A stretch of DNA of 64,000 nt. Origin: Tetracentron sinense. Lineage: Eukaryota > Streptophyta > Magnoliopsida > Trochodendrales > Trochodendraceae. This document shows positions 1 through 64,000 of this stretch, piece after piece. The DNA is taken from assembly GCA_015143295.1 (NCBI GenBank), contig CM026557.1, positions 35,225,965 to 35,289,964 of the forward strand, written 5' to 3'. The notes beneath the pieces are model-generated. The model saw only the letters and a program-made list of their open reading frames with translations. It searched no databases and was not told the origin of the DNA. Position numbers and translations under genes: made by a program. Position 1 is the stretch's first letter; each line of letters opens with the position of its first letter.

Positions 1-755
1 GCTTTAAATGGTTCTCTTCTTTATACTGTAGAATACCGCTGAACATGATTTCCTAGTTTGGGATAATCTATGCATGGTAAACTCATTAGGAATCTACCTG
101 CATGCTGTTTGATTCACTTTGGAATTAAATCATTTACGTCGTCAGTGAGATAAATTATTAATTTGTTTACTAGTATACTGGCATTTATTTTATTATCAAT
201 AGACGGTAAAGTTGTTTTCATTGACATGGATTAATGTTCCTAAACAAATTCAGCTATTTAATTTACAGTAGCATAGGATGTATAAACACTTCACATTTAA
301 AGTGCTGGAAGCAGGAATTTGGAACAAAGTCAGTCATGCAGAGTAAGAGTGGAACAAGATCTCTTGTTTTTGCATGATCATGGCCACCAAATATCTGGGC
401 TAAGGTTCTTATTAAAGATATTGTCAGTTTTTGTTTTACTTAAATCCCCAATTTATTTAGTCTGTTTATGAGCTTTCCATACTTGTTCATAATTCTTATA
501 TTAGTAAATTATAGTCGTTTTCATTGACATGGATGCAAAATCAAGAGTTGGAACATGCAAGACCACTTTAGTGAAGTGGCTCACAAATTAATTGATGTTT
601 CCTCAACTTGAATCATAAGATAGAATCTTCGAGGTTTATACATGGGAATCCTAAAAACATAGTCCCATAAGAACTGATAATTTATATATGCAAAGAATTA
701 CGATATTGCTTAAAATCAAATAGGCCTAGGGAGAATAGAAATGGATCAGGTCTTC
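1..755. other. Non-coding AT-rich flank
   Basis: No gene or element recognised. One short direct repeat (gttttcattgacatggat) occurs near 213 and 507. Confidence 0.6.
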
Positions 756-763
756 AAAACAGG

Positions 764-1387
764 CAGGGGCGGAGCCAGGGGGGGCGCGGGGAGGGGCCAT
801 GGCCCCCCCAAATATTTTGCAATTCCTATTTTTAGTAGTATTAAATAGTGGGTCCCCTAATTTTTTAAATTTTTTTAGTATAGCTGGCCCCCCCAAATGT
901 TTTTGTCTTATATACACAGTGGCCCCCCCAATTTTTTTTCCTATATGTAGTGCCCCCCAATGGAGTCCGGTGATGGCCTTGAGGTTGCCACATGTCCCTA
1001 TTGACACCCATTAATTATGGTTAAAATCACCATAGTTCACCAACTTATCCTTGGTTTTTTTTTAAAAGATTGAAAATTTTTTAACCTTAGGAGTTAGTTC
1101 ACCACGGTTCACCTACTTAACCTTAGAAAAAAAAAATTTGATATCATTTTTAAAAATCAAGGATAGGTGGGTGAATCTTAATTACACTTAAGTGGTATCA
1201 ATAAGCATATGTGGCGACCTCAAGGGCATAATTGGGACAAAATTTTCTTTTAAAAAAGGAAATTACCCAAAAAAAAATTTCTTGGGGGCTACGCCCCGAA
1301 CCCCCAAGCTCCATACCCACAAATTCATTAAATTTTTTATACATATATTTTGGCCCCCCCAACGAAAATTTCCTGGCTCCGCTCCTG
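764..1387. mobile_element. Non-autonomous hAT-type element (MITE)
   Basis: The terminal inverted repeats are CAGGGGCGGAGCCAGG on the left and, reversed, CAGGAGCGGAGCCAGG on the right, differing at one position of 16. Both sides carry the same 8 bp target duplication AAAACAGG (756-763 and 1388-1395), the hAT length. The element is 624 bp and encodes no transposase. Runs of C/G near both ends look like decayed subterminal repeats. Confidence 0.88.
972..1232. repeat. Inverted repeat nested inside the hAT element
   Basis: GATGGCCTTGAGGTTGCCAC near 972 has an imperfect reverse copy at about 1206-1230 (gtggcgacctcaagggcat). The arms extend for about 50 bp with lower identity. It may be a second MITE inside the hAT element or its original fold-back interior. 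Similar 'cacgtgtccctattaacac' sequence near 3530 suggests a dispersed family. Confidence 0.6.
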
Positions 1388-1649
1388 AAAACAGGTGTAT
1401 AACTCGAAATATTAGAAACAAAAGAATTTGTTCCACTGAATTATGACTTAGCAGCAAATCTGTAGAAGTGACATTCACCAGATGAGCATGGACGACAATG
1501 TTCACTCAGCAGCAGGTTACCACACTACGGACGGTAGGCATACCCGATCACCTACAAAATTAAGGCAATATTATTTACAGCCACCATATATCCACATGGA
1601 TGTTCTGGTTGGATTTGATTATACCCCAATAATTAAAATTAAAGAACCA

Positions 1650-1854
1650 TTTTTTTTGAAACTCGGTTGTCCTAAACCCTTTGGGTCAGGACTAATCCTC
1701 GAGGGTGCGACGTGAGCCCGCAACCTGCCGCACCAGATAAGTCCGGGTAAACCAGTGCGAGCTGGCCGGCCCCAAAGGGGGAGTGAGAAATGGAACCCAT
1801 GAACTCCCACTTGGGGAAAGGCCTAGGAACCACTGGTCCACCCCTTTGGGGTTC
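1650..1854 (-). mobile_element. tRNA-derived SINE
   Basis: Read on the minus strand it starts with a box A-like TGGACCAGTGGTTCC, has a box B-like GGGTTCCATTTC about 40 bp later, and ends in a short poly(A) (T run at 1650-1657). It is flanked by near-identical 9 bp repeats, AAGAACCAT (1642-1650) and AAGAACTAT (1855-1863). The 3' body (GCGGGCTCACGTCGCACCC) resembles the Au-like plant SINE type. Confidence 0.8.
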
Positions 1855-1863
1855 AAGAACTAT

Positions 1864-3031
1864 GCACCCTTCATTGGACAATAAAACAATTAACTTATTA
1901 GCAAAAAATCAGAAAGGAAGAAAACTCAACACATTGGGTTAGACGAAACCATATAGAGTACTTGTATAAATCTTGCAACTCGATATATAGTGCAGAAAAT
2001 CTTTTCTTGTATGCATATCACCAATAAAAAAATGAATTTTAATAAAATTAATTTAAATTTAAATAATAATTACTCAAACTGATTAATGATAATAAGGTGA
2101 AATAACATCAAAATCACCTAAAATGAGGAATTTCCAAATTATATTCAAACCGCAGGCACTAAATTTCATGAAGCAATTTCAGATTTCTATGACCATACCA
2201 ATTAGACAGGAAAAATATAGAAAAGCATAATTAAAAAATCACAAAAAATATTGGTAAATAAAAAAAAAATTTAACATGCTAAGCTTATGAAAAAAAGGAA
2301 ATCTAACAAATTTTATCAGAGAGAGCTTCTTGCCTTCTTGTGACAGTGATAAGGACTGTGTTGGTTGACAATAAAGCTTGGTTGGAAGTATAGAATAAAA
2401 ATGAGAAATGAGTGAATGTGTGAAGAAAGGGTTCCACTTTCATGGGAGCAAGAAACACTGACTGGCTTGAGCTCGTATCTCTAACACTAGTCCAGCCACC
2501 GCTAACCAACACTAACTGGGGTTGGCGTCGAACAACAAAACGATACCTAACAGAGAGGCTTAAGAGAGGGAAGGGAGAGAGACTACCCAAGAAGGAGGAG
2601 AGATAGATGTATTGGTTGCAGACGTTTTGGTTTCTTGAGGAATAGCAGTATTGTAGACATTTGGATTAAGGAGAAATGTTTTGGAAGATGAACGGGTTAG
2701 AGAAAAAAAGGTCTGGGATTGGATGGGAAGATGGAGGGATAGAAATGTGGCTTAAGTGGTAATCCTTGAAGTAGTCATCCACATGGGAAGGCAAAGGATT
2801 AAGGGAGATTAAGTAGGGGTAGGGAGGAAATAACTTTGGTTGGGAGGCAGAAAGACTAAGGAGAGGGGGTAATTAATGTGGGTGTGGAGTGACATAGATT
2901 AATGGGTAGGAGAGATTAATGTGGGGGACCAATCAGAGAGAGAGAAAGACGAACACATGGCAGAAATAGGGAGCTCAAATGGAGGATTTTGGAGAAGCCA
3001 CGTGGAGACCAACCGGGTTATAGTAGTAGTA
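1864..3031. other. Non-coding, no element recognised
   Basis: AT-rich up to about 2300, then purine-rich (GA-biased) to about 3000. No supported reading frame. Confidence 0.5.
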
Positions 3032-4398
3032 CTAGTAAGAAACCCGTAGCGATGCACGGAAATAAGAGGAAACGATTAATAAGATGAAAGAATAAAAATT
3101 AAAATAATCGCTAATGTAATTCATGAATTATAATAAATGGGGAATGTGTAGTGATTGACTGTGATCTCAACAAATTGATTAGTAAGAAGCCTACATTTGG
3201 GTCTAGCATTTCTCAATTAAATTTTCAGACACCTCTTCACTTAACCTTCACTATTATTTTCGGAAATTAGAATAAAAGTGTGGTTAATTGCCAAAAAAAG
3301 AGTCCAGGTTTTTCCTAAAAAAGACCCCGCCAAAATTTTCACTCCATAAGGCTTTTAGTTTTATCATCAGCCTAATAAGAAGCCTGTGCATTAAATAGGA
3401 AAAGAATTGAATTAAAAAATTCAGTAAAACAAGAATTATGCATCATGATTTGTAAAATTATTAATTGTAACAAAATTAGGACATTGATTAGCCCAACACA
3501 CATTTGACCATGTAGTCAAAAGTCGTGTCCACGTGTCCCTATTAACACTTTTTTAACTATGGCTAAGCTTAAGAAAAATAAGGTTAGTAATTTATTGAAA
3601 AAATCAAGGTAATATTGCTTAACCTTAGGAGTGAGTGAATCTTAACCACCAGAGGCGATCTGGTTAGATATTTCTATCAACATAAAATATTGTCAGATTT
3701 AAGTGGAGAAACCCAATGAAACTGTGGCTATTTCCAAGGCATAAAATTTAGAAAAATTACAACAACGCAAATTTCATTATATATAAAAAAGGGATACACA
3801 TATCTCATCATCTCTAACGGAATAGGATTAGGGCGAGTTCTAACTACAGAACTATAACACATGTATAAAACTTTCTTATTAAATAATTTGCATGTATGCA
3901 TTCCTTCCTGCTTACGTCGTTTGTGTGTTTTTAAGGGTCTATTACAATAAAATAAACCCTCCCTACAACAACTATTACAATACAATATATGGCTATTGGA
4001 AAGAGTTTGAAGTGGGTATCAATATAGTCTATCCAAATCGCAGTCTCCCATTCCGACAGTTATCCACTAAGGATAAAAGGATGTGAAAGCCCGTGCTTAG
4101 AGACAATGATATCCAGGTAGGGCGCAAAATTCATCGACTTGGATGGACCTGTGTTGTCCTTTGACTTGATATCAAACGCCCAGAAGATGACGTCTCTCCT
4201 CCTCTCCCTTCCCATATCGTCTCTAGCTTTTCTTCTCTTCCCATTATCCCATATCATCTCTCCTCCTAAAGTTTGAGATATATGGAGGATGGGTTGTACA
4301 AAATTTTAAAGGGGGAGACGGTTGGTATTTAAAGAGGCAATAGGCACGTCCAATGGTATTTAAAACACTTTAACTGTGTTTTATAGTAGTAGTATAGA
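3032..4398 (-). mobile_element. Non-autonomous Helitron
   Basis: On the minus strand the 5' end is A|TCTATACTACTACTATA. The 3' end has a hairpin CCGTGCATCGCTACGG, a short spacer and CTAG|T. Insertion between A and T, a TC start, and a 3' hairpin followed by CTAG are Helitron hallmarks. Both ends match those of the Helitron at 44971-53768, so they belong to one family. 1367 bp, with no Rep/helicase coding and no gene fragment recognised. Confidence 0.82.
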
Positions 4399-4729
4399 TT
4401 TTTTAACATAATTACATGTGATCGCAAAAATGAAAAGAAAAAAAGGCAACATGTCTATAAAAATAATTAAAATATTATGTATAATCTTTTATTCAAGAAA
4501 AGTATATAAATTTTTAATAATGAAAATTTTACTATATATATATCAATGACCGACCTACTATGTGTAGTAATTAGTGGTTGGCAATGGGGAGTGGAACTAT
4601 CTGTATGGTCTATTAGGTGGAAAGTTTGTTATGAACATCAAATTAAAAGAAGGTGATTGCAAGGCTTGGATACAATATTAGAGAAGATGTTTCATGTTTC
4701 ATATGGAACCGCTCAACTGATATTATATT

Positions 4730-4733
<4 letters not shown>

Positions 4734-4789
<56 letters not shown>
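4734..4789. repeat. (AT)n microsatellite
   Basis: About 28 AT units, lying at the 3' end of the minus-strand SINE at 4790-4958 and possibly grown from its tail. Confidence 0.95.
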
Positions 4790-4793
<4 letters not shown>

Positions 4794-4958
4794 TATAGAG
4801 ACACGCAGTTAGGCCGCAATCCCGGTTAGTAGTTAATATATGTTTTAAGTTAAGGGCGGGTGTAGAGTACAACACTCTCACTCTCTCAGGAATGGATCTC
4901 GGAACCTCCCTCCTAAGGAGAGGATACACCTACCACTGGACTATTCCTAGGGCGTGTG
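4790..4958 (-). mobile_element. tRNA-derived SINE with (AT)n tail
   Basis: On the minus strand: box A-like TAGTCCAGTGGTAGG, then box B-like GGTTCCGAGATCC, a body, and an (AT)n run instead of poly(A). The other side of the insertion also begins with a short atatatat stretch, so a duplicated AT target is possible. Confidence 0.7.
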
Positions 4959-4959
4959 A

Positions 4960-5880
4960 TATATATATCCCATATGAAGGAAGGTATACTGAACAAACAT
5001 AATAAAACATATGATACTATATTTTCTTTGTTTTATCGAACTAACGAACTGCTCAACATCATTACTTGATGAGAGGGCTTCATTTACAATTCTTCTATTA
5101 TGAATGAGATGTGATAAAGATTTAAAAATCTATACATAGAAATGGTGGAAGCATCCTAACAACATACTCTCATCAAGATTGTGATAGGTATGCTAGTGTT
5201 TGCTCCTTATTTTATGAAAGTTTTGTGATTTAGTCCGAAAAGATTTTAGATAGTCTCCTAGAGATGTGGCTAGAGGGATAGATACCACACTAAACTTGTA
5301 CCGGAAAAAGTTTTAAAAGACAATAAAGAAAAAAGTAAAATTAAAAATAAAAATAAAAGTATAATAAGACATGTGCTAGCCCTAGGCATTCCCTACACGC
5401 AGGCAACAACAATTGATACTAATATTACAGTGACTTGAACATACCAAAGATGGAACTACAAACCAAAAAAAAAAAAAAAGTGAAAAAAGAATGTGATCAT
5501 CATCGCCGAGGTAGGAGCGTGATTTTCCTTGAGCACTCCCTTGGGTTATTTCTGTTACCGGATGTTACTATGAAAGATGAAGGACCACGAAATCATCTCT
5601 CAGGTTGATGTGAGAGAAACAAAAAACTTGAATGAAGAATCTCTTCCAAAAAAAAGTACCATTTTGAAGGCTCTTTGCAACTTGAATGTTCATCAATCTC
5701 CTCACTGATGTCTTGTTTCCCACACTGAGAATTGAATCCAAAAATGCAAGATTTGCAAATAGTGTATTAGAGAGGCACCGGTGATGCTAAAAAGGCTCCA
5801 GATTGAGGATGATTTATACAGAGATAGATATGTAGAAGAGTTTAGGAGATGATGAAGTGAGAGAAAAAGAGAATTCAAAG
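4960..5880. other. Non-coding, no element recognised
   Basis: Contains an A run near 5466-5480. Frames are short and unsupported. Confidence 0.5.
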
Positions 5881-6351
5881 GGTTATAACCATTTGGATTG
5901 AGATAAATGTGTGTAAAAATAATTAAAAACACATTAAATGTTAGAAGACCAAATGAAATATGGGAGAGTGAGAAACGTATGGGATGATCAACAACTTATG
6001 GGAATAAAATCCCAAATCTCATTAAATGATAAAGAAACTAAATTGTAATGATAGTCGGGGTAACCTTTAAGCACTACTATCCTCTTTAATAGGGATTGAA
6101 AAGGTATTTGACAAAAAAAAAATTTGTAACCATTTGCACTGGGATAAATATGTGTAAAAATAATTTAAAAACCATTAAATGGTTGAGGACCCAATGAAAT
6201 ATGGGAGAGTGAAAAATGTATGGAAGGAGAAACTTATGAGAATAAAATCCCAACTCTTTAAATGATAGAAAAACTAAATTGAAATAATTGAGAAGGTAAC
6301 GTTTCAGCACTACTCTCCTCTTTAAATGGCATTGAAAAAGCATTTGTCAAT
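5881..6351. repeat. Two-copy tandem duplication, about 230 bp unit
   Basis: 5881-6111 and 6122-6351 align along their length (offset 241), for example aaccattt...gataaat.tgtgtaaaaat, aatgaaatatgggagagtg and gcactact.tcctcttta. An A-rich spacer joins them. Divergence is clearly visible, so the duplication is not recent. Confidence 0.85.
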
Positions 6352-7148
6352 GAGGAGATGAATGAGAAGAGAGTTTTAAGGGAGAGAATTTATCGTCACA
6401 CATGGCAAAACTTGGAGAGAAGTTTTTTGCCACATGACATCAATTTAGGAGAAAAATAAAGAGTTTTGAATGTGTCCACGTAGACATACTGTGTTTGTGT
6501 TTTAGTATAGTATTTGTGTTTTAGTATAGTAGATGGATAGATATAGTAGATAGATATGAGAATGCTCACCACACAAGGACGAGGGCAGAAAGAACAAGTA
6601 GTTTTTGTCAACGAGCAAAAGCCTAAAGATTTACTCCCTTGAGCAAGTCTAATTCTCTACAAGCACCATACCCAACAAGTAGTTTTTGTCATTTCATTTC
6701 GTTAACAGAAAGAACAACAAAAAAAAAGGGATTTATTTGCTGTTCTAAAATAGTTTTACAACACGTAAAACGGCACAAAATTTTCACTTATTTTATGTTG
6801 TTTGGTTGCATCCTCAAAAAATTGTTTTATTTTACTTATTTTTATTTCAATTAAAAGAAAATAAAAAAATAATATGTAAAGAGTAGTAATTTTGTTATAT
6901 TTAAATAAAGGGGAAAGATTGTTTACCCGTGCATTCCACTGGCAGAACACACACACGACTCCCCAACTCACCACGTGTCCCTTTTAACCCTCCTCCTTGT
7001 GGAACGCACACTAAAGAATTACCCCTTAAATAAATATGTAATAACATTTTTATTAGCTCCCTACTTTGAATGACCCCCCTAAATATGATATTTTAAAAAA
7101 ACCATATTTTTGTTAACTATCTGGTTTAACAATTATCACTCTTTAAAA

Positions 7149-7426
7149 CTAGCGGGTGGCACATGCATCACACGTGAGAGCAAGGGGAAGGAGTTAACCA
7201 CAATTAATAAGAGTTAAAATGGACACGTGTTAACCGGCAGGTGCGATTGAACTCTCCCCGAGTTCAATCACAATTGGCTGTGATTCTATTCTTTAAATAG
7301 ATAGATGAGCAAGGGGTAGTTTAAGAATTAAAGTAATACATTAAATCAAAGTTTTGTTTTATAAAAGGGTATGGGAATTTTGGAAAAATCAGGCTACGCC
7401 TGCCTCACGCATTATAATAGTAAAGA
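7149..7426 (-). mobile_element. Short Helitron-like element (278 bp)
   Basis: On the minus strand the 5' end is A|TCTTTACTATTATAATGCG. The 3' end holds CACGTGTGATGCATGTG, an imperfect hairpin, then CCACCCGCTAG|T. The ends fit Helitron rules, but the 5' terminus differs from the family at 3032 and 44971. It may be a different non-autonomous family. Confidence 0.65.
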
Positions 7427-7439
7427 TACATGTAAAGGG

Positions 7440-7830
7440 GTAATTTTTCTCATTTCAGGAAACACAGGTAAAGATTGAGTATTTTGTAATTTGGAAACTA
7501 AATGGTATATTTGTCATTTTAAAAAATACATGACAAATATATGATAAGAAGGATCTTTTGTAATTTTTAACAAAATATGTGAAGGGTATTTTTGTCACTT
7601 TAGAAAAATACAAATGAAAGCTGAGTATTTTGTCGTTTTAAAAAATACATGTAACAAAATATTTTTTGTCATCTAAAATATATTTAAAAGGCAGAATTTT
7701 TTCATTTTGAAAAGAACATGCCAAAAGGGATATTTTGCCATTTAAAAAAATGTATGTCAGAGCTATTTTCGTTATTTCAGGAAAAAATGTGTAATAAGAA
7801 ATAGCTTTATCATTTTAAAATGTGAGTTAA
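7440..7830. repeat. Degenerate tandem array around 'ttttgtcattttaaaaaatacatg'
   Basis: About 8 diverged copies of a 40-55 bp unit with a core like tattttgtcattttaaaaaa followed by tacatg. Non-coding. Confidence 0.75.
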
Positions 7831-7834
7831 GGTG

Positions 7835-7990
7835 TTTTTTTTTTTTTTGGTATGCTCTAATCAGTTATCTAACTATGTCGGGGGGGGTCAGCGGGGTTAG
7901 CAGTCATGGTGGGCGTCAACAGCCACACCAAAGACTCGAACACGAGTCTCCACCCCCCAAAGGGAGATACACTACCACTGGGACAAACCC
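7835..7990 (-). mobile_element. tRNA-derived SINE
   Basis: Minus strand: box A-like TTGTCCCAGTGGTAG, box B-like GTGTTCGAGTCTT, a body, and poly(A) (T run 7835-7848). Flanks AAGGTGTT (7829-7836) and ATGGTGTT (7991-7998) form a near-perfect 8 bp target duplication. The body shares a 'ctgctaaccccgctgac' type motif with the SINE at 4790. Confidence 0.78.
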
Positions 7991-7998
7991 ATGGTGTT

Positions 7999-9022
7999 AT
8001 TTAAAACAATATATGTGAAAATGGATACTTTTGTTATTTGTGAAAATATCTTTACAAAGCCGATGATTTCATAGAATACTTTTATGTAAATGCTTTACTT
8101 CCAAAATATTTTACATGCAACCATTCACAAAATATAACATTTTCCGCAGATTTTATACATTTTCCACTATATTACATCAAAACAAACAGGGCCTAGGCTC
8201 CGTTAGTTTGCACGTAAATGGTTTTACGACAAAAATAATTTGCAAAGGAAACGCTTTTACTGTAAAAGATGAATTTTTTTTCCCTAAGTTTTTGTTTTTT
8301 GGTTGCATTCTTGAAAATAAGGCAGAATTTTTTGTATAAAAAATAATTAAACCTAAAATAATCAAAACAATAACATGATTATGAATAAAGGTGTTGAAGC
8401 ATGCTTCGTGAACAGATAGGAGCATCTGATCAGTGCAGTCAACACAACGAACAAATTAGACTCACAGGCCAAGGGACTGAAGGTGGGTGGGGACGTGGTA
8501 CAGGACGAAGCATGTATAAAATAGAACGTCCATAAGATACCAGAGCCATCGCGTTGTTCATCTTTTCTGAATGTTCTGGCACTCTGCATGACCGGGAAGA
8601 ATGATACTTGCAGTGAATGGTTAGTGAAATGACTTCCTAATTCCCATCCGATTACATAGATAAGAAGCAAGGCTTCCAGGCCTCTAGGGTTCTCTTGGTT
8701 CATAAAGGAACTTGCTTGATCATATTTAAATCTTGATGTAGACAATAATTTATGAAAAAAATGTTCTCATAATCATCTGGAAATGCACTTTTTAGCATGC
8801 AAGCTGTAAAACAAATTTACCAAACTGATTGTTGCTCACTCAAGTTCTTTGATTCATTGCTTCTCTGTAGTATCTGAAACATCAGAACTAATACAAATCA
8901 AGACAAAAGGTCCACATTAAAATGTTATAATTGTAACAAAGGTTGGAGAAGAGCTACAATTTCAGAAATTATGTGTTTAAATTTATATAGAAACAACAAC
9001 TATAAAGAAATGCATGACCTGT
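7999..9022. other. TFCB 3' flank / probable 3' UTR
   Basis: Downstream of the TFCB stop on the minus strand. Near 8180-8215 two GGCC-type transposon ends lie head to head (caaacAGGGCC / GGCTCCGTTAGTTTG), suggesting abutting hAT-like fragments. No further coding exon recognised. A polyadenylation site cannot be fixed. Confidence 0.45.
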
Positions 9023-9070
9023 TCATATTTCGTCTTCCTCAAATGGATCCCGTTCCGGGTAGTCACCAAC
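9023..9070 (-). CDS. TFCB: TFCB last coding exon
   Basis: 48 bp encoding [15 protein letters not shown] and a TGA stop. The acidic DEI end resembles the EEY/EEI tails bound by CAP-Gly domains and is the usual end of plant TFCB. The acceptor is atcatacag. The 3' UTR continues to lower coordinates, and its end cannot be fixed. Confidence 0.93.
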   Translation of the reverse strand, partial: VGDYPERDPFEEDEI

Positions 9071-12000
9071 CTGTATGATTATTGATCTCAATCAACCTCC
9101 TAATTCATACAAGGAGCTGTATCAACATTACCAGATTCTGACCCAGTATTTTTTTTTTTTTTTAAATCAGTAATTATCAAATATATTAATAGATCAAAAG
9201 GAGAATAAGCAGTTTACAAAGATTTAAACTAAACAGAGAACGTAAGTAGACTAAATATAGAAGGAAAGCATGCCAAAAGAACATAATAGGCCCGTAGTAG
9301 GATATATCACTCAACTCCACCCCTAGTTGTGAATGCGTGCACCAATCCACAAACAATTGATGGATCTGAGCTATGATCCAAGATTTGGGAAAGGAGAAAT
9401 ATCAAAGATGCAACAATTCCTCTTTCTAGATGGACCGCGAGATAGCTTCATGCAAAATAGATCAGATTACTTCCTTAGTCCCCACCAGCGTTGTCAATTG
9501 TCAACCTAATAAGAAAATCAGAAATGAGAGGGGAGACCCAATCCACACTTAACCGAGACAAGAAGAAACCCCAGATCTCAAAGACAACCGGTCAATGCAA
9601 TAAGTGATCTGTCTCTTCCTCTAGTAGAAACAAGTAGCAACGATTTGCCATACTCCATCATCTACTCTCTAAGTGATCGGTCGTAAGAATTATTTAGAAC
9701 TGTGCACCAAAGGAAGAAAGATAAATTGGATGGTACGCTGGGGTAACAGACAATCTTATGTGGAAAAGAGGGCGAAAAACAAGGCCCAAAGACTAGGAAT
9801 AATCACATTGAAAATTGACAATTGTTGCTTCTAGACCAAATCATATCATCTCTAATCTGGTGACATGGTGGAAAGGAGTGCAGTCTAGAGTCTCTGTACA
9901 ACAAACGTTGCAGACCCTCCACTTCCGTAATCTAGAACACCAGACTATCTCCCTCCTCACTCTCTCTCGTAGCAATTAGCTACCATGGCCTCTTTGTTGA
10001 AGGCAAGGATGAAAATGTTCCTAAAATTATCCTTCAGCCTCGAGTTGCCGCACTAGGTATCTCTCCAAAATTGAATCTCAATACTACACCCCCACCTTAA
10101 ACCTAATGTGAGGATCTAGCAGTATGGCCACTGCCATGATACCTTTCCACAGACCCACCTCATGAGATCCTCTCACCCCCTTGGGCAACCAGCAAGAGCT
10201 TTCCTCATATTTAGCAATTATCACTTTCCTCCAAAGGCTCTCATGTTCTACCACAAATCTCATACTCATTTACCTAGTAGAGCTTTATTCACTTGACTCG
10301 GAGGAGCAAGGTCGAGGCCGCCTACCCTTGTTGGCTTACAGATTTGGTTCCACCCCACCAAATGATATATATTTTTTTTGTCTACTTTCTCATCCAAAGG
10401 AAATTCCGCTGCACTTGATCAAGGATCTTAGCTACAAATTTTGGTAAGGATAGAGTGGAAATAAGTGGGGAGCCTCCTAGGGGGTACTCTTGATGAGAGT
10501 CAATTTTCCTCCCTTGGATAGAAAATGTGACTTCTATCCTGCTAATTTAGAGAAAAATCTTTCAATCATTGGATTCCAAACTGCTCTAGATTTGAAAGAA
10601 GCCCCCAAGGGTAAGCCAAGATAACTAGAAGGAAGGGATCCCTTGCCAAATAATTTAGATTGGGGACCTCTCCAACTTTCACGATTTTGCTCTTGCTCAG
10701 ATTAACCCTGAGGCCAAAAACTGGCTCAAAACATTGCAAGATACACCTACGATTGACAAGCTGTCTACTAGAGGCTCCACAGAATACAAGCATATTATCT
10801 GCGAACTGAAGATGCAACATACTCAACTGTTTAGGGCCTAAGAGGAATCCTTTGAAGGCAACCCCATTCGCTCAAGACAACATTTGACTTAGAGCCTCCG
10901 ACACTATGATGAATAGTACCGGGGAGAGCGGATCCCCCTGCCTTAAATCCCTAGAATTCCTGAAGTATTCTTTGGATCTGCCGTTGAGGAGGATAGAGAA
11001 AGAGGCTGAGGATACACAAGCTAACATCCATTTTCTCCACTTGGGACCAAACCCCATTTCTTGAATCACATATTGTAAGAAGTCTCAGATAACATTGTCA
11101 TAGGCTTTTTTCATATCAATTTTACAAATGAGTCCTAGAATTTTTTACCTAAGATGCTTGTCCACGCATTCGTTAGCGATGAGGATGCCATCTAATATTT
11201 GTCTACCTCTCACAAAAACTCTCTGTTGTGAGGAAATAATTGATCCCAAAACATCTAATATCTGCTAACAGTACAATGGAGACCTGAACCTTTCCTTTTT
11301 CTTATAATTATAGTTTTAGGGTGACAATTTTAAGTTTGGCTCTAGTTCTTACTCGGTACTCAACTAACCTTACTTTGTTAAACATTTAACCATTTCTTTT
11401 CATGTTTCTAAGATTTATTTGCTGGCCATGTGGACGAGAAGAAGGGCGCTTGGAGTGCTGGCCTAGATCCTGATCAGGCGCTAGGGTCCTAGCCAGGCGA
11501 GTCAGTCACCTAGGCTGACACTTTGACTACACTAGTCAAAACTCTAGAGTGAATTTTTATATAGACAACGTCACCATATACGATCCTCACAATAGGCTAT
11601 CTCATCAGTAGAAGATGGACTATTCAATATATTTGCTTCATGTGTAGAAAGTAGAGCTAATCAGTCAATATTCTTCATTGTGGTTCTATTGGGAGTCTGA
11701 CACCTTTCCATGCTCAATGCGAAGTTCTTTGGGAAATCCCAATATCCTTCAAGGATATCATTTCTAGGTGGCCTCAAAATGTATACTGAAAGCAAGGCAA
11801 GGTTTGTAGAAAACCGTAAGGCAAATCAGTCAATTGTCAGAATCTCAGTTGTGGATCAATTGGGTTTTCCCTCGTAATTTTTGGGACTTCCAATCCTATT
11901 GGACCATGGTCGGGGAAATTCCTGGAGCCCAAGTATTTTGTTCTCTCCTCCCTAACATAGTAACAAAGTTCAAGTTCGGAATTATTCAGTAGGGTTAAGT

Positions 12001-15000
12001 TCGGCAAAATTCGACATTAAAAAAATAATTATAAAAAATAGGAATGTGATACCAACTAATCCATCTTCCAATCTGGATGGATGGGCATCTCTTACTATGT
12101 TAGACACTTATCGTTATTCCTAAAATAAAAAAGCACTATGTAAACAAGCAAACTCAAGGAAAAATTACATAAGGCTTTAGCAAGCCTTATGCAACTTAAA
12201 AATGAAGAAGAATTTAGATTACATGTTTGTAAATGTAATTCAAATTACATGAGCAATTCAGAGATTTAAAAATCTAATTTAAATAGATGTCAGAAAACAC
12301 AATGTGTATTTATTTAGCATAATATAGTTATTTGGCACAATATAGAAATAACTCAAAATAAATAGCACAAATCATCTTTTTTCTCTCAATTCGGTCAAAG
12401 TTTAGGAGACTACTCAGCATGCGAAATCATATTTTTCTCTCAATTCAATCCATTGACTAATTAGCATACGAAATCATAATTTTCTCTCAGTTCAATCCAA
12501 TGGATATCGAAACCCTCAAAAAAACTGCTCAAATGGAGCTTCTCCTTCTCTCAGTTGGTGACTTCAGTCAAATAGGATTTCTTAGTGCAAAATAAGTCAG
12601 GTTATTAGTAATGACTATATTGATAATAGAAAGCCTATTTTGCCTTCATTCTTATTTTAGAATTTCAAATAAGCCTGAACAAATAATTTTTGAGAAATCT
12701 TAATTCGGGATAAGTTCAAAATAAGTCATCATTTCACGAATTATTCGTTAATAATTCACAAACTGACAAATTGTTCGTTAGTTCGTTAAAAAAAGGGTTG
12801 TTTTATACTTAATTCTTTAAAAAATGAATAGTTCGCGAATGATTAAGGAATTATTTAGGAACTTTGTTGCTATGTTCCATGGTGCACTAGTATGCGAAAT
12901 AATAAATTTTGATGAATTTCTGAAAAATTCACGAAATTTAGTGTGCCGAATTATTCGCGAATTTCACAAATAATTTGTTTAGTTCAACAAGTAAATCACT
13001 TATTTTATATATTGTTTAATCAAATTGTTCGATATATATTTTATAATTATTAATTTAATTTTTACTTTTGCCGAAATTTTCCAAACTTGACCCCCTACCA
13101 AATTATTCTCGAACCCAAACTTTGTCACTATGCTAATATGGTGCATTTGGAAAGAGCGAAATCTAAGTTTTTTTTTTAGTAAACTCAATCCATTTGAGGA
13201 TCAAGCAGACTCTTATCTTTTGGATATCATGTAGAGATGAGTTAGGCGACATGAGTTGACTTAGTTTATCATGACATCTGAAATGTGGTGGCAATCCTCT
13301 CCCTAGAGTTCCTCTCGGCTTAGATCATCATTTTATAATCTAATCATGTCTACTAAAAAGTTTTAAGTTTTCTGTATAAATTTTTGAAATTAATAATACT
13401 TTAATATCATTTACTTACTTTAAAAATATATTAGTAATTATTATTAACCCATTCATATTCATATAAATGAATTTGAATCTAATTACGTTTACAATTCAAT
13501 CTGGATTGTTAAAAAAATATAGTTTTTTTAAAGATATTAATCGAGTGCCATTTTATTTACACTAAAACTGTATCAGTAATTATAACTAACTCACTCAAAT
13601 TCATAATAAAAGAAATTGAATTTAGTTATTATTACAAACTCAATTTGGAGCTATCAATGGACTTCGGTAGATTTCGACCGCAGTCCAGTACTTTTGTAAC
13701 TGAATGTGTATGATTTCAACCACCACGAAACAAAATAAACCGAAATTGTACGAACTACGAAACGTGTCAAGAAATCCTGTACTATTTACACAACATAGGA
13801 GATTCGTTTTGGCTGCCACCGAGTCGACACGTTTCGGTTGACTTTTACCTGGTAGCATTAGGTACATTTTAAGCCTAAAGTTGATATAATTGTTGCACAT
13901 ACTTCCACTGCTATTTTATCTACAAAATCAATTGATTCTATTCCATGTCATTCAGTGGATAGCACCCACCTATAGCATACTTCATATCTTAACAGACAGA
14001 GGTGAGCACCACCAGCATTTCAGAGATATCGCTAAGAATGAAGTCATATACAGACCTTTACTTTGTCTGGCCTGATCATGGCACCATGAAGCGGAGGGCA
14101 ATCAAAATAGTGTTTTCCTCTCACCCTGCAATGTGGCCAACAGAAACAATCAAGGATAAATACGCAAGAACAATATACATGACGTATATAAGAAATATAC
14201 AACTAGATCTTACTATGTAACACGCTACTGATCAATAATAACCTAGAACATCGCTACCGTCACAGCCAAGAGGACTCATATAGTCACACTACCCTAGAGC
14301 AAGAAAATAAGGTGTTAAAGTGAAAGAAAGTACATAATAATAAGTAAAAAAAAAACAATTGTGAAGAATGATGAATAGAATTCTTCATAATTCTTTTTAA
14401 TCAGTTTTTAATAATCACCACTGCTTAATAAAGGATGGAGAAATTATGAGACCCGAAATGACTCCTTCCTGTCCCCACTTTTCTTGAGTAAGTGGCTGGG
14501 CGGACTTCTGACCTATGCCAAATAATCAAATATTTAAGGTCATACACATATCTACAATCATTGACATTTTCCTTGATAATCTAAAGAAAGCTACTAGGGA
14601 ATTTATAAGGATACATTATCGAAAATAGAGAAAAACATACAAGTTTACACCTGCTCCCAAAGAAGGATGCTGTGGGTAACAGAAATACACATAAGTTTAT
14701 AGATCTTATGTAGAAAAGCTAGTTGGAGTGAGCCCCCATCGATCGATTGGATAGTCTAAACTCCTAAATGGAAGATGTGGATGATAGGTGGGAATCATGA
14801 GTTCTCAAGATTCATGTCTCCCTCCCCGAGACCTTTACGACTGCCCTTTTCATCAAACCTTTGTAACTGGCAGTGTATAGAGGGAGGTTGACCACTGGCA
14901 CTTCTCAGCTTAGCCAATAAGCTGGTAGCAGAAGCGGTAACAGTTTATGACGTGGTGACTATTTAATCTGCCAAAAAGTCTAAGGTTGAAAGAGTATGAA

Positions 15001-18000
15001 ATTGAAGGGTTCATTCTAACTCTAATTGTTCATGAAAAGGTGACCTTGGTTGTCTTCAGTCCTTTAGGAATGGAGCAACAAGCTAAGCCATAAGTCAGAA
15101 GTCATATTATACCTCTCGTAGGCACACCAATGTACTCAAACAACCTTGCTTGGTTAAAGAGCTGTAATACCATTAGCAAGGTGTGTGTAGGAGTCAAAGC
15201 AAGAACTCCCAGATGAAGTAAAGGTCAGTATTGATAATGGATAACATATCATGCATAGATGGAAAATAAAAGAGTGCTTTTGAAATGATCTACCAGTCTT
15301 TTTTTTTTGAGCTCCAAACAAAGTGGAATGTGCTGATAATCAGGAAAAGTGAAGACGGTTCAGATTCGAAAGAAGAAGCTGATGGGCCTACCTAACAATG
15401 AAACATTTAAATCAAATGTTTGACAATGGACCTAAATATGCATATAAAATGTAATGCAGTGGCATGGGATACTGTAGAGGGAACTCAAAGCCCTACAATT
15501 TATACAAATGCCACGATAGCACCTAAGAAGAAGCTGATTAGTGTGTGATTAGAGAACACGGATCATGACTTATCGGTCCTATTTTAGTTCTAGCTCTTGT
15601 CTAATTTTGGTAGTGTACTTTCTTTGCATTTGTTCTCATGTGTTCACTCGGTGACTATTTGTACACAATCTTCCTCATATATGCATTGATCATTTTTACT
15701 GATTAAAGAAATGACAGAAAAAAAGGAGAAAGTTGACTTCAATGTGAAAAGCTAGGACAGACTGGAGTTATGCATCAGCAGACTACAGGCTATGCCAGGT
15801 ACATGAAAGATGCAGATGTTGTTACCAAGGAGGTGAGGAGGCTGATTTGAATAACATTTACAGGTATAACATATGGGTGGAGGGCATGGAAGCCCAGATG
15901 CATGACCTCTTAAGTATTGATGATGAGGATGGTCAGGTGTATCAAAAGAATGACCAAGATACCTGCAAGGAATTTCGGTGGCTTCATGTTCTTGGCAGTT
16001 CAGGATGTCAGTATGCCTACTCTGACCTTAAATAGCAGAATCCTGAGGCCAAAAAAAAATTCATAGAAAGAGAAAGTAAAGTCGTGCAAAAAAAAGCTGC
16101 AGACTGACCCATTAATCTCAGCTATGACATAAGCGAAGAGACACACAAAAGGTAGTCTCAAAGTTAGTGGGGCGGAGAGGTTCATGCCTAAGGAGCAACT
16201 TGGGAAGACGATTCATGCCTGGGACTTGGGAACACTTGTGAATTGTGATCTAAGATTATGCACAGAGAGGATCTAGATTATTTGTACTCAACAGAAGCTC
16301 AAGATCTAAAAGCTCAGAAAATCAAATCAGATAATCGACTGTAATGTGGAGAAATTTGAGATGCAAGAGATTGGTGCATTTGCTACATTTTTATTTTACC
16401 AATAAAGTAAAAGGCTTTAGAAGGATACTTTCAAGTGGGCAGGAACTAATTACACTGCAGCTCTAGTGGGGTATTGCAATGTTATTACTTATTAGTGGTC
16501 ACAAGAAGATGGGAGAGTTGGCAATTCATTCAAGCGCTGTCCTGAAATACAACTATTGCCTAGAACAAAGGAAAATCTTAGACCTTAAAAAAGCTTTTTT
16601 TATGTACACTTGGACCAACAATACAACATAGCCGATAAATCAGCCCAAGCTTGATATGGTCTTTTTTTTTTTGGGAAGGTTGTACTCTTCTGTACCATGA
16701 AATGCTGCATAAGTTTCCATAGCATATGCCTAATTCCTCAACTTGGCTATTTCATATCATTTCTCCATCTTGATTCATATACTAATCAAGGTCCAAATAG
16801 CTTAAAGCCCTTCAATTTTCTTTTAACAAGGAGCCCAGAAATAATGGATTCTTGCTACTTATGCTTTGGATCAGTAGAAAAGTATTCTATAAAGGCATCT
16901 AATATGTACAAGTCAGTGGAGGAGAGCATCCCACTCAAAACCAAAAGATACATAAAAGAATGACATCAGGGGTACCACAGAAATTTCCCACTACATTAAA
17001 AATGATGGTTAACTGTGAGCCCTTGAACATGACCAACCAATGAAGACAAGGGCAAACATCACACAATTTCCGAACTTGCACCATTCACCTTCCAGAAATT
17101 TAACTCTCACCATTTGCAACTTTACATCGTCTCTCTCAAGAGGCCTTCATGGCAGCAAGCCCAGTGGGAAGTCTAGCGAAGTAAAAAAGCTATTGTGCTG
17201 AAATGTGAAGGATAAGGAAAGCATGGGTAAAAGCATGATAGTGACCGGATTAGGAGGGGGAGGAAGAAGGGGCCAAGGGGGAGGTCTAGGGAAGTTAAAA
17301 AGTTTTGTGCTGGAATGTGAAGAATAAGGAAAGCATTGGTAAAAGCAGGATAGAGACCGGATTAGGAGGGGAGGCAGAAAGGGTAGAGGTGGATATAGTG
17401 GGAATAGTATGGTGTTTACATCCTTGAATTGGTTTAACTCTTCCCATGTAACATAGGACCTGTATCATTTTCTTTATTTTACTTATCTCGATATAACCAA
17501 TACCAACACTGACCAGTGATGAAAACTAGATGCATCATGCCTCTTCAAACAGTAGGTGCTGTAATATATTAGAAGATCCTCTGTGTGTGTGGGGGGGGGG
17601 AATGTCACTGTACTCCAAATTTACTTTAGTTTTGTTTTATTAACCAATGATGAAAACCAAAGATGCATCATGCCTCTTCAAACAGTAGGTGCTGTAATAT
17701 ATTAGAGGTTCCTCCTCTGTGTGCGCGAGCGCGGGGGGGGGGGGGGGGGGGCGGATTGTCATTGCACTTTAAATTTACTTTAATGTTGCTTGATTAATAA
17801 AAATTCTTAATGAGTTTCTACCTTACATTTTAAAACCCTTACATATAAACCATGGGAACAACAAAACAGATTTGAGGTATTATTTCGCCGAACATTACTT
17901 GACGACAGGGGCCGTTCGGGTTAGATTTTTTAACCAAATATAATCATCATGGCCTAAATAACTGCATTTGGTTACAGAGTAACATAATCGATTTTAGCGA

Positions 18001-21000
18001 TTAAAGCAATTATTTTCAATTTATGTTATTTGTTGCTTCTTCTCCTCTTATTGGATGTCTGGCCTAAATAGACGATTTTTCAGGAAGTTAATAAAACACG
18101 TGTATTTTATACAGCAACTATTTTTTCAGTGATTATATTGCAAGTAATTATCTTAGAATAGATTATGGGCTAAACAATCTAATCCAGGAGAAAATTGAAA
18201 GCACCATATGTCGTCACTAAAGATAAATGTAGAGCAAAAAATAATGAATTAGTCTAGGGATACTCCCAAATCCTAACCGTATATCTCAATTATAAAACAG
18301 TTAGGATTAGAGTTGATGTGGCATTAGAAAAGAAAAAATAAGCCAACTCAAATCCTAGCCCTTAGTGGTTGGTTATAAACGGTTAGGATTAGGGAATATA
18401 TTTGGGACTATCCATAGACCGACTCAAAAATAATATAAACTCAAGAGGAATCTATGTAATTTTCAAATTTTGGTACTTTTAGACCAATTCAAGTTCAAAG
18501 GAAGTATTGTGATATCACTACACTTTAGCTTCCCAGCCAAAGTATACTTTATATTTATAAGTATCAGGATATGTATTTAAATGAAATGAAATAAGTTGAT
18601 CTACGAAATATTGTACACCTAGAATTTTTTTAATCAAGAAAAACACATTGCACCTTCGCATATCAAAGTATATCGATTCGATAAGAATTGACAATAAAAA
18701 AATGTATTTCTTTAAATACTCATACATTGAAACAATACACCACCAAAATCACTTGCTTGGCGCATTTTCAATTCTTTTTCATGCCAAAGAGAATAGCAAA
18801 CGAATTATTCAATGTTATAGGTTTATCTTTGTCATCCCCAGTGTTACCTAGGCACGTGGTACAAATTATTAAAGTCTCTTGGTTGTTAGCCCTAAACATC
18901 TTTTGTTTGTTATTTTAGGGTTATTGTGGTAGTGTTGTTCTATTTAGGCTTCTATTTGTTGTTGACCGCAAAATTCTATGGTTTTGTGCAAGCACATTAT
19001 TTTCATGCAATGTTATTTGGACTTGTTTATAGCATATCAGCTTTTTTCAATGTTGTCGATTTAAAGCACGTTGTTTTTACACTCGATACAGGAATGTGTT
19101 GACAGCATCTGTATGACTGTATCAAGGAGTCCCCATAGTGACCCATACAATCCTCAGTATGGATACTTTAAAAATGTGCTTTATGAATAGTTGTGGACAG
19201 CAGACCACGACAAACAAGTTAATGGACTTTTGGCCTTTCTAAATATGAGTCTACCCTATAAATAAGTTAATAAAAGCCTAAAATAATAAATGATCTTCTA
19301 AGACACCAACAATTGAAAGTTAGAAGCTTGCATACATGCCATCATGCTTCCCCAACGGTTCATCATATTGAACTCCAACCCAGAAACCAGGTGCAATGTT
19401 TTCAGCTCGGCCAACAAATTTAACAACGCCTCTTTTTCCTCCAGGTTCAACTTCGCATCTATCTCCTACCTACATCAAAGAATAGTAGTCCAAACAATTT
19501 TTTTTAAGGAAAGACTAAGCAAGATAAAATGCAAGACAACATATAATTAAAAACTGAAAAGCAAGAATGTTCTTCACTAAGAGAACAGGAAATTAAAAGG
19601 AAAATTTTAACTAAAAGGTATCATATATATGCCCAATCAATTCTTTACATTTCCTTAAAAAGAAACTCTTTACTTTAAAACTCTGATTTTTTTTTCCTTC
19701 TTTGTTTTTTGATAAGAAACAATGACAAATAAGAAAAAGAGAGGAAATAGGCAAATTCCATATAAAAAATTCATACACAAAATCAGCCTAGGAGGAAAGG
19801 CCCAATTAGCAAAAGCTATACATAATATTAAAAAAACAAACTATGAGGAACAATGGATTATGGCATCCCAAGAGGACAAAATGCCAGACCTGATTTACAG
19901 CGACGAACTCGTTCAACACTGATGTCCACATATGTAACAACGCCAAAATGTTGTTCACCACCAATGAAAATTGCCATACTTATCTTCGAAAATATGGCAA
20001 AGTGAATCATTTTCAATAACAGCTTTCTCCTCTTGCTAATCACATCTTTAGTCCATCCTTGGATAGGATCAAAGGAAGTCCATGGGTAACCCAAGAAACA
20101 ATGAATCACAATAAAAGGCTGTCATATCCTACTTGAAAGTCCGCAATGAAGGAGAAGGTAATGCACAAATTCAACGACCGCTTATAAAGAGAAAAATAAT
20201 TAGGCACCACTTTTCTCCAATTACTAATCTGATCCGCTATGAGGATTCTTATCTAGGAAGTCATCTAAAGAACAAAAGAAATTTTGAAGGCAATAGGATT
20301 TCTTAAAGCAAACTTAGCCCAATATCTAAATTACTCAGGATTGTATAGGGCTGAAAGAAATGACCTTACAGAGAACATGCCTTCGCCTATTGAAGTCCCA
20401 CTTCCATAAAAGCCTCCCCAACAAACTATTTGGCAAAGGAACGGTTTAAAACATCCACCATATCAATATAATACGGTCAATATTGATCGGTTTGGAAAGC
20501 AGGATTGCTTTCCAAGGTATCCTTCTTCCTTTGGAGAGTTCATTTGTCGTCACGATCTGATTGATAATCCTTTGAAAGGCACCCTATTTATTTGGGCTCA
20601 TTCGGTTTCAAGTCCGTTAGCGAGTAGATTTGATAGATTTCTCTAAAGTTCGGAATGGGAAAGTCACTTTCCAAATCATGGTGTAAAAAATCAACTCAAT
20701 TCTGCCGAAGTTGATCGAATTGAGTCGAATTTTGTGGTGTCCGAAGCGAAATGCACTTGTATTTTAATAATACTGGACTTTCTGCTAAACTTCGGTCGAA
20801 TTAGAAAAACAGTGTTGGGAATATACATAACTTCGGTGGAAGTTAACCGAAGTGTACAGAAAAAGTCTATGAATTGAAGGACTAAAAAGTTTTAACTTAA
20901 AAGGGTAATATTAATTCCACTCGCTTTAAACTTACTTTTTTCATAAGGAAATATATGTGTCCCTACCATTAACCTTATTAGAATTATTATTAGCTTTAAT

Positions 21001-24000
21001 AGAGAGTATTGCTAGCATTAACCTTATTATATATTATAATTTTACTATTAGAGCGTAGTTTACATTAACCTTATTATAAATTATAATTTATTATTCTAAT
21101 AATCTTATTATTAGTATATTATGCCCATAAGGGTTTTTTAATAATATTAAATAATTAACTAATTTTCTAATAGTATTTCATAAATTAAAAATTATTTACT
21201 ACACATCTCCTCTTCACATATTGATTCCGTTCTGTAAAAACATTGAGCTCATCAATTACAAATTGAATAGGTTTAGAAACTAAATTAAACTTAAATTATT
21301 TATCAACTTTAATGTTCATTCATCAGTTTTTTTAGGTTTCTAAAACAATTATTAAGGATGATCATAGAAAAAATAAAGAGAATAAAATGGCCCTACATAT
21401 CCCTTTCACTTGACAAATGACAAAATATAGCTAAAAGAATCTGACAATATAGAGAATTATAAAGAAGAAATTCCAGCTCAGACAAGCAGACAACGAATGT
21501 CACTTAACATGATTCTAACATTCGAGTCCTACATACTTGCATTAGTAATATAATGAAATCTAGATGTGTATATATACTTAAGTATTTAATCTCTAAAATT
21601 TAATCTTAAATTTTCAATATTTCCTTACAGTTTTCTGGACTTCTTTAATTTTTACATAACTTCCTTGGACTTCTTTAAACTTCCTCGTAACGTGTCAACT
21701 TCCTTAGCGACCAAAGTTTATACCGAAACCGAAAAGTAATACCTTGCTCCAAATATTATCCAATCATCCCTTCCGAGGCCCACTTCAGATCATGTTCCAA
21801 TTACTATAGAATTTAAGTGTTTGAGAGGAGGCCCCACTCCTTTTCAGTTTTGAGAATATGTGGCTTGAGGACGATAGATTTAAGGGAGTGGTGAAAAAAG
21901 TGTGGAATTCCAAGAGTGGATGGGGGTCGGCCAATAATAGATTCAGCCTCAAGTTGAACGTTCTCAAAGCCAAATTAAATAATTGGAATAAAGAGGTATT
22001 CGGTAACACCCAAGCCTGACTAGATAGCATTCTAATGGAGATCAGAGAGTTGGATATCGTTGAAGACTCAAGATCACTATCCAACGAAGAAATTAGTCAA
22101 AAGGAGGCAAAGAAATTGGACTGTTTGGAGGTGGTAGATTGGAAGAGATTAGTTAGAAGCAGAAGGCTAGAATCCATTGGCTTATGGAGAGAGATCAAAA
22201 CACCAAATTATTTTATAGAATGGCTAACTTTCACAGAAAAGGCAATTTTATTTCCAAATTAAGAGTGGAGGGTAAGTGGAGAGAGGGGAATGCAAAGATT
22301 GTGCATAGTGTTGTTTCCTTCTATCAGGATCTGTATAGGGAGGGAGAAGGAACATTGACATCCCAAATTAGATGGCCATCCTTTCAAGTATCTGTCCCTT
22401 GAGCAAAGTGATGCTTTGGAGGGTCCCTTTGAGGAGGAGGAATTATTTAGAGCAAGTTTGAGGTATTATCGGGGACCGGGCTCCTGGCCCGGATGGATTC
22501 ATAATAAAACATGTTGGGAGATTGTAGGTAAGGATTTTCTTTCAGTTATGAGAGAGTTGTTTGAATTGGGTAGGTTTGATAGGGTGATTAAAAATACTTT
22601 TGTCGTGCTTATTCCAAAAAAGGTGGGAGTGTTGGATATTAAGGATTTTCACCCAATCAGCCTCCTTAGCAGTGTATAAAATTTTCTCTAATGTGTTAAC
22701 AGTTAGACTCAAGGTTGTGATGAGATATATCATCTCTCCTCAATAGGGAACGTTTGTGAGAGGTAAGCAGATTGTTGTTGACATTTTAATAGCTAACGAG
22801 TGTATAGATGAACGAATGAGATCAAAGGTTCCTGGTATCTTGTGTAAAGTCGATATGGAAAAAGCTTATGATCATGTAAATTGAGAGTTCCTGGGGTGTG
22901 TTGAAAAGAATGAGTTTTGATTTAAGGTGGTAGGCTTGGTGGCAGTGGATGAAGATGTGTATTTCATCTGTCTCTTTCTCCATTGTCATCAACAGTACTC
23001 CGACGGGATATTTTCAAAGCTGGAGGGAGGCAATGGATCTCCTTTCTTCTTCATCATAGTATCGAAAGCTTTGAGTAGGATGTTCTCTAGAGCTAATGGC
23101 CCGATGTTCAAAGGTTTCTTGATAGGCAAGGACCAATTGCGTATATCTCACCTTCAATTTGCAGATGATGCCCTAATCTTTTGTAGAGCATCATGTCGTG
23201 ACTTGGCCCTTCTGAGGTGCCTATTTAGATGTTTTGCAGTTGTTACTAACCTGCATGTCAATTTGTAGATGACGCCCCAACCTGTCTAGGTTGTAGAGTG
23301 GGGTCCTCCCATCAATGTATTTAGGAATGCCACTCGGAGCTAGTTACAAAGCTAGGTTGGTGTGGCCCGATGTTCGAAAGATTTGTTGGTCGATAATCAG
23401 GTTGGAAATCATTATTTCTATCAAAAGGCGAGAAGTTAACCCTCATCCAAAGCACCTTCAGTAGTGTTCCAACCTATTTTATATCTACACTAACTAGTAA
23501 CGATCCCTCAAGTGATTGCAAAGAGATTTTCTCAAGTATTAGAAAGGAGATAGATTCAAATACCATATGGTAGATTGGAATAGAATTGTCACCTAAAGAG
23601 AGAAGAGGGTCTGAACTTGAAGCCTTTATCACTTGTGAACAAGGGTTCCTATGGTGTGGGGATGTGGAAGGGGATCATGGTTGTCGCAAGTTTAAGATGG
23701 GTGAGGTTTTGGAAGGATGTGTAGTGTGGTGTGATGCCATGAAATTACTAGATGATTGTGTTGTGCAATTTGTCTTCATTATGCTGTAAACATATTGGCT
23801 CGAGCCAGAACCAATTTGCTCAAGCCAAGAGGATTCAGTTTTTCGACTGAGCAATTGAGTAGCAAACCTGAAGCCAACTCGCTCAAGCGAGAGTAAGTTC
23901 GCTCGCGCAAGTATCATATGGTGAGAAATAGAATTCCGAAATTCTAATTAGTTTTCAAACCTAGTAAATAAGATATTTTTAGGTTTAGGGTTTCTATGGC

Positions 24001-27000
24001 ATTCCAAACTATTCTGAGAGAGAATTTTGTTTAAGAGAATGTAATGGAGTGATTTTGTATTCTCTTTGCTTTGATTTAGTGAAGAAGATGATCTCTCCAT
24101 GGACGTAGCCCATAAACAGGTGAACCAAGTAAATCTTGTGTGTTTACAGCTTGATATTTGCAATTTATTTTCACCACAAATTGGTATTAGAGCCAAGGTT
24201 CAAAGCAATGGCATCGAAAAGTTCCAGCACCAAGTTCGAAGTTGCAAGATTTGATGGGAAGGCAATGTCAAGACTATGGCAAAGTAGGTGAAAGATTTGT
24301 TAATACAACAACTCAACAAGGTTTATACAAAACGCTTAAAGGGAAAACAACGAAGCTAGAATCAATGTCTGCTGAAGATTGGAAAGATCTAAAACAAAAG
24401 GTTGTAAGTACCATCAGTTTAATCCTATCTAACGATGTTCTCTACCATGTGCTTAATGAATATTCGGCACCAGCACTTTAGACGAAACTTGAAAGTCTGT
24501 ATATAACGAAGTCATTGACTAAGAGGTCATTCCTAAAGCAGATTTTATACGGTCTTCGGATGAAGGAAGATGGAGATCTCATGGAACATATGAATGCGTT
24601 CAATAGAACGATCACTGAATTAGCTAGAGTTGATGAGAAAGTCTAGCAAGAAGATCAAGCACTAATAATACTCACTTCTCCCACATTTTTATGAACATCT
24701 CATTACAACCCTACTCTATCAAGTTAGATGATACTGTAGAATTAGATGATATGGTGAATTAGATGATACGGTAGTGGCCCTCCTCTCAAATGACACGAGA
24801 AAGAAAAGTCTAGACGAAGATGAAACACATGTTGAGGGTTTATTTGTAAGAGCCACTTATTCTAAATACATGAAGAGTCTTTCTTCATAAGGAAAGACGT
24901 GTGTCCCTAGCACTAACCTTATTATAAATATAATAATTAGCTTTAAAAGAAAATGTTGGTAGCATTAACCTTATTATAAATTATAGTTTTATTATTAGAG
25001 AGTGGTTAGTATTAAGTATTAACCTTATTATAAATTATAATTTTATTATTCTAATATTTTGTTATTAGTATATCATGCCCACAAGGGCTTTTTAGTAGTA
25101 TTTAAAATTAAATAATTTCTTAATAATATTTCATAAATTATTTAGTAGTATTTCTTAATAGTATTTTATAAACTAAATTGAATTTCAATTATTTATCAAC
25201 TTTAATGTGCATTCATAAGTTTTTCAGGTTTCTAAAACAATTAACATGGATAATCATTGAAAAATAAAGTAAGTACTTATCCACTTCACTTGACAAAAAG
25301 AATAAAATATAGTTAAATTATTTGACAATATACAGAAATATCAAGAAGAAATTACAGCTCAGACAAGCAGACAACGCATATCACTTAACACAATTCTCAC
25401 ATTTAAGTATTACATTCTTGCATCAGAAATATAATGAATCCTAGATGTATATTTATATTCAGTGAATTTCAAAAGTTTCATCTTTGATATTTAATGTTAC
25501 CTTAAAATTTCCTAGATTTCTTTATTTTTTACATAACTTCCTTGGACTTCCTTAAACTTCCTCGAAACATGTCAACTTCCTTAGCGACCGAAGTTTATAC
25601 CAAAACTGAAGTTTAATACCTTGGTAAGAGGGAGAAACAAATGATAAAAGTAAAGGTAAATATCAAAAGAAATGAAGGTCAAAATTATTAGCCTAAAGGT
25701 TACAACCTTAGGTACCTTTAATAATTTTGATGATAACACAATAATGAAATGATCATTGTGGTACTAATGGTTTTATCAAGTTTTTATGAAATTCAGATTA
25801 TAAGAACATTAGCGCTTCTTTCAAGGCATGAAGCATGAAAATGATCTCAAGTATTCAAAATGAATCAACAAAAGCAAGTCTTCAACCAAATGCAAAACAT
25901 CCATTCAAAGATGAAGACTGCTCAAAGTCAAAGCAAAAAGAGTCAAACACAAAATCAAGAAGTTAAAGTCCCACTTGAAGCCAAGATTGAAAATCGTAAT
26001 GAAGAACTCTTGGAAGATCATGAAGACAGAGTCAACATAGAAGATCCAAGAAAAAGTTTGAAGAACAACTCACAAGAAGGTTATAGTTTATTTTTTGTCT
26101 TGTGAGAGTGTCTAGGACTTTTGTAAAAAGTCCTCAAAGCTTGAAGGTTGAATTGCTCAAATACCTAGATTGACCATAGGAGCCTAAGATCATAATTCTA
26201 TATTAATTCTAAGGCCATAGGACATCATGAAAAATGAGGAAAATCTTGTTAAAGACAAGCCAAGTGACCTTGCAAAAGGATCACATCATTGAGAGACGAT
26301 TAAGATGAAATTAAAGAGAAAATTCAATGATCTCATCGACGAAATTACAAGGGTATTGGAATTTCGGCAACGAAACTGGCTTCTGAGCCATTGTCTCTTT
26401 TATGGCTTTGATTTTGGCGACGAATTGAGATGCCCACCCAATCTCGTCCATAAATTCATGCGGGAAACTAAAAATGTTGTAACGACTAGTTTTTAAACGG
26501 CCATTTTCGCATTTAATGTTCTCCAATAGCCATAATTTCTTAAAATGCTATAAAAGGAGTTCATTTATGAACAAACAACTCTTGATCAATGCAATAACTC
26601 TTATCATTTACTCTCAAGTTCACATTAATTTCTACATCGATCATACCCTAAAAATCTCAAATCTCTTTTATTGAGTTTTTCACTTCTAATCTATAAGAGA
26701 TTGTTAGAGTGCTTCAAGTCAATCTTATTCAACTCATATCAGAAGCAAACTTCTAGATTGAAATCCAATTATTCAAATTGTATTGTGAAATCAAGAATCG
26801 TGGAATCTTGTCCTTGAAGCGGGGAACTTTGTAAAAGCCAAGAGAGGATTGTTCTCTGGCAAGGAGAGGTTTAATCTTCACCCATAAGAAGATTGTAAAG
26901 GTTTTGTCTTCACCCAGAAGAAGATTGCGCGATAGTGAATCGTAGTGAATCCTTGAGCGGGGACGTCGGCAGGACGGGAGTGTCGAACCTCGAAAACAAT

Positions 27001-30000
27001 CATTTGTGTTTGCTCTCTCTATCTCTCATCCTTTTTTTAAAATTGCATTATTGTAGAATTGCTAATTTCCTTCCCTTGTTAATTAGTTTAATTTGAAATT
27101 CTGCAAAAAGGGAATAAGAAGAATTTTAAATTTGTCAAGACCCTATTCACCTCCCTCTAGGTTCCAATACTTGGGCAACGAAAATCCAAATTTGAAAAAT
27201 CACGACCTCAATGTCACAATTGTAAGAGATGATCACAATATGATAGACTACTGAATTCTGAAGGCAAAACAAGAAAAGGAATTGGAAAAAGGGAAAGGGA
27301 AAGCCTCAAATCAAGCTAGTATAGCTTCAAATGAAAGTAGCAACAAGCAAAGCCTTTTGCACACACAAGTAAGGAAGTTTTCCATTATTCCTGGATTCTA
27401 AATTTTGTCTATTCATACCATATATGTCCTGGTTTGACACATATAAAACCTATAATGGTGGAAAAAGGGAAAGCCTCAAATCAAGCTAGTATAGCTTCAA
27501 ATGAAAGTAGCAACAAGCAAAGCCTTTTGCACTTACACAAGTAAGGAAGTTTTCCATTATTCCTGGATTCTAAATTTTGTCTATTCATACCATATATGTC
27601 CTGGTTTGACACATATAAAACCTATAATGGTGGTATAGTTCTAAAGGGGAATGATGCAGTATTCAAGACAACAGGCATTGATACTGTAAGAATCAGAATA
27701 TTAGATGGAGTAATTCAAACTCTAACAGATGTTAGGCATGTACCTAAGATCAAAAGGAATTTAATTATTTTGGGTACAATGGAAGCGGTTGGGTGTAAGT
27801 ACACAACTTCAGGTGGAGCTCGGAAAGTAATCAATGGAGCCCTTGTTATTCTAAAGGGTGAATGAACCGGAACCCTATACAAGATAATAGGGGAAAATAT
27901 TACAGGTGGAGCCGCAATCAGTTCATCAAATGGGAATGATGAAACCAAGTTATGGCACATGCGTTTGGGTCATATGAGCGAGAGCCTTAATAAAACTTCA
28001 CATAAGAAAGCTCCTTAAAGGCATAAAGACATGCAAACAACAGTTTTGTGAGCACTGTGTTTGGGAAGCAATGCAAGGTGAGATTTGAAAGCTAGGGTTG
28101 AAAAGTAGACAGAAAGACAGGTGAATACACATCTGCAGAATTTAATAAATTTTGTAAAGATGAAGGTAGTGGTCTCAACTTCGCTACACCTATAAAACTC
28201 CACAGCAGAACGATCTGGCAGAGCAAATGAATTAAACACTCCTAGAGCGAGTTCGAAGTATAAGGATCAATGCTAGGTTGAAGGAAGATTTCTGGGTAAA
28301 AGCAATGAATCAACACAACCAATTTTTTGATCAACAGATCACACCTTCTACAGCTATAAAACTCAGGACACTGGAAGAGGTTTGGTCTTAAAAATCTTTC
28401 GACTATTCTAAAGTTAGAATATTCAGTTGTCCAACATACTGCATATGCACATGTGCACAGTGATCTACAAAGTAAGCTTGCTTGATGCAAAGTCAAAGAA
28501 GTGCATTTTTCTCAGTTTCGAGAAATGAGTTAAAGGCTACAAACTTTGGAATCTCAAAACACAGAAGATTGTTATAAGTCGGAACATAGTCTTTGTTGAG
28601 GCTATCATGATGAAAGAAGAGAAGCACAGTGATGGTGCAAGCGGCAGTAAGGAGGATTCAGTTCAAGAGGAGTTGATGAGGCATCCATGATAAAAGAAGA
28701 GAAGCACAATGAAGGTGCAAGCGGCAACAATGAGGATTCAGTTTAGGTGGACCTGGATAAATTTGAAATAGAGGATAGTGATGAAGAACAACCTCAGATT
28801 GAGACAGTCGATTAACAGTCACAACTAAGGAGATCACAACATGTACGAAATGCCCCCAGATCACAACATCTTACGGTTTGATGTACAAATATGGTAGCAT
28901 TTGCTCTTATTATAGAGAATGACAAACCGCCAAATTTCAAGTAAGTAGTGTCGGATAATGATCAACTGATCTTAGAAAGTGGAAGATGGCTATGGATGAA
29001 GAGATGGAATCGCGACACAAGAACCAGACATGGGATCTTGTAGAACTGCCAAAAGGGAATAAAGTAATCGGCTACAAGTGGGTTTTCGGAAAGAATGAAC
29101 CAACTACTGAAAGCAGAGAGCTAAAGTTCAAGGCTAAGTTGGTTGCAAAGGGTTTTTTACAAAGAGATGGAATAGATTTCAATGGAATTTTCTCTCCACT
29201 GGTTAAGCATACTTCTATTAGGACGATTGCCTATAATAGTTATGCAAGACCTAGAGCTTGAACAGTTGGATGTGAAGACAACTTTCTTACATGTGAGCTA
29301 GATAAGCAGATTTATATGCGACAACTAGAGGGATTTCAGGTGAAAGGAAAAGCAGAATATGTTTGCAAACTGAAGAAAGTTGTAGTCACCCAAGCAATGG
29401 TAAAGCTGTTTGACTCATTCGTACTGAAGAATGGGTATTCCAGAACTGGGTATGATCGTTGTCTCTATTTCAGAATACCTAAGAGACCATTCTTTCATAT
29501 TTCTAGCACTCTATGTGGACGACATGTTAATTGCTTCCAAAAGCATGTCAGATGTTAATGTTTTGAAGATGCGACTCAGTAATGAGTTTGAGATGAAAGA
29601 CCTAGTTGCAGCAAGAGTAATTCTAAGCATAGAAATCCGAAGAGATAGAAAATTGGAAAAATTATCTCTATCACAAGAGAGGTACTTAAGGAGAGTCCTT
29701 GCAAGATTTGAGATGCAAGATGCAAAGCCGATTTGTACACCTTTGATGGCTCACTATAGACTTTCTTCTTAATTGTGTCCAATTACTTATGATGAGAAGG
29801 AAAAGATGGTAAAATTTCCATATGCAAGCGTTGTGGGCAGCTTAATGTATGTTATGGTGTGCACTAGGCCTAACATCTCACAAGGTGTTAGTGTTGTTAG
29901 TAGATACATGAAAAAAAGGAGCACTAAAATGCATTGAAGTGGATTCTGAGGTACTTGAAGAGTACTCTGAAAGCATGCCTCTTTTTAATTTTAGAAAACA

Positions 30001-33000
30001 GTTCTTGGGGGGCATACATTGAATCCCAAGATCTGACTATAGTTCTAATTGATTTTATTCAATGAAGGATAGAACAATAAATACCTTCAAGACTTTGCAA
30101 GTGAAAAGTTTTCTTTTCGATTCGAAGGATAGAACAATACCTACAAAACTTCGCAAGTGAAAAATCTCTTTCGCGATTCACACGAACCAGTATAGTCAAA
30201 GCGTCCAGGCAATGCCTGGGCGATAGAGGGTTCCCTAGGCGAGGCGAAGCCTAGGCGTTACTTAGGCGATGCCTAGGCAACCAAAATTTATTTATTTTCT
30301 TTATATTATATAAGAATTAAGGAGTGCCCGCCTAGATCATGATCTAGGTGATAGGGGTCCTAGCTAGGCGAGGCGTTGCCTAGGCGACTTTTTGACTACA
30401 CTGACATGAACCTTCTTTAATCTTTAAAGTTTTTCTCCAATGGAAGCTAATGGCCCTTCCAATCAAACTCTATATTCTTTTCTTTTTTTGATTGCAAGAA
30501 CTCTTCTTGATCAATAAAGAATCAATCTTGATCCTTAAAGAAATGATCTTGATCTTCAATAAGATCAAAAACTAATCAAAGGAAGATGGGAGAGGTGGCT
30601 GTACAACCCAAAGAGGGAAGAGAGGGGGCGTGCACTTTTTAGGGAGGGAAAGAAAGATTTTTGGAATCTCCAATTGTGTTGGAACTTGGACATTCCACAC
30701 AAAGGTGTCCTTTTATAAACTCATTTATTGCTAACTTGTAGTTCAAGTAAAACTTCTCTTTCTAATTCTAATCCAATTAGAATTCTATTATGATTATCCC
30801 GCTTTGGATTTTTGATTGATGTTTTGACCTTCAAAACGATTGATTTTCGAAAAACTTTCTTCACGAAAGTTGTAGATCTTTTCAACGGCTTCGAAACGAT
30901 GTACTATCGGACCAAAATCAGAGTTATAGTCATAGAGTTACAGCCTGAATACTGAGACTGCATTGATTCTTATAATAAAATACAAATCCACAAATCAAAT
31001 CAAATCGAAATTCCAATTAAATCAAAATAGAAATTCTTCTAATCTAATTAGAAGTCCCATTTAATTCTCATTATGTATTCTTAATCCACTTAGGAAACAA
31101 ATCTTTAATTAGTAACTAATCATTAGTAAACAATTAAAGATAATAGAGAATTATTATTAATGTAGGGCGTCCCACCCTAGATGGGCCCCATACATCTCAC
31201 GCAAATTTTTGTTGTTAGACCTCATGTTGGTTACCTTTTGATCTTTATCAAAATCTCATATGGGTCCTACCCATTTAGTTGATCACGTCTTATGTGATTT
31301 CGCCTATTAGAGTTTGCTATACCACATAGTGAAATACATGGAGAAATTAATTAATTTAATTCTTAATTAAATTAAAAGCTTTAAGAAGGTCCTAGTGTGT
31401 AGGATCTAAAAGGATCTCCTACTTCCGGTTGTGGGACCAAGTGCTTCAACTTTTAGGTTGCAGCCTTGTTGTTAGGAAATACTTTCCTATAACTCCATTA
31501 GGATCATAGAATGTTATCTAAGTCCCTAGACTTCCACTAATCACAATAATGTCCATTAACACAATATGACTAACCCCCAGAAATTAGAGAATTACTTGCA
31601 AGTATTTTCTATCACAAGAATTGTTTACAGACACACCCTTCTACCATCTAATATTGTTATAAGCTTACGGGACAATATCTTATACTCTTTGTAATCCCTA
31701 GCTTATATTGAGAACTCTTTCACTTTGATACCTTTAGTCAAACTTGGACTTTCAAATATAATTTAAATTCATTAAAAGAATAATAATAATTATTACTTTT
31801 CTTTTATGTAGAAAATCATCTTTTCGATAAAACAATTTCATCAATAAATACCAGCTGGATTTTCAAGTCCGGTTTTGACAAGTATCAACTCAATATAAAT
31901 AACTCTAGTTAAAGAGCGGTGGAGTCCTTGTTGAGCGTGCACACACTTTTTCAAGTATAGCGTACATAACCCAACGAGCCCGTATTTAGTCCGGTGTGTT
32001 GGACATTGACGATTGGCTACAACAAAGCTATATAGGCAAATACCAGTGAAGATGTCGACCTCTCAGGCTAAGGACATTCTGTCAAATGGTCTACCCTAAA
32101 TTATATAGACAGTATATTTCTAATGATATCCACTATGCAATCCTATTGCAATATAAGTACTTATTACTTATATCCACATCTTAGTCAAGAGACCCTTCTC
32201 TTAGTGATTGAGATCACTCCATCATATGGAACTAACCATGTGTAAGTTAGTAGGAATACATTGTCCAAATATATCCTGAATAACTTAGAAAAATTCTAGG
32301 CCTACAACGAACCGAAAAACCATATCTCCTTAGCATTTGGTTCAAAACCAACTAGATGGTTTTCCTACAATGTTACCTAAGGGACAAAGTAGTCTCATCT
32401 TATGAGATACTTTATAATATTTTACCCAATACATAAAACAATGTGTGAATGTAAAGATGTTATATTAATAATGTAGATTAATATAAGTCCAGAATGACTT
32501 TTATAGGCACAAATGTCAAACAAACTTTGATGACATTATGTTCGACACAAAAGATAAAAGCAAGGTAGTTAGGTATGTCGATTCCGATTATGAAGGGGAC
32601 TTAGACAAGTGGAGGTCTACTACAGGATATGTAATTACACTGGATGGAGGACCAATTAATTGGAGGTCAATGTTACTGCCGACTACAACATTGTCTACAA
32701 CCGAGGTTGAATACACGGTAGCTTCGGAAGCAACCAAGGAAGCCATTTAGTTGAGGAGTCTGATTGGTGAACTAGGGATAAAGCTAGAGAAGATGATTTT
32801 TCACTGTGATAGTCAAAGTGCAATACACTTGGCAAAGAATCGGGTTTACCATTCAAGAATGAAGCTCAATGATGTGCAATTCCACTTCATAAGAGATGCG
32901 ATATCTGAGAAGGAAATTGTGTTGGAGAGGATTCACAAAAATGAAAATCCTACAGATACAATGACAAAGCCAGTTACCATTTTCCAAGTTTAACAATTGC

Positions 33001-36000
33001 TTGGACTTGGTTAACAATCAATGAGATCGATTGAATTCTATACCCTTATAGTGGGTGTGAAGGTATCTTACGAGATGTAATATTCCTTCATCCGAAGCGG
33101 AGCAGAATTGAAGCCAGGGTGGAGAATATTGTGCAATTTGTCTTCATTCTACATTTCTACTGTAGACATATTGGCTCGAGCAAGCCAGAGTTGGCTCGAG
33201 CGAGATAGCTAGCTCAAGCGAGAACCAATTCGCTCGAGCCAAGAGGATTCAGTTTTTCGAATGAACAATTGAGTGGAAAACTCGAAGCCAACTGTCTTGA
33301 GCAAGAGAAAGTTCGCTCGAGCGAGTACTGCAGAGCCAGAATTAAATTTCCGAAATTCTAATTAGTTTTCAAACATAGGATATAAGATCTTTTTGGGTTT
33401 AGGGTTGCTAAGGCATTTCAAACTATTCTGAGAGAGAATTTTGTTTGAGAGGCTGTAAGGGAGTGATTGTGTATTCTCTTTGCTTTGATTTAGTGAAGAA
33501 AATGATCTCTCCATGGACGTGCCCATACCGGGTAAACCATGTATATCATGTGTGTTCTTGTGTGTTTTTTGTTCGATATTTGGAAGTTATTTTCACCACA
33601 AATTTTTGTAACCTTTGCTGTTTAGCCGTCGATATGGACAGATTAGTTAGAGATTAACCCAAGAGGAGTGATGGGGCAGTGTGGGGGCCAAAGTTGAGAC
33701 GGTATTTAAATTATTGGGAGATGGATAATTTCGGCAGGCTCTTTGAGCGCCTGGGGTCATCCTTTCTGGCTTCTCAAGGCAGAAACAATAAAATTTGGTC
33801 TAAAAGTCACAATGGTCGATTCTTAGAGATCTCGGTTGGCTATCTGGTCAGTTTTGTTTAAGGCAATTTCGTGGACAATATGGAAAGAAATGAACAAAAG
33901 AGTTATTGAGGACTCCAAAATCTACTTCTTCACGCATTTGTTCAAGGATTGAAATACTTGTAGCGGAGTGGTGTTCTACTCATCGTGAAGGAGTGAAGTT
34001 GGGAGACATATTGGCTTGACTATCTTGCATTGCTAGGCTCTTGGGCCTTCAGATGTGGGGTTCTATGCTTTTTACTTTTATTTCTCTTTCTTTGGGTTTA
34101 CGCACTTGTGAACTCTCTTGTTGTACTTTTTCTGCAGCTTCTTTCTATTAATATATTCGCTTGATTACCTATCAAAAAAATTCTCCCTTGAAACTGAATT
34201 GTAGAACCTTGATTTTGAAAAATCTACCCATTGATACTTGCAAGGGTGTTCATGGAACTCCTCCGACCAATGCTCATTCTGCAACCAATCAAGATAATTT
34301 AAATTAGAGTGGCATGCAAGCGTTGCCGCCATCTGTTACCTACAACCAAGAGAAATGTCCAGGTTCCCAAAGGTTTTTAAAAGTATAAGGCATTGCCTTG
34401 CTTGACTCAAGATCTGATACATTGAATTGAACATGCTACTAATCACGGGGTCTCTAAGCCTCCATATTTCATGCATTGAATATAACATATATCCTTATGG
34501 TTAAATTCAATCATTAGCTTCTAAAGACGAAATTGGTATGGGAGCTTCTTTTTCCTTTACATCTTAGACCTAAAGGAGAAAGGTAAAAGTAGAAAAAGGA
34601 AATGTATTTGCTTTCATAAAGATGAGACAATCAGGCTTTTCTCATGTTCCTAGTGGGAAACTAGTGAATAGTGTTTTCTGAAAAATATATTTATTACACC
34701 TTCACTTTAAAATTTACTATGCCAGGTCATGTCACTGTATTTACTCCAAAAAGATCAAGTTATATTCCTAGCATTGTATTTTTGCTCCCATAGGATAGAG
34801 GGTTGAATTATTTCCCAAGAACAGCATTATAACAACTTTCTTGCAGTATTCAGACATGATCTTAGTAGTAAAATGTAAGATCCAAAGGAGTAAATATTTT
34901 CCCAAAAGGGTTGAGTAGCAATTCCAAAAAGGTTTAACGAGCACAGTATTCATTCCACATGCCATCGTATACATATATGTGTGGCCATTGTAAATCTATA
35001 GTCATCATTCATCATGACATAAACGCATCAATTTATTTAATTTTTATTTTTTCATATAATCAAGAATTAGTATAAATAAGAAGGTTAAGTTGACAGTTAA
35101 CCCACATTAACTTCATACGAGATGTATTATTTTTTCTTTGATTGACAAAGCCAATACTACAACAAAGAGCATTTCCAACCATGATTGTTAAATTCTTGTG
35201 ATTTGCGATTTAAATCCTACAATTTGAATCAAATCTCAGGCAAAACGATTCAAATCGCTGGTGAAAATCTTAATTGAGTAAATCTCATTCGAATTGCGAT
35301 TCGGATTCAAATCGTACGATTCATGCGATTTATGCGATTCGAACACGAACCCCTGTTACAGACCGATACTTTAAAAAATATTTTTTATTCTTTTCTAAAC
35401 TACATAATGTCTTTTATGAAGAAAGAAGAAACGGAAAAACCCCTGTTATGGACACGCCAAAATCCCTATTTGAGTTTTCTCTATGTTGCTGTGAAACGGG
35501 AAAAAAATAGAATAAGTGAGGAAAAAGAAAGAGGAGAGTTAGAGAAATGGATTATGGGAGAACTTGATAGTTTATTTTATTTATCTTTTTAATTGTACAA
35601 GTCTTTTGATACTTGATCTCATACAACTTTATTATATGAGTTTACTTTTGTTGATTTAACTTTGGTGATATCCATTGTATAGTGTATGCAATTTAATGTT
35701 CATTACTTTCTTTTATGGATAGATATGAATAAAATCTGTTGGATAATAGATTAATCTATTTTTCTGATTTATTAAGTAATGTTTTGTGTCTTTTTTTAAC
35801 AATTTTAAAAACAATGGATTGAATCTTACGATTTACGATTTGAATCCCAATTTGAATTGAATCTGTCCTAAAACGATTTTACGATCCGATTACAATTTAA
35901 TAACCTTGTTTCCAACAGCTCCATAATAATCATTTTGAAAAAGAAATAGGTCCTAAATTCCTACCGAAAAAAGAAAAAAAAAAAGAGAAACCTAGAAACT

Positions 36001-39000
36001 TTAAAAATCAGGTTTACAGTGGGTCTTTGGAAGAGTACTCTCAACTTGAAATTTGAATTCTCTAAGCATATCAGGTTTAAAGTGAGTTGGGGTGATGAGA
36101 TTAAAATCTTGGAAGGATCTTTGGCGTGGCCACAGATCCCTTAAAACACTTTACTTCTGAATAAGGATGCTCTTGCATTTAGTGGCTACAAAAGAATAGC
36201 TAGCAAGATAGTGTGAAATCCAAGGCTTAGAAGGGATAGCAATTAAGAGTTGGAACCGTTTTTCATTTCCTAAGTCGTCCCAAAAAAAGGGGTCATCCAT
36301 GCGAGACACAGTGTGATTACAGAAGTTGGGACAGAGTAATGACTTTCTCTCTGTCAGATCTAGTTCACCTTTTCCTCGCTGCATTGTATGGAAGCCTGAA
36401 AGTATAGTGGACAAAATTATCACCACTGACCACTTAAAAGAGTAGAAAGGGTAGGCTATGACCACAGGTGCTTCATCTGTCTTGATGTTGATCGCTTGTT
36501 GTAACATTGTAGTTTCTCTTGTTAGCTTTGGTATCAGGATCTAAACCTTTTTAGCATTCAAATGGGTCTACCCCTGTAGGCGTAGCCTTGGAAAGTGTCT
36601 ATTCAGTTGAAAATTGGAATATGATTTATCTCGACAAGGAAAGAAGCATCACATGGAAAATTCTTCCGGGAACTATTTGTTGGAAAATTCTTGTGTCTTC
36701 AATGATTGCTCCCATTCCAAGGAGAAAGTTTGGCCTAACATAAAACTTATTGTGTTCTGCCATTCCACACTGAAAGTGTTTGAAGACAGGAAGTTGCCGA
36801 AATCTCTGTAACCAGATGGGGGCTGCGTTCCCCTCTTTTGGAATTTTGCCATCTTTTGACAATTGTATAGCTTTAGAAAACATTGAATAGCCTTGGATAG
36901 CTTTTCTGAGCTATTTTTTGATTTGGAGGAGCTTTTCCAACTTTGCATAAGTTACCCTTGTGAAGTATGTACATCTTTACCTATCAAATAAAGAAAGGAA
37001 ACATTACTAACCTTGATATTTGCACAAAGGTCTTCCATGTAGTTATCTGGTATCTGTACACATAAGTCGAGAAGTTAAGAGAAGGTTAGTACCCACCCAC
37101 TGTCACCTGTTGCACACAATATGCTAAATGAATACGAATTTTCGATCATTTAAAGTAACATAATTGAGCAGGTTTAAAACAAACATTAGGGAAAGAAAAG
37201 GATTTTATTTAGTTAAAGTGAGAAGAGAAGCTTGGACACAATCAGTCAACTTCAAAGGTTAAATTAATGTTACCTGGAGTATACTAACAATTTAAAACTA
37301 ACAAAACATAAGAGGCTTACTTTACTTTCAAGAAGTGATGGATTTTGAGATACCATCTTTTGCTTAAATTTTCTGAAAGTACCTGAAACATTCACAACAT
37401 ACTTGTGAGCTGCTAAAAACGTGTTTTTCTATTTGATTGAAATTTTAAAAGCATGGTATAACAATAAAAAGATCCTGCAAGGTGCTATCCAAGGCACTAA
37501 AAGACACTAAAAATTTTATCATCCAGCCACTCCAGGACTAGATATGACCATCTGTTTAAGCAATTAGCCTGCAATAGATTGCATACGCTGTCATAGCAAG
37601 CTGCAGGGGCAATATCAAGCCAAGTACTTTGTAAAAAATCAATAAGAGGAAGAGCCACATCATCATCATGTGGGTTTTAATTCTTATTAAATTTGATTGC
37701 ATTTGATAATATGTTTCCACTTATTGTATTTGAGAATTTTTTCTTGTCAGTAGGAAATTGTATCTTGCCAGTCAACACTGCAAGTTTAAAGAATGATCAA
37801 CGTGACAGTCAAATTATACATGGAGTACTTGCAAACTGCCAAGGCACGCTCTCAGATTCTGTAAAACCTTGGTTTCTGAAATTCCAAATGTGCTATTGCG
37901 GGTGTTTTAGCTCTCAAACCATGAAATCAAGCCTTGAGAGCTGAAAAGCACTTTTATACAACAGTTTCTCCAGGGAAGGACACTTGAGTTTGATGTTTTA
38001 TTTGTATAACAAATCACCAAGCAGGGATCCTTCAAATTGACTATTGACTAAGCGCACTCAAGTGTTGGACGAGTTTGTCGAAAGTCAGTCTCTTTGTATC
38101 AACCTGGATCTGACCAAGTTGAGTCAACTAGGCCGGGTTTCACATGACTCAACAAGTTTTAAACGCTGGTTTAAACATGGAATGGAAGTATCATAAATTT
38201 CTCTCACTAAGTAAGCAAGACAAGGTTTTTAGGAACTTGCCATCAAGTTTATCAAAGGCATCTTCAGAAATTGAGTATTTCTCCACCAGTGTAGTGTCTT
38301 CCAGCCAGCCACCAGAGGTTACTGATGAAGGGTCTAGATCTATGATATGCACACGATACCTTTTATATACATAAGAGAGACAAACCAATCAAATAAAGAA
38401 CAAGAAAAAAAACATTAGACAAGAATGCAATAAGTGAATGAACAAGGAGTTACAACTTACAGCTGAAAAGGCCACTAATAAGCACCAATAGTTACTTTCA
38501 TTCAATTTACATGATGAGAATAAAATGTGATAGGTGAACAAAGAATGGACATAATACTAAAATCACCTAAAATAATTAGGTTGTTAACCTTTGTTGGAAA
38601 AAATGAGTATTAGGGGACAGATGTATCATTGAAATAAATTTTCCATGTCGGTGCAAACTTTGGTGAGTATAGAAGTGGAAACATTCCGAAGAAGTTCAAG
38701 GAAGTTCAAAGAAACATTGTAGAAATTAAGGAAATATAAGAAACATTGGGAAAACTTTAGGAAATGATGTAACAAGCATAAACACACAAAAGGCACTCAT
38801 TATATAAGCATAAACTACAATTTTGAGCAGAAAAAATAACAAGTGACATAAGCTGTCGCCTATCAAGTAAGATGAAAGAGGATAAAGGAAGACGAAAGAG
38901 AATTTAAAATGCACTCAAAGGTTCTATTAACATCATCCCCTCACTAGGGAGCCCGCAATATCATTTGCATCCCTAAGAGAAAAATAGTGAACAACCATCG

Positions 39001-41447
39001 TCTAACCAATTCTGCTATGTGATTGATCACGTTGGAAAGCATCTAAGGAGAGTCATCTATAACATCCACCCAGCTTAAAGAATTCATTGAGTCCCTTATT
39101 GAAGGAGAGCCTTGACGTCTGCATTTTCTGACTCTATAAAACTCATAGGGCCTGAATAAAATTAGAAAGTTTCTTCAGTCTCCTTATTAACACAACAAAA
39201 GCTGGCTGGCCAAGGAATCATTAGGCACTAGTCAAAGTTAAGCTTGATCCAACCTCTTTCTGGCCTCCAACAAGAACGGCATCCTTCTTTGCCTTAAAAG
39301 TTTGCAACCATTGCAATTATTTGAAGATCCAACACCTTCAGCATACGCAATCCTTCACTACTAGAGCTCATCCTATCATCAAGCTCTCTATGGAAAGACA
39401 AATTTACGTTTTTTTTTCAGTAAAAAATATTGCGATATTGATCTCCTCTTCAATAATTATTCCATTGTGCTCCTTCCACATTCCACAACAATAAATGTGA
39501 GATAGAAGTTTCTGATGCATCTTTCCATGAGACTGAAAGGACTGCTGGACCACCACAAGAATGCGCTTATGATTTACCAGCTATTTTGGGAAGACTAGTG
39601 ATTTGAGGAGACATTGAAATAAATAATTAAATCAAATAACCCAATTCTATTGTATTATAGAAATTGAACCGAGCAATTCCATCAAATACTATGGCCTTCA
39701 TGACGTCAGCATGGTTCAACAATCAAGCGAATCAATTCGTATCAAAAGATACGTATTGTTATTTTTCACCACCGAAATGAAACGACCATGTAATGACTAG
39801 ATTCCAGTGTTTCTGTTGTGTATTGATAGTATTGGTCGTATCAGTACCGATACGAATATGTTACAATTCATATCGACCGCCTTTTAAAAACCTGGTTTTA
39901 GTTCTTAAAATCACTTCCCCTTCTCTATTCTAACAGCCCTTAACAACACCTTTCTACTCCTTGGAACAACCTCTCCATTGTGATTTGATAGATTGTTCCA
40001 TTGTGATTTGAGAGAATACACTGTAGATCTTTGTGGAGGTTGAATCGAATCGAAGGCGAAAACCACTATTTCACGAGGTATAATTTAGATTCATTATTTT
40101 TCATCTCTAGTGTTATAAAAGTTGATAAATGCTATGAGAAAAAAAAAACAGTTATGGTCCATAGATTTATGGACTTGTGATCAAATTGATTGATCTATCG
40201 AGGTTTTTTTTTAATACAAAAGTAAAATTACTTAATAGTACTAATACTACTAGTTTAGGGTGATAAAAATATGCCATTGGTATAAGGGTGAAGCTAGTTT
40301 AGGCTTCAAGGGGATGAAGGTAATACTAGTGATATCAAGTACACCCGCAAATCAATGTGATACAGATGTACAAGCTAGAAGCCAAATAATTTCTTATTGC
40401 ATTTCTAAAACTAAATGAAATTATTGCGCTTTCAAGTGATTTACATGTGTGTTAGTAGATAAATAAATCTTATACTTTTAGTATGTCAAATATATTGAAT
40501 GAGTTATTGTGCTCCTAGTTGTTTCACTTTTGTTAACAAGAACAGTAATATCAAATCTTTGTGTTATCTATAATTGGTTATTTTGTTAATGAATTAAACT
40601 TTTAATTGTCTAAATTTATGTTTATTTTGAAATTCATACATACACGCGAAGAGTCTTTGTGATTTTAGGAAGTAATAATGCATCGAAATACTCACATAGA
40701 TAGTTAAACGATAGTTATTGGTCTGCATCTATCATATTCTTATCTTATTTTTGCATTAAAATAAGTTTAGTTTTAAGTTTCTAGGAGTTTCCTGCATTTC
40801 TTAGTGTTTCCGTGCATGATCCTAATTTTGAATTACAATTCGCACGTCGATACCATTATCTTAAACTATGGATGTAAGAGCCAATCAAATAAGTATAACA
40901 TAAGACAAACATACTGTGGTATTTTAGTAACCTAATGAGTTTTCACCAGTTAGAAGGAATTCAAATTGTACTTTAGCTATAGTAATGTGCTTCCAATAGT
41001 TTTATCAAAATAGAACTTCCAATGAGGCCAATAAATTTATAAAATAGAATCTATACTTAAACATTTGGCAAGATAGTATTCTAGATAAGTGAATTATTTT
41101 TTTTATGAATAACGATAATTGTGTTAAAGAGGTAAGAATGTACAAGGTCACAATTCATAAAACCTTCTACATTGAAAACATGTTCATACACAGATTTCCC
41201 ACAAAATGGAAAGGAAAGAGAGAAAGTGAAAGAAGAGAGAGCAGGATGGGAAGGGAGAGAAGGATCACAAGAAAATAACCGATTAAACTAACCCATCTTG
41301 TGGAGAATAAAAACCAAGAAGTCTCAAATTATCACTTAGATCCGAAACTTTAGCTCCTGCTGTATCATCATATAGTTCAAGGCACATTGAATCAACAGAA
41401 GTACCACATTTTTTCCAGAGCTTCTCTTTTACAGATTCCACAGTCAT
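9023..41447 (-). CDS. TFCB: Tubulin-folding cofactor B gene, 7 of about 8 coding exons (5' exon missing)
   Basis: TFCB is a cytosolic tubulin chaperone that binds alpha-tubulin after its release from the CCT chaperonin and works with cofactor E in alpha/beta dimer assembly. Spliced on the minus strand, the exons are 41447-41293, 38359-38241, 37382-37321, 37053-37012, 19469-19336, 14125-14056 and 9070-9023. They total 630 bp, one open frame of 209 codons plus TGA. Order of parts: C-terminal part of the ubiquitin-like domain, linker with [22 protein letters not shown] segment, CAP-Gly domain with [17 protein letters not shown], and tail [12 protein letters not shown]. The family is about 240 residues, so only about 34 N-terminal residues are absent. 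The frame is intact at every junction. Introns are 2933, 858, 267, 17542, 5210 and 4985 bp and are filled with transposons. Homology is from recognised family sequence, not a database search. Confidence 0.93.
9149..11285 (-). pseudogene. LINE (L1-type) ORF2 fragment, 5'-truncated
   Basis: The poly(A) end is on the left (T run 9149-9163) and the reverse-transcriptase region on the right. Minus-strand pieces in order: [15 protein letters not shown]-like text near 11180-11230; [20 protein letters not shown] and [20 protein letters not shown] (10872-11069); LHLQFADN (10566-10826), where the usual FADD has become FADN; and [19 protein letters not shown] (10084-10269). Frameshifts and stops separate these pieces. 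It lies in intron 7 of TFCB in the sense orientation of the gene. Confidence 0.88.
11450..11546. mobile_element. Fragment of the CCTAGG-rich hAT MITE family
   Basis: Shares the interior (ctagatc.tgatc, ggtcctag, caggcg) and the right end TTTGACTACACT with the complete copy at 30188-30403. The left end and the target duplication are not recognisable. Confidence 0.55.
11610..11955 (+). pseudogene. LINE zinc-finger region fragment (left part)
   Basis: Plus-strand frames give CFMCRK and then HCGSIGSL..., with [18 protein letters not shown], matching the C-terminal zf-RVT region of plant LINE ORF2 (Cys-x2-Cys ... His-Cys). It continues at 13133 as [11 protein letters not shown], so the element at 11956-13132 interrupts it. 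Confidence 0.65.
11956..13132. mobile_element. hAT-like element with CATAGTRAC ends, possibly compound
   Basis: Left end CATAGTAACAAAGTTC; right end reversed CATAGTGACAAAGTTTGG. The arms continue as similar 'ttcgg.ataattc' text. A second right end (reversed CATAGCAACAAAGTTC) lies at 12859-12874, so two copies may be fused. The interior is full of 'cgaattattcgcgaat' motifs. The same family occurs at 61094-61594 with an 8 bp target repeat. Here the flanks give only CTAA on each side. Confidence 0.65.
13133..13200 (+). pseudogene. LINE ORF2 fragment (right part)
   Basis: Encodes [11 protein letters not shown], the conserved WxxWKERNxRIF motif that follows the LINE zinc finger. It continues the fragment at 11610-11955 across the inserted element. 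Confidence 0.6.
13201..14055. other. TFCB intron 7, 5' part
   Basis: AT-rich. Two diverged copies of an approximately 130 bp segment lie at about 13380-13510 and 13520-13650 (shared cattcatattcat, gaatttgaat and acaattcaatctgga types). No gene. Confidence 0.5.
14056..14125 (-). CDS. TFCB: TFCB exon 7, end of CAP-Gly
   Basis: 70 bp. Joined with exon 6 it reads [20 protein letters not shown] and then DKVK, the conserved C-terminal half of the CAP-Gly domain. The acceptor is cattgcag; the donor gtctgt is weak but in frame. It is isolated by introns of 5.0 and 5.2 kb. Confidence 0.92.
14126..17166. other. TFCB intron 6, unassigned part
   Basis: 3 kb without a recognised gene or element. Translations near 15750-16030 look protein-like for short stretches but match no family I know and contain stops. 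Confidence 0.45.
17167..17380. repeat. Tandem duplication, about 113 bp unit
   Basis: Two copies share ggaagtctag.gaagt.aaaaag, tgtgaag.ataaggaaagca and accggattaggaggg. GA-rich. Confidence 0.8.
17512..17795. repeat. Tandem duplication with a G19 run
   Basis: Copies at 17512-17642 and 17643-17795 are nearly identical at their starts (gatgcatcatgcctcttcaa, acagtaggtgctgtaatata). Each contains a poly-G tract; in the second it is 19 G (17733-17751), preceded by a GT/GC tract. Confidence 0.88.
17900..18190. repeat. Possible MITE with weak inverted ends
   Basis: GGTTAGATTTTTTAACC near 17919 resembles the reverse of the sequence near 18180 (GGATTAGATTGTTTAGCC). No target duplication found. Confidence 0.3.
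18252..18419. mobile_element. Small MITE with long inverted repeats
   Basis: Left end GTCTAGGGATACTCCC then AAATCCTAACCG. Right end reversed GTCTATGGATAGTCCC, with CCTAATCCTAACCG further in. A 168 bp fold-back. The target duplication is unclear, so the superfamily is open. Confidence 0.68.
19336..19469 (-). CDS. TFCB: TFCB exon 6, CAP-Gly domain
   Basis: 134 bp encoding [39 protein letters not shown] and GKHDG. The GFWVG core and the GKHDG loop (equivalent of the GKNDG microtubule or EEY-tail binding motif) identify a CAP-Gly domain of the TFCB type. The acceptor is tttgatgtag. The donor is AT|gtatgc, leaving phase 2 AT, which the G of the next exon completes to ATG (M). Confidence 0.94.
19688..20445 (-). 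pseudogene. LINE 3' fragment
   Basis: The minus strand ends in CTTATCAAAAAAC, typical for plant LINE tails. Upstream, [17 protein letters not shown] and VERVRR (19858-20109) resemble the C-terminal zf-RVT/linker of ORF2. It lies at the 3' end of the 17.5 kb TFCB intron, in the same direction as the gene. Confidence 0.6.
20455..20676 (+). pseudogene. LINE-A ORF2, endonuclease end
   Basis: Plus strand: [19 protein letters not shown], then SRFDRFL and SEWESHFPN, the C-terminal part of the AP-like endonuclease (S-R-x-D-R-F-L motif). The reading resumes exactly at 21755 as [16 protein letters not shown], across an inserted element flanked by TCCAAAT repeats. Confidence 0.8.
20677..21747. mobile_element. 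Unclassified element 'A', copy 1 (1071 bp)
   Basis: Flanked by 7 bp direct repeats TCCAAAT (20670-20676 and 21748-21754). Removing the element and one repeat restores the LINE frame (...SHFPN|IIQSS...), which proves an insertion. The ends CATGGTGTAA and, reversed, CAAGGTATTA are weakly inverted. No ORF. From tcataagg near 20942 to the right end it matches the copy at 24855-25623. The tail is rich in 'cttccttggacttc' and 'ccgaagtttata' motifs. Confidence 0.78.
21748..23761 (+). pseudogene. LINE-A ORF2, linker and reverse transcriptase
   Basis: Pieces in order on the plus strand: [27 protein letters not shown] (22035-22262); [20 protein letters not shown] (22184-22402); [20 protein letters not shown] (22416-22679); [12 protein letters not shown] (22850-22880); and [17 protein letters not shown] (22927-23268), keeping the FADD catalytic motif. 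Stops and frameshifts are frequent. It ends in RFWKDV*CG text at 23756, where a copia element has inserted; the LINE resumes at 33606. Confidence 0.88.
23762..24178 (+). repeat. Copia 5' LTR
   Basis: TGTGCAATTTGTC...TTTTCACCACA, with TG...CA ends. Lacks a segment of about 45 bp (GCTCGAGC-rich) that is present in the 3' LTR, probably lost between short GCTCGAGC repeats. Confidence 0.92.
24182..24194 (+). other. Copia primer-binding site
   Basis: TGGTATTAGAGCC, one base off the standard initiator-Met tRNA complement TGGTATCAGAGCC, 3 bp after the LTR. Confidence 0.9.
24208..24854 (+). pseudogene. Copia gag (first part)
   Basis: ATG at 24208, then [17 protein letters not shown], typical of copia gag. 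It continues through [20 protein letters not shown] and [20 protein letters not shown]-like text. A stop follows the first 30 codons and a frame change lies near 24245. It is interrupted after LFVR by element A copy 2 and resumes at 25624 as VRGRNK. Confidence 0.85.
24855..25623. mobile_element. Unclassified element 'A', copy 2 (769 bp)
   Basis: Flanked by 7 bp repeats GTAAGAG (24848-24854 and 25624-25630). Excision restores the gag text LFVRGRNK. Its right two-thirds align with copy 1 (tcataaggaa, cattaaccttattataaatta, gacaagcagacaacg, cttccttagcgacc), and both end in aataccttg. The left end (CCACTTATTC) differs from copy 1, which is longer on that side. Confidence 0.78.
25665..27175. mobile_element. 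LTR-like insertion in copia gag
   Basis: The gag text stops near 25665 and resumes at 27178 with [16 protein letters not shown] (zinc-knuckle start). The insert begins near tcaaaattattagcctaaag and ends with ctattcacctccctctaggt, a phrase typical of SIRE/Maximus-type copia LTR ends. No coding. Exact borders and target repeats unresolved; probably a solo LTR. Confidence 0.5.
27289..27631. repeat. Recent 170 bp tandem duplication in copia
   Basis: 27289-27460 and 27461-27631 are almost identical. The only differences seen are the lengths of two short repeats (gggaaaggga versus aggga; cacacacaag versus cacttacacaag). The duplicated part covers the gag/protease border including [11 protein letters not shown]. 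Confidence 0.9.
27550..27865 (+). pseudogene. Copia protease region
   Basis: [20 protein letters not shown] and then [18 protein letters not shown], typical of the copia aspartic protease domain. The catalytic DSG has become DSK (ILDSKFCLF), so it is inactive. Confidence 0.85.
27866..28600 (+). pseudogene. Copia integrase region
   Basis: [12 protein letters not shown] at about 27950 is the GAG-pre-integrase motif; [20 protein letters not shown] (shifted frame) is the zinc-binding H...C-x2-C end. The remaining integrase is fragmentary. Confidence 0.8.
28983..29772 (+). pseudogene. Copia reverse transcriptase (RVT_2)
   Basis: [32 protein letters not shown] and [15 protein letters not shown] open the domain (28986-29261). 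[18 protein letters not shown] (29431-29772) carries the catalytic YVDD. Stops and frameshifts break it. Confidence 0.9.
29990..32505. mobile_element. 2.5 kb insertion between copia RT and RNase H
   Basis: Copia text breaks after [11 protein letters not shown] (29985) and resumes at about 32506 with GTNVKQTL. No coding in the insert. It holds a short tandem repeat (gaaggatagaacaata..., 30063 and 30124) and a MITE at 30188-30403. On the minus strand it reads like a long LTR (ending near tattgttctatccttca), so an antisense solo LTR is my best guess. A shared CTTTT at both borders may be the target duplication. Confidence 0.5.
30188..30403. mobile_element. hAT MITE rich in CCTAGGCG motifs (216 bp)
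   Basis: Ends CAGTATAGTCAAAGCGTC and, reversed, CAGTGTAGTCAAAAAGTC. Flanked by ACACGAAC (30180-30187) and ACATGAAC (30404-30411), an 8 bp target duplication with one mismatch. The interior is full of GCCTAGGC palindromes. Confidence 0.85.
32538..32993 (+). pseudogene. Copia RNase H
   Basis: [20 protein letters not shown], then [18 protein letters not shown], one stop, then [17 protein letters not shown]. The catalytic D-E-D pattern of copia RNase H (DSDYEGD, E of EVEY, CDSQSA) is visible. TMTKPV near the end matches the usual C-terminus. Only one in-frame stop. Confidence 0.9.
33114..33129 (+). other. Copia polypurine tract
   Basis: Purine-rich ccagggtggagaatat directly before the 3' LTR. 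Confidence 0.7.
33130..33600 (+). repeat. Copia 3' LTR
   Basis: 471 bp, TGTGCAATTTGTC...TTTTCACCACA. It aligns with the 5' LTR except for the extra GCTCGAGC-rich part and scattered substitutions, so the insertion is old. Confidence 0.92.
33606..34185 (+). pseudogene. LINE-A ORF2 C-terminus and 3' tail
   Basis: [20 protein letters not shown], then LFERLGSS and [11 protein letters not shown], matches the region upstream of the LINE zinc finger (compare 45404-46060). The zinc finger itself is deleted: text jumps to [13 protein letters not shown]. It ends in tacctatcaaaaaaa. This is the right part of the LINE split by the copia element. Confidence 0.82.
34190..35171. other. TFCB intron 5, unassigned
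   Basis: No gene or element recognised. Confidence 0.4.
35180..35908. mobile_element. MITE with 8 bp target duplication (GATTCAAATCG family)
   Basis: TTTCCAAC lies on both sides (35172-35179 and 35909-35916). Ends CATGATTGTTAAATT and, reversed, CAAGGTTATTAAATT. Subterminal regions are dense in cgatt/aatcg motifs (gattcaaatcgtacgattc). 729 bp, no transposase. Confidence 0.82.
36010..36160 (+). pseudogene. Short LINE ORF2 remnant
   Basis: [15 protein letters not shown] and, in a shifted frame, [17 protein letters not shown] match the IRFKVG.GxEIRFWKDxWxG segment of plant LINE ORF2. A tail-like acctatcaaataaag at 36979 may be its 3' end; what lies between is not recognisable. Confidence 0.55.
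37012..37053 (-). CDS. TFCB: TFCB exon 5, 42 bp micro-exon
   Basis: 14 codons, [14 protein letters not shown]. The acceptor is tgtacag and the donor gttagt. [11 protein letters not shown] directly precedes the CAP-Gly domain in plant TFCB. The exon lies next to the 17.5 kb intron 19470-37011. It is too short for ordinary ORF detection and was found by homology. Confidence 0.92.
37321..37382 (-). CDS. TFCB: TFCB exon 4, linker
   Basis: 62 bp encoding [20 protein letters not shown] plus K. The acceptor is tgtttcag and the donor gtaagc. It is a basic linker between the ubiquitin-like and CAP-Gly domains and matches the RKFKEK...SQNP segment of plant relatives. It is in frame with both neighbours and separated from exon 5 by a short 267 bp intron. 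Confidence 0.92.
38241..38359 (-). CDS. TFCB: TFCB exon 3, with a GC donor
   Basis: 119 bp encoding [18 protein letters not shown] and then [20 protein letters not shown], a hallmark stretch of plant TFCB. The acceptor is ...tatataaaag, after an upstream pyrimidine-rich stretch. The exon must end at CTTGATG to join in frame with GTACTTTCAG of the next exon, giving D-G-T-F-R. The bases that follow are gcaagt, so the intron has a GC-AG border. No GT at this position keeps the frame. Confidence 0.92.
38930..39560 (-). pseudogene. LINE RNase H (RVT_3) remnant in intron 2
   Basis: Minus-strand GWIKLNFD near 39250, followed by PWPAS, resembles the start of the RVT_3 RNase H (xxKLNFDGA...NPGPA). 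[17 protein letters not shown] near 38960 resembles its end (HIxREANxxADxLA). Many stops. Confidence 0.5.
39600..41292. other. TFCB intron 2, 5' part
   Basis: Non-coding. 39740-39890 has 'cgtatc' inverted motifs (gtatcaaaagatac; cgtatcagtaccgatacg), perhaps a decayed MITE. Confidence 0.35.
41293..41447 (-). CDS. TFCB: TFCB exon 2: ubiquitin-like domain, C-terminal part
   Basis: 155 bp. It encodes 51 residues starting [15 protein letters not shown] and ending [10 protein letters not shown], typical of the ubiquitin-like fold at the start of plant TFCB. The acceptor is a good pyrimidine tract ending ctctcag; the donor is GG|gttagt. The first codon is ATG, but in the family this methionine is internal and follows a conserved RVTHSN-type segment, so it is probably not the start. 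It ends in phase 2 (GG), completed by the first G of the next exon. A DDTAGAKV stretch may carry one extra residue compared with relatives. Confidence 0.93.
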
Positions 41448-41894
41448 CTGAGAGCAATGAAAAAACGTTGCATTGAGAACAATGCAAATATGCTCAACAA
41501 TTTGCATTTCAAATCAAGCACTCAACTTTCATATTTATAAGAACGGAAAAAAAGGATAAAAAGAACAATGTTCACACTTCATTAGAACTCAAGTACAAGG
41601 TACAGCACAATCAAATTGTAAAGAAATTAAATAGAAAAAAGAGAAAAAAAAAAAAAAAAAGAGAAAGCAGAGTATAGCCAAAATAACAATCAGAAATAAA
41701 TGCTACGTAGAGTCTCTTTTCTTTTTGACTCTCTGGCATGATAGGCAAATTTTTTACTTCTCTTCTTATAAAGCTGGAACTACTAATGAAATCGACAACA
41801 TTCCCTTTAGTCCTTTACATTGGGGTGATCTTCTAATATGGATTTCGACAATGCCTAATAGCAGTGTTGTAGGTTAAATTTGTCTCAATTCCGT

Positions 41895-42090
41895 TGATGT
41901 GGATGGTTATTCAACACTTCAATGCCAGATTCATAATCTAACATTGGTCTGATCACAAAGAGGGAACCGTGTATCAGCATTCATAGGTGCTTTGATGTGG
42001 ATGGTTATTCAACACTTCAATGCCAGATTCATAATCTAACTTTGGTCTGACCACAAAGAGGGAACCGTGTATCAGCATTCATTCGTGCTT
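41895..42090. repeat. Tandem duplication, 98 bp unit
   Basis: 41895-41992 and 41993-42090 are nearly identical (ggatggttattcaacacttc, caaagagggaaccgtgtatc), with three or so substitutions. Recent. Confidence 0.92.
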
Positions 42091-42255
42091 CTCCTTTATT
42101 TAGATGGTTAGAATTCCTGTAATTTATAGAAGGGCAAGGATGCAAGATAGATAAGTGATATTTTTGAATTTATCAGTGGTATAAAACCATTCATTGTCCC
42201 ATAAAAGTGTCCAACTTGGGTCAATCCAATTCAACCAATAGGGTAACCCAGTTGG

Positions 42256-43330
42256 TGATGGGAATCAAGCACCAAGCAAGAGATCACCGATCAAAAAGGA
42301 GCACCAATCAAGACACGTTTTCACAAAAGGAAAAAAAGTCCAAAATTCAAGTGGGCTCAACATGGACCGAATGAATCAACCTACCTCAATTGGATGATGA
42401 AGAAAGCAACACCCTAAAGGGCCGCACCTTTTAGGGTTTAAAAAAAACCATTGGTTTGAGATATTAAAAATCTCCACACTAGGGGCAGTTTCATCCTTTT
42501 TAATATCTACAGAATTTTCTAAGATTTTAAATTTTCAGTACATAGGATTTATTAAGTTGTTAGTAAACTTTAGTTAAGGTCTATAGTCTTTTATTATAGT
42601 GTTATTATTGTTTTAGAAGTTTCTTTAACAGTAACTTAAAGTCCAAGTCAAGGTGCGAAAGGAGAATTACTATTTTGCTTATAAATACTTTTGTCTCTTT
42701 AGAGAACCATTATTATTGATCAAAGTAAATAAAGTTGAAGAATTTCTGCAGAGAATTTTCTATGTTTTCTTTTATCGGCAAATAAGAGACATATTTATAA
42801 AGCTTGCTAGTGCTGAATCTAGTAAAGGAGGTGTTTGATCTTTCTTATTTCGAGGAGATCCCAAGATCAATTTAAATGGCATGAATTCGTCCAACACCAT
42901 TGATCATCAAGGAATTTTCCATTCAAATTTCAGAATTATTGTCTTCATAAATTCGGAATTTTCTGTCATTGAATAGCAATTATAAATCTGAAAACTTTGT
43001 TTTTCAATAGCTGAAATAGATCTGAAAAAAAAAAGTTTAATTGCTGAAATCTATAGATAGATAGATAGATCATAGATCTTGTTTGAAAAACTAGACTTCA
43101 TTGGGTTAGGTTTTGGATCAATAGGAAGAACTATTGACTCTGCTTTTTAATTTAAAATCAAGAGATATTGAAGATTGAGAAATTCACATATTTCTGCACA
43201 TATATAATACCCTAGCCGAAACCTACAATTTGAGGGTTTGAGCCCCTAATTGGCAAGTGATTCAGATACTTCAGCACACAAACAACACCCTAGAAGAAAC
43301 CTACAATTTGGGGGTTTGATAAATTGAGCC
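42256..43330 (+). repeat. Gypsy 5' LTR, segment 1
   Basis: Begins TGATGGGAATCAAGC. A 42 to 44 bp segment with 'caccctag..gaaacctacaattt' occurs twice near 43208 and 43287. The LTR is cut by a LINE (43331-44776), continues at 44789-44970, is cut by a Helitron, and ends at 53769-53891, just before a primer-binding site. The start is inferred from TG; no second LTR is in the window. Confidence 0.6.
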
Positions 43331-44776
43331 TTGTGGAAGGCATCATATCTCTCCAAAGGGAGGCGATTCACCCTCCTTAATAGTGTCTTGAACAACCTCC
43401 CAACATAATTCCTTTCCCTTTTCTCCAACCCCGTGTCAGTAGCAGAGGAAAGCATCTAAAAAAAACTCCTCTGGAACGAGAAAGTGGTGAAACACAAATA
43501 TCATCTCGTTGACTAGCAAACTGTCAGCTTCCCAATTGAAATGGGTGGCCTAAACATTCGGCCCCCTCTCTCAGTCTTCAACAAGGCCCTTTTGGGAAAA
43601 TGGCTATGGAGATTTGGCTTTGACCATGAACACCTCTGGAGGAAAGTAATCATGTCAAAGTACAGGTCACTCTCTAACTAAGAACCCCTGCCACCCATGA
43701 CTCCCATGGATCAGGCTTGTGGAAAGGCATTATGTCAGGCTGGATTTTCTCTCTGCCAATATCAGCTTTCGAGTGAGGAGAGGTCATATTCTAAACAAAC
43801 AATTGGTGTGGTCCTAACACCCTTAGCAACGACTTCAGCTCTATTTGGTTCTTAGTATCTGATAGATCTGCTACAGTGTAATCCTACATTGAGTATCCCC
43901 TGAACAACAAAGTCTAGTGCCCTCGGTTGAAGTGTAACCTCAACGACTGGGAGTTTTTTTTTGTTTTGGATCAAACGACTAGGAGTTAGACATCCTTCAA
44001 AACCTCCTCACCCGACTTCACCAAGTTCCCACCTCCCCCACCCTTAGGGATATCCGTCTGTGGTCTAGAGACAACAAAGGTCAATTCTCAGTGAGATCCC
44101 TTTACCAGGCTTTACTTCCTACCTCTGATCATCCTTTCCCTTGAAGATCGGTATGGAAGGCGGGTTTGCCTCCCAAAATATCCTACTTTCTTTGGTCTGC
44201 AACCTTGGATAAGATACAAACATGCAACCACCTTATGGGTTGAAGGTGGCAGATGGGGCTGTTTCATGTGCCTGGACGTTGAGGAGACGATAGATCACCT
44301 CCTACTATGCCCTTTCGCGCATAAGGTTTGGAGTTACTTCCTCTCCCGTCTAGGAATCAGCTGGATCTTTCACCACTCCTTTCAGGACTTCTTATCCTAT
44401 AAGTTCTTGGTGTTATTGGGGGAAGAGGGTTTCAAAGGGGGTCCATTGCTACTCGCATCGATAGTCTGGTCTCTATGGAAAGAAAGGAATTCAAGGGTCT
44501 TCGAGGACTCCCCCACATCTTCTGCCAACACCTGCCTAAGGGTCGGTCATCTCTTGAAGCATTGGTGCTCCATCCTAGAGAATTTTGATTTAGCTAGGTT
44601 ATCCTTTCTATTGTAAGAGCATGTCTACATTTTGCTTAGTATTACATTGTTTCCATTTTAGCTAGTTTTGGGCTTGAATTCACCATCTTGTGACGTGGGC
44701 TTGGGTTCACACTCTTGTGACCCCTAGACCCTCCATTGTACCTCTTCTTTTTCAATATATATTACCAATCAAAAAA
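43331..44776 (+). pseudogene. LINE, 5'-truncated, with clear target duplication
   Basis: Flanked by the 12 bp repeat ATAAATTGAGCC (43319-43330 and 44777-44788) and ending in an A run. It starts inside the linker (WKASYLSKGRRFTLLNSVL), continues with [20 protein letters not shown] and ends with the zf-RVT region at 44266-44616: CLDVEETIDHLLLCPF, WSYFLSRLGISWIF and WSLWKERNSRVFED. Textbook target-primed insertion, several stops. Confidence 0.9.
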
Positions 44777-44788
44777 ATAAATTGAGCC

Positions 44789-44970
44789 CTAATTGAAACA
44801 AATGGTATACCAAAACATCAAGATTAGACCTTGAATTGATTACTTAGCTATTTTGATTCAAGATTGGAATTTTGAATTGAAATTCTCAATTTTACAGAAA
44901 TCACTAAAAGTTGAATAGAGTTGGGAAGTAGTTGTGTTATGTGTGTTTGCATTTGAATAGGGTTTTAGAA
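44789..44970 (+). repeat. Gypsy 5' LTR, segment 2
   Basis: Continues from the LINE target site (aaattgagccctaattg...) to the Helitron insertion point at A44970. Confidence 0.55.
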
Positions 44971-45403
44971 TCTATACTAATACTATATGCTGGTTGGTGC
45001 CACGTGACATACCTCAAATCTCTCGATTCTCTCTTCAGTTTGATGCCACATGTCTGCTTACATGACACTTTCATCATAGTTTATCCAATCAATTAACGCC
45101 ATGTCATTTGGCTTCCTATGTAATATTTCTAAATTAATGACACACATAACACAATGATCATTTAATAACTTTTATTTTTCTAACCGTTACCTCTTTATTA
45201 TTATTTTTTTTTGATAAATTGCACACTTTATTAAACAAAGCAAAAAGAACAAGGAACACCAAAACAACCAAAGAGTTTACAGGCAAGTAAACTCAACCAC
45301 AAAACCTATCACCACTCCAACCCCCTAGATGCACAACCTCACGACAGCTCAAAGTTTAGAATTTCGTCCCTAGGACCAAGCACTCTCACCTACTCTAAAA
45401 TAG

Positions 45404-48400
45404 TTATCGGATGCGGTTACACATATGTGGTACTGTGGACGAGACCCCGTCGAAGACTCTCCCATTTCTCTCTTTCCACAGAAGCCAAGAAACCGCCCCA
45501 GGAAGGACACCCCACACCGCCGCCCTCACCCCTTCCCCTCTTTCCCAAAACCAACACTGCAACAAATCCCGCAAGGTCGAGGGAAAGACCCAAACTACCC
45601 CCAATCGAGACAAAAAAAAACTCCACACCTCTATTGCCACCGGACAATGAAGAAGAAGATGGTCCACTAATTCTTCCGCTTGAAGGCACATAAAACACCT
45701 GTTAGGCAAACTCCAACCACGGGCCTGCAGGTTATCCATCGTGAGAATCCTGTCCAACACTGCGGTCCATAAGAAGAACGAGACCTTAGAAGGTAACCCA
45801 CGAAACCAAACAGCCCTAGCGGGAAATAACCTTTCCTCCACCGCCAGAAGCGAATGGTACAATAGATTTACTGAAAACCTCCTTACTCTGTCCTTGCTCC
45901 ACAACCTACAGTCCCGAACGTCTGGATAGATGGTAGACCCCGATAAGCGCTCCAAGAGTCGGACTAAATCTTCCAACTCCCAATCATTAAAGTCCCTTCG
46001 CAATCGAGGACACCAAACCACACCCGATGCATTCCTCTCGTAAGAATCAACCACTAGCACGTCCTTGTCTACCCACTAAACTGAAGAGATTACCAAAATC
46101 ATCCATAAGTCTTGTCGAACCTGACCAAACATCCTTTCAGAACCTTATCTCCGACCATCTCCCAACCCGATAGCGAAAAAAAGGCACTACCAATCCCGCC
46201 GTTGCCATAATCCCCTTCCAAAATCCCAACCCATGAGGCCCTCTGACCTCCCGAGGAATCCAACAACAACTCTCACCGTATTTGGCTACAATCACCTCTC
46301 GCCATAGACTGTTTCTATCCACCCCAAATCGCCACACCCACTTACCTAGCAAAGCTTTGTTCATTAGGGTTATCAGCTTGAGGCTCAGCCCACCCTCATC
46401 CTTTGGACGACACATATCAGACCAAGCAACTAGATGAAACTTGGCATAATCCCTTCTATCGTTCCAAAGAAAGTCTCTCTGCCTCCTCTCAATCCTAACT
46501 GCTACTGAACGAGGGATGGTAAGAGAAGACAAGTAGTAAGTCGGGAGACTCTGCAACGTACTCCGAATCAAAGTCAATTTCCCCCCTTTGGACAAATAGG
46601 AAGGCCTCCACCCAGATAATCTCCTCTCAATACGATCAAGAACTGGATTCCAAACGGATTTCATTTTGTAACTCGCCCCCAAGGGCATCCCTAAATACAC
46701 CGAAGGAAGAGAACCCACCCTATAGCCCAGGCAAACGGCCAGATGATTCATAATAGGGACCTCCCCAACCTTCACAATTTTAGACTTTGCCAAATTAATA
46801 CGGAGCCCCGACACAACCTCAAAGCACCTAAGAATGCATCTGATATTCAGAAGATCCCTTCTCGAAGCCCGGCTAAAAATAAGTGTATCATCCGCAAATT
46901 GAAGGTGCGAAATCCTCGGACCATGATTACCAATCTGAAAGCCTTTGAACAAAGTCCCTTCAGCTCTAGATACCATCCTACTTAACGCTTCTGAAACAAT
47001 CACAAAAAGAAATTGAGGAATCGGATCCCCCTGCCGTAACCCCCTAAAGCTGGGAAAAAATCCCACCGGACTGCCACTCACCAACACTGAAAATGAGACT
47101 GAAGCTATACATGACCGCATCTATATCCTCCACTTAGTACCGAAACTCATCCTTCTAAGGACATAGAGAAGGAACTCCCAATTGACATGGTCGTAGGCTT
47201 TCTCCATGTCTACCTTGCACAGAATACCAGGATTCCGATCCCACACCCTAGAGTCAATGCATTCATTGGCCACCAGAATTCCGTCGATGATTTGGCGGGC
47301 CCCCAGAAACGCACTCTGCTGAGGGGAAATAATAGAAGCCATCACAACTTTAAGGCGAGACGCCAACACCTTAGAGAGGATCTTATAGGGACTACTCACA
47401 AGGCTTATTGGCCTAAAGTCTTTGAGCTCCACCGCCCCTTCCTTTTTGGGAATCAAAGCAAGAAACGAGCAATTCATCACTCTATCAAATCCCCCTGTAA
47501 CAAAGAACTCCTGCATCACTGCCAAGAAATCCCTCCCCACAACATCCCAACAACCCCTGAAAAATTCTATCGTAAAACCATCTAGACCTGGCGCTTTATC
47601 CCCCTCCATCCCCCGAATAACACCAAGAACCTCCTCCTCCTCAAAAGGGGCCTCAAGAACCAACCTCTGATCCTGAGACAACACTCCAAACTGGATCCCA
47701 TCCAACTTGGGCCTCCACCTCTCCCTCTCCCGATACAGGTCCTTATAGTAGGACACAATGCTATCTTCCATCTCGCTCTTGTCTTCTACCCACCTCCCAT
47801 CCACCTGCAATTTGGAAATGAAGTTCTTTTTACGGTTAAAATTTGTCATTCTATGAAAGAACTTTGTATTACCATCCCCTTCTTTGAGCCAGCGCGTCCG
47901 AGCTTTTTGCTTCCAACTTATTTCTTCGAGCTTTAAGGTCGAGATATAATCTAACTTCTTCTCCTCTCTCTCTCAATTCTCAGTAACCGAGAGCTCCCGG
48001 GTCTCGGCCACACCATCCAACTCCGTTATGCCCCTCAGCAAACTAGCTAACCGCTCTAGAATATTCCCGAAGACCTCCTTATTCCACACTTTTAGACGAG
48101 CCTTCAACAATTTGAGCTTGATGCTGAAACGGGTGCCGCGGACCCCCTTCCAATCTCTTGATCCCACACCTCGCCTACAATCCCTCTCAACCTCTCATCC
48201 TCCAACCACATATTCTCAAACCGGAAAGGACTCAGCCCCCCCACAAAACATCCCGACTCCAAAAGAAGCGGAACATGATCGGAAATGGGACGGGGTAGAG
48301 AGGATTGAGTCATATTCGGGAAATGCTCCTCCCAAACTTGATCCACAAGAAAGCGATCAATACGACTCGCCACCCTATCGTTCCCCGCTTGAGCCCAAGT

Positions 48401-48958
48401 GAATTGAGCCCCCCTGCAGGGGTAGTCGATTAGCCCATAACGGTAAATGAAAGCCCCAAACCTCCTCATCTTCGCCGTGACCGCTCCTCCCCCTCTCCTT
48501 TCCGAGGAGATACGGATACAGTTGAAGTCCCCACCCAAACACCACGGCTTCCCCCAACGCACACTAACATCATCCAACTCCTCTCAAAACTCCACATCTT
48601 TTGCCCGACCAACTGGACCATACACACCTGTGAAGACCCAAGTAAAATCTTCCCCTATCAACCGGCACAAAATGGATACCGAAAATGCTCCTATTTTCGA
48701 CTCCATCACTTCCACCCTCATCTTGTCCCACATCAACAATATTCCTCCTGACGCTCCCAACGACGGTAGTGCGCTCCACCCCGACACTTGATTCCCCCAC
48801 ATATCCCTTAAATGGTGTTCCTTTATAGCTGCTAGCTTAGATTCCTGAATACAAATAATAGATGGCCTCTTAGTTCTTATGAACTCCTTAACCGCCACCC
48901 TTTTCTCCAGTTGCCCCAAGCCACGAATGTTCCAGGAGAAAATGGATAACCCTGTCAT
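45404..48958 (-). pseudogene. LINE ORF2: endonuclease, reverse transcriptase, zinc finger
   Basis: The ATG at 48958 overlaps the ORF1 stop (ATGA). Endonuclease: FSWNIRGLG, CIQESKL, GGDFN, SRIDRFLVD and SDHVPLLL (48958-48104), with one in-frame TGA at about 48584. After a frameshift near 48110 the linker includes an in-frame TGA near 47973. Reverse transcriptase (47849-46137): [39 protein letters not shown] and LQFADDTLIF, with the catalytic DD kept, and one TAG at 47121 probably from TGG. A frameshift near 46100 leads to the zinc finger CFMC...DHLLLHC and WLLWKERNGRVFDG (46060-45404). Confidence 0.92.
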
Positions 48959-51703
48959 TTAAACATCCGGCAACCCCTTGCTGACCTAGGGCTAGAAGAC
49001 GCCCCTTGCTTTCTAGCACGATCATAGTTCACCGTGCATGCTAATCTCCTGGCCTCCATAGCCAAAGCCCCCTTCGCCCCCATAGCCAAAGCCTCCATAG
49101 CCAAAGCCCCCCCCCCCCCCCTCTGTGCCACCTTCAGTTTTAAGAAATAAACCCCTAGCCTCTGCCTAGTACCCTGTTGTCGACACACTTAACGCCGAAC
49201 CCGCCTCCTCCACATGCTCCACCACCCACTCTGCCACCTCAACCTGACTCATCTGGGGTAACAAAGTCAAATTAGCATCCTGCTTGAGACCATCTGACCT
49301 GAGCACGATCTCAGGGCCAGGGGGAGCTAAACACAGAACCGAGACAGAGAAGCACTCTTGAACCTCTACTACCGAATCACCAGACGTGGACACAATCTGT
49401 CTTGCACAACTCAGGCCCGACAAAGATTGAAACCTAGGTTCGTAATCCTTCCCTACCGAGGTCGAATCTACTGAATTCTGATGGACCACCTCCTCAGCCG
49501 ACTGCCTCTCTGTGACACAAAAATCAAGACCAAGAGCTGAACTCTCCCCTTCTCCAACGCCCTTCTCACCTGAGCTGACATCGCAGGTTAGAGACCCCAC
49601 ATTATCCACCCCGTCTAACGGAGGAGCAAGCCCCATCTCAGAGAAGACCAACGGTGTGTAGTGTTCCAGCTCCGCCTCCTCTGCACCAACATCCCAGAAT
49701 TTACCTACCGCGCCACAAAATTCAGAGCCACTACTCACAATCCTCTGATCACATCCGAACCCTACCTCCTTCTCCTTAGAGAGCAACCCCACAGTCCCTC
49801 ACCTAGATCTGGAGTCACATAGCCACTGCCCTCCTCTGCATCATGCCGACAAGTTGTATTCGACTCCTTTGTCAAGCTTCTGTTATCTCCTTCTCGTCTC
49901 CTGTTCGGGTTGACCTTGCTGCTCAACTCAACTCCCCTCGTAGCCACAGCAAACTTCCCTCCAGATGAAAACTCCACGCCCTTTCCAGAACTAGAAGGAA
50001 GCCCCTCCCCTTCAGGTCTTGATCTAGGGTCGACCTTTATAGGATCCAAAACTACTGGACCCTCCTGGGCTGTTAGCCCAACAATAACGCGATCCGAAAC
50101 TACGGGCCCACCACTCAGCCCTAAGGTTAGCACATGCAGGCCCTCCTTCGCCTCCAGAACCCCGCTCGTGGGCCTAGTCTCCGACCCAAGTCCAACAAAA
50201 ACTGAATAATCCTCCAGCCCAATATCCACTAGACCAGGAAAGCCTCCACCCGATAAAGTAGGTCCATTCGAACTAGGCCCTACAACCTCCCCACCAGTGG
50301 ATTCCATCCCATGATCAGATTTGCTTAAAAAAGGAGACACCTCTGAAGTCTCTCGTCTTCCCCGCAGGGTTTTCTTTTCCCACCTAACCCTACGTCTCCT
50401 CCAACTCCTCTTTTGGTTCTTCTTTAGAAGATTACCTCCGTACGTCCCTCCTCTTACCAAAATGGTGTTATCAGCTACCACCCTCCCAAGAGAAGGTAAG
50501 TGCTTAGACTTCTGGCCTTCTGTCCTGCCTTTCAGTTCCGCCACTCCCCGCCCCTCTCTGAGCAGACTGCAACCCTGTTACCTTCTCAGCCCATGTGACA
50601 GCATTCTCTACCCCCATAACCACTAGTCTTCCTCCACCTTGCACTGCCGTACTAGGTTCTCCCTGCCCCACTGACCGTTCTGCCTCTCCACTACACCTCC
50701 TGACAAAATTCGAAATTTCCTCCACCTCCCCCTGCCGGAAACTCCTTGCTCCACCGGAATCCCCCGCCTCTCCATCCGATAATACTGATACAGCAATCCA
50801 GTGGATCTTACCTCTATCTAGAACAAACAAAACACGAGGTATTTCTTCCCTCTTAACGGAATCAACCTGGATCCTGGCTTCCCGGAGATCCGAAAGTGTT
50901 GCTGTGTTATGAGCAATGCCTCTTAGCCCTCCGCAAGCGGCCCCAATCCAGTGGAAGACATTCGAATTCCACAAATGAAGAGGAAGCCCTTGAATCCCTA
51001 TCCAGAAGGAATCCACAAAGAACAACTCAGGTAGGGAGTTAGAATGAGGCCACCATCTGTTAATCCTCAACGAGCCTCCTCCCGGTACCTGCCAGGGAAC
51101 TCCTTCACACACTTCTGAAACTGAGTTCAAATCCATCACCACTACTAACCCTCTCTGGTCCCCATATGGGATGATGCAGGGTTGCTCCTCTCTCGGCAGC
51201 AACGAGCCAACGATTTTCCTTATCTCTGACCAGCTGGTAACAGGAAGAGAGGAGGAGACCACCAAGGCCTTGTCCCACCAACCCTTCAACTCCACGCCCT
51301 CTGGCTCACCGGGAATAGAAGGCCATACAGCTTTGTCCTTCACATATAGCTTCCTAGCCGTCGCAGGACCCTCCTTCACGAACTCAATCGGACTGATGGA
51401 CTTCAACGCCCCCAACACTCCCTCCCAACCAAACCCATTCTTGGCCTTAGGAAAGATAACCCACTTCCCGTGCCCTCCGACCCTGGAACATGATGACAGG
51501 GATATGAACGCACCCTTCGAATTCTGTTTCTGCTCCACAACATACGCTGCCGACGCTCCTCTGCATCTCTCCACCCTGTACTTCTCTTCTTGGAGTCTCA
51601 CGCAATCCCCCATGAACCGTTGGAACCACCAAAAGGCGCATTCTTCCAATCGAAGCTCCACCGAACGCCCTCTACCGCATTCTTCCAATCTCATTTGTCT
51701 CAC
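48955..51703 (-). pseudogene. LINE ORF1 (RNA-binding protein), frameshifted
   Basis: Reads from ATG at 51703. WIGIQGLPLHLWNSNVFHWI near residue 240 marks the DUF4283-type domain of plant L1 ORF1, preceded by a W-rich N-terminus (AFWWFQRF). The frame shifts near 50540 (next frame ends at 49762), near 49790 (ends 49166) and again near 49180. The C-terminal part is low complexity, with a repeated ALAME unit (49050-49115). The final stop TGA overlaps the ATG of ORF2. In intact elements the protein binds LINE RNA. Confidence 0.82.
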
Positions 51704-52050
51704 CCAAGAAAATTACATTTCATCTTCCTATGCAAGGAGTTTCCGAAACTCTTCATGTACTAAGGAGATTGTTTCTCTCTCCCATTATGACTATTGATTG
51801 ATAGAAGAAGTATTAAAGGTGGACCTATACCATCATTACACCCATTTATCTTCCCAATGAAACTCCTACATCTCTCCAGCTCTCTCCCTCTCCATTCGTC
51901 CCCAGCCCGAACCCCTCAAAAATCATTCTTCCCTTCTAATCTCACCCATTTATCTAAAAAAAACCTCTCCCTCTACTTTCATCTTCCATCTATCTCCCCA
52001 TTTCCTTTTGCCCTCCTTCAATCTCACTCTATTAGTCTATCTTAACATGC

Positions 52051-52155
52051 TTGGAGGTCATGGCTCAGTTGTTGAAACCATTAGATGTGAAGGACTTTCT
52101 CTTTGGGTCGTTGGATGTCCCATTGGTCAACCTAGAGACAAGTTTAACAAACTAT
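52051..52155 (+). pseudogene. Captured coatomer subunit gamma exon a
   Basis: Encodes DVKDFLFGSLDVPLVNLETS and LTNY, the conserved segment just before the hinge of gamma-COP. It ends at a preserved donor (ACTAT|gtaagg). Lies inside the Helitron; not a functional gene. Confidence 0.82.
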
Positions 52156-52232
52156 GTAAGGTGTTCTTCTGGCTCTTTATCTACTCTACCATTAACTTCA
52201 ACACCTCTTATATGTGTATTATATGGATACAG

Positions 52233-52430
52233 GGACCTCTAGAAGAACCTTTTGATATTGATTCTGTACTTAAGGAGGTTTTAAGTCACGACCTCTTACT
52301 GAGAAGAAAGGCCCTGGTAAAAAGCCAATGGGCTTAGGTTCTCTCAGTGGGCCCACGTCCACTGTTGATGCTTATGAAAAAATGCTTTCTTCGATCCCTA
52401 AGTTTTCAACCTTTGCAAGCTTTTCAATGT
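52233..52430 (+). pseudogene. Captured coatomer subunit gamma exon b
   Basis: After an intact acceptor (ggatacag) it encodes GPLEEPFDIDSVLKEVLS, then after a one-base shift near 52290 EKKGPGKKPMGLGSLSG and DAYEKMLSSIPKFSTFASF. This is the gamma-COP hinge (EEPFDI...EKK.PGKKP.GLG...YEKLLSSIPEF). The 77 bp intron between exons a and b is retained, showing capture of genomic DNA and not of a processed copy. The 3' border is approximate. Confidence 0.82.
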
Positions 52431-52532
52431 TCTTTTGCTTGATTTTCTTTTTTTGTACACTACATGCACGTTAGTGGTTCATTAATAATATTTTACTGAG
52501 ACAATTTTTTATTTGTTTATTTTATATTTCAG

Positions 52533-52602
52533 TCACCTACACCTGTAGAGCTAATGGAAGCTGAAACATAATACATGATTAATGCTGTTAAGCCAAAGTG
52601 AA
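52533..52602 (+). pseudogene. Captured coatomer subunit gamma exon c
   Basis: Acceptor tatatttcag, then SPTPVELMEAET*YMINAVK, matching the gamma-COP appendage start (PVELTEAETEY). One stop where E is expected (TAA from GAA). Homology ends after NAVK. Confidence 0.78.
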
Positions 52603-53742
52603 ACCCCAAATGGGACTTCTAGTGGTCAGTGGTGCCTCCATCAGTCTCATCCATGACTTTAGTGTTAAAACATCTGTTTTGTAGTCTTTGTTTTGTTCTC
52701 TGTCTCTTTTAATTTTTTCTACTTAGAGATGCATTTTTGCTTGGTCTTTTTTTAGGTGGAAATGGTGGTATATTAGTATGACATGAAATAACATATTTAA
52801 TTTTTTGTTTCTTGGATGTTTTATAAAATATACCATCCTTAAAAAAAAATTACGAAGATTTCAGCCTAGCATTTTTGTCCATAATAATTACCATTCCATT
52901 TGTTTTCATTAGGATTGTCTTTAACCATTTGATTGAATATATTGCCAATTATGAAAAGGGGCAAGCTTCAGTTCTTGTGGATGAAGAGGATTGTCATCAA
53001 CTATTATGAATTTTTATATTGATAAGTATTACTGAATCCTGTAGTTGTGTGACTGTAATGTAACTGTTGTATCCTTTTTCATTTGATAATTTATTTTTTT
53101 TTGGTTTAACTAGATTAAGGGAGTAATCCGATCGAAAAGTTATGAAGATCAAATTCATGATATGTTTCCTGTTATTACTACCACTCTTAAGATTAGTTGC
53201 AACATGAAACCCGAAAAGTTCGCATAAGTGCTAATTTCAGCTTTTGTAATATTTGCAAAACATATTCTTACTGAATAAGAAAAAAGCTTGTCCTCTTTTT
53301 CTTTCCTGGTTCTTTCCATGCATGAATTTGTTATTGAATGCTTCATTCTAATATCTACAATTCCACTGTCTCAAATAGTTAGTCTAAGGGGGGTTATTAT
53401 CATTTTTTTAAACACTTATTTCTACAAGAAGCTTAAAGAAATTGTATCATACAAGAAGTCTAAGGGGTGATTTTCAATTTTTTTACGATGAAACTGATAC
53501 AAGTAGGTGCCGACTCAAGTGGACTGAGAAGCATGGCTACAAGCTATCACTTTGCGAGCATTTCTATAGAAAACATGTATACTTAGTAAGTAGAGATGGT
53601 TGTTCTTAAGTTCTTGCATACGTTTGAACAAAGGGTAGTGTTTTTTATAATACCAATTATTAGTTGCATATGCTTTAACACTTCTAGCTTTTGTGCTTCT
53701 ATTATTATAATTATTATTATCCTACTTTATTTTTTTCCTACC
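52603..53742. other. Helitron interior, unassigned
   Basis: AT-rich. Short protein-like stretches near 53115-53225 and 53500-53560 may be further captured fragments but match nothing I recognise. Confidence 0.35.
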
Positions 53743-53768
53743 CGTGCATCGCACGGGGTATGTGCTAG

Positions 53769-53891
53769 TTATTCTTAGAAACTAATTGTGATCTATTATT
53801 GGAATTCCGAACTATTCTAGCCCTAAAATTGGTGATTGATTTATAATTATCTGGAACTAATTAGAATTACAAATCAACCCTAACTATATCA
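53769..53891 (+). repeat. Gypsy 5' LTR, final segment
   Basis: Ends in TATCA just before the primer-binding site. Continues the LTR after the Helitron. Confidence 0.55.
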
Positions 53892-53895
53892 GTTT

Positions 53896-53907
53896 CGGTA
53901 TCAGAGC
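53896..53907 (+). other. Gypsy primer-binding site
   Basis: CGGTATCAGAGC, one base off the initiator-Met tRNA complement TGGTATCAGAGC. Confidence 0.75.
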
Positions 53908-53939
53908 TCAAGTTTGAGTAGTTTGAGGTGTCTTTGACA

Positions 53940-55512
53940 CCATGTCTACTTGCAATGGTGTGCCTTACTGTGTTGGATTCACTGATTGACAACGAGATGA
54001 TTTGCTATTGCAAATTGCTGAAAAATTGGACAACCTAGAGGATAAAGTTAATCATGTGGATCCTCGGGTTACTCAAATAGAATTTGGGAGAGTTGACAAT
54101 CATAGGGTAGTCAAAATCTTTTTGTAGTTGAAAACCAATATGGAGACCCCCGACATTGATGAGCAAGAAATTAATCAGAATATGCTGATAAAGTTTCATC
54201 CAGAGGGTATACTTAGGATCATAGTTTTAAAACTCGCCGAGTCGACTCGAAACTCGGGCGAGTCGACTCGGCTCGGCTGAGTTTCGAGTCGAGTTTCATG
54301 AAAAACTCGTTTTTGTCAGAAACTCGCCCCGACTCGCCCACGACTCGCCCCGACTCGCTCCGACTCGCCCCGACTCGTCCGAGTTTTTGCACTTTTTTTT
54401 TAAACCTAAAAATCGAGTAAACTACCTACCCAATTGACTAAATTATGTTTTTTTTCTTTTTTTTAACATACCCCACTCACTTTTAAGTATAAATACAAAA
54501 CAAAAGTGGGATGTTTAGTATATATTGAATTATATATCTTATTTTAGGCATGGTTTATCATTAATTTTGAATCTATACCATATATATTATTAGAAAAAAT
54601 ATTATATATGTCCGAGTTTTAGGTGTCATTACTCGGACGAGTTTTGCCCGAGTTTCCGAGTTGACTCTACTCGGCAAGTTTCCGAGTCGAGTCGAGTTTT
54701 CGGGTTTTAAAACACTGCTTAGGATCTTACCCATGGACCGATGAGATTTCCTAATAGACCAGCTAGTCCTAGAGCCTCTGTTCAAGATGCATATCAGTGA
54801 ATGATTGAACAAGCTAGATTTGAAGAACCTTTAGCTGATGACATCACAACTCACTAGAAAGATGAGATTAGATGTGCCACATTTTCTAGGAAATTAGATC
54901 TGAATGCATTTATTGATTGGTTGACTACCATGGAAGATTGTTTTGATTATATAACATGTCGGAAGATCACAAGGTACGATTTGCTCAAATGAAACTGAAA
55001 GGACCAGCTTGTGTTTGGTGGGTAATATTGAAGATTGTTTGTATCGACTAATCAACCTCCAATCTCTCACTAAGAGGAAATGAAGTTGAAACTATGAGAG
55101 AAATATCTTCCTCTTGACTACATAAGTTCAATGTTCGAGCCTTTAATTCAGTTGAAGCAATGAGAATGTCTGTACACGGGAACATTTAATTCTCTTACTG
55201 TGAGGTGCCAGGTTGATGAAGAGGAACAACAAACCATGTCCCGATATAAAGCATTCACTTTTTTTTCATTGAAATATTAAAGGGAGAAGACTACACTGCA
55301 ATTTTACAGTACTGAAGAGGTTTATGAGATGCTTCTCAAGATAGAGGCACAGCTTAGGCAGCCTTTAGTTAAACGTTCTGGTCTCCAAGCAGGGGAGACT
55401 GCTGCAAGAAAGACAGAGGGTGCAGCTCCTACTCGGTCAGCACCCAATCCAACCATTAACAGGCCAAACGCACCTAAACCTCCCTCCAACTGATGGAAAT
55501 AGGAATCAGGGA
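53940..55512 (+). pseudogene. Gypsy gag remnant, split by a MITE
   Basis: Opens with MSTCNGVPYCVGFTD (53941) and LEDKVNHVDPRVTQIEFG. After the MITE at 54221-54717 it continues with DWLTTMEDCFDY, SEDHKVRFAQMKLKGPACVW and REKYLPLDY-like text (frames mixed), then YSTEEVYEMLLKIEAQLRQP. This is the retrotrans_gag pattern of Ty3/gypsy (W..MEDYF...R..FA...LKG.A..WW). Many stops. No protease or RT follows; a LINE interrupts at 55521. Confidence 0.78.
54221..54717. mobile_element. Mutator-type MITE rich in GAGTCGACTCG
   Basis: Flanked by an exact 9 bp target duplication CTTAGGATC (54212-54220 and 54718-54726), the Mutator length. Ends ATAGTTTTAAAACTCG and, reversed, CAGTGTTTTAAAACCCG. The left arm is an array of cgactcg/gagtcg repeats (54237-54385); the right arm repeats the reverse. 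497 bp, no transposase. Confidence 0.9.
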
Positions 55513-55520
55513 AATACTTC

Positions 55521-56046
55521 TTTTTTATCGGTAAATGTAATATTAAATAACAAAGAAAAAAAGAAAAATACATGCTACAAATTCACAAAAAGTGAACCTA
55601 AGGCAAACGAAAAGATAAGACAAAACCCCAAGAAAGGGAAACAAGTAAACAGTGTGTCGCCCAACGAATGCCAACAAGATAAGAAGCCTTGGAAGATACA
55701 GGAAAAAATCTAGGCGATACCAATTTAGGAAAGAAAATAATACCCGAGGCTCCTTGCGAAAGAGCAATGCAAGAGGCAAGAGCAAGTGATCAATGGATTC
55801 CTCCTCTACAAGGCACAAATAACAACGGTTTGGTAGACTCCAACCTCTACTTTTGAGATGATCTAAAGTTAAGATCTTGTCTAGAAATGTTGTCCACATA
55901 AAAAGGATACCTTTGAAGGTACACCAACGTGCCACACAGCCTGCCGAGGAAAAATAGGATAGCTACCAAAGTTTAGCGCCTATCGAAAGGACTTCACATT
56001 TCACAATAAACGATTTTTGTTGTCACTAGACCAAACTCAGCTATCC
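55521..56046 (-). pseudogene. LINE-B 3' part: zinc finger region
   Basis: The T run at 55521-55526 is the tail. Minus strand: AVWHVGVPSKVSF, then ILTLDHLKSRGWSLPNRCYL with CLVEEESIDHLLL, the zf-RVT zinc finger, and upstream ARDS*VWSSDNKNRL. The text breaks at 56046 and resumes at 58900 as SVRPVLSA, so the LTR insertion between them is secondary. Confidence 0.85.
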
Positions 56047-56051
56047 CTAGC

Positions 56052-58894
56052 AATAGAGCCCTAGATTTCACGTGCACTGTTCAAGTGAAAAGCGTTAGTG
56101 TACAGGGCATGCAAAGGCCTAAGGCCTACCATGTGTTCGTGATATTAGGGAAAGTGAAGTGAGAATTTTATATATGTATGTTGAGTCTCAAAACAAGAGT
56201 ATAATAATACTCAAGTATCTAGGGTATATAATACGCTAAGTGCGAATGTAGAACCCCAGGAACCCATTTCACAGTGCTGTGAATAGTGTCATGGGCACAA
56301 GTATTGTAAAGGTCGAAGGTCATTTATGTAATTATGTAACTTGGTTTATGAGGCATGATAAGAATAGTTTAAATTAGTTTAAGTGTTGTTGTTGGGTGTT
56401 TGGGATGAAGAAACAAGAATATAACATACTCTAAGCGTCGTGAAAAAGGGATGTCTTTACATTTCGTCAGCTTGTGGGAGCTCTAGTTTTGTCGTCGCTT
56501 ACCGGAATTGAGTGATTCTTGAATTTTTGAAAAGATATTGAAGCCCTCTTCGAGGTTCCTGCTTTACACTTTTTCAGATTTTGATCATAAGTTATGTCAA
56601 ATGTGAGGTTTTCGAAAGGTGGTCTACTGTCGATTCAGCAGTTGAAAGACGAGTCCAACACAAGTTGAATCGTCAAAATCCGATAAGCGAGTCAAAATTT
56701 ATGGTCAAAATACCGAAGCAGGAAAAACAAGAACCAGGGTGACCAACCCAGTCGACCGAACTTCTAACCGGTCAGCTGGGTTTTTGGTCTGTAGCCGACT
56801 CCCAGTGATATTTTAAGGGTGGTTTGGGGTTTTGGCAACCCCCAAACCCTTATATAAACCCAAGAATTCGTGGGTAAGGGTTCCAAAACCCTAGAGAGAT
56901 TTTGAGAGGGGTTTTTAGAGAGGAAGAAGAAGAGAAGGTTGGGTTTTTCTTGGGTTGTTCTTAGCTTGAGTGTTGGCTTGAGTTGTGAACCAAAGAGAAG
57001 ATCGTTTCTATTTCAAGGTGTCTTCCTCGGTGCATTCTCAAGCGAATTAGATCAAGGGATTGATCTAGGAAAGGTATAACATTCTACTAGCTTCTCATGT
57101 TATGATTCATTATTGATTAATTATGATATCATGTATAGTTTATATGAAAAGTATGTTACTAAGATAAAAAGGAAGTATATTCAACCCTTAGCTATCTTTG
57201 TTGAAATTCATCTATGACAAATAAAGTGAAAAGTAAGTATTCAATGGAATGATCTGTTTTGACGAAAAGTGTGAAAGAATAAGATGGAAATTTTGGTTTT
57301 CATGAAAGTAGTAAATACTACCCTTAACTAACCTTGTTGAAATTCAATTATGAAAAGTAAAGTTAAACCATATGTTTTGAATAAAAGTGAGGTTTTTCAA
57401 CAAGGCAAAACATGAAGTTATGGATTTTGATGGAATTGGGATTTTAAACCAAAATATAAGTATGTTATTGGAATGATAGAATGAAAAGAATGATGTATGA
57501 TGAACTTAGGGGAATTACCCTATATATGTGCCTATGTGAATGTTCTGAAAGAAAATAGAAAACCATGTGCTATGCAATATGTGTATTGTTTTGAAAGAAA
57601 AGAAAAGCATGTGTTATGTATTATGAACTCAAGTGACATGTGTTATAGTTTTGAAAGAAAATACAAAAGCATGTGTTATATGTATGTGTCATGTGTTATA
57701 TGAATAGAAGAGTATGTGAATTGTGATATGTGTTTCCACTGTTTACCATGTGCAACACAAGTGCCTATGTACACGACATGTGCAAAAACATGTGAAATGA
57801 AAAGGAATGCTCGGATGCTAGTATGCGACGGACTGTGATACGGCAGCTAGGCATACCCCAATTCCAATTTTGTATGTTCTGTTATGAAAAGGAATGCTCG
57901 GATGCTAGTATGCGACGGACTATGATACAGCAACTAGGCATACCCCAATTCCAATTTTGTTATGTTTTGAAAAGGAATGCTCGGATGCTAGTAGCGATGG
58001 ACTATGATACAGTAGCTAGACATACCCCAATTCCTTTTCTGAACAGTTCTGTTCTGAAATTGAAATGTCATTTTCTGTTCTGAAAGTGAGGTAATTGTAA
58101 AGAGTAAAGGATGTGAAATAGGGTAATTGTAAAGATATGATGAATGTGTGAAATATGTGTTTTGAAAAGTGAAGGATAGGATGAAAATGATGAAAGTATG
58201 GTTTTAAAGGAAAAGTTCGAAAAACATGTGAATTGAAAGTATTTACGAATGCTATTGAAATGTGTCGATCGAAGTAGGATTTTGAAAAAATATGCACATG
58301 TTGGTTTTAAAAAGGACTCTGGTTTCCGCTCTCTGATTTAAAGTGAGTTTTATTCCGCCTAGTTCCATATTGAACTGCCTTATTCTATTAATATGCAAGC
58401 ATGTCATGATAGATATTCCTAACATGGTTAGCTAGTAGTTTGTAGACGCTGAGCATTCCATGCTCAGTCGTACATTATATGTCGGCATGTGTATTTGGCA
58501 TTTGCAACCCAGAGCTATGGGTTGAAGAAGAGTAAGTGGAAGAGGATCCTGTTTGGGGTAATCTTGTGAAGAGAGGGTCTTGACAGGCGACCCTATTATT
58601 ACTGTTTTGGGTGATGTGAGGGAGAGACATGTATTTTGGGTTTTCTTTTGGGATTTTGTATCGGGTTGAGTTAGTAACTCAAGCAATGGATTTGATGTAC
58701 ATATTAATTGACTCTTGTAATTGGAATACAGTTAAGTTATTAAGAAATTTTCAGGTTCACCTGAACCTTTTAGCATGCCTTGTATGTTCTTGCAAGATGG
58801 TATGTACGCCTTATGTGTCATGACAAGGTGGTATGACATGGCGGTCACGAGCCAAAAGTCTCCTAACTCCTAGGGGGGATTTTGGGGTGCGACA
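56052..58894 (+). mobile_element. 2.8 kb gypsy-type LTR insertion with duplicated 5' end
   Basis: CTAGC target repeats lie at 56047-56051 and 58895-58899; removing the insert restores LINE text PVLSARDS. The right end is GGGGTGCGACA. An LTR start TGTAGAACCCC lies at 56247, giving a 2648 bp LTR to 58894. The 195 bp before it (aatagagccctag... 56052-56246) is a diverged copy of the LTR start (TAGA.CCC.AG, ATTTCAC, AAAGG.C.AAGG.C). No coding. Probably a solo LTR of a Tekay/Del-like gypsy that underwent a tandem 5' duplication. Confidence 0.75.
57799..58045. repeat. Three tandem copies of an 83-87 bp unit inside the LTR
   Basis: Units start at 57799, 57886 and 57969 with gaaaaggaatgctcggatgc and contain ggcataccccaattcc. 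The third is truncated. Close identity suggests recent expansion. Confidence 0.93.
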
Positions 58895-58899
58895 CTAGC

Positions 58900-59165
58900 A
58901 GACAAGACAGGACGAACCGATTCCATCCTAGACATGAACCTAACAAAATCACTCACTTCCCAATCATTTAAGAGATGCTTGAACCGAGGTACCCAAACTA
59001 GCGAGGCGGTGCTCCTATCGAACATAGAAGCCACTGACACTTGATGGTCTAGATATATCAAATAAAAAGAACATAAATCATGTTTCAAGGTATTAGAGCC
59101 ACACCAGAGGTCAGAGCAAAAATTGACTTCCTCCCCCTCAGAGTACCTTTCTACAAACCTTCTCC
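58900..59165 (-). pseudogene. LINE-B ORF2, region before the zinc finger
   Basis: Minus strand: VASMFDRSTASLVWVPRFKH, then LLNDWEVSDFVRFMSRMESV and RPVLSA; upstream FCSDLWCGSNTLKHDL. It aligns with VVWCPRLRRDFNDWELEDLV of the full LINE. Right end diffuse near 59165. Confidence 0.85.
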
Positions 59166-59229
59166 AAACGAGGCCCTAGGCTATCTAGGCTCCCAACGAT
59201 CCCTTTGGCCATGGTAGGCCACAATGACC

Positions 59230-59960
59230 ATGTGGGCACGGGAATTCACCGCATTTCCTCCCCCTCGGCACTAAGTGTTGGAGTCAGGCCCGAGAGCAAA
59301 GGAACGACGCTAAATTCGCTCAAAAGGGATAGAAAGAGTCGCCACCTACTTTTTTAAGCAAGGAAGTAGGGTCCCAAAAGAATCGTGATAAGGGGGCCTA
59401 CAGTCCAAAAGGATTCTAGGAAAAAGATTCTTTTAAGTCCCGGGGAAGGAATTAGGCACCCCGGGACCCCCATCCTTGGATGGTTACCTACTCCATAGGT
59501 TTAAGCATACAACCCATAAATCTATTAGAATTTCTTAACTAATTTTGAAAATGCTAATAGGGGGAAAACAAGGTCTTTTAGACTAGTGGGGTCGCACCCT
59601 TGCTCGGGTTGCCTACTTATCCGGTTAGGAGGAATCAGACCAATAGTAGTTCGAGGGTTGTGAGCGGGATGATACGTACTATAGTACGGCTTGATTGAGG
59701 TAAATGGATTTATTGCATGCATTTCATTTTATTCATTTTTTTGGTATTTTTTAGTTTTTACTTATGCTCATTGGAGCATGGAAAGGTGGAATGCACCTTT
59801 TATTACAAGTTGTTACTCTCCACCCAAAACGCCTTGGGAAATACTTCAACTCTATTTCTCGGATGAAAATGTAAATTGACCAATAATTCAAGAAATAATG
59901 CGGATTTTGGCAAAAATTTTATGAAATATTATAAAATATTTTTCAACAAAGTAGCAAGGT
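59230..59960. repeat. Tat/Ogre-like gypsy LTR fragment
   Basis: Contains agagtcgccacctacttttt, ttaggcaccccggga, and gggttgcctacttatccggt followed by ggaatcagacc, phrases typical of plant Tat/Ogre LTRs. Borders and strand not determined. Confidence 0.55.
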
Positions 59961-59984
59961 TGTATTCAAGCCAAGCTCGAGCTC

Positions 59985-60115
59985 GGCTTGAAGATGTTCA
60001 AACTCGGATTGGCTCAAGCTCTAATGACCAGGCTCAAAGCTAGGCTCAAACAAGTTTTATCAAGCTTGAGCTCAACTCAAACTAATTCGAGCTCGAGCCA
60101 AGCTCGGCCTACATA
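59985..60115. repeat. GAGCTCGAGC-rich palindromic segment
   Basis: Repeated gctcgagc/gcttgagc motifs; ccaagctcgagctcggcttg is nearly self-complementary. Likely a decayed MITE arm; no target duplication seen. Confidence 0.45.
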
Positions 60116-60189
60116 TTTTTAATGCTTTTATTCCCCACAAAGGGGGAAAGAGCTTGAGGTGTTTAACTTCTAACATTTGAATGGCCAAA

Positions 60190-61093
60190 ATGTCGAAGTC
60201 TTGAGGTTAAAACCATGGAGACAGGTTGTTTGGAAAGCCAGGACTAATGGCATTTTCTCTCAGTTCGGCATGGCAGGGGTTAGGATCCACTATCCCAAAG
60301 TAAGGTGGCACCACTTGGTTTGGTTCAATGGTAACATTATGAAACATGCCTTGATTACTTGGATGGCCTGCAGAGAAGCCTTCTCGACCAAGGAAAAACT
60401 GGTGCAAAAGAGGCATTATCAGGTAGACGACTTGTGTCCTCTGTAATGAGGCTGATGAAAACCATGACCATATCCTTGTTGATTGCTCATTCACAAAAGA
60501 AGTATGGAAATTATCGAGTGCTTTATGCGTGTTCATCCTCACAGATTGAACTGCTCGTCCTAGCTTCAATGTTGTTCTCGAGACTCTGCAAGAAGCAAGG
60601 ATATGCCTTGGTGATCCATAAGATTGCATTTTGCTCCTTTGTGTACCATATGAACGCAACAGAAGGTGCTTTCATGCAAAGGATCTCCAACCAGATCAAG
60701 TAGCCAGACGTATAGTTTATGATGAGAAGCTCAGATTCTAGTCCAAGCATGACAAGCTTATTGATAATGATGTTAACAGAGATATTTGTATTTCATTGGA
60801 ATGTGGACATTCAGTGGCATTGTAGCAAGGAGCTCGGATCTGTTGGATCTGTTGGAGACTGCCTGACAAAGGGGTCATATGCGCTAACACTGATGGTTCC
60901 TTACATAATAACCATGGTGGGTACGGATGTATTCTGAGAGATGATCAAGGCATGGCCATATTTGCTCAAGGGGGATCAGTTATTAGCATGGAGCTTATGG
61001 CTAATTTGAGAGCCCTTCAGGTAATGAAGCACATGGGATTCGCAGGAAAAGAGTTGTCAGACCATAGTTTCGTGCTTTGGTCCTAGCTGAGAT
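60190..61093 (+). pseudogene. LINE-C ORF2 C-terminus: zinc finger and RNase H
   Basis: VRWHHLVWFNGNIMKHALIT and WMACREAFSTKEKLVQKR lead to the zf-RVT finger CPLCNEADENHDHILVDCSF (60440-60500). After a degenerate linker, the RVT_3 RNase H begins CANTDGSLHNNHGGYGCIL at about 60885, with D of TDGS kept and ISMELMANLRALQ supplying the second acidic residue. It stops at FRALVLAEI, where a hAT element inserts, and resumes at 61603. Confidence 0.82.
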
Positions 61094-61594
61094 CATAGTG
61101 ACAATCCGATTTTTCAAAAAGTGCCAAATAATACGCGTCTTTTTTGTCAAACGATTAATTTTTGAACTATTCACGACAAGTAATGACTTTTTCAAAAAGT
61201 CACGAATTTCACGAATTAAACACGAATTATTCATGACTTTTTGAAAAAGTCTCAAATAAGTATCTAATATATGAAATATAGTTGTTTATAATTTAATAGT
61301 TAGTAATCTTATTTAATGTTTTTTCATATCATGCTCGATATTTTACCGACTTATTTTTGGATATTCTAAATTTTGCCAAAAAATATTTGAAATCTTTCCT
61401 TGACAAATAATTTTTGCACTCCTAATTGGTAACTATGGTTGGTATCATGTTACTTTCTCTTCATAATTATTAATTCTTTTTTTTTATTGTTTCCATCTTT
61501 TCCTTAAGTTTTCCCGACATTGGCGAATTTTGGCAATTTTTTCCCGAACTAGACCCCCACCGAATTATTCCTGAACCCTGACTTTATTACTATG
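61094..61594. mobile_element. hAT-like element with CATAGTRAC ends (501 bp)
   Basis: Left CATAGTGACAATCC, right reversed CATAGTAATAAAGTC. Flanks GCTGAGAT (61086-61093) and GCTAAGAT (61595-61602) are an 8 bp duplication with one mismatch. They code AEI/AKI in the RNase H it splits. The interior is rich in gactttttcaaaaagtc palindromes. Same family as 11956-13132. Confidence 0.8.
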
Positions 61595-61861
61595 GCTAAG
61601 ATTGATAGCTTAGCCAGTGTTGAAATCTGTCATACCCCGCGTGAAGCCAATAGAGCTGTGCAGATTTCCTCTTTAAGCTATGCCTTGCTATTGGGGAGTT
61701 GTCTTTTGTTCTATGACTTTTGTCCCAATTTCCTATTTTGTTGCAGAATATAGTACTAGATGATACAAGGGGGTGTACATATCATAGGGTGTAGGTACCA
61801 TTTTATTTTACATACTTGGGGGGGTCTGCCTAAACCCAAGCTTTCCTTTTCCAAAAAATAA
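61595..61861 (+). pseudogene. LINE-C RNase H end and 3' tail
   Basis: AKIDSLASVEICHTPREANR then AVQI is the conserved end of RVT_3 (HTPREANRAAD). The 3' UTR ends in ccaaaaaataaaac near 61855. Confidence 0.8.
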
Positions 61862-61943
61862 AACTTTTAGATGGCCCCCACAAACTTGCGGACAATGCTC
61901 CTCTTTTGTGTCAACGGTGGAGATCATTTTAAACTACAGCCAG

Positions 61944-62112
61944 ATCACAATTGGCAGAAGATATATCACTGGATCTATCTACTCCTAAAACAACCTTTTT
62001 CCACCGTAATGAGATATTCCCTAGAAGTTTCATACCTCTAACAATATATCCATCCACTGCAACTTATCACAATTGGCAGAAAATAGATCACTGGATCCAC
62101 CTACTCCTATTT
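61944..62112. repeat. Direct repeat pair, offset 122 bp
   Basis: atcacaattggcagaagata (61944) and atcacaattggcagaaaata (62066), each followed by tcactggat..a.ctactcct. Confidence 0.85.
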
Positions 62113-62229
62113 ATGAGCATGTTATACCCAAACATCTCTCTCCACCTCGCTCAGGAGTCAGGACATAATCTTGAGGAATGTTACAATGTCATTCTAACAC
62201 AACTAGTCTGCTTGTATAAACAGTGAAGA

Positions 62230-63620
62230 ACCGGTTATGTTAGAAGATCGATTATCATTTTAGAAGAAAAAATAAACACTAAAATTTTCAAACAAATGGA
62301 ATTAAAAAGAAGAAACTTTTATAGAAATAGTGCAACATTTCTCTGTGACCAACGACTCTCTTAGGCCAGCCAATAATGACGTCACTTTCCTCCTTACGAA
62401 AACCCAAGAGATCCCAAATAGGGAAAAGAAGAAACTCCATACTCCCCAAGCCAAAGGACAATAGCTTACTATTGATGGTCAATGGAATCAATAATGTAAG
62501 CAACTGTAGTCAACTGTCCACCACCATAGACTTATATAGTGGCCCACCAGTCCATATGCAAGCTGCTAAACTATTAAGAAAAAGGATACGACAATTGATC
62601 TAGCCTAAATTCCTAGAAAAATTCATCAATTATGGATGTCACAAGCACATCAACAATTTGTGAAAACTAAAAAAAAATTATTGCGATAACATTGAATAGA
62701 AAATTATAACCTAGAAATATAAAAGGGACTAAGATACTTCTCTGAATGACAGAATCCTGCCCTCTTTTGTTAGCATAAGTAAATGAAACTTTTATTTGAG
62801 ATACGAAAAATGAAAATAATTAGGGATAAGAGTTCCCCGTGTAAATCTTGTCGCTATTTACAAATTCTTTGGCCAAAAAAATGTTCATATATCTTCCTCA
62901 AAAATAGGTGCGTGATAATGTAGGAGATCCCAAGCAAATTGAAACACTTTTCATCTCAGTGACTGATTCAGCTGCCTGACATGCATGGGCGAAATAAACC
63001 TGACTATTCTCCTTTTGAACCACAAACTAGAATCAAGGGCATGAAATAACTTAGTAAGTCTCATCATAACTTAGGTCTCATCATAACTTAGGTTTCGGCC
63101 CCTTGGGAGGGAAGACCATAAATCATTAACATGGAAAGGAGTTGAAGATGTCCACACATACGCAGGTCTACTAATCTTCTGCTATTCTTTTGATCCTTCA
63201 CCCTAAATGAAACCAAATGTATTAGATTCACAAGACCTCTACTCTAGATGGTGGCAATATGACAGTTTTAAGCTATATTAAGTTATTAACTACATGGTTC
63301 AACATAGATGTCGAACCCATGACAAGCACTTTACCTTTAAGAGTACATGTCTTGTAAATGAGATGCTCAGACCGTTGCCCTGCCATACAGGGTAACAAAG
63401 GGTTCATGCTTGATCTCTAGAAATCCAATCAACTCATGGCCACCAAACCCTCCTAGAATGATAAGAAATCCCTGCTCCCTCAGTATCCTGTATGTTGCAT
63501 CTCAGTGAGGTCAATTCATTTTCATTCCCGAGGAGTACTCTTTCCAAAGAAATTCAACTATTAGTCCCCTGTCTACCACGACCCAACCAATATTCAAGAG
63601 GTAGTGGATTACCATAACCA
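62230..63620. other. Non-coding, unassigned
   Basis: A minus-strand stretch at 62503-62288 reads IWDLLGFRKEESDVIIGWPK without stops but matches nothing I know. Not called as a gene. Confidence 0.4.
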
Positions 63621-63626
63621 GGTTTC

Positions 63627-63838
63627 TCAAAAGCTACACGCAAATGTTCCCACCTTCTAGAACGACTGAACGAGAGTCCAAGAAACTACTCACCCCCGTA
63701 CATTTGCGACAGTTTCAATTTTATTGTTGAAACTTGATTGAACATGAATAACTCAATAAATTAAAAGCTACCCACAAACGTTCCTAGTTCCCACCTTCGA
63801 GAATGAGTCCAGAAATTACTCGCCCCCATGCACCTACA
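63627..63838. repeat. Imperfect direct repeat, about 130 bp apart
   Basis: aaagctac.c.caaa.gttcc, cccaccttc.agaa and agaaa.tactc.ccccc occur in both copies (63629 and 63759). Confidence 0.8.
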
Positions 63839-63843
63839 CCAAT

Positions 63844-63844
<1 letters not shown>

Positions 63845-63879
<35 letters not shown>

Positions 63880-64000
63880 TATGGAAACGGAAGGTGTCCC
63901 AAACCCTTCGAGGCAAGGACTAGTCACTTCGGGTCATTGGGTATCAGCATCGACCCACTAAGAGTTTTCCCTAGGAACCATAGTTAAAATATTGATATGT
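63845..64000 (-). mobile_element. SINE with (AT)n tail, running off the window
   Basis: 63890-63960 (ggtgtcccaaacccttcgag, aggactagtcac) matches the 3' body of the SINE at 1650 (tgtcctaaaccctttgggtc, aggactaatcctc). An (AT)n tract at 63845-63882 sits where the tail should be. The 5' head lies outside the window. Confidence 0.6.

Follow-up and report, generated by a model that had tools for sequence, protein, structure and literature searches.

A fragment of a coatomer subunit gamma (gamma-COP) gene, comprising parts of three exons and the two introns between them, lies within a Helitron at positions 44971 to 53768 (+) of the window, the whole 64,000-nucleotide stretch of DNA analyzed here. 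The Helitron has defined termini in an A/T insertion site, the gene fragment is decayed and a decayed L1-type LINE is nested beside it. We consider it very probable that this arrangement arose when a non-autonomous plant Helitron captured the gene fragment at the DNA level, together with the insertion of the LINE and decay.

The gamma-COP fragment

We found that the region between 52035 and 52592 (+) is homologous to plant coatomer subunit gamma, where the first-pass annotation had recognized the same homology within slightly different limits (52051 to 52602). Three reading frames together encode gamma-COP peptides in the order that they occupy in gamma-COP, including the four peptides quoted in that annotation. 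Exon piece 1 (52035 to 52155) lacks its 5′ end and encodes VYLNMLGGHGSVVET and DVKDFLFGSLDVPLVNLETSLTNY. Past intron 1, exon piece 2 (52233 to 52428) is a whole exon that encodes PLEEPFDIDSVLKEV, KSRPLTEKKGPGKKPMGLGSLSGPTSTVDAYEKMLSSIPKFSTF and KLFN, and past intron 2, exon piece 3 (52533 to 52592) encodes SPTPVELMEAET*YMINAVK, being cut after the final AVK.

The homology exceeds chance. A 122-residue query of the piece, with X at the breaks, was searched against 5.8 billion proteins, and all 24 candidates matched at E ≤ 0.01; the best match was an unnamed Camellia sinensis product (E = 7.9e-33), and three of the 24 carry names (one coatomer gamma, one unnamed product and one hypothetical protein). 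Padding the query with X, so that full-length proteins could be reached, gave matches at E ≤ 1e-10 for 230 of 341 candidates, and the 120 of these matches that are listed are mostly plant proteins annotated as coatomer subunit gamma. The piece also matches the solved coatomer gamma-1 (5a1u, E = 1.1e-5) and, as a query with X at the break, the appendage-platform family PF08752 in Pfam (27.2 bits, cut-off 25). By BLASTP, the highest score belongs to Rhododendron molle (176 bits, 96/130), with Vitis at 175 and others as near. A tree of the piece and 50 flowering-plant gamma-COPs, sampled from the 120 listed proteins, leaves its position unresolved, with a long branch, an odd make-up and bootstrap values that do not settle it. 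Altogether, about 560 bp of the gene are present, accounting for some 126 of about 889 gamma-COP residues, and tblastn of 13 gamma-COP proteins (out of 145 proteins) against the whole 64-kb window located no further gamma-COP stretch (E ≥ 0.16 elsewhere).

Both introns retain their GT...AG ends. Intron 1 (52156 to 52232, +) is 77 bp long and intron 2 (52429 to 52532, +) is 104 bp long, and the three splice signals reported earlier are all present (ACTAT/gtaagg at 52156, gatacag/GG at 52232/52233 and atttcag/TC at 52532/52533). The earlier count of three captured exons holds for parts of three exons, while its single intron becomes two. We compared the intron positions with those of independent relatives by using predicted proteins that read into introns. 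The position of intron 1 is the same in P0003, P0004, P0012 and P0015; the first two contain 24 and 26 extra residues, respectively, between ...LKNY and EPSEE, and the other two likewise read on past LKNY. The position of intron 2 is the same in P0002, P0003, P0004 and P0006, which read on past GKLFK or GNLFK.

The same proteins locate the breakpoints. VRDRAT precedes LYLN or LYIN in P0003, P0004, P0012 and P0015, but homology in the window starts only at VYLN, without VRDRAT, and consequently the 5′ breakpoint falls inside an exon; judging from these read-through proteins, the exon would begin at VRDRAT. At the 3′ breakpoint the piece stops after ...AVK, from which point full-length relatives continue with HIFD. 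Both ends of the piece are cut within coding sequence.

Compared with the proteins, the fragment contains three frame breaks, one in exon piece 1 and two in exon piece 2, and one in-frame stop, in exon piece 3. The first-pass annotation was correct about decay and the single stop, and it had counted one frameshift in place of three. The fragment is unable to make gamma-COP and is dead; it is not a full-length open coatomer subunit gamma gene. An intact gamma-COP gene is ruled out by the frame breaks and by the lack of further exons, and a pseudogene derived from spliced mRNA is ruled out because the introns are retained.

Gene models in other plants show related arrangements. Two Camellia sinensis models (P0099 and P0123) fuse the same gamma-COP stretch to unrelated sequence, one of them with a PF05184 domain, and an Ilex paraguariensis model (P0026) contains the stretch twice. 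Duplication or capture may have affected this region of gamma-COP elsewhere as well, unless the Camellia and Ilex models are wrong.

The Helitron and its nested LINE

The Helitron spans 8798 bp (44971 to 53768, +), between an A at 44970 and a T at 53769. Its ends read A/TCTATACTA at 44971 and a hairpin with a perfect 7-bp stem, followed by CTAG/T, at 53768. The 5′ terminus, TCTATACTAATACTA (44971 to 44985, +), begins with TC and was found by motif search with 0 mismatches; four such motifs with at most two mismatches occur in the window, compared to 0.53 expected. The 3′ terminus (53741 to 53768, +) consists of a 17-nt hairpin (53741 to 53757) with a 7-bp stem and a 3-nt loop, a 7-nt spacer and CTAG (53765 to 53768), so that the hairpin stops 11 nt ahead of the end; motif search found it with 0 mismatches (0.00 expected by chance). 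In the available text of PMC2702305, Helitrons are defined by a CTRR-3′ end preceded, some 8 to 12 nt before, by a hairpin of about 16 to 20 nt. The gamma-COP piece has the same orientation as the Helitron and lies 1176 bp before its 3′ end.

The window contains two exact copies of ATCTATACTA, one on each strand (the minus-strand copy at 4398), and hairpin-CTAGT ends are found on the plus strand at 23961 and 53765 and nowhere on the minus strand. Only one pair of ATCTATACTA and hairpin-CTAGT is correctly ordered within 20 kb. Such a pair appears on 4 of 400 shuffled strands (200 dinucleotide-preserving shuffles), a figure that is only a rough guide because the terminus criteria were fixed after the element had been seen. 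The minus-strand motif, TCTATACTACTACTA at 4384 to 4398, is a second Helitron-like 5′ motif, for which no minus-strand hairpin-CTAGT partner was found.

The limits of the element in the first-pass annotation stand, though it made no mention of the L1-type LINE that fills most of the element (45204 to 51712, −). The limits of the LINE are approximate: 51712 is the outermost ORF limit, and a T-run at 45204 to 45212 is read as the poly-A end. Reverse transcriptase, endonuclease, zf-RVT and DUF4283 are present in order on a single strand, which identifies the LINE as L1-type. The individual matches are DUF4283 (E = 1.6e-15), two endonuclease pieces (E = 5.4e-5 and 0.0015, both below the curated cut-off), a reverse transcriptase split over two ORFs (E = 5.5e-14 and 1.2e-9) and zf-RVT (E = 3.1e-23); two further LINE ORFs have no domain match. 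None of 7998 scored candidates was a relative of the DUF4283 ORF at E ≤ 1e-20. The LINE has a G+C content of 0.50, and the Helitron sequence to either side of it has 0.33 and 0.32. A comparison of 45120 to 45225 with 51560 to 52060 revealed no convincing target-site duplication, which leaves both the limits of the LINE and the sequence of events uncertain.

The LINE takes up about 6.5 kb of the 8.8 kb, which leaves only about 2.3 kb (230 + 2056 bp) of Helitron proper. Self-BLAST of the window found no second copy of the element; its non-LINE parts matched only themselves. Among the 24 stop-to-stop ORFs of at least 35 aa outside the LINE, none contains a Helitron Rep/helicase family according to Pfam, and none has an above-cut-off match or a second captured gene; four sub-cut-off matches (E from 0.001 to 0.12) belong to unrelated families. 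Five hand-cut pieces of the Helitron outside the LINE had no Pfam match, and one of the five had no PDB match. Weak matches to unrelated chains (E from 0.0076 to 0.73) that arose in another search are taken as chance. We therefore read the Helitron as non-autonomous, since the missing Rep/helicase bars autonomy and not Helitron identity. Neither Rfam nor a tRNA scan gave any match in the window.

Other repeats are scattered through the window. Two LINE relics lie near the Helitron, at 55543 to 55962 (−; zf-RVT E = 4.7e-11, above cut-off) and at 44095 to 44616 (+; zf-RVT E = 0.01, below cut-off). A 300-nt direct repeat (23798 to 24097 and 33212 to 33511; 86% identical, 9.4 kb apart) could represent LTRs or a single repeat present twice. 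A series of blocks of 60 to 176 nt (79 to 90% identical) is repeated between 20975 to 21746 and 24922 to 25623, about 3.9 kb apart. Tandem duplications occur at 27294 to 27633 (74 + 99 nt units, 97 to 100%), 41894 to 42089 (98-nt unit, 96%) and 57797 to 58042 (77-nt unit, three copies).

Proposed origin of the gamma-COP fragment

By the account that we favor, a non-autonomous Helitron would have taken up a gamma-COP fragment, exons and introns together, from the DNA of a donor gene located elsewhere. The element would move by rolling-circle transposition, using Rep/helicase supplied by another element, with its 3′ hairpin acting as the terminator, and the capture could have taken place by terminator bypass or during repair. 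Excerpts of the Helraiser study (PMC4778049) describe capture by bypass of the 3′ hairpin terminator in rolling-circle transposition, and in maize, the portion of PMC3288121 at hand describes capture as stepwise. Decay of the captured piece would have followed, giving three frame breaks and one stop, and the later insertion of an L1 LINE on the minus strand beside the piece probably brought the element from about 2.3 kb to its present 8.8 kb. The capture proposed in the first-pass annotation is supported by the defined termini, the cuts in coding sequence, the shared intron positions and the lack of any other gamma-COP stretch in the window.

The evidence also bears on how else the piece could have come to lie here. 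It could be what remains of an old gamma-COP duplication, local or segmental, with Helitron-like ends paired around it by chance. Such end pairs do occur on about 1% of shuffled strands (4/400, the rough guide given above), and the window contains an extra unpaired hairpin-CTAGT at 23961 and an extra ATCTATACTA at 4398 (−). However, just 560 bp or so of the gene remain, cut at both ends in coding sequence, in 64 kb that hold no other gamma-COP stretch, and a 3′ hairpin motif without mismatches is not expected by chance; we regard a duplication relic as very unlikely. Another class of capturing element, such as a Pack-MULE or CACTA, may have brought the piece and been nested in the Helitron itself, as these elements are described in the accessible parts of PMC8903248 and PMC1947982 as capturing pieces of plant genes. 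Yet none of the 11 inverted-repeat pairs (at least 20 nt, between 44000 and 55000) lies near both breakpoints. Three inverted repeats (I1, I4 and I9; 70 to 80% complementary) are arranged around the piece, two enclosing it at long range and the third spanning it with an arm outside the Helitron; they look like chance. We regard an origin by Pack-MULE or CACTA as very unlikely.

The retained introns had been taken to point to DNA-level capture. They do argue against an ordinary spliced mRNA and in favor of DNA, but an antisense RNA also keeps its introns, which leaves a small place for an origin by way of the LINE. By that route, the L1 LINE would have brought the piece as a 5′ transduction, from a transcript antisense to the gene that kept its introns. 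Its orientation agrees with this route: the LINE lies on the minus strand with its 5′ side (about 51.7 kb) toward the piece, and the piece is antisense to it. In opposition, about 320 bp without any match separate the LINE ORFs from the piece, and the regions flanking the LINE (45120 to 45225 and 51560 to 52060) lack a convincing target-site duplication. We consider this route very unlikely.

Known Helitrons and significance

Exon-and-intron capture of genes by plant Helitrons is already known, and the present case is a clear but ordinary one. The closest parallels are the GIGANTEA Helitrons of Lolium perenne, which, in the available text of PMC2702305, share the A/T insertion site, the 5′-TC and CTAG-3′ ends and the subterminal hairpin. 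They carry an uninterrupted stretch of a single gene, exons and introns included, that is cut inside an exon and has acquired frameshifts and stops; part of a non-LTR retroelement is even present in one Lolium copy. In contrast to the present case, the donor gene and several copies are shown for Lolium, and both the gene and the plant differ. The maize elements Hel1-4 and HelA, as far as the excerpts of PMC10095026 and PMC3288121 describe them, also have ATCTATACTA...CTAGT ends and carry gene fragments on non-autonomous elements, a likeness that consists of end motifs and the fragment-carrying habit alone, without sequence alignment. For the maize construct Hel1-4, the consulted part of PMC10095026 gives ends of GA/TCTATACTAC...ACTAG/TC and tabulates full and empty sites. 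Helraiser and Helibat likewise share 5′-TC and CTAG-3′ ends and, as here, a palindrome 11 nt from the 3′ end, according to the portion of PMC4778049 used. Helraiser is the experimental basis of terminator-bypass capture, in a bat element and cultured cells; sequence gained by its read-through is appended to the 3′ end, but the gamma-COP piece here sits 1176 bp inward from that end.

Gene fragments are reported on more than 90% of identified maize Helitrons in the excerpted PMC3288121. For Arabidopsis and rice, the excerpted PMC2575219 describes gene capture as far less frequent. Among the matches listed from the open-access literature, we found no report of a gamma-COP gene in a Helitron.

Prior to the arrival of the LINE, the element might conceivably have produced a spliced RNA containing gamma-COP exons, because both introns keep their GT...AG ends, or antisense or small RNAs acting on the host gamma-COP gene. 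We consider any such output very doubtful; if an RNA did act on the host gene, then the scrap would have a regulatory effect.

The identity of the captured gene has little general weight. As an instance of a plant Helitron capturing exons and introns, the case is clean: its breakpoints lie in coding sequence and the nesting of its elements can be read. If sister copies exist, the gamma-COP piece would help to date both the capture and its spread.
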